Source: Pleurotus ostreatus/Saccharomyces cerevisiae fusant (taxonomy: Eukaryota; Opisthokonta). Taken from it: DNA of 33,862 bases. Below the pieces are notes generated by a model. It searched no databases. It saw only the letters and a program-made list of their open reading frames with translations, and was not told the origin of the DNA. The first letter of the stretch is position 1; every line of letters starts with the position of its first letter. The stretch covers positions 1 through 33,862 of the forward strand of contig JAMQCK010000249.1 in NCBI GenBank assembly GCA_024196135.1, given 5' to 3'. A program made the translations under genes and the position numbers. Below, piece by piece: positions 1 through 33,862 of this stretch.

Positions 1-40
1 CAGTCAGTATTAGTCGCAGGGGTGCTGCTCAGACACTCAC

Positions 41-809
41 AGTATCCCGTTATCTTCTCCTCGGGTGTATGGAAGTATACGCTCGTTACCCCAGCAGCAA
101 ATATCCACAGAGCGATCATGACGGTGTTGACCGCAATGGCGAAAGTGCGCGCGAGGGTCCGCGGCGCTTGCGATTTCAAGAGGGGTCGAAGCTGATCGGC
201 GAGCACCAGGATGCTCATCGTGAGCAGGAAGATGTGGCCAGAGACGTCGTGGCCGCGACGGAGCCTGGGGCGCCCGCCCCACGAGGAGGGGATGACGTAC
301 GACCCGGTGGTCGCGTCGAATTGCGCCGTGAAGAGATCGGGATGCGTCTCGGGCGAGACCTTAGTGCCCGTGTAGCAGTACTCGTGCGGGAGGATGACGA
401 CGTTCTCCATGTCTTCGTGGGGGACGACGAGGACGCACTCGCCACCGCTGGCAACGGTGACGCGGTCGATGAGGGACGGTCCAAAGAACCAGCCAGCGAA
501 CGCGAGCCAGACGGCGGTAGCGACGCCCCAGCGTAGGATCTGAGGGAGTGCACGCCGCGGAGGGCGCGCTGTTATCGCGATCGCTGCCGCCGCGGTCGTC
601 CATCCCCACGCGTTCTTGATGAAAACGGTGTTCAGGGGGTTGGCCTTGTTGGCGAAAAAGTGCGTGGGACCGAGAGGATGGGGGAGGTGTGTGAGGAGGG
701 GGTCGGAGGTATCAACATAGCTGCTCGCGAGCACCGAGTAGAGTGTTCCGAGTGCGACCGTCGCGGTCGTCGCGGCCAGCGCCTGCACGCGGACGTCGTG
801 GATGTTCAT
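41..809 (-). CDS. SCS3: FIT family (Scs3/Yft2, FIT2-like) ER acyl-CoA diphosphatase, first exon, 3' part outside window
   Basis: FIT proteins are multi-pass ER membrane proteins related to lipid phosphate phosphatases. They act on acyl-CoA and are needed for normal lipid droplet formation and ER membrane balance. Reading the minus strand from the ATG at 809 gives 256 uninterrupted codons. Two family signatures are visible. One is GHDVSGHIFLLTMSIL (about residues 202-217), which contains the first catalytic His. The other is SVYFHTPEEKITG (about residues 242-254), which contains the second His. Several hydrophobic stretches precede and separate them. The exon ends at 41 on a GTGAGT donor, with a CTAATAC/CTGAC branch-like sequence close to the window edge, so a short last exon must lie outside. 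The start lies 129 nt from that of the divergent Ted1-like gene. Family assignment is secure; the enzyme activity is taken from the family. Confidence 0.88.
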
Positions 810-938
810 GGCAAGTCGTGTCGGCCGTCGCGGCGTCGAGTGACGTCAGGCGATGAGCGGCAGCGCGGACCGGGAGTGAACTTGCAGGGGCCGCCACGTT
901 GAGTTGAGTGCGCAGTGCGCGCTTGTCTCCCTCCGCTC
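810..938. promoter_or_regulatory. Divergent promoter between FIT-like and Ted1-like genes
   Basis: Only 129 nt separate the two divergent start codons, so both ER-membrane genes must share this region or have very short leaders. No clear TATA box is visible. The designation rests on gene orientation only. Confidence 0.5.
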
Positions 939-3063
939 ATGGGCATCAGCGAGCGCCGCAAGTACAAGGCGACCGCGCGATGGGCGTACTCACGCCCGCT
1001 CGTCCTCAACGCACTACGCCTCCTCTGGATCGTCATCGTCGTCTGGGGCGAGATCGGTGTCTACTACTGGTCTCTCTCGTCCTGTCGCTGGCCGGATGGG
1101 AACTTGGTGCGCAGTCAATCCATGCAAATACGCTCCAAGCTGACTTGCATCTGAAGCCTCAGCATGCCTCCCCAACCCACATACTGCTGATTTCCGTGCG
1201 TCGTTGCGTTCACAACCTTCCAACTCATCCACCGATCACCTACCTGTAGGACCCGCAAGTCCGCCCCCCACGCGATTTCTGGGAAGACACGTCCTGGCTC
1301 GCTTCTGCACGGGAGTTCTTCTTTGAGCTCAACTTGAAGCGTAACTGGCATGTTACTCGTCGTCTGAAGCCACAGACCATCTTCTTCCTCGGCGACATGC
1401 TGGCCAGCGGGAAATACGTACACAGCGAGCAAGAGTCCGTCTACTCTACTTCACCTTTGACGCTCTGCTAACTGCGGCAGATTTGAGCAGTACTGGCAGA
1501 AGTTCCAGGACACGTTTGCCTTCGAGAACGGGACGGATGTGTACTATCTGCCAGGGAACAACGACTTCGGGTGCGTGGATGTCATACAGCGAGGTTGGTC
1601 AATCTGCTGACTATGTATAGCATGGGAGCGTCACGCTCTCTGTCCGTCAATGTGCGAGCATACTACAAGAAGTATGTAGGCCCGCTCAATCAAGCCATCC
1701 CTCTGCGCGGGCATAACTTCGTTGCATTGGACGCTCCTGGCCTCGTAGACGAGGACTACAGACGATCTGCCAGCGGGTTACCGCATCAGCAATGGAGCCC
1801 GACCCTGGGAGGGACCTTGAATTTCATCAGAGAACTAAATAATGGTCAGCAAAGCATCTTCCCTTCTTTCCTTGAGTCCTGCTTACAGAATAACAGACCA
1901 AGGCCCTGTCGTGCTGTTATCGCATATTCCCCTCCACAGACCTGATACTGCCACATGTGGCCGGCTCAGGGAGAAGGGGACCATCCGCAGGGGTGTCGGT
2001 CACGGCTACCAGAACACCCTTGGCAAGGAGACAACATACTATCTCCTCGATACGCTCCACCCTATCGCTGTTTTCAGGTTCGTCCTCAATCTCTCTTCTT
2101 GCACGATTCACCCAAACCATGCCTAGCGGTGACAACCGTGATTACTGTGAATACAATCACACCTCCCGACATATCGACCCCGAGACTCGCACGAAAATCT
2201 CGGAGGAAAGCGTACGGGAGGTCACCATCAAGTCCTTCTCTATGGCACGAAACATCCACCATCCTGGATTCCACCTACTCTCGCTTGTCGAACCGACGAC
2301 CGGCGCGCCGTCGTTAGCAGACACGGCATGCTTCCTACCAGATCAGCCCGGCCTGTTCTCCGCCCTCTACTGGCCCTTCGTGGTCATCACCACCCTCCTC
2401 TTACTCTTCCTTAACTTGCGGAAGGGACCAGGTCGACTTCCCGGCCTTGTCGGTCGCCTCACACCGGCTAGCCCATATCGTGGTCGCCATCCGACCGTCT
2501 GGACGCCCTTCACCGCCGCGCCAGAAAGCCCCACAGGGTCCCTTCCAGTGGTTCGCACCCCCACCTCCTCCGCGGGCCCGCAGATGAAGGCCTCCTCTCG
2601 ATCAGCATCCCCCTCTGCGCTCCTCCATCCCTCGTCTGCCGCTGCCATCGCCGCCGCTGACGCCGACGAGGACGAGGACGAGACGTACCCTGCGCAGTAC
2701 GCCACCCGGCGCGCAGCGTACGAGCACGATGACCTCTGGTCACCGAGGCATAACAAGGGCGCGCGCAGCATCGACCAGGAGGCCGCGGACTCCTACTTCC
2801 TCCAGCAGCCCGCGGCGCCTCGACATCAGGGCAAGCGCCCCTGGTCGTGGTCGTTCACGTTCGTGTTCGCGCAGCGGAGGCGGCGCATTACATTGCGGGC
2901 GCCGACGCTGACGGCGCGGGGGGTGAAGGATGCGGTGGGGGTGCTGGGGTGCGGGGCAGACAAGTTCGATGCGGGGCTGGTGGGGAGTACGGCGCTGGAT
3001 GCGCTGAGTGTGCTGTGGGTGGCCGTGGTGGTATGGGCGTTCCTAGCGTGGAGATCGTTATAG
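939..3063 (+). CDS. TED1: Ted1/Cdc1-type ER metallophosphoesterase (GPI ethanolamine-phosphate phosphodiesterase family)
   Basis: Yeast Ted1/Cdc1 and animal PGAP5 are ER calcineurin-fold phosphoesterases that remove ethanolamine phosphate from GPI anchors during protein export. My exon model is 939-1106, 1157-1195, 1250-1434, 1481-1570, 1621-1844, 1897-2077 and 2127-3063, giving 607 residues in frame. An N-terminal membrane helix (LRLLWIVIVVWG) precedes the catalytic domain. The domain motifs in order are THILLISDPQ, FFLGDML, YLPGNNDFG, a VALDAPGLVDEDY block and VVLLSHIPL. A second hydrophobic helix (YWPFVVITTLLLLFL) follows. A long Ser/Pro/acidic, probably disordered segment then leads to a last C-terminal helix ending WAFLAWRSL. 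The GNHD motif of many phosphoesterases reads GNND here. The donor at 1435 (GTCCGT) is the weakest splice call. The ATG at 939 is chosen because the frame upstream has only a GTG. Confidence 0.85.
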
Positions 3064-3495
3064 GACGCCGTGAGAGTGGGGGAGCTGAGGACGATGTAGG
3101 AGTAGAGTGGTGGCCCCGCAGAGCTACGATGCTTTGTAATTTATTCGTAACAAGGACTTTCGTACGACTGGCGATGCACTTTGTAGTATACGGTGGGAGC
3201 TTGCTTGCTGTCTTTACGGTCAAGGACATTCAGAGGGGACTAAATCAAGGTGGCACCGATGTGAGATGAGCGCCCGCGCCACCCCTTTCACCTCGAGCAT
3301 CCTCATCTGGTGATCTCCGCTCTGACCTAAACCAAGCAGTGCATTCGTCGCTGTAACTGCTGCGAAACTGTCATATCTGCCTGGCTCAGTCTAGCTTGCT
3401 TCCCGAGCGGTGGCATCATCGATCACACGGTGCACAGGCGCAGCTGAATCTTGAGCTGCATACAGAACTTCTTCACAACCATACTCCTGACGACC
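3064..3495. other. Intergenic: Ted1-like 3' end and BSD-gene leader
   Basis: I see no gene here. Antisense frames across the following gene (for example 3391-4248 minus) are open only because the sequence is GC-rich. The first 200 nt probably hold the Ted1-like 3' UTR, and the last part the promoter and leader of the BSD gene. Confidence 0.5.
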
Positions 3496-5076
3496 ATGAA
3501 CTTCGTGGACCCATTCGATATTGCTACTGCGAGTAGCAGCACGCCCCCACCTCGGCCTGACAATGAGCAGAGCCTGAACGAGGAGGTCAACCAGGTCATA
3601 GGCCAGCTCGGGCGCTTCTGGGGAGGCTTCCGGCAGCAGGTGCGTTGCGACGACCATGCTACCTATCTTCATGCTGATGAACTCGTGCTGCAGAGTCAAG
3701 CAGCCCTGCAGGTCGCAAAGAAAGACCTTGGAGACGTCGTGCAGCAGGCGCAGAAGGAGCTCACCAAGCTGACGACGGAGATTACCTCCCCCGCCGCCCC
3801 CGAAACACCTGCTGGCGAGCCCGCAGAGGGCGAAGCAGCCTCGCACGACTCCGCCGACCGCACCCCCGTTGGCTCCCCTACCACCGAACAAGCCTCCGCC
3901 GCCGGACCCTCCACCTCCTCCACCCCCGCCGCAACCGCCACCGCCCAGGTCTCCAACATCTTCCACCGCCTCCAGGCCGCCCTCCCGCCCGCCGTCGTCT
4001 CCGCCGTGCAGCACAACATCGAGACCGTGCAACATACGGTCCAGCACAACATCGAGAACCTGCAGCACACCGACCTCAATGCGCTGCGGCAAAGCCTCTC
4101 CGCGGAGTTCGCGCGCGTGCAGGGCGTGACGCGCGCGCAGGCGGAAGAGTACATGCACCGCAGCGAGGAGCTCCTGCGCGAGGCGGGCGACGTGCTGAAG
4201 GATGCGGTGAAGGTGTTGCCGCCGGAGGACGAGGTCGTGGGGATGCAAGCTGGCGTGGTCTGGGATGGGTCAGATATTTGGATGCTGCCCGAGCCTTCGT
4301 CTGGAGCTGGCAAGGGGAAGGGCCGTGCGAGTGCAGAGACGCAGCGCTCGGTGTCAACACGCGCGGAGGCGCTCTTGAGGCGTCTACGCAGCGATCCGGA
4401 AATCATCTTGCACGATCCCGAAGCAGATGAGAAGGTGAAGGGCATTTACGACGAGTGGTTGAAGAACGCCGAGTTCTCGCTCGGCGGTGAGAAGAAGACG
4501 ACATGGGACGAGAAGGTCGAGAGCGCGCTGGCGGATGGTGCGGATGGTGCTGCCTTGAAGGCGACTCACGATGCGACCGGTAAGCACCTTTCCCCAGCTA
4601 GCTCGCCGCCCACATTACTGACATCACTACAGTGCCCGAGAAGCTAACAGAAGAAGCCTTTTGGCAGCGGTACTTCTTCCGAGTTCATCAGATTGAGACC
4701 GAGGAGGCGAAGCGCAAGACTCTTCTACAAGGTGTGTACACTGATGTCTATTACGCCGGTCCTCAGCTCATCGCATATCGCAGCTCAAGTCAACGACAAC
4801 GAGGAAGACTTCAGCTGGGGCGAAGAGGACGAAGAGGAGGAAGATATTACGTCCACTCACACCATCGAGAAGCCGCCCGTCAGCGAACTAGCCGTTCAGA
4901 AGCTTGCGGAGCCCAAACCTGAGCCCGCCAGCGCCATTCCGGCCCACCTCAGCTCTCGTGAGAGCAGCGGGGAGGAGAGCTATGATGTCGTCTCATCGAA
5001 CGTCAGCGCTGTGGGCGAAGAGCCCAAGAAGGAGAAGGAGAAGGACGAGTCGGAGGAGGACAGTGATTGGGAGTAA
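3496..5076 (+). CDS. BSD-domain protein (Dos2-like)
   Basis: BSD domains are small three-helix folds found in TFIIH p62, synapse-associated proteins and fungal Dos2-type proteins; the role of the last group is poorly defined. The exon model is 3496-3639, 3694-4579, 4633-4731 and 4784-5076, giving 473 residues. The N-terminus (FVDPF, then VIGQLGRFWGGFRQQ, then SQAALQVAKKDLG) matches the usual opening of this family. A Pro/Ala/Thr-rich linker and a HNIE-QH repeat-like helix follow. The BSD core runs from LRSDPEIILHDPEA to LTEEAFWQRYFFRVHQ at about residues 290-380, with its diagnostic FW..YFF. The tail is very acidic (SWGEEDEEEED and SEEDSDWE). The first intron (3640-3693) is 54 nt and open in frame, so retaining it would add 18 residues. 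It converges with the methyltransferase gene 117 nt downstream. Confidence 0.87.
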
Positions 5077-5193
5077 ATCGTCTGGAAGTCTATACACAAT
5101 GTACACATCAGGAGCACAGGAACCTCTGTACTTATACCACTAATTCTATGCTCGAGGTCATCGTGTCCTCGGACTCTACTCGCCCCACGAGAT

Positions 5194-7085
5194 TTACACT
5201 TTCCTGCAGATAATCTCGCCAAAGCAGCTTCCGGCCGACTGATGTACATTGATAATCTGCCACCCAGCCTCCTTCGCCAGCGCGTCGAATTGACCGATCG
5301 TCCGCTCTTGCCCAGCTGTCATGACCGCCATCGTCATGTCCATCATGTATACTTCCGAGTTCGCTTGCCCGAGGTTTGGCAGAAGGGGTGCAGGTGGGTC
5401 CAGTCGGTTCATGCCATCGAAGACGAGCGAGTCCGGCGTGGCACACGCGTAGGGTACCACTTCGTCGACGATGATGAGCGTAGTGTCGTCGGACGCGGCA
5501 GCATGGAGCTTCCTAAGGATCTTGAGGCTCGCTTCGTCTAACCAAATGTGATAGATGTAGCGAAGGTAGAACACGGCAACCGTTTGGATACGTGCATGTT
5601 GATCTTCGAAGATGTTATGGACTGGCAATAGGTAGCAATGGTCAGCGAGCGAATTGTTCGGCCCCGGCACTTGTAAGCTCACCTTCAAATTGAACATGGG
5701 CAGAATCTACCAGCGACTTGAGGAGCGGGTCCGAATTCCATCTCTAAATCATAGATCAGAGCCTACGTTGTGGCCAAGGATAGACCCTCTCAGAGGCGCA
5801 CCGGGCGAGTTACATCGTTGATGATGTTCGGGAGGTCTTGGCCTATGATTTTGAGCTGAGGGGCGAGCTTGGCAATCCTGGCAGCCTCAGACCCGTTCCC
5901 AGTGCCGACGTCAATGACCAAAGAATCCTTCGGCAAATCCGCCCATCTGAACCCTACAAGGCGAGTCAGCAACGCGTATCTGCAGGCCGTGCACACGTAC
6001 CCTGCATTTCCATCTTGTGCGGGGTCAGATGCGTCCGCCCCACCATCAGCATTTGGAAGCGCTTCGAATGCTCTGGGAAGCGGCGCATAAATTCCCAAAT
6101 CTCATTGTCGGGCTGATTGATCGCGGCCAAAAAGGACGCCCTCTTCAGATGGTCATCGCGTAGCACGCTATCGGGTAGAAAAGCGGATGCCTTCAGCTGG
6201 TCGTCTGTACTGATTCATAGTCAGAGTCAATTCGGGATGGGTAGCGCGGGTACGTACGTGCAGTCTATAGCGGCGAGGATATCATTGGTATCCTCGTACC
6301 TGTCTGCATGCACAGCCGATAGGCCGTACGAGTAGTCGCTGATAGTCCTCCTTTTCTTGCTGCCATCGAAGATGTTAATGTTGTTGCGTTAGAAAAAAAA
6401 GCAACTTACAGAGCGCCGCGTGTAACAAAATCAGTAGGCTTGCCAGTATCCATGAACGAGGAGTGGCGGTTATGTGCGAATACGTCGGGGGATAGCTGAC
6501 GAAAATTATCATCAGTCGCGGCCATCCTGAGGAGACAAACAGCATACCTCCTTGAAGACGTATTGCGTACATAGAAGCCTCAGTGCTCGACCTGAGAGCC
6601 TACTGTTATCAACACACAAAGGTCGAGTGGGCTCCTCGTACATACCAAGAATGTTCACGTCTGTACAGGTTGGTGCAGCGATGTCGTTGATGTGCAGGCC
6701 TTCCGGTCCCGCGTCACGCAAGATCTCCGGAACGCAGGCCTCCGAAGCAATTCGCATCGCGCTGGAGACATGATGCTAGGACACAAGTGTTCACTGGTAA
6801 GCCAACGGTGTTGTTGGTCTCGAAAGTGATACGTACCGAGGCTGCTCGCTCATGCAGCAGAAGCCCGCTGGGTCTGAGCGTTGCTGCGAGCTGAGCCGCG
6901 GCTGATATCGCGAGATCGGTAGCATGTAGAATGGCTGGGTCGAGGACGAACGCATCCTGCTGTTCAGTAGGTAAATCGTCAAGTGAAGGATAGCCTGGTA
7001 TGCCCTTCTGCTCCGCGGCCTTTTCGATCGCGTCGACCTGTTCTGTCAGTATACGAAGAAGCTGACGAAGGTGAGAGTCCGTCAT
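5194..7085 (-). CDS. SAM-dependent O-methyltransferase (COMT/fungal secondary-metabolite type), copy 1
   Basis: The family moves a methyl group from S-adenosylmethionine to hydroxyls of small, often aromatic or polyketide, molecules. My model has nine exons: 7085-6837, 6775-6646, 6591-6548, 6495-6410, 6338-6258, 6209-6001, 5953-5802, 5743-5683 and 5621-5194, which sum in frame to 479 residues. The N-terminal part is a helical dimerisation-type domain (MRIASEACVPEILR). The SAM-binding glycine motif is LVIDVGTGNGSEAARIA at about residues 275-291. The catalytic His lies in FYLRYIYHIWLDEASLKIL. The C-terminus reads AGSCFGEIICRKV. Its substrate cannot be read from sequence. It is a tandem duplicate of the next gene, 265 nt away. 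The donor of exon 7 (5802) is the least certain junction. A TATA-like sequence lies 51 nt upstream of the ATG. Confidence 0.88.
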
Positions 7086-7135
7086 TGAAGCTAGAAGTAG
7101 GCAGGACGCTGCAGACTGCCGGTGCAAAGGACGCC

Positions 7136-7145
7136 TTATATATAT
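7136..7145 (-). promoter_or_regulatory. TATA-like box of O-methyltransferase copy 1
   Basis: TATATATAAG on the minus strand, about 50 nt before the ATG at 7085. The position is right for a TATA element with a very short leader. Confidence 0.5.
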
Positions 7146-7350
7146 GTAGCGTCGATGTGTTGCCCTAGAAACGTTCTCAAGAAACACGTTAGCTGGCCTG
7201 AACTCGAGTGGTATCGCGACCATGACGGAACTTGTAAAGAGCTCCGGTACTAGGATGTCGAGATAGTGTCTGCAGTCACGTCAAATCAGTCTGACCTTCA
7301 CGACGTTCCTGAGCGATACCGTACAACGTCAAGTCTATAGGATTCGATGA

Positions 7351-9242
7351 TCACGCCTTCCTGCATACAATCTCGCTGAAGCAGCTCCCGGGCGTTTGAT
7401 GAACGTCGAAGATCTTCCACCCTGCCTCCGTCGTCAACTCGTCGAACTCGACGAGCGTCCGCTGCTGCCCAGTCGTCATGACCGCCATCGTGAAGTCCTG
7501 AAGGTACACCTCCGCGAAGGCTTGCCCGAGGTTCGGCAGAAGGGGCGCAGGCGCGTCAAGGGTGTTCATGCCGTCGAAGGCGAGGGAGTCCGGAGAGGGA
7601 CACGCTGAAGGGACAATCTGCTCGGCGATGACGAGGACGGTGTCGGAGGATGCTACAACGCTGAGGTGCCTCAGGATCTTGACGCACGCGTCGCGGGGCC
7701 AATCGTGGATAATGTAGCGCAGATAAAAGGCTGCGACCGGTACAGATCGTTGCGCCTGGGATTCGAACATGCTGTGGGCTACCGAGGGACTCATGAGCAA
7801 AACGTACCCCGGCCGACGCTGCGTGTCCTCACCTTCGAACCTGATACGACCCAGATCCATCATGGCCTTGAGCGACGGATCCGCGGCCCATCCCTACCGG
7901 GACGAATGTCGGTATGACGTGCGATTCCAACAAGACAGGAAATCTCGACGAACCGGGACGGTCTCGCTGGCTATGACATGCGGAAGGTCTTGGCCAATAA
8001 TGTTGAGGTTGGGACCTCTCCTGGCAATTCTGGCGGTCTGGGACCCTATCCCACAACCAACGTCGACGACCAATGAATCCTTCGGCAAATTCTCCCAAAG
8101 AAAGCCTAGAAAAACGAGGTGAGTACGCGGTAGAAGTGCAAGCGCAGCAAACGCACCTCGCAGATTCTTGAAGTAACCACACAGATTGGCGAACCCTGGC
8201 ATGACCATCTGCAAGCGCTGCGAGCGCCCGGGAGAGCGTCTCATGATTCCCCATATATCTTCGTCGGTGTTGAATACCTCTGATACAGGTGCCCTTCTCA
8301 GATGTTCTCCGCGCAAGACACTGTCCGGGAGATACGCCGCTGCCTTGAACTGCTCGTCTATACTGTAATGTTTTCAGCTTAGACTCGCCGCGATAGCAGC
8401 ATGAAGCCATGATCTTACTTGTTGTCTAGAAATGCGCGGATGCTATTCGTGTCCTTGTATTTATCCACGTTCACAGGAGCCAGACCGAAAGGAAAGTCGC
8501 TGAGGGTCTTCTTCTTGTCGCTGATAGATATGTCAGATATCAATAAGCCGTCCTGCATTTCAGAAACCTGACATGGCGTCCTGCGCGACCTCATGAACGT
8601 TTTTGCCCGTGTCCATGAGCAAAGACGGACGATTGTGGGCGAAAACATTCGTGGAGAGCTGGACGAGCGCACGTCAGTTCTGTCAATTGCAAGATGCAGC
8701 ATGAGGGATACCTCCTGGAACACATAATGCGCACAGAGAAATCTTAGCGCCCGACCTGCAGTGCCGCACTTAGCCTCAGGAATGTAAGGACAGCGTCCAC
8801 AAACTTACCAAGGATGTTCTCGTCCGTGCGCGTCGCTGCGGCTATAGACTTGACGTGCAACCCTTCCGCACCCGCGTCCCGCAAAATCTCTGGGACGCAC
8901 GCGTCCGATGCGATGCGCATTGCGCTAGCAATGTAGCCCTATTGGCGGTTCAGTCAAAACCGTGTACACAATCTCTGGAAGTAATGTGCGTACCGAAGCT
9001 GCACGGTCGTACAGCAGAAGGCCGCTGGGCCTCAAGGTAGCGGCTAGCTGGGATGCAGCAGAGTTCGCTAAATAGGCAGCGTGAACGACGGCAGAGTCGG
9101 CGATGAACGTAGTTTGCTCTTCTGTGGGGCGTTCGATGAGAGACGGATATCCTGGGACGCCGTGCCGTTCTGCGAGGTCTTCAATGATGTTGACCTGCTC
9201 GGTGAGAATATGAAGGAGCTGACGAAGGTTCGAAGGCGCCAT
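7351..9242 (-). CDS. SAM-dependent O-methyltransferase, copy 2 (tandem paralogue)
   Basis: Nine exons are modelled at 9242-8994, 8938-8809, 8755-8712, 8658-8573, 8499-8419, 8362-8157, 8105-7960, 7893-7833 and 7778-7351, giving 476 residues. Exons 1-5, 8 and 9 have exactly the same lengths as in copy 1 (249, 130, 44, 86, 81, 61 and 428 nt). Exons 6 and 7 are one and two codons shorter. The SAM motif is LVVDVGCGIGSQTARIA, and the catalytic His lies in YLRYIIHDWPRDACVKIL. The start MAPSNLRQLLHILTEQV parallels MTDSHLRQLLRILTEQV of copy 1. Both active-site regions are intact, so neither copy looks dead. The sequence divergence suggests an old duplication, possibly with different substrates. No polyketide synthase or P450 is visible within the window. 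Confidence 0.88.
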
Positions 9243-9340
9243 TGAAGCGAGAAAAGCAGGGAGGTAACGAAAGGAGATCTGGGTCGTGAGAGAGGCAGTT
9301 GCACGTCCTCTGGTAGGGACGTTGGTTGCGTACTGCTCCC

Positions 9341-9350
9341 TTATAAGAGG
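9341..9350 (-). promoter_or_regulatory. TATA-like box of O-methyltransferase copy 2
   Basis: CTTATAAG on the minus strand about 100 nt upstream of the ATG at 9242. It is a reasonable TATA element by sequence and distance. Confidence 0.45.
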
Positions 9351-10144
9351 CTGACTGGGGTCCTTGGATATCGGTACCGATTCCGGTACTCGAAATGGAT
9401 CCTAGGATGATCACCCAAAGAATTATGACCGTAGAACTTGATATTGCTCGTCAAAGCAGTGTAAAAAGCTATTTTTCCTGCCTGAAGGTCAGTGTGCTAG
9501 TCTGGAGACAGGATGCTACGAAACTTACTAGGCTACGGGAGCCGGATCCGAGCAAAAAATAGCATGAATATACATAGTCGTGGAGCGGTATACCTATAAA
9601 CGTCGATAGCGGAAGGACCACCGTAGGCAATTACCTTGTCCTGCATGCAGGCAAGCCTGAGCGTGTCCCGGGGAGCGCTCGGAGTCTCATACGCTCCGAT
9701 GCTAGAGAGCCTCAGCGTCAAGGTACATCCATAGTTCACGCACCAACTTCGATAGGCGCCTCCAGAGCCGTTGCATGGACAAGCTTACATCCACTGCCCC
9801 ATCCTGAGCGCACGTTGTATACCACACCTCCGATGTGTCCAACTCGAGGGGGGAAATCGAAGTCTATGGCCGTCAAGTGATGAGCATGATGGATGTTTTG
9901 TACGAGTAGAGCTCCCTGAGTCTCCCGGCTATGCGGGCTGCCAAGCGCTGAGTCCCGGGTGAGCGTCCAAGTCCAAGTCCATGTTGAACTTGCGTCACGG
10001 ACGCGTGCGGAGGCACGTGGTCGGATCACGATCGAGCGCTTCATGAGTCGAATTTTCGCGTCCCGCTCCCTCCTGCTTTCGTCCTCCACCTTGCCGCCTG
10101 CCGCGTGCCCAGCAAACCCAATTGTCCGAGCCCACCCTCGGTAC
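9351..10144. other. Intergenic between divergent O-methyltransferase copy 2 and CPA1
   Basis: No coding region is recognised. The minus-strand frame 9736-10164 codes for low-complexity WTWTWT-type sequence from a CCAAGT repeat and has no family features. The segment near 9660-9720 has short direct and inverted copies of GAGCGCTC/GCTCCGATGC. The last 100 nt is CT-rich, as in many fungal promoters. Confidence 0.4.
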
Positions 10145-10264
10145 ATGATCTTTACGCAAAACACCCGCGACGAGTCAGTCTTTCCCTTTTTCTTCCTCTC
10201 CCACCATTGCTCACCGTTTCCCAGTTACCTCAGCGACCTCGTTTTCTCTCTCCTTAGTCTCTGA
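10145..10264 (+). other. Upstream ORF in the CPA1 leader (39 codons)
   Basis: An ATG-initiated ORF ends 19 nt before the CPA1 start and is in a different frame. Fungal CPA1/arg-2 leaders carry a uORF for the arginine attenuator peptide, which stalls ribosomes when arginine is high. This ORF ends PSYLSDLVFSLLSL. It shares only YLSD, at the matching distance from the stop, with the known peptides, and lacks the conserved TSQD/CQD and HxW residues. It may be a rapidly changed functional uORF or chance. Whether it lies in the mRNA is unknown. Confidence 0.35.
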
Positions 10265-10283
10265 TACCGTGTCGCGCGTCAAC

Positions 10284-11702
10284 ATGTTTACCCGACCTAT
10301 CATCCGCATTCCTCACCTCTACAAGGGCTTCCGGGGTATGGCGACGCACGCGTCGACCATCCCTGGTGTCCTTCACCTCAAGTCCGGGCAATCGTTCACT
10401 GGACGGTCTTTCGGCGCCCCGAAAAGCATTTTCGCTGAGACTGTGTTCTCAACGTCTATTACCTCATGTACGTGCCCATACGTCCGAGTATACACACCAG
10501 CTGACCGTCATTTAGACACCGAATCCATGACCGACCCTTCATACCGCGGCCAAATTCTGGTCTTCACTACTCCCCTCATCGGCAATTACGGCGTCCCTGC
10601 GAATGAGGCACCTTGCGACTCCCGCGACGTTGGGGTCGTTCTGGAGTCGAAGGGCATCCAATGCGCAGGTGTCATCGTCGCTGACGTCGCCGACCGCTAC
10701 TCCCACCACTCCGCCGTCGAGTCAATTGCATCCTGGTGCCAGCGTCATGGGGTCCCTGGCATCAGCGGCATTGACACCCGCGCTGTCACCACCCTCCTTC
10801 GTGACCAGGGTACCACCCTGGGTCGCATGGCCATTGGCGCCGACGCAGCCCTCGCACCTCCCGCCGCAGAAGAGTATTGGGACCCCACGGGCGAGAACCT
10901 CGTCGACCAGGTGTCCACCAAGGAGCCCTACGTCCTGAACCCCGCCGGCGACGTCAGCATCGCTGTCCTCGACTTTGGCGCCAAGGCCAACATCCTGCGC
11001 TCGCTCGTGCGCCGCGGCGCGAAGGTCACCGTTCTGCCCTGGAACTATGACTTCAACGCCGTGCGCGACAAGTATGACGGCCTCTTCCTCTCCAACGGGC
11101 CCGGTGACCCCGCGCACTGCATGGATGCCGCGCTCAACCTGCGCAAGACGATGGCCGAGTGGGACAAGCCCGTCTTCGGTATCTGCATGGGCCACCAGAT
11201 CATCGGTATGGCTGCCGGCCTCGACGCCTACCGCATGACCTTTGGCAACCGTGGCCACAACCAGCCTGTGCTCGCGCTCGCGTCCTCGGGCTCCATCCAG
11301 GCCGGCCGCGTCTACGTGACGAGCCAGAACCACCAGTACGCGCTCAAGCTGCAGGATCCGTTCCCGGGTGGCTGGGAGCCGTTCTTCATCAACTGCAACG
11401 ACTCGTCGGTGGAGGGCATCAAGTCGACCGCTGACTCGGGTCGCAAGGTGTGGGGCGTGCAATTCCACCCTGAGAGCGCTGGTGGACCGTTGGACACTAT
11501 CGAGGTACGTCTTCTTCGTGACTAGTTGTGGACTTGTATGTTGATCGTCCTTCAGATGTTCACCGACTTCGTCACCGAGTGCCGCGCGCACAAGCTATCT
11601 ATCCCCGCTGCCAAGGGTCGCGCGCCTATGGCTGACCGGACCAACGTCGACCTCCCTCGGGATCTCCCCAAGGAGGCGACCCCGCAAGCCGCGCACGCAT
11701 AA
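10284..11702 (+). CDS. CPA1: Carbamoyl-phosphate synthase, arginine-specific, small (glutaminase) subunit
   Basis: This subunit hydrolyses glutamine and passes ammonia to the large subunit, which makes carbamoyl phosphate for arginine synthesis. Exons are 10284-10467, 10516-11504 and 11556-11702, giving 439 residues. An Arg/aromatic-rich N-terminus without acidic residues (MFTRPIIRIPHLYKGFRG) fits mitochondrial import. The small-subunit N domain is complete (SMTDPSYRGQ, LIGNYGVP, IDTRAVTTLLRDQGTTLG). The class I glutamine amidotransferase domain has LSNGPGDP, the nucleophile Cys in FGICMGHQIIGMAAG, FGNRGHNQPV, and the His and Glu of GVQFHPESAGGP. The first intron (48 nt, 10468-10515) is open in frame. 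The length matches fungal homologues. The first ATG that restores the targeting peptide is at 10284; the upstream frame has only a GTG. Confidence 0.95.
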
Positions 11703-12117
11703 TGTTTTGTCTTTCTGTTTATCTTGTGGATGGGATGTATCGTAACTGAAATGTAATATAAATCTAGGCGTAGGAAATAGACTATACTCGTAGGGCTGCA
11801 AACATAGATTCTTCATATTCACGGACGATATCATAGGAGTACCCTCCCGGGGACAAAAAGTCGAACATGTTGACACGTGCTTCGGATCAAACGTCTAATC
11901 AGGCAAGCTTTATCTCGACCACCTTCGCACGCTCCTCATCTCCTATCATTTCCATGTCCCGCGCACTGGTCGACTCGAACGGAGTTCTGTGCTCGTCCAG
12001 AAGACTCTCTCCAGCAATGAACCTTTCGGCATCGACGCCAGTATGATCCTGAGTATGATGCTCTGACCATGGCTTACGGTCAACATGACGTCAAGTCCCC
12101 TCCATCCGATGGACCTG
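11703..12117. other. Intergenic: CPA1 3' UTR and upstream region of the PMI-like gene
   Basis: An AT-rich stretch at 11740-11765 is a likely polyadenylation region. Several short ATG-started frames lie between 11950 and 12070. One of them (ATG at 12069, good Kozak context) is in frame with the PMI-like gene and would add 44 residues, but a TATA-like sequence downstream of it argues against its use. Confidence 0.4.
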
Positions 12118-12126
12118 CTTATAAGC
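12118..12126 (+). promoter_or_regulatory. TATA-like box of the PMI-like gene
   Basis: CTTATAAGC lies 75-83 nt upstream of the ATG at 12201. It supports choosing 12201 rather than the in-frame ATG at 12069, which would lie upstream of the promoter element. Confidence 0.4.
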
Positions 12127-12200
12127 GCCTGAGCCATAGGCCAGCGTCGTCTACATCCACCGACTCTGTCTACATCACCCACGAGCTCTACGCCAAAATC

Positions 12201-13667
12201 ATGTCTGCTATCCACCCAAACCAAGATCATCGCCCTATGGTCCGCTTGGCATGCCAGGTGCAGCCGTACTCGTACGGCAAGAAAGGCTCGAAGAGTCTCG
12301 CCGCGAGATACGCGCTCGCGACGCCGGAGAATGACTTCAAGCTCGACGAGGACCAGGAGTATGGAGAGGTATTTGTCTCTACCCTTCGAGGTTGGATAAT
12401 CGTGCTGAATATTCAATCCAGATCTGGATGGGTGACCACCCCAACGGTCCCTCAAAGTCTGCCGCAACCGGCGTCGAGCTCGCGACCCTAATCCAACAAC
12501 ACCCCCACGAATTCCTCAGCGCAAAAGTCGCGCAAAAGTACCCCAACCCAACCAACGGCAAGCCGCAGCTCCCCTTCCTCTTTAAGGTCCTCTCCTTCGA
12601 CAAAGCGCTCCCCTTGCAAGCGCACCCGGACAAGAAGCTCGCGGCGCAGCTCTACAAGGACGAGGAGAAGAAGCAGGGCGGCGAGCACGAGAAGTTTGTC
12701 GACACGAACCACAAGCCGGAGGTCGCGGTCGCGCTGTCGGAGACGTTCGAGGCGTTCGTGGGGTTTAGGCCGGCGGAGGAGATTGTGCAGTTCTTGCGCG
12801 ACGTGCCGGAGCTGCGCGAGTTGGTCGGATCGGACGTGTCGTCGTCGCCCGAGCTCGATAGGGAGTTGAAGGAGACGTTTGGCCGCATCTTCGACGCTAA
12901 TACTGCGACCGCGCAACGGCTTACGAAGTCGCTGGTGGCGCGCGTGGAGAAGGAGGGTGACGCCGCGCTAGGCGAGATTGGGAAGAAGGAGGGCCTCGCG
13001 CGCGTGGTAGGGAAGGTGCTCGCGCAGTATCCGAATCCGTCAACGGCCGACCAGAAGAGCATGTTCGCCGCGATCTTCTTTATGAACTTCGTCGTCGCCA
13101 AGCGCGGTGAGGGTATCGCCGTACCTGCGGACTGCATACACGCGTACTTGGAAGGCGACTGCATCGAGGTATGCTGATTCGATGGCGGCTAGTCTTCCGC
13201 GCTTACGCTCGCCGCAGTGCATGGCGACCTCCGACAACATGATCTCGTGCGGGTGGCAGGGCGCGATGGGCCCGCCAGACGACGCTAGCCTCTTCGTCAA
13301 AATGCTCCTTCATAACCCTGGTCCATCGCGCCACCTCGCGCTGCCCACGACGACCGTCTCCGCGCCGAAGGCTCGATCGGGAAAGTACACGACGGAGTAC
13401 GGCATCGACAAGTTCATGGAGGAATTTGCAATCTTGCGTGTGGACCTCCCTGGGGACGCAAAGGAGACCCTCCGACTCGCTGGCCCGGCGATCTACATCG
13501 TGACGCGCGCGGACCAGGGCGTGGAGTTCAGCATCGATGCTGACGAGCAGCGTGCGACGTTGAAGGAAGGCGAGGTGATCTTCGTGAAGCCGGACAACGA
13601 CTTGACGATTACGAGCGTGCGCGGCGGTGGGCAGGTCGAAGTGTTCGGTGCATATTGCGAGGTCTAA
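12201..13667 (+). CDS. Type I phosphomannose isomerase family protein with altered active site
   Basis: Type I phosphomannose isomerases are zinc cupins that interconvert fructose-6-P and mannose-6-P for glycosylation and wall mannan. Exons are 12201-12368, 12422-13168 and 13218-13667, giving 454 residues; the ATG at 12237 would give 442. The zinc ligands are present: Gln and His in LPLQAHPDKKLA, Glu in NHKPEVAVAL, and His in CIHAYLEGDCIECMATSDN. After SDN the usual VIRAGLTPK, holding the catalytic Arg and nearby Lys, is replaced by MISCGWQGAMGPPDD. The usual YDWG/YAWG near the N-terminus is YSYGKKGSKS. The cupin C-terminus (LKEGEVIFVKPDND, GGGQVEVFGAYCEV) is complete. Family membership is clear. 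Activity is doubtful, and a second conventional PMI gene probably exists elsewhere in the genome. Confidence 0.82.
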
Positions 13668-13878
13668 AAGTACAATGGAACTCGTGCGTTGTGTCCCCGT
13701 GTATGATTAAGTTCGAGGGATACAATAGTTGTACATGTGTGTACGACGGATCGATACTTAGATTTGGTGGACGTGCGTGAAGTCCAAGTTTGACCTTTAC
13801 CAAAGCTGGGCGAACTAATCAAGCCGTGACGTGAATATGCCTGGTGCTCGCAGCGAATGCCGGTCGACCATCAGCATT

Positions 13879-15346
13879 CTATTCAGGTCGTGGATGCGAT
13901 TGCGCGCGCTCGCTCCATCTCATTTTCACCTGGAAGGTACGTGCACTGTGCATGCTGGGAGATCCTCCACGGCTGCCAGTAGCAAGCTGCTCCTGGGAGA
14001 CGTCGTCCGCTGTGTCGTCGTCCCTTGACCGCAGTTCGTGCGTCGCCGCTGGGCGATCCGCAAATTCCATGGCCTGCGAAACTTGCGCGCTGAGCAGGCT
14101 TTGGGTCGTTTGGCCCTGCAGGGAGACGAACAAAACACAGGTAGGGTAGATTCCCTGGGCGCGCGCCGTCATTTGGAGGGGATCGTACGGAGACAAACGA
14201 CGTACGGCAATGTTATGAATGGCGTTTCCCAGGGGGACGCTGATGGAAAAGCTATTCGATCTTGCTGTCGCGAAAGTAATGCAGTCGCAGACCTGCCGCT
14301 CGTCAAATTTATGAGTGCGCTCAGAAATTGAAAACGCACCCAAAAGAGGCAGTAAACAAGACCTGACTCCAAGAGGACCATGAGGACTTTTTCCGCCTGA
14401 GATCGCTGCCTGAAGACTCCGAGGGAGCCTTTGATTTCTCGGCGGTAATACCTGGGTTTGCATGTTCAGTGTTTCCGAAGGAAGGCGGGGAATGCTTCAC
14501 TGACCAGACCTTGATGCCAATCAAGGAAGTCGCCACGATGTTGGTGAACAGGAGGGGAATAAGCATGGTGATGTACTGGGATACGCTCTCGAAGCTGTGT
14601 GCGGACGGCGAGTTCGGCCAGAAGGCCCAAACGCATTCGGTGATGCTCCCACCTACGTGTGGAACGCTCAGCGAAGGAGGCGAGAAATTTGTGACACCTC
14701 ACCTATGCTTCCGCACATGCATGCTAACAGTATGGCCTTGGCAAAGCGATGTTCTTGCCAAAGGCACCAAGCCCGCCAGACGAGGACCGCATCACACATC
14801 ACGTACTGAAATGAGTTCAGAAATGTCTGCAATGTGCTGTGAACAAGGGTACGCACGTTCGAGCGGCGGGCGACCGCTATTAGTACTTCCAGACGATCTA
14901 AGAGCCCATTGACGTCGTGCTCCGAAGCACCAAGTGCGGACGGAAGCTCGACCAAGTAGAATGCCGCGTTGGCAAAGACAGCGATGGTGGAAGAGAAGAA
15001 GAGCCCCAGAATCGCCACTAGCGTAAAGCGTCGTTGGCTCTGCCGATGCCTTAGCACCGGTCAATATTGTGATGCACGCGAATATATCTGGCCTACGCGA
15101 GGATAGAAGCGGCCGCAATGAATAGTGCCAGTTGTGCTCCTGCCAGATCGTCTTAGTAGAAGATAAAGAGAGGGAAGAAGATGGCCACGTACCATATAGC
15201 ACAAAGTCGACGCCGATATCCGTCATGATGACTTGCCATACATATATGTCGTATGCTGCCAAGGGCCCATACTCTGAGTCCTCAATAGCTTTCATCTGGT
15301 CTTTTGGAAGGAAGACCGGGGAAGGAGGAAGGTCTACAAGTGCCAT
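13879..15346 (-). CDS. Basidiomycete multi-pass (about 7 TM) membrane protein of unknown function
   Basis: This belongs to a large family common in mushroom genomes, with no known biochemical role. From the ATG at 15346, exon 1 gives MALVDLPPSPVFLPKD, then a first hydrophobic segment (VIMTDIGVDFVLYG) and a GTACGT donor. Later exons contain FTLVAILGLFFSSTIAVFANA, FQYVMCDAVLVWRAWCLWQE (the family's most recognisable motif), ITMLIPLLFTNIVATSLIGI, VLMVLLESGLVYCLFW and IYPTCVLFVSLQG. The cytoplasmic tail is polar and ends near 13879. Roughly six or seven exons are needed; the junctions between 14930 and 15200 are not fully resolved. It converges with the PMI-like gene 211 nt away. Confidence 0.72.
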
Positions 15347-15805
15347 CTCGCGAGTCCAAAGGACTATATATGACCATGAGCGCCAGATCTCAAGCTCGGA
15401 GCAGCTGGACTGCCGTTGTATTCATAGTTCTGATGACGCTCCGGCCTTGCAAGAGCGTGTCCGTATCTTCTCGCGGACAGGTCAATCAAGATGTGTCCAC
15501 CGCATATGTGATATCAGCGTGAAACTGGGACGTGGCGTACATGGTGGATGCTCTAGAATAGAGGCTTCATATCTCGAGTTGGCGATCGCAGTGCGAGTGC
15601 TCCATTGTGCCCCTCGAGAGCAGTGGCCCGCTACAGTTGATCGTTATAGCCAGGGACAGGTCGATTGCGCGAGCCCCACTAACGATGAAGGTAGGGAGGG
15701 AAAAGGACAACCACGTGCGCGGCTCGCGCGTTAGTCGTGACGACGCGTGACAGAACCTTGAACTGGTACTCGTATCTGACTTTGAGCACTGAGAGTGGTG
15801 GTAGC

Positions 15806-15874
15806 GACTTGACGATCGCGGGTGTACGCGGCGGTGGTCATGTAGAGGTCTTCGGTGCATACTGCGAAGTATAA
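15806..15874 (+). pseudogene. Remnant of a second PMI-like gene, last 22 codons and stop
   Basis: Translation from 15806 gives DLTIAGVRGGGHVEVFGAYC followed by EV and a stop. The intact gene ends DLTITSVRGGGQVEVFGAYC, EV and a stop, so 19 of 22 residues are identical. DNA similarity does not extend clearly upstream. It is a fragment, not a gene. Confidence 0.75.
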
Positions 15875-15924
15875 GATTTACTAAACAGCGCACAATGTAG
15901 CTCTATAGATAATGCACTAAACCC

Positions 15925-15973
15925 TGTGAAGAAGAGAGGGGGAAGGAGGAAGATCTAGAGGGCCACGCGAGCC
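15925..15973 (-). pseudogene. Remnant of a second copy of the 7-TM gene, 5' end
   Basis: On the minus strand this segment aligns with the start of the 15346 gene. CTCGCG(AGA)TGGCACT in the intact copy corresponds to CTCGCGTGGCCCT here, followed in both by TAGAYCTTCCTCCTTCCCC. A 3-nt loss destroys the ATG, and a 1-nt loss shifts the frame. It lies just beyond the PMI-like remnant in the order and orientation expected of a second PMI-like/7-TM unit. Confidence 0.55.
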
Positions 15974-16235
15974 GATGATCGGAAAGTGCCGATGGAACCA
16001 AATGTGAGTACACTCCACTTCGATCCTGACTCTGACCACGGTCAGCGGCGTTGGCGGCGAACATGGGAGCAGAGTTATCGGCTTCGAAAGCGAGTGACTG
16101 TGCATACGACATACTGACTTCACAGTCACAGGAGCTTCTTACGCCAGTGGACGACTGCACGCACCATCGAAGTCGCCGAGTGACAGCGGCTTCCCATGTT
16201 CCCTCAAGATAGTATGGCGAGAGCTTTCTGCTGTA

Positions 16236-16261
16236 TCAGGGGGGGGAAGGCCGCAAGCGGC
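16236..16261 (-). repeat. Helitron 3'-terminal hairpin and C-rich tail
   Basis: On the minus strand GCCGC-TT-GCGGC (16261-16250) forms a perfect stem. It is followed by CTTCCCCCCC and CTGA, then T in the flank. A hairpin about 10 nt from a CTRR end is the classical rolling-circle terminator structure. Confidence 0.7.
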
Positions 16262-16265
16262 GGGG

Positions 16266-16277
16266 TGCCGAACCTTT
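16266..16277 (+). repeat. Left (3') inverted repeat of the Helitron
   Basis: TGCCGAACCTTT, an exact inverted copy of 32593-32604. It lies inside the hairpin, as the 3' asymmetric inverted repeat does in Helitron2 elements. Confidence 0.7.
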
Positions 16278-16391
16278 CAAGGGAGGGGGTACTAGATAAT
16301 TCAAGAAAGTGATACTACATGGTACATAGAACAAAACGAAGCAGAAAAACAAGCCATTGTCAATGTAGCGACCACGCTCTGGCCCCAAAAA

Positions 16392-18191
16392 TCACATCCC
16401 CCCGTCTGAAACGTCGTCGTCGAAAGCGGGGATTGGGTCCCAAGGTGCGAGGAGGCGACCTTGCTGGACCCCAATCCAGTGATCCTCTGTGAGGGGCCCG
16501 AACATAGGTGGATCATCGTCGACCTCAGCGACGGATGCGGTCGCGGGAGCAATCATAGCGCTTGTCGAGGGGACAGGGCCGACGTGATTGCCGTCGGTAG
16601 GGACTGAGTCGACCTGCATGGCGTGGACAGCAGACGACGCACTGTTCGATTCGTGACCGACGTCGTCGACGTGCATGCTCTCACCAGGCAAGTTGACGTT
16701 GGGGGCGAGGCCGGTAGGCGACGTCGCGCCGGGGGAGGGAAGAACGGGCGAGGACGCGCGGGCGGTAGGAGGGGGCGCGTTGAGAGATGCAGCGGGTGCG
16801 TCCACAATGGGAGAGGGCACGCGACCGGTAGGAGAGGGAGCATCGACGACGGGAGAGGGCGCACGACCAGCAGGAGACGGCGCGGGAAGGGAGGGAGTGG
16901 GCGCGTCGCCGATGGCCGAGGACGCAGGGGGGGTGGGACGGTTGGGAGGAGTCCCACGCTCATTCTACAGAAGTCGATGTAAGCAAGAAGATCGGAAAAC
17001 GTCGGAGTGCGAGACTTACCTCTGGCCGCATGTTGCCGTGTATATCTACAAGCCAGTGAGACCCATCGCCTACAGGCGGAGTGGGGGACGCGCGCGGCCG
17101 GCGGATGAAGCCCAAGTCTTCGTTGATAGTGGTCCATGAAGGAAGGCGGGGGGAGGCGTCGTCCTCAGAGAGCGCGGAGGGCGACGGTGAAGGGGGCTTC
17201 TGTACAAGCCAGTTCTAGCACATTATTTGTCAGTCCATAGCATGTAAGAAGTTAAGTAGATGCAAACCTTGCGGAGGGGAGGGACAGCAACGTAGTCGAG
17301 GACGAGCGCGCCAGGTGTAGTACGCGGGGGGGCTTGGACTTTTCGGGTGGTTGTGTTCGTCGAAGTGCCGCGCTTCCTTTGCTGTGCGGCACGTCTTGCC
17401 GCCTCGGACAGCTCATCCCTGTCGAGGGGGCGGATGTCGGGTGATTGGTACGAGGGGGGAAGCGCGTTTTGGGCCTTTAAATCAGCAATGAGGTCCTCCG
17501 AGGTGGTGTGATCGTCGAACGTGAGGCGATCCTGTACGGCTGTGTTAGAAAAGGTCGTTACAATTGTATGGTACTTACAAGGTCCTCGAGCAGCTTGTGG
17601 ACGTGGCGGCGCTTCTGTTTAGCGCTATTACCCGAGCAGGGGCGCGGACCATCGATGCCGGACGTCAGCGTAGGGAGGCCACCGACGACGTACCAGGGGT
17701 TGGCCGTTTTCTCGTCCTGTGGTTGATCAGAAGAGGGTAAAATATAATATCAGATAACTTACCGGACGCTCTAGTTCGACGGCAGGCGTCACTTTGCGCT
17801 CCCTCCGTCGCGCCAAGGACATGATGTCGGAGAAGAAGTATGTGATTCGAACGATGTCGGTCGGAGGCTTAGCGTCGCTGATTGAAGCTTCGCCATACGC
17901 CTTCCAGTCAGCGACTAGAAGGTTGACATGCTGCTCCTATGAGAAAGCGTCAAGGGCTGCACAAGGACGTTGGAGGTGAGGACGTACGAGAGTCCGCGTG
18001 AGCTCGGCGATCAGCTTGTCCCTAGCATTGTTATGTCGGACGAGGGCGTCGTAGATCTGTCGGGCATCGATGGGCCGATCGGTTTCGTCCAGATGGCCTT
18101 CAAGCGCCTTCATCATCTTGTGTATGTAGTACGTGTAGTCAGGGTAGGAGATATGGGTGCGGTTGCCCGTTGGGTTGCCGTCTCTGCGCAT
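16392..18191 (-). CDS. Helitron cargo gene A: unknown protein, paralogue of gene B
   Basis: I do not recognise a named domain. Six exons fit in frame at 18191-17988, 17936-17763, 17716-17579, 17531-17268, 17214-17020 and 16964-16392, giving 515 residues. The N-terminal half is ordered and shared with gene B: PDYTYYIHKMMKALEGHLD followed by RQIYDAL, YFFSDIMSLA, NPWYVVGGLPTLTSGIDGPR and DRLTFDDHTTSEDLIADLK. The middle carries basic residues (RRAAQQRKR), a possible nuclear signal. The C-terminal third is Pro/Ala/Ser-rich with repeated PSP and PLP units (a repeat of about 14 residues built on APSPxxxxxPSPxVD), then an acidic end. It is divergent from gene B with 316 nt between starts. A structural or DNA-binding role is only a guess. 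Confidence 0.72.
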
Positions 18192-18507
18192 GGTTGACGA
18201 GGATGTTCGGTGGATGGTGAGAGATGGAGGGAAGAGAGAAGGGCATGAGGTGGCGTGCAGGACGGTGTGGCTGTGCGTCACGGTCACGCGTAGCACTCAA
18301 TGACGTCTAGTTCGGACATCAAGCGTCGCATGGGCACGAGTACATCTAGAACCGTTCGAAGAAGTGTGTACAGGCAAACGCAAAGCGACGAGGTATGCGT
18401 CGCATGGGAGGTGGTAGGCGCATGTTCGGGTGTTCCCGAGAGGTCACGAAATGTGTTACATAAGTCACATCACATACTTCTTGCCTTGAACCATCACCAG
18501 CCGCGCC
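18192..18507. promoter_or_regulatory. Divergent promoter of paralogous genes A and B
   Basis: 316 nt separate two divergent paralogous starts. A TCTAGA site lies at 18345-18350, and TCACATCACATAC lies near 18468-18480. No TATA box is evident. The designation comes from orientation. Confidence 0.45.
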
Positions 18508-20158
18508 ATGGTCAACTGTCAGCATATCAAAAGGCCCGATTTTTCATACTATATCGCCTCTATGATGAAGGAGGTAGAGAACCAGCTCGAGATTAAGTGT
18601 GAGGATGAGGATGGTCGTGTGACAGCCCGTGAGTTGTACGATGCTCTACGGCTGATACCGAAGGACGCAAGGCGGAGGCGCATTGTGAAGGCATTCCAGA
18701 CGAAGCTTGTAAGTTGTATACAAACGCTCTACTCGACGTGAAGGCTGACGACCGCAAGGTGCAATGGGCTAGCCACGCCACAGCAAAATGGGGCACCATT
18801 CCAGATGACGAAGGGAATGCGGTAGAGCTATGCGCTCCCGAGACGGCTATTGGATGCGCGTTCTTCTTCTGCGACATACTCAGCCTCGCTTTTCCTGACC
18901 ACAAGATGGCACCGTCTATAAGCGTTGGGAGACCATATGTAAGCAGATCGAGAAGGAAATAAGAAGAGAACTCATAAGTTTGTAGACGACATATAACCCA
19001 TGGTTCGCTGTAGAAGCCTTTCCTACATCTGCACAAGGGTCAGATGGGACAGACCGCGCTCGCAATCTGAAGGGTGAGTGTCTTATGTATACAATTTATC
19101 GCGAGCTGGTGCGTACAAGCAATGGCCATTGCTTCTTGCATTCTCATTGAATTATTCAGGACGACCTTCAGTTCGATGTTGAGCATGAGACGCTTGATCT
19201 CCTTATTGCGCAGCTGAAGCACGAAGGACAACTGGAGCGTGATTGGGAGGCGCCTGCCATGGGCCCCGCATCTGGACAGCGCGAGCCGAAGGGAAAGCGC
19301 ATGCGCATGAAGAAGGCGGACACCGAGTCTCCAAGCACGCGCCGTGTGTCTTCGAGGCTGGCGTCGCGGAGTGGCGTGGTATGTTATTTTCTCCATAAAC
19401 AAAGGAGCGCATTCTGATTGAGAGGCAGGGCAGTGATGTAGCTGTTCACAAGCGTGACGTTGAACGTAGCGAGGGCGAGGTTTCTCCCGGTCAGGAGACG
19501 ACGGTAGTCGAAGAAGGTGAAGGTGAGCAGGAGGGGGCTCCTTCGCCATGCACAGGAACATGCGTCGCACCGCCTGTTTCTACGTGCACGAGCGTCGTAC
19601 CTAGCATGGAGCCCGCAACGTGGGACGATTCTGTGGAGTCGGAGGCATTAGCGGTATGTGCATGTTGTCTGCCACAAAGAAACGACATGATTCTAGTTAC
19701 AGATCGACGGCGAGGAGAGCGTTGCCATTGTTGGCGTGGTGCGAACGGATGTGACAGGTTCCTGCGCTGTGAGTGGGATCTAGACGGTCTAGAATGCTGG
19801 GTGCTTACTTTACTTGTGGCCGAAGGGCCACAACATTGAGGACGAGCACTTTTTGATGGACATTGATGCAACAGGGATAGCGGCCACAGGACAGGTTGAA
19901 GTAGCCGACATCGAGATGGACGTCCTTGATCCTCGACTTCTTCACTTCCCTGCGCACTATCCCTTTCTAGATGGTGTCGCTATACCAGCCTCGGCCCTTT
20001 TCACGATGGACGTCGACATGGTTAGGTCCATTTTGCTCGGCCGACTCGTTCGTGACGACGACCTACCTTCAGACGTCATCATGTCTGATGCAGATGCGCA
20101 CGAGGTGGAGGATGAGCCAGAGTTACCGCCGCTACCATCGGATGACGAGGAGGTGTAG
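18508..20158 (+). CDS. Helitron cargo gene B: unknown protein, paralogue of gene A
   Basis: Exon 1 (18508-18708, 67 codons) and exon 2 (18759-18938) are clear; later exons begin at 18986, 19160, 19428 and about 19701. The donor near 19073 does not keep frame with the acceptor at 19159, so an extra small exon or an error is possible there. Shared blocks with gene A, in the same order, are PDFSYYIASMMKEVENQLE, RELYDAL, FFFCDILSLA, NPWFAVEAFPTSAQGSDG and DDLQFDVEHETLDLLIAQLK. A basic patch (KGKRMRMKKAD) follows. The second half is acidic (DEPELPPLPSDDEEV at the C-terminus), unlike the proline-rich tail of A. Conserved intron positions after the first block support common descent. Function is unknown. 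Confidence 0.68.
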
Positions 20159-20213
20159 GATTTAGTGTATATATTGCGATAAAAAACGGACGGTGGTGGT
20201 TCTGGATATACTA

Positions 20214-21245
20214 CTAAGCAGAGGTAATCGAAAGAGCATCGTACTCGCTGGTCTCTTGCTGCCAGGTAACTATGTTATGTAAGTCGGGGGCAGGGAAGGC
20301 GAGCATTGCCGGGCTCATCGTACCAGGAATGGGAATTACCCAGCAGTACCGGTCATACATGGATCTAATCTGGCCGTCTGCAAGCTCCCCCGATGTCATG
20401 CGTTCAAGCGCGTCAGGTCCTAGCAGCGGCGTCCAACCCCTCGCGGCATATTTCTCAAGCATCGCAATATAGAACGGTGCAGGGAAGCGAGCAGGTATGT
20501 TCACCCTGTCTAGAACAGTCGAGCGGGGATATAGGCAGACAACTCGGTCCCATTCAATGTAGTTCATGACGGCGGCTGTCAAGACAGACTTAGATGTGAC
20601 TATGAAGGGCGATAGAGCGTACTCACTGGAGTGGAAGTTCAAAACGCAAGCACGAGGATCGCCATCGCACAGAATAAGCTGTACCTTTCGACCCTCAGAG
20701 ATGAAGTCCATGACGCCTAACAAGCCGTTCGCATCGTAGTGATGGATGGAGCTGGCATTGACGCGCATACGGGTAGCCGTGACCTCTCGCGTAGCATTGA
20801 GGGCCTGCCCAGGGCGGGGGACGTACGCGTACTTGATTGTCGCAGTGAGGAAGGTGAGCATTGTCGATATGTCGTTGTGGATGTTGACGTAGACGTCTAG
20901 ATCCCTCCGAGGGAATTGGGAGCGGGATACGAGTTGAAGAGCAGATGATCCTGAGACGATAGCGCCGCTTCGACGTTGCACCACCCGAAAGGCGGTGTAT
21001 AGGTAGTCGACGGAGAAGAATTTGGATAGGACGATGGATGGATGGTAACGGCAGGCGATGAAGGCGTCGACGAGGGCTTTGTATGTGTGGGACAAGCGAC
21101 GGCAGGCAAAGAGGGTGGGCAGGTCAAGTCGGGTGAAGAACGCAAGATATAGCCTCCCGTGGAGGGGCCTGTGATGAGCATCAGAGGAAGAAGGCTGGTT
21201 GAAACGATGGGCAACATACAGAAACGGTGGTCGGGGCTGCGCCAT
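20214..21245 (-). CDS. Helitron cargo gene C: nucleotidyltransferase-fold-like protein
   Basis: A single uninterrupted ORF of 343 residues starts at the ATG at 21245. The N-terminus (LDLPTLFACRRLSHTYKALVD) resembles the helical F-box-like opening seen in many basidiomycete proteins. It is followed by IVSGSSALQLVSRSQFPRRDLDVYVN at about residues 95-120. GS followed after about 20 residues by DLDxYV is the general pattern of nucleotidyltransferase-fold proteins (GS...DxD). A later IIKY/QLILCD strand could supply the third acidic residue. The family is unnamed as far as I can tell, and enzymatic activity is not shown. It converges with gene B (55 nt) and is divergent from gene D. Confidence 0.7.
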   Translation of the reverse strand: MAQPRPPFLYVAHRFNQPSSSDAHHRPLHGRLYLAFFTRLDLPTLFACRRLSHTYKALVDAFIACRYHPSIVLSKFFSVDYLYTAFRVVQRRSGAIVSGSSALQLVSRSQFPRRDLDVYVNIHNDISTMLTFLTATIKYAYVPRPGQALNATREVTATRMRVNASSIHHYDANGLLGVMDFISEGRKVQLILCDGDPRACVLNFHSSEYALSPFIVTSKSVLTAAVMNYIEWDRVVCLYPRSTVLDRVNIPARFPAPFYIAMLEKYAARGWTPLLGPDALERMTSGELADGQIRSMYDRYCWVIPIPGTMSPAMLAFPAPDLHNIVTWQQETSEYDALSITSA

Positions 21246-21792
21246 GTCCGCGCGTCGGGGTAGGATGGTGAGAGGGAAAGAGGGGGATGTATATATGTGA
21301 GGCGTGCGCGACCGGCAGTAGCCGATGACGCGAAGTCAGACGAGTGCATGACCCGTTATCGTCAGGATAGGGTTTAGGCGTATGAATATGTTCTAGAACA
21401 AAGAACGGGCGCAGCAGTGGCTGCACATGCAGGAGGAGCTCTTGGCAGGTTATCGGGGTACGACTTTGAGGGGAAATTGTGAGATCTTAGATTCCAGATT
21501 TGGCAGAGCGATCTCATGGGTATTGATGGGAAGCTGTGGGTACTAATGCGTATTTGCTATGTAGGATCGGAGTGAGATGCGGTAGCGCTGGCAGGATTTT
21601 AGGGGCAGTTATAGGTAAATGCTTGTAAAGTAGGTAGGGAGAAGGGGGATGACGACGGTAGGGGTTGTCATGACCGCGTGCGCGGAATAAGGCACAGCGC
21701 GATCAACGACAAATAACATGCTGACCAATGGCAAAATTTGGGGCGGTCAGAAGCGGGGGGAGGGGGGAAACTTGGTCCTAGCTCCTTCCCCC
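21246..21792. promoter_or_regulatory. Divergent promoter between genes C and D
   Basis: 547 nt without a convincing gene, between divergent starts. It contains the 10-bp palindrome GTTCTAGAAC (21390-21399) and a pair of similar ATGGGTATTGATGGG/GTGGGTACTAATGCG segments at 21517-21551. The designation comes from orientation. Confidence 0.4.
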
Positions 21793-24048
21793 ATGTCAGA
21801 CCGCCCGCCGTCGTCCGTGAACAACCTCCTTCATGGATGCATCGCATCCTGGAATGAAGACGACCTTGAGCCCGGCACCGTCCGTATATATACCGCCAAG
21901 GCGCGTGCACGTATGAGGGAGCAGAACGGGTACCCTCCTATCATCAACCGCGCATACGTCGAGATCTCGGTCCCACCTCCAAGCAGTCGGGCGCGGGCAG
22001 CAGCTGTGAAGGCAAAGGACCGGCTCGGTGCGTTGTACAGGCCGTTGCTTTGGTGCTCAGCTCATGTTATGCCCCTAGCGCGCATGTCCCCTGAGGTGCA
22101 AGACTCGGATGGAACCGACGGCGATTACAGGGCCGCCGGCTATGTGTGTGAGTATTGTGGGTGGGCTGAGGATATGGTATGCTTACTGTCGCATAGCGGC
22201 CAACCGTCGTGCTGCAGGGGAGCGCCTGCACAAGAGAGGCGTTGAGATGGCGATCGAGCATGCGAATCGGGGCTCAGAGGGTATGTGTCACAATTCTAGC
22301 GCGGTGCGCGCCTCCTCCCTCATCCCATCGACGATGTGCAACATCCTACTCCTGGCCCGAACCTGGGCTACCATTATCCAGCCTCCTATGCCCGAACCTG
22401 GGCAAACTTCTCTGCACGCCGTCGATGAGGTTCGCTCCCCATGCCCGAACCTGGGCAGCCCCTTCACACATCCACCTTCCACCCATGCACCGCGCCCGTT
22501 CTGTATCCATATCCTGACCAATACCTTAGGAGCGCCGCGAGTTGATGGGCGGGAGGGAACGACCGTCTTGTCGGACGTCGATCTAGAAGATGTGCTTGAC
22601 GCCAATGAGGAGGACGAGGAGGGCTCTGAGCATGAGGTGGAGACGGATGAGGAGGATGAGGAGGTCGACGACCGTGGTTTTGCGGAGGCGAGGAGGGGGG
22701 CGCCCCTTTCATTGGCCGCGTTGAGGTCGAGGGCGCCAACGGCGGCCTCCCCCAGCGTTGCCCCCCGCGTATCCCCTTCCTATATGGCGAACGCACCTTC
22801 CTTTGTTCGAGCATCTGCACCTGAGCCGGTTGTTGGAGATCCACGGCGTGTTATACGCAAGATACGGCGTATGGCTCGCCGGGAGGGGAATGGGCTGTAT
22901 AAGAAGGAGCATATCAAGATTAAGGCGGAGCGAGCTGACAGAGAGGCGGTGGTCGCTGACGGCGCCATTCCCTTCGACGCCATGACGTCAAAGGGCTGGA
23001 CTGGCAAGGTGCCAGGCCTGAAGGGAGAGACGGCGAACTTGGACGACTTCCAGTACGTCAACTGGCAGGGCGGGTTTGTGTTTTTCACCATAGGTCGTTT
23101 GCGCGTTCTGAAGGGTGCATCGGTTCTAGACAGTTTCTATCTGTTGCGGATAGCAAGCGTCGCAGGGTCCTAGCCGGCATTCCGAACACGGATCCGGCAT
23201 TCCATAAGGAGGTTGGAGCCGTTCTAGATACGGTCGCTAACACGACGCGTACGAGCGGGCGAAACCGACGGGGCAAAGCTCTGAATGCAATCAACGTGGG
23301 GCCTTCCTTTGGCGGCGGGCAAAAGGTAAGCGTCGCACCGTTTTCTCATCTAGAAGGTTGCTCAAAGGGTGCAGGCGCCAACGAACTTCCGTAACAGCGC
23401 CCAGAACGAAGAGGCGGTGCGTAAGGCTATGGAATCCGAACCGTTGAAGTGCCTTGTGAGGACTGTCGAGCGTGAGCGCGGTTTATTGCAAAGTCGGGCA
23501 GGACGCTGACCCACACCGTTCTAGAAGCTTCGGAGGTCACCTTTACGGACTCGCATAAGTTCATGCACGGCACAGCAACAAGCCTGCATGAGCTGAGACC
23601 TCGCCTACGCCGCAACTTCGCCAACTCGGCGTTCACGTGCTCGACTTTCCACAATGGACCTCGCGCGGTAACGCTCCCCCATCGCGATGTTCTCAACCTT
23701 GCGTTCGGGATCTGCGCAGTATACGCGAGCGGCGATTACGACGCGGATCTTGGCGGGCACCTGATCCTGTGGGACCTGAAGGTTATCATCCGGTTTCCAC
23801 CAGGATGCACCCTCATCTTCCCTTCGGCGCTTATCCGTCACTCCAACATTCCTATCCAGGGGCACGAGGTGCGCCGCAGCTTTACGCTGTTCCAGCCCGG
23901 TCATCCGTCTCGGTGGGTGTACAACAAGGGGGCGACAGACAAGGAGCGTCACCAACACTTCACGAGGGCGGACTGGGAAAAGTACGCCGACGATGCGCAT
24001 CTAAGGGTGCAGAATGCCTTGAAGATGTTTCCGATTATTCCTCGATAG
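21793..24048 (+). CDS. Helitron cargo gene D: 2OG-Fe(II) dioxygenase-like protein
   Basis: The C-terminal domain matches a family that is very abundant in mushroom genomes. It holds FHNGPRAVTLPHRDVLNLAFG, DADLGGHLILWDLKVIIRFP, LIFPSALIRHSNIPI and a downstream RRSFTLF. HRD (near 23682), the later His in RHSN (near 23840) and an Arg fit the HxD...H...R iron/2-oxoglutarate site. Fungal TET/JBP-type dioxygenases linked to transposons have this arrangement, but assignment to that family is inference. Exon 1 is 21793-22147, exon 2 is 22197-22280 and exon 3 starts at 22530. Exon 3 carries a strongly acidic stretch, then IRKIRRMARREGNGLYKKEH. A middle block reads FLSVADSKRRRVLAGIP. The junctions around 23094-23135 and 23450-23530 are not resolved. 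The ATG at 21793 is chosen as the first that begins a non-repetitive N-terminus. Confidence 0.65.
22355..22456 (+). repeat. Three copies of GCCCGAACCTGGGC inside the long intron of gene D
   Basis: Exact 14-mers lie at 22355-22368, 22390-22403 and 22443-22456. Each has GCCC/GGGC arms around GAACCT and can form a short hairpin. They lie in a 249-nt intron (22281-22529), whereas nearly all other introns in the window are about 50 nt. The core CCGAACCT is also the core of the element's terminal inverted repeat. Confidence 0.8.
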
Positions 24049-24450
24049 CCCTAGACATTTTATTGTAGATGCGGTGCATACAATTTCCTCTCGTACGAAT
24101 CTAGGCCACTGCGGACGTTATAGAAGCTCTGTGCAATGAAGTCGTGTCCCATATGCACGCCAACCAAGCCCTTCGGTAACGCGGCAACAAATGATTGCAA
24201 TGGAGGAACGTGCACAATTACGACAGCAACAGGACGATCTAGATTGGTCGCGCCTATCTTTGGAGGAAGGTTTGGGGTGCATAGTGGCAACCACGTAGCA
24301 TGCGCGCGCTGCTCGAAGGTTTACTGAAATGACATGGGCAGCAATCGGTGTGTTTGGAGTGCACACGTCGGATGAATGTATATTTCGATCAGCCAAGACA
24401 GTTCTAGAACGACAAAAGCGCAGCAGATGTCAACGACGTCATAACCATGG
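24049..24450. other. Intergenic between convergent genes D and E
   Basis: No gene is recognised. It contains TCTAGA at 24238 and a second GTTCTAGAAC palindrome at 24401-24410. The 3' UTRs of both genes are expected here. Confidence 0.45.
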
Positions 24451-25824
24451 CTACTTCTTCGCAGGAGGGGCATCCTCCTCGTCCTCGGTCTGCTCGGCGG
24501 TGTCGAACATAGGTGCCTTACGCTTCTTCACCGCCTTGACAGGGCTCTGAAGCACGGCGGGGGTGCGCTGAAGGAATGTTAGCAAGTGCAGATGTGAGGA
24601 AGGGGATGACGCACACGACCGAGTACACGGATACAGACGATGCGATACTCCCAAAACGCCTCCTCACTCTTCGCCCTCACGTAGAGCTATACAATCAAGT
24701 TAGCTTGCACCAGACTGCACGTGTAGAACGGCGTACACGAGGGGTGCAGACGACCTGAAAAACGGCGCGGTCAATCATGTGGATGTCGTGGAACGACATC
24801 CTCGCCCATTCAGGGCCCGAGTCACCGGCGCATCGGACTAGAACCTCGGGAACTCTGTTGTACTTGAGATCAGGGCCCCGGCCAGCGTCCCGGAGGATGC
24901 CAAATGGATCGAGGTACTCGCTCGCGTAACCCTCCTACAAAACATCAGCAACTGCGTTGTAGTAGAAGAAGAACGCACAAACATCAAGAGGAACGTTGTT
25001 GGGGACGAAGACAGGGCGGTGTGAGACCCACCACATCGACTTTTCAGGGTCGTGGGGACAGTTCTTGTTGAGGGTGGTCGCCCCGGTGACCTTGAGAACC
25101 GTCTCGTCCTGCGTTGGGTGAGCGTAAGGGAAAAGGCAGGGGTTGTAGCACATACGGAGAGCCTCTTCTTGAAGGCGTGGAAGATATCGGTCGCTATCTT
25201 CTGCGCTGGCCCACAGGGCTGGCCAGATATGGCCCAGTTCGCAGCGCGCAGGCTCCCATTCTTGAAGGCGCTCTCGAAGCTGTACATAGATATAAGGAGG
25301 TGATCGCAAACAGCGATAGAACGAGGTACATACACCTGGGTCTCCCAGACCTTGTCGTTGATGACGGAGGTCTTCTTGTAGGAGACGTACTTGTCCGAGG
25401 GGATGAGGTCAAATGAGAGGCCAAAGGGCAGCTTGGCCGTGCTGCTGTTGTAGCCCTTGAGCACGGCTGACCCGTCAGGCCCGTTGTTGAAGGCCCAGTT
25501 TGATCTGGGCGTGATGACAACGGAATGGTTCACTCTCTCGTCCCTAGAACGGAGCATGAGGGACGGTATAGGCAGAGATGGTGTTGCGACGCACTGATAA
25601 AATAAATAGTATCCGCCGTCGCTCTCCAGACGCAGGGACGTCTTGCTGAGGACCTTCTCAAGGTCGTCGATCGCCAAGGACGTTGTCTCGTCGTCGTTGA
25701 GCTCGAGCCCAGTGAAACGATAAGCAAGGTTATTGACGGAGTGGTCGGTAAGCACGGCTAGAGCGTCGCGTGCCTCAGAGGGGAAGAGCACGTTGAGGCT
25801 GTCGTCGCTGCCGTTGTCGGACAT
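24451..25824 (-). CDS. Helitron cargo gene E: unknown protein with basic-acidic tail
   Basis: I do not recognise the family. The start is the ATG at 25824 (MSDNGSDDSLNVLF). Reading frames join with normal donors into one protein of roughly 370 residues: YLFYQ^DERVNHSVVITPRSNWAF, VWETQV^FESAFKNGSLRAANW, KKRLS^DETVLKVTGATTL, a block ending VFVPNNVPLDV, then EGYASEYLDPFGILRDAGRG and RAKSEEAFWEYRI. The C-terminus is PVKAVKKRKAPMF followed by an acidic run and PPAKK, suggesting a nuclear localisation signal. Conserved-looking aromatic blocks suggest a folded domain of about 250 residues. Its start lies 107 nt downstream of the helicase stop on the same strand, in tandem after it. Confidence 0.65.
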
Positions 25825-25931
25825 GGTGGTGGATAGCGGAAAAGGAGAGGAGGAGGGCGAAGGGTTGATTCGCACTATAAGAGGGGGACAAGATTTGAAA
25901 TTGTGGCGTAGAAACGTGGGTCTGGCGCAAG

Positions 25932-28900
25932 TCAGCCGGTCGTGAGGGAGGGGTCCATCGGAAATCGGGAGTAGTACCAGTCCAGTTGGGACAAGGAATT
26001 AATTGCGGTAGTGGTGGCGAGAGCGTCAGTCCGATTCAGCTCCTTCCTGAGCTCTTCCGAGATGTGATTCCTGATTTTTGACAGCGCAAAAGGACGGAGA
26101 ATGCAGAGACCTTTTCGTGCGCGCACGCGGGATAACATTACATACGCGCTTTGAATGTTTCTGCAACTAGCGAGGTCAATGCAGACCCTGTCGAGTGTCC
26201 TGCCTTGTGAGTTATGGGAGGTGAATGCGAACGCGGGAATAAGGGGCAACTGACGCCGGGAAGCCGAGTAAACCTTTTCTGCATTAGGCAACTTGAACTT
26301 AAACGCCTTCTTGATAGGCTTCAGGATCACACGGTGAGGATGATCAACGTCATCGCTTTTGTAGCTTGGAAAATCGACCGTTGCGCTTACCGCATAGCGT
26401 CGGCCTGAGCGCATCTCATAGACAACATCTATAAGCGTACCAAGAGAACCTTTTGAGAGGCCGAGCTCAGTTGCAATATTCTCAGTGCCGAAGACAGGCA
26501 TTCCCGGAATGAAAGGAACCTTTCCTCCCAGGTCGTCGGCGGTTTTTGGAGGAACACGCCACGCTGCTTCGGCAGCTATCCCTGCTAGTTCCTTTTGATT
26601 TTTCCCTCTACCGCGTGTATCTGTAGAGTAATAGAGAGCAAAGTCCTGGCCTGTAGCAGTAGCAAACGCTCGAGCACACTGAAGGTTGTGTGCGTCGCGT
26701 GCGGCGTTGGTGTAAGTCACAAGAGGACAGGCGCTGGAGGGTCCATTGAGCCAGTGAGAGATATTGACAAGATCCCTTGTTTCCTGTGAGCATGACGGCG
26801 ATGATAAGACATAGGAATCAAGCAAAGATTTATCTTCATCCGTACATGTTCCAGTGCGCAGGCGCGATAGAAGATCGATCAAGACATCATCGCCCTTCTG
26901 TCTCATAATCTCTGTGAGGACAACAACATGGTCAACTTGATGCCAAGCATGTATACCCTTGATTCTATGCTGGGTCGCTTCATTCAATGCGTTAAGATTA
27001 GCAGAGGCATAGCAGCGTACAAGCTCCCGATCAAATAGAGGCTTAGCCCCCGGAGGTGGCAGCTGAGCAGGATCGCCACAGAAAACTGTGTTTAGGCCTC
27101 CAAATACTGTCTCAGTGATGCCTTTTGCAACTCCACAATACTCTGACAGGATGCTCATGTCTTCTACGCCCATAAAATAGATCTCGTCAACGATGAGCGT
27201 TCGCAATGGGGCAAAGCGGTCTTCTAGCTCACGCCGTACTTTTTCACCGCCGGGCGTCGCAGCCTTCATGTTTGCACGAGGTACACAAAGGGCTGCCTCC
27301 GAATGAATTGTACACCCACCAATGTCGCTTGCAACAACACCTGTGGGTGCGGTGAGGCGGTATTCATCATCGCGTCCAATCTCCTTATGAAACTCGGACC
27401 AGGCGGTGAAGATTCTAGATTTACCTGTACCTCCAGGACCTGTGACCAGAAGACGCGTAGGTAGTAGAGGATGTGTTGACTCGCTTTGACGACCAACTTG
27501 GTCCGCAAGAATGAGAAAGGCGAGGGCCTGGCGGTCATTGAGACCATGTCTAGAAATTAGCGCAATAGCGAGCTGCTGCCAATCACGTAGGGCGGACCAC
27601 GCTGCACAGCCAATATTCCTCATTTCATATCGTTCCTTCGCAAGAGCAATCTCTGTCATTAGATCGGTAGAGAATGGGCGAGGTACGGAGAGGGATGTAC
27701 GGCTGTGCAAGAACTGATTATCGACCACATTTTCCCTTTGAGTCTTCTCGCTTCTAGAACGCTTAAAGGCTTCCTTACGACTTGCGATCGCAGCCATTGA
27801 CTTGTCCGCAATGAAATAATCGTCATCCGTGGCCAGACGACACCTGTTTGTGAATGTGTTGCTGTGGAATATAGACGTTGGAGGAGGTGTTGCGGTGTAG
27901 AAGCCATGGCTATGTGCAGCATCTAAAATTGAAAGAACCTCAGCGCTACTGCTTTCTGGAAAATGAGAAGCTTCAAGATCGTCGGGATCTACAGTGGTTT
28001 GCATTGCATTCTCCCATTCAGGATCATAGTCATCCTCGTCTGAAGCGTCGTCATTCCTTGATATTCCCGTAGACTTTAACTGTGAACTGAGCTCACAAAT
28101 ACGCTTATGCCTCTGCGCAGAATAGTCCATCTTCGCATCTCTAGAAAGGTGCAGCAGCTGCATGTTATGTATGACGGACACATGGTACATGCTAGCGGTC
28201 TGGAGAAAGGATTCATATGCTTCCAGCCAGCCTTCATTATCGTGTTTCAGCGGCGACGTCAAAGAAGTACCCCATGGCTTGAACAATGCTAGCATACAAA
28301 CAGCGTGTCTGTCCTCGTCAGTTTCTCTCTTAGGAACCGCGTAGCCAATCAGAGTGGGGACTCTAGGTTTCTCTGACGGAGTAATTTCTTTCATACAATG
28401 GGTTGTGTATTGCGGATGCTCAGGCGAAAATCGAAGGAATGTCTTACGCTGCGTTTGGGACTTCGGTAGCCGTTCTTTTGAGTAAAGGCGCATTAAATCC
28501 CACGCGCACAAACTCTGTAGCTCGGGTGGCCGATAGAAAATATCGCAGAATAGGTTGTTCAAGTTATGCATGGGCTCCACATCCACATCGGAAGAGCGGC
28601 CCATACGTTCAGCAGTCAGGATCACCAAAGGGTCATTCACGTCGTCGACGTCTTGAAGATGATCTTCATCTGGGTGTTGATCCATAAGTGTTGTAGACGC
28701 TGGGTCTAAAGGCATGACCGGTGTATTTACATGACCTATAGCGTCATCCACACTAGAAAAAGCAGAGGACACAGTGAACATGGTGGGGCATAATTGCCTT
28801 AGCATTCCAGACCAGTAAAAAGGAGGATACGCCCGATTTGTGTAGTAGGACGGCAGGTTCAATAGGCTGCTCGCAACTTGTTGGCTAGAAAGCTCCCGCT

Positions 28901-31900
28901 TACCCACAAGTTTGTTAACGGTCTTGATCATCAGCATGCGACTGCGCTCGTCAGCATCAACTTCACCATCAAGGGTAACAGGAGGTTGTGCCTTTAGAGC
29001 TTTTATAGAAGCGCATAGAGCGGAAAATACAAAGGCAGTGTCCATGGCAAACTTGGTTGTGTATTGCCCAATGTACTGGAACATTGCCATCGCGACAGTC
29101 CCAGAGCCAATTGGCTTGATATCCATGTTACAACGCTCTGTTGCGACAATCTCCGGGCAGTATCCATTGACGCGACCGTCGTCACAGCGTAAAACAACAC
29201 CATCCTCTTCAGAAATATGAGATTCAGAGACAGTAGGACGAGGAAGGTTGAAACGACAGTCCTTGTCGTCGTCGCGAAGAGATCTGATGTTTGTGGGAAG
29301 ATGCTTATAACAGGTCCCACTGTGCTCATGAATCTGTGCCGTATTCTCTAGAACGTTACGTAGATCCTGTTTAAATGAAGAATCAAAGTCAGAAGCAGAA
29401 GGGTTCAAAGGACGACACATGACGGGCTGGCGGAGGTATTGATGTGCAGAGCGATCATAAGGGTGAGTCCCTTCAGGTAGCGATTGACTTATAATGCTGT
29501 CATACCATGCTAGAAGCTTATTGGCAAAATCAGGGTTGTCTTTGATACGCTGTTTGATATCAAGAGGGGATAGACCATGACGGAGCCAAAGAAGCATATG
29601 GATATGAAGAGATCCGCGACCCTGAGCCTCGACAACACCATAGTACGCGCTGATCTCACCAAAGAGACCGACCTTGCTACTTCGCTCAGTTCCGAGCAGA
29701 ATTCCCAACAAATTCTGAACAGAAAAATGGAAGAATTGAGCACCGGCAACTGGATTTTGAGAAAGAAGTGAAGTTCGCTCAATATTCTCAGCGTCCGGGG
29801 AGAGAGAGTCGAAGAATTTGTCAAGGTCAATGTCACGACCTGCAAGAACTGCGGCGATAGGGTTGTTGGTATCACTTACGTTTAGGGTGAGAAATAAATG
29901 TGGAATACCATCCGTATTCACAGTAGAAAAGAGCTCATGGCGCATTCTTTGCACATCTGCCATGGATCCAGGTATATGCTCAGCCACAATGTTGACATAG
30001 TTTATTAATCTGAGAGCAGCGCGCTCGCCGTCAGTGTCAGGTTTTGCATAGGGGTTTTTTGCAAGCTTCTCCATAAACGCACTTATGGTTTCTTCGCCGA
30101 TCATGGAGTATAGAGCATCAACTTTGGAGAACCAGGAGCGCTTCACCGCAAGACTGGTCGAGAACGATGTTTTAGAACGTAAAATGATATTATGCATGAC
30201 AAAAATGAAGGAAAGGTGTGTTTGGAAGCGACGGTCAGAACCAGACTGTAACACATGGGATATGTGTGTGCGTAGATCAATGGATCGGAAACCAAGAGAA
30301 TTGTCTGACTGTGTAAAATCAGAGTACATCATACCAACACCATAGGGAAACAAAGTCGGCCAAAGGTGACCAAAGACGTCAGGATTTTGCCGAGTCGGGA
30401 GTGGAATAGAGCCACCCGGATACTTGATAAAAGGATAACCGCGCTTAAGCTGCTGCAGTGCATCCAGCTTACGCATTTTATATGTAGAGTCAACACGGTC
30501 CGAGTCGACAATTGTGCTTGAAGGCATAGCAGCACTTGCGACGTTTGCAGAAAAATTCTCATTATCAGCTTGAGCAACATACGACGAGCCCTCCGTTGAC
30601 GTTGATGCAGTCCTAAGAATGCTTTGAACGGGAATGGGAACATCACATTCAGGGTAATCAGATGCATTGCGCAACACCTCGTTCACGTCAAGATCTGCAT
30701 ATAATGGGTTGTTCGCAATGAGCCAGACAAGAGCGTTGACAATTTTGGAACGCCGAACGAGAAGAGGGGTGCGCCGGAGCATTTCTATCGAGATATCAGT
30801 CGTAGGTGAACCAACAAGGATTACACAGATCTCATCGTGAAGGACGGATAGCGGAGGAGGTAAGGACGTAAGCAGAGGGCTAGGATCCTGAGCAAATATA
30901 CAGACATTGCCACGGGATGCAAACTGGCCAGCAGGTCCGAGTTCAAGCTTGAACATGCACCGCGTGGCACGCGCGCGGGCAATGCATTGCTCCTCTAGAA
31001 AGGTCAACCCTTGTAGCTCGGCAGGGACTGGCCCCCGCCATAAGCCGTTTGCATAGCTGCGAAGAGGTATGCGCTGGAATTTTGAGCGGGATACATCACT
31101 AGAACAGCTGCGGCACAAACAATAACAGTCGTTTCTGATCGTCGAGGGTTCGAAGACGCGGATATGAGGCTGCCTCGAAAGTGCTTGGAGATGTTGAACA
31201 GCCGTATCAAGAAGCGATATATCGAGCCTACCGCAAGGAATAAATTCGGCGTGCTTCATAGCTTCTAGAAACCCACAAAACGAGCATTCTACCTGGGCGA
31301 CAGATGCAGCATTTGTGGCGTCGAAGTATTCCTGCATAATGTCCTTCTTCTCTTCTGATGTAAGTATACGGAGCCAGCCATTGCTGTCTAGTACACCGTT
31401 GTCTAGAAGTTCAGTCTGCATCGGTTGCGTATTAATTGGAGGCTGAACGCGGGCACGCTTGACGGGTGAAGACGGGGTTGTCTTCAGCTGCAATGTTTTA
31501 GCACACAAAAGGAACTCACGTTCCGTAAGAGATATGGGATTATCTAGAAACAAACAGGCATCGTCGACGTCGGCATGACGAATTAAACAAGCAGATGTGC
31601 ATACGTGAGCCTTGAACATATCGCGCATCATCTGAACAGGTTTCCTTCTTTTCGTGCGAGAATCAGGAGGTGTGTAATACGCATTCACACCGGCATGAAA
31701 TGTCACTAGCTCAAGAAGGTCTGCACTCCGGCACTCGCGTTTCTGAGTAAGGGTACGTACGACACGGGTTTTCTGGTCGAGGGGGAGGCGGACGAAAAGA
31801 GAAGCATGGAGGTCATCGCAGGGCTGCTTACGCTTCTTGCGTGTAGGAGTCACAGGCTGGTCAGCGGGGGCATTCATTCGGTTATCATCAGATGGCAGTG

Positions 31901-32453
31901 ACGCCGTGTGAAAGACAGAAATGTTACAATCCGTAGCACTAGTAGATGACGAGGTTGTGGTAATGGTAGGACTGGTATGGGCAAGGTTAGGATGTGGTAT
32001 GTGATGTGATGACATGAAGGAGTTAGCAGCTATATTTACCTGAGAGAAGTGTGAGCAAGTGAGCGAAGGAAGCGCGCATATGGACGTACCGAACTCGCAG
32101 GTGTAGCAGGTGTCGAGGAAGACAGGGACGTGTGGGAGGGCTGGGGGGACAACGAAGGCGACTGCTGGCAGACATGTAAGCACAGGCATCCACAGTGGGG
32201 CAAGAGATACAGAAGGACGAACATTATCAAACAGCGGCCACCGTTGCAAGTACAGCGACATGTCGACATCTGACACGTGATTGTTTGACGTTGACGCGGC
32301 ATTCGAAGGTGGCGACTCAGGAAATTGAGATGGGCCATCTTGGGAGCTGTAGTGCACGAAACGCATGCGGAGAGTGCGAGAGGAAAGTGGGAGGAGGAAG
32401 CAACGAACACGACAATGAAGTAAGACAAATACATCGAGGCAACGATGCGACAT
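25932..32453 (-). CDS. Helitron Rep-helicase (HUH nuclease plus PIF1-type helicase)
   Basis: One uninterrupted ORF of 2173 residues. An N-terminal Cys-rich region (CSFCGFLEAMKHA, CYCLCRSCSSDVSR) is followed by YANGLWRGPVPAELQGLT and EEQCIARARA, as in fungal Helitron helicases. The Rep part has the HUH motif in GSLHIHMLLWLRHG (about residue 950) and the tyrosine segment YIGQYTTK (about residue 1130). The helicase part has Walker A LLVTGPGGTGKSR (about residue 1675), Walker B LIVDEIYFMG, FCGDPAQLPPPG, LTEIMRQKGD, FTSHNSQGRTLDRV and YVMLSRVRARKGL (about residue 2115). All catalytic motifs are intact, so the protein could be active. The region is visibly more AT-rich than the host genes. The true start may be internal: the first ATG overlaps a TGACGTAG repeat. 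Confidence 0.93.
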   Translation of the reverse strand: MSHRCLDVFVLLHCRVRCFLLPLSSRTLRMRFVHYSSQDGPSQFPESPPSNAASTSNNHVSDVDMSLYLQRWPLFDNVRPSVSLAPLWMPVLTCLPAVAFVVPPALPHVPVFLDTCYTCEFGTSICALPSLTCSHFSQVNIAANSFMSSHHIPHPNLAHTSPTITTTSSSTSATDCNISVFHTASLPSDDNRMNAPADQPVTPTRKKRKQPCDDLHASLFVRLPLDQKTRVVRTLTQKRECRSADLLELVTFHAGVNAYYTPPDSRTKRRKPVQMMRDMFKAHVCTSACLIRHADVDDACLFLDNPISLTEREFLLCAKTLQLKTTPSSPVKRARVQPPINTQPMQTELLDNGVLDSNGWLRILTSEEKKDIMQEYFDATNAASVAQVECSFCGFLEAMKHAEFIPCGRLDISLLDTAVQHLQALSRQPHIRVFEPSTIRNDCYCLCRSCSSDVSRSKFQRIPLRSYANGLWRGPVPAELQGLTFLEEQCIARARATRCMFKLELGPAGQFASRGNVCIFAQDPSPLLTSLPPPLSVLHDEICVILVGSPTTDISIEMLRRTPLLVRRSKIVNALVWLIANNPLYADLDVNEVLRNASDYPECDVPIPVQSILRTASTSTEGSSYVAQADNENFSANVASAAMPSSTIVDSDRVDSTYKMRKLDALQQLKRGYPFIKYPGGSIPLPTRQNPDVFGHLWPTLFPYGVGMMYSDFTQSDNSLGFRSIDLRTHISHVLQSGSDRRFQTHLSFIFVMHNIILRSKTSFSTSLAVKRSWFSKVDALYSMIGEETISAFMEKLAKNPYAKPDTDGERAALRLINYVNIVAEHIPGSMADVQRMRHELFSTVNTDGIPHLFLTLNVSDTNNPIAAVLAGRDIDLDKFFDSLSPDAENIERTSLLSQNPVAGAQFFHFSVQNLLGILLGTERSSKVGLFGEISAYYGVVEAQGRGSLHIHMLLWLRHGLSPLDIKQRIKDNPDFANKLLAWYDSIISQSLPEGTHPYDRSAHQYLRQPVMCRPLNPSASDFDSSFKQDLRNVLENTAQIHEHSGTCYKHLPTNIRSLRDDDKDCRFNLPRPTVSESHISEEDGVVLRCDDGRVNGYCPEIVATERCNMDIKPIGSGTVAMAMFQYIGQYTTKFAMDTAFVFSALCASIKALKAQPPVTLDGEVDADERSRMLMIKTVNKLVGKRELSSQQVASSLLNLPSYYTNRAYPPFYWSGMLRQLCPTMFTVSSAFSSVDDAIGHVNTPVMPLDPASTTLMDQHPDEDHLQDVDDVNDPLVILTAERMGRSSDVDVEPMHNLNNLFCDIFYRPPELQSLCAWDLMRLYSKERLPKSQTQRKTFLRFSPEHPQYTTHCMKEITPSEKPRVPTLIGYAVPKRETDEDRHAVCMLALFKPWGTSLTSPLKHDNEGWLEAYESFLQTASMYHVSVIHNMQLLHLSRDAKMDYSAQRHKRICELSSQLKSTGISRNDDASDEDDYDPEWENAMQTTVDPDDLEASHFPESSSAEVLSILDAAHSHGFYTATPPPTSIFHSNTFTNRCRLATDDDYFIADKSMAAIASRKEAFKRSRSEKTQRENVVDNQFLHSRTSLSVPRPFSTDLMTEIALAKERYEMRNIGCAAWSALRDWQQLAIALISRHGLNDRQALAFLILADQVGRQSESTHPLLPTRLLVTGPGGTGKSRIFTAWSEFHKEIGRDDEYRLTAPTGVVASDIGGCTIHSEAALCVPRANMKAATPGGEKVRRELEDRFAPLRTLIVDEIYFMGVEDMSILSEYCGVAKGITETVFGGLNTVFCGDPAQLPPPGAKPLFDRELVRCYASANLNALNEATQHRIKGIHAWHQVDHVVVLTEIMRQKGDDVLIDLLSRLRTGTCTDEDKSLLDSYVLSSPSCSQETRDLVNISHWLNGPSSACPLVTYTNAARDAHNLQCARAFATATGQDFALYYSTDTRGRGKNQKELAGIAAEAAWRVPPKTADDLGGKVPFIPGMPVFGTENIATELGLSKGSLGTLIDVVYEMRSGRRYAVSATVDFPSYKSDDVDHPHRVILKPIKKAFKFKLPNAEKVYSASRRQLPLIPAFAFTSHNSQGRTLDRVCIDLASCRNIQSAYVMLSRVRARKGLCILRPFALSKIRNHISEELRKELNRTDALATTTAINSLSQLDWYYSRFPMDPSLTTG

Positions 32454-32494
32454 GACGTAGCTACGCTGATGCTGACGTAGCTATGCTGACGTAG
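32453..32494 (-). repeat. Three TGACGTAG repeats at the helicase 5' end
   Basis: On the plus strand TGACGTAG occurs at 32453-32460, 32473-32480 and 32487-32494, two of them within longer TGACGTAGCTAYGCTGA units. The first overlaps the predicted start codon. They resemble CRE/ATF-type sites (TGACGTAA/G) and may control helicase transcription. Confidence 0.6.
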
Positions 32495-32592
32495 AAAGCA
32501 TCTAGACAGTTCTGGACCTTTAACTATAAATGGATAAAATCTCCTTAAAAGGAAACCTGCTATCAATCGAGTTCTCATATAGAGCCAAACCT

Positions 32593-32604
32593 AAAGGTTC
32601 GGCA
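32593..32604 (-). repeat. Right (5') inverted repeat of the Helitron
   Basis: AAAGGTTCGGCA on the plus strand, the exact inverse of 16266-16277. Its inner edge extends into a small AACCT-AA-AGGTT palindrome. No hairpin-plus-tail lies outside it, which is the expected asymmetry. Confidence 0.68.
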
Positions 32605-32606
32605 AT

Positions 32607-32808
32607 AAAGAAAGTACTCAGGTGCTCATGCAGGCAGGCTCAAACGCCCTTCTCTCGCCCGGAAGTGGAGAGATTCCAGAACCTCTTCGCAGCATAAGAG
32701 GAGCGGAGTGCGAGACGCGCCATTGCCGTCCTTGCCTCCTTGTCTCCGCATCGAACACGACATCTCAATATCCTTCGTGATATTCCTATCTTCGCTTCTG
32801 TTACTGCA
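32607..32808. promoter_or_regulatory. SDR upstream region next to the Helitron 5' end
   Basis: About 200 nt separate the predicted element edge from the SDR start. No TATA box is obvious. If the element edge is right, this is all that remains of the original proximal promoter. Confidence 0.4.
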
Positions 32809-33862
32809 ATGTCGAACATGCAAGCCTCCACCCTCCTCGACTTGACGGACCGCGTCGCACTCGTCACTGGCGGCGGCACAGGCATTGGGCTCATGATTGC
32901 ACAAGCCCTAGCTGCGAACGGCGCGAAGGTCTACATCACCGGTCGCCGTGAGCATGTCTTGACCAAGAGTGCCCAAGCCTTCGAAGGAAAGGGCCACCTC
33001 GTCCCGTGCGTACTTCCCATCTGATATTCATACAGTACGGCGCTTCTGCGCCTTCCCTTCCTTGACATGTCCCAAAACATATATACTCACTTCCTGTAGG
33101 CTGATCATGGACGTAACCGACAAGGCCAGCATCCTCTCCGCCAAAGAGACGGTCTCCTCCAACGACGGCTTCCTCGACATCCTCGTCAACAACGCTGGTC
33201 AGGATGACCCGGGCTCAGCTTGGATGAGCGACGAATCGGACGTCAAGAACAAGGATCCGGAAGCTTTCGGCTCGGGGCTCTTCGACGAAAAGCAGGAGGA
33301 TTGGTCGAAGATATTCGGCATCAACGGGTACTCCTGCTTCTTTGTGACGAGCGCGTTCTTGGGGTTGCTGGCGAGGGGCTCTGAAAGACACGGCGCGTAC
33401 TCAGCGAACGTGATCAACGTGACCAGCGTTTGTGCCTCGATTAAGGTGGCCATGAACCATGTAAGTACGTCTCCCCTTACCAGCGTATCCTCCGTTGTTC
33501 ATCCCTGTCTCGTCTAGTTCGGATACAACTCCGCTAAAGCTGCCGCCACCCATATCACCAAGATGTTCGCCACGGAATTGGCGCGTCGCAAAATTCCTGT
33601 ACGCGTGAATACACTCGCGCCTGGGCTCTTCGAGTCGGAGATGACTGCGGAAAAGCTGGCGGAGAACGGGATAGAAGGTGTTACACTCGGAGTGCAGCCG
33701 TTGCCTCACGCGCGGGTCGGGAGGTGAGCGCTTCTCTGCCTCTTGGCTATTGGTATGTGCTGAAGCCGGAATCCGCAGAGCGAATGAGATGGCTGGTACC
33801 GCGCTTTGGATGGCCTCCCCGGCTGGAGGATATCTCAATGGGCAGGAGATCATGATAGACGG
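32809..33862 (+). CDS. Short-chain dehydrogenase/reductase (SDR), 3' end outside window
   Basis: Classical SDRs are NAD(P)H-dependent oxidoreductases with a Rossmann fold. Exons are 32809-33005, 33100-33460, 33518-33723 and 33779 to the edge; the phases agree throughout. The cofactor motif is VALVTGGGTGIGLMIA at about residues 14-29. RR after VYITG suggests NADP preference. NNAG, the catalytic Ser in INVTSVCASI, and the Tyr/Lys of YNSAK follow in the correct order. NTLAPGLFESEM and MASPAGGYLNGQEIMIDG are typical of the C-terminal half, so only the last few residues are missing. The sequence resembles the 3-oxoacyl-ACP reductase/RhlG-like group; the substrate is unknown. The ATG at 32809 is preferred over an upstream in-frame non-ATG extension. 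Confidence 0.9.

Follow-up and report, generated by a model that had tools for sequence, protein, structure and literature searches.

Helitrons are known chiefly as movers of gene fragments. The locus examined here lies within a stretch of 33,862 nucleotides (the window, to which all positions refer), and the question is whether its five extra genes truly belong to a Helitron or only adjoin one. The capture of full-length host genes by Helitrons has been described in a review as exceptionally rare (PMC6431247). We found that this mushroom chromosome, very probably from Schizophyllum commune, bears a complete rolling-circle transposon with five genes besides its own replication enzyme.

The empty allele and related loci

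The Helitron occupies positions 16236-32605 (16,370 bp), on the minus strand by the orientation of its RepHel gene. Read in this orientation it has the form A|TTGCC...CTGA|T, as established by an allelic empty site and by copies with the same ends, and its flanking bases are T (16235) and A (32606). The empty allele was found on contig C1077, which represents the second haplotype of this assembly, and the junctions taken from it are therefore exact. Comparison of C1077 with the Helitron-bearing contig, C446, revealed a single insertion at A^T, with no target duplication and with genes A-E inside the insert, and a single insertion event thus covers the entire 16,370 bp. A preliminary description had proposed a 16.4-kb Helitron with these ends, which the empty site confirmed with coordinates correct to 1 bp; in the comparison it had called for, the boundary enclosed all 16.4 kb, and a boundary tight around the helicase gene alone was ruled out. 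Insertion without target-site duplication is a property of the Helitron superfamily, as is a RepHel with HUH motif, two tyrosines and PIF1-like helicase, and both were found.

The search for other loci with these ends, also proposed there, returned three complete elements without RepHel and one partial copy. The three elements (3.5-3.7 kb) have both ends in common with the 16.4-kb element, and the partial copy, on contig C121, has the same 3' end together with gene A and most of gene B. The short elements were rejected as deletion derivatives of the 16.4-kb element because the DNA match is confined to the ends. By tblastn of A, B, C, E (early model) and RepHel, nothing below E 0.75 was encountered in the three short elements, and the last exon of gene D and the gene E homologue P0123 had no match in these or in C121. 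In searches that scored the best candidates only, the A-B stretch of DNA matched itself and C121, and the C-E stretch matched itself alone and was taken as single-copy. RepHel and all five genes occur together at one known locus; the 16.4-kb unit has therefore not been seen to move as a whole more than once.

RepHel, termini and published Helitron groups

RepHel (25932-32453, minus strand) is an intronless gene for a protein of 2173 aa with DUF6570, Helitron_like_N and PIF1-like helicase regions. The HUH histidines (H950/H952), the two tyrosines (Y1127/Y1131) and the Walker A motif at 1672 are all kept, and the complete HUH/PIF1 protein described beforehand was thus borne out as a single open frame. 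Homologues numbered 241 protein matches among 7981 candidates scored. A Pfam search (E 0.01) found no C-terminal endonuclease domain, and strictly defined the element is therefore no Helentron. Compared with the Rep signature of Helentrons (S before P-H-x-H, with F/Y-x-R upstream), RGSLHIH has the S but L in the place of P, and YYG is without the R.

The 5' end (32584-32605, minus strand) starts with TT and contains a 12-bp asymmetric inverted repeat at 32593-32604, lying within an 8-bp hairpin at 32584-32603 (GCCGAACC-TTTA-GGTTTGGC). The other copy of the repeat is at 16266-16277 (minus strand), which leaves 1 bp outside the 5' copy and 30 bp outside the 3' copy. The inverted 12-mers first described are real and exact: the minus strand reads TGCCGAACCTTT at 32593-32604, and the complement stands at 16266-16277. 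Among 20,000 draws of random pairs of 60-base pieces of the window, 4 had exact inverted matches at least 12 bases long, overlapping draws (of unrecorded number) having been skipped. The palindrome GCCGCTTGCGGC (16250-16261, minus strand) stands 14 nt from the 3' end, followed by a C-rich tail and the CTGA terminus (16236-16249, minus strand) and then T.

Palindrome, C-rich tail and CTGA|T recur in all four other loci having this end, C121 included, and the complete copies all read A|TT...CTGA|T (4/4). These features of the preliminary description stood; the restriction of the hairpin to the 3' side did not, as the 5' end has a hairpin too. Compared with shuffles, the folding energy of the 5' hairpin gave z -1.96 in the window and -3.20 in the C1 copy, and that of the 3' hairpin gave z -0.20 in the window, where 78 of 200 shuffles were equally good and the value is not significant, and a weak -1.54 in the C1 copy.

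The termini fit the Helitron2 layout in print and join to it a CTGA terminus (CTRR) and an A^T target, both of Helitron1 type. Helitron2 elements (Bao and Jurka 2013, PMC3627910) have a 5' terminal T and short asymmetric inverted repeats, the 5' copy at most 2 bp from the end and within a 5' hairpin, and the 3' copy 20-30 bp from the end and upstream of a 3' hairpin. The present repeats fall within the Helitron2 ranges (8-15 bp long; 0-2 bp and about 20-30 bp from the ends), the 5' hairpin includes the 5' repeat, and the terminal T is shared. Where Helitron2 has its 3' hairpin, just downstream of the 3' repeat, the palindrome is present in 5/5 loci with this end, but its folding energy is not significant in the window and weak in the C1 copy. 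The element differs from those Helitron2 elements in size and cargo and in its A^T target and CTGA end, whereas the Chlamydomonas elements go between TTTT and T/C. Of the Helitron1 features, the CTRR-3' end (CTGA in 5/5 loci) and the A^T target (flanks in 4/4 complete copies) are present, the 5'-TC start is absent (TT in 4/4 complete copies), and the absence of a 5' hairpin and of inverted repeats is contradicted, as the element has both. The earlier assignment to Helitron2/Helentron termini thus held for the Helitron2 layout and failed for the Helentron in its strict sense, while target and CTRR end are of Helitron1 type. This combination bears on the relationship between Helitron1 and Helitron2.

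Proto-Helentron features were likewise found, namely TT, A^T, five genes, no endonuclease and, in place of CTAG, the CTRR end CTGA. Proto-Helentron-Pi of Phytophthora infestans (PMC4067079) is similar by description: it starts with TT, ends in a CTRR-type terminus, targets A^T, spans about 14 kb and carries several further genes, its RepHel has neither introns nor endonuclease, and an empty site proves its boundary. It differs in that the host is an oomycete and the cargo consists of a SET domain and hypothetical proteins, and asymmetric repeats go unmentioned in its element description. HELPO1 of the basidiomycete Pleurotus ostreatus (PMC4289320) shares A^T insertion, a CTRR end and a subterminal hairpin, and its one to four captured genes, many without known relatives, lie downstream of RepHel. 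The earlier view that the helicase is usually all that a fungal Helitron carries was too strong, since each intact HELPO1 copy reportedly has one to four genes. HELPO1 differs in its size (1.5-13.7 kb), T[C/G] 5' end and RepHel of about 1400 aa; asymmetric repeats are unmentioned in the portion of that report consulted, and the likeness in cargo is one of description. The same source reports a capB relative adjoining RepHel in S. commune (PMC4289320). FoHeli of Fusarium oxysporum (PMC5148889) has asymmetric inverted repeats, non-canonical ends, non-autonomous partners and no endonuclease, and is unlike the present element in its 5-11 kb and its different end letters and targets. Gene-carrying Helitrons are thus already published (HELPO1, the Phytophthora proto-Helentron and TET-carrying Helitrons), and what is new here is a large, exactly bounded variant. 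No title listed in the open literature names the present element.

The five cargo genes

All five genes announced by the preliminary description can be modelled, gene D only roughly; introns occur in four, all lie 3' of RepHel, and their orientations are mixed. Gene A (16392-18191, minus strand; 6 exons, 515 aa) is closely matched by protein P0121 of S. commune EV714, and gene B (18508-20158, plus strand; 7 exons, 448 aa) is its paralogue. Protein homologues of A and B were limited to two matches, both S. commune, among 7996 candidates sharing most words that were scored. Pfam returned nothing above the curated cut-off for the spliced A and B (gene A has DUF2795 at 0.14), for early models of A-E or for P0123.

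The dN/dS ratio (NG86) was 0.59 for gene A (bootstrap 0.39-0.83) and 0.39 for gene B (0.24-0.70). For gene A, YN00 gave 0.76, the first 200 codons gave 0.75, and identity to C121 came to 91% in coding and in non-coding sequence alike, which indicates that selection was moderate at best. The C121 copy of gene A is disrupted by exon deletions and an insert, and C446 and C121 diverge at about 9% of aligned bases. A and B were already in the family before these two copies split.

Gene C (20214-21245, minus strand) encodes 343 aa in one frame and is F-box/nucleotidyltransferase-like (GS...DLD pattern); by sequence against PDB it had two matches at E 0.73, judged to be chance. The last exon of gene D (21793-24048, plus strand) is 2OG-Fe(II) dioxygenase-like and keeps the H-x-D, H and R of its family; the upstream exons are approximate, and in the last alternative model of them two boundaries had no clean splice sites. 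The predicted protein would resemble TET/JBP remotely, as 5 of 8 members of the gene D family matched Tet_JBP (best 0.0048) and gene D itself reached 0.085, below the cut-off. Against PDB, gene D had no matches by single sequence or by profile, and no TET structure was returned. The families to which C and D belong are both large in this genome. TET-carrying fungal transposons, including an Agaricus bisporus Helitron2 (Kojima 2025, PMC12730594), likewise hold a dioxygenase gene within a Helitron, but the Agaricus transposon type has H-x-E where gene D has H-x-D.

Gene E (24451-25824, minus strand; 7 exons, 358 aa) is an orphan whose splicing was guided by P0123 of S. commune EV121, from which it has three differences. 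With an early gene model as query, one protein homologue was found, in S. commune, and among the best candidates scored in this genome only its own gene. Predicted structures of P0123 and of the D domain were unusable (mean pLDDT 33).

Origin of the cargo and alternative readings

Overall, a complete and structurally intact Helitron with Helitron2-type ends and with A-E as captured cargo is very probably the best explanation. As regards mobility, capture route and cargo function, we infer the following. On the model of published Helitrons, RepHel (a HUH, two-tyrosine Rep joined to a PIF1-like helicase) would nick the ends and peel off one strand, which would circularise and be inserted at A^T, leaving the target unduplicated. 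The 5' end may fold into its hairpin, and its repeat may also pair with the 3' copy, as suggested for how Helitron2 replication terminates. If an older 3' terminator were read through, flanking DNA would be gained between RepHel and the 3' end, and since A-E all lie there, they were most likely acquired at that side and are now carried as cargo. No relic of an older 3' end was found inside the Helitron, where the end motifs recur as weak partial matches only.

That a smaller Helitron lies next to other insertions or to a block of chromosomal genes, with the cargo outside the element, is very improbable. The occurrence of RepHel and all five genes at one locus only and the mixed gene directions would suit such a composite, but one empty site explains all 16,370 bp, the end motifs lack strong internal matches, and C121 carries A and B adjoining the same 3' end. 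The empty site refutes the composite unless C446 is misassembled. A fusion of unrelated pieces in C446, with C1077 as the true locus, is if anything harder still to credit: the assembly is fragmented (1277 contigs) and the two contigs are identical for 674 bases at the start and 545 at the end, yet two haplotypes of one locus would give shared contig ends, and the insert limits coincide exactly with the end motifs of three other elements, A and T flanking.

With the intact Helitron retained, what the cargo does is a separate matter. It is quite possible, though short of probable, that A-E were trapped by 3' read-through and are drifting without function for element or host. Gene trapping is frequent in published Helitrons (PMC4289320, PMC6431247), and the large families of C and D, the disrupted gene A of C121 and the equal coding and non-coding identity all agree with passive carriage. 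Against it stand the ratios below 1 for A and B up to their bootstrap upper bounds, the open frames kept in C, D and E, the H-x-D, H and R that D retains from its family, and the near-constancy of E in S. commune EV121. A more tentative and rather unlikely proposal is that a giant Helitron2 lineage maintains A-E as its accessory module. The element would then be a multi-gene rolling-circle unit complete in itself, not a transposase that has trapped some passengers, and in it the dioxygenase and the nucleotidyltransferase-like protein might counter silencing and the duplicated, lineage-specific A/B and E might act in transposition or host control. For gene D, our best guess is that it may counter silencing by DNA methylation, by analogy with the role proposed for TET genes in fungal transposons elsewhere.

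At this locus it becomes testable whether the cargo of a Helitron is of use to its carrier element: near-identical A and E proteins are present in other strains (EV714 and EV121) of the laboratory mushroom S. commune, and five open gene models, two with dN/dS below 1, lie within ends proven to the base by an empty allele.

Insertion site and termini

The assembly comprises 40 Mb in 1277 contigs, and the window is one entire contig (C446). The empty site was found on the other-haplotype contig C1077, which aligns with the window up to 16236 and resumes at 32605 with nothing between. The preliminary description had proposed a 16.4-kb Helitron containing five cargo genes, and the C1077 junctions indeed enclose all 16,370 bp added by the insertion. 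Read on the RepHel strand (minus in the window), the filled site is A|TTGCCGAACC...CCCCTGA|T; the unoccupied allele has plain AT, and no target bases were duplicated. Near the junction, one base differs between alleles (TCTTTA vs TCGTTA). Identity between the two contigs is 89-90% across the left flank, ~5945-7353 excepted, and 93% across the right. They are identical over the initial 674 and final 545 bases, and such exact common contig ends are expected for two haplotypes at one locus.

Ordinary host genes were noted beside the element, namely those for a carbamoyl-phosphate synthase small chain (10269-11525), a phosphomannose isomerase (12392-13177) and a short-chain dehydrogenase (32809 onward), whose apparent start lies ~200 bp from the insertion. 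In the left flank, window 5945-7353 matches the other haplotype poorly (67% over 574 bases), and a diverged ~70-bp repeat at 13598-13669 and 15805-15874 is also present in C1077.

The 12-bp inverted repeats are separated from the ends by 1 bp on the 5' side and 30 bp on the 3' side; an 8-bp hairpin includes the 5' repeat, and the palindrome GCCGCTTGCGGC lies directly downstream of the 3' repeat. This layout of repeat and hairpin matches the arrangement described for Helitron2 (PMC3627910), of which the 3' hairpin is the weak point, as in the window it folds no better than shuffles (z -0.20). The window element begins with TT, has a CTRR-type end and is inserted at A^T, as reported for proto-Helentron-Pi (PMC4067079).

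Elements sharing the ends

Searching the assembly with each end returned five matches per end, the window included, and the proposed termini were borne out at other loci. Both ends occur on C1090 (3453 bp), C1 (3688 bp) and C1057 (3658 bp), while C121 carries the 3' end alone of the two; the C1077 match in one search comes from sequence flanking the empty site. The sequence A|TT...CTGA|T bounds each of the four complete copies, those of the window, C1090, C1 and C1057, and CTGA|T is present in C121. The three short elements are mutually 91-93% alike across ~3.1-3.7 kb and have only 42-54 bp per end in common with the window element. No cargo or RepHel matches were found in them, and they are presumably mobilised in trans.

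A palindrome within the short elements (from 1566 in the short-element locus L012) recurs on C523, C572, C1057, C1081, C480, C739, C913 and C560; the copies on C523, C572 and C1057 are paired ~240-290 bp apart, much as the termini of a small, distinct family of repeats would be. C121 begins with 336 bp (L014:1-336) unrelated to the window element, and its match to gene B ends at window 19887.

RepHel and the cargo genes

RepHel is an intronless gene product of 2173 aa with Pfam DUF6570, Helitron_like_N and PIF1 domains. It has the HUH histidines (950, 952), the tyrosines (1127, 1131) and a Walker A motif (1672). The top homologue among the matches listed, from Collybiopsis confluens, is 61% identical over residues 440-1000 and 55% in an eight-protein alignment. 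No endonuclease or OTU domain was detected in RepHel (Pfam, E 0.01), and it fits the published Helentron signature in part only.

Along the element the genes run RepHel(+), E(+), D(-), C(+), B(-), A(+). Genes A and B are paralogues (31%, E 4e-24), and their joint profile retrieved two proteins outside this assembly among 7996 candidates scored, both from Schizophyllum commune. Against the C121 copies, gene A has a dN/dS (NG86, gapped codons excluded) of 0.59 (498 codons; bootstrap 0.39-0.83). The value for gene B is 0.39 (346 codons; bootstrap 0.24-0.70), covering the gene only as far as C121 matches. These values are weakened by the YN00 estimate for gene A (0.76), by its codons 1-200 (0.75), by disruption of the C121 copy of A through exon deletions (1 and 19 bp) and, at L014:3602-4141, a 540-bp insertion with TG...CA termini, and by identity to C121 of 91% in coding and non-coding sequence alike; selection is therefore moderate, or was confined to one lineage. 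The 540-bp insert has TTCCT on either side and resembles a solo LTR.

Gene C belongs to a family with at least 22 matches in the assembly, itself included, some being two pieces of one gene. From the GS...DLD pattern common to this family, we take gene C to be F-box-like and nucleotidyltransferase-like; Pfam gave no profile hit supporting either name. The last exon of gene D belongs to another family, likewise with at least 22 matches including itself (both counts are lower bounds). An H-x-D, an H and an R are invariant across eight aligned members, with weak profile hits to Tet_JBP (five of eight) and 2OG-FeII_Oxy_3 (three of eight). On C363 and C398, members of the two families lie ~18 kb apart. 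When the C-E stretch was searched against the assembly, scoring the best candidates, its sole match was itself.

Transposition, known Helitrons and source of the DNA

The element is an exact single insertion whose ends recur at other loci; its RepHel is intact, and the cargo genes lie 3' of RepHel. Rolling-circle transposition probably moved it, and the cargo was probably captured through bypass of the 3' end, following a published model; HELPO1 genes sit downstream of RepHel too (PMC4289320). No remnant of a previous 3' end turned up inside the element, where internal resemblances were weak only. Gene D might favor escape from silencing, as proposed for TET-carrying fungal transposons (PMC12730594).

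Gene-carrying Helitrons themselves are already known, including fungal elements with several genes (PMC4289320), a 14-kb oomycete intermediate carrying genes (PMC4067079) and Helitrons with dioxygenase genes, one a Helitron2 (PMC12730594). What is new is the 16.4-kb, five-gene variant, larger than the 14 kb quoted for fungi in a 2019 review, though maize elements of up to 39 kb are given there (PMC6431247).

Because the gene A and E proteins match S. commune strains, the DNA probably derives from S. commune or a source very near it. The gene E protein and P0123 (strain EV121) have all but 3 of 358 residues in common, and gene A is 97% identical to P0121 (strain EV714) over the shared part, a 340-aa alignment with 6 mismatches and 2 gap openings. 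P0122, from strain FB107, is a remoter relative of gene A (68% over 325 aa).
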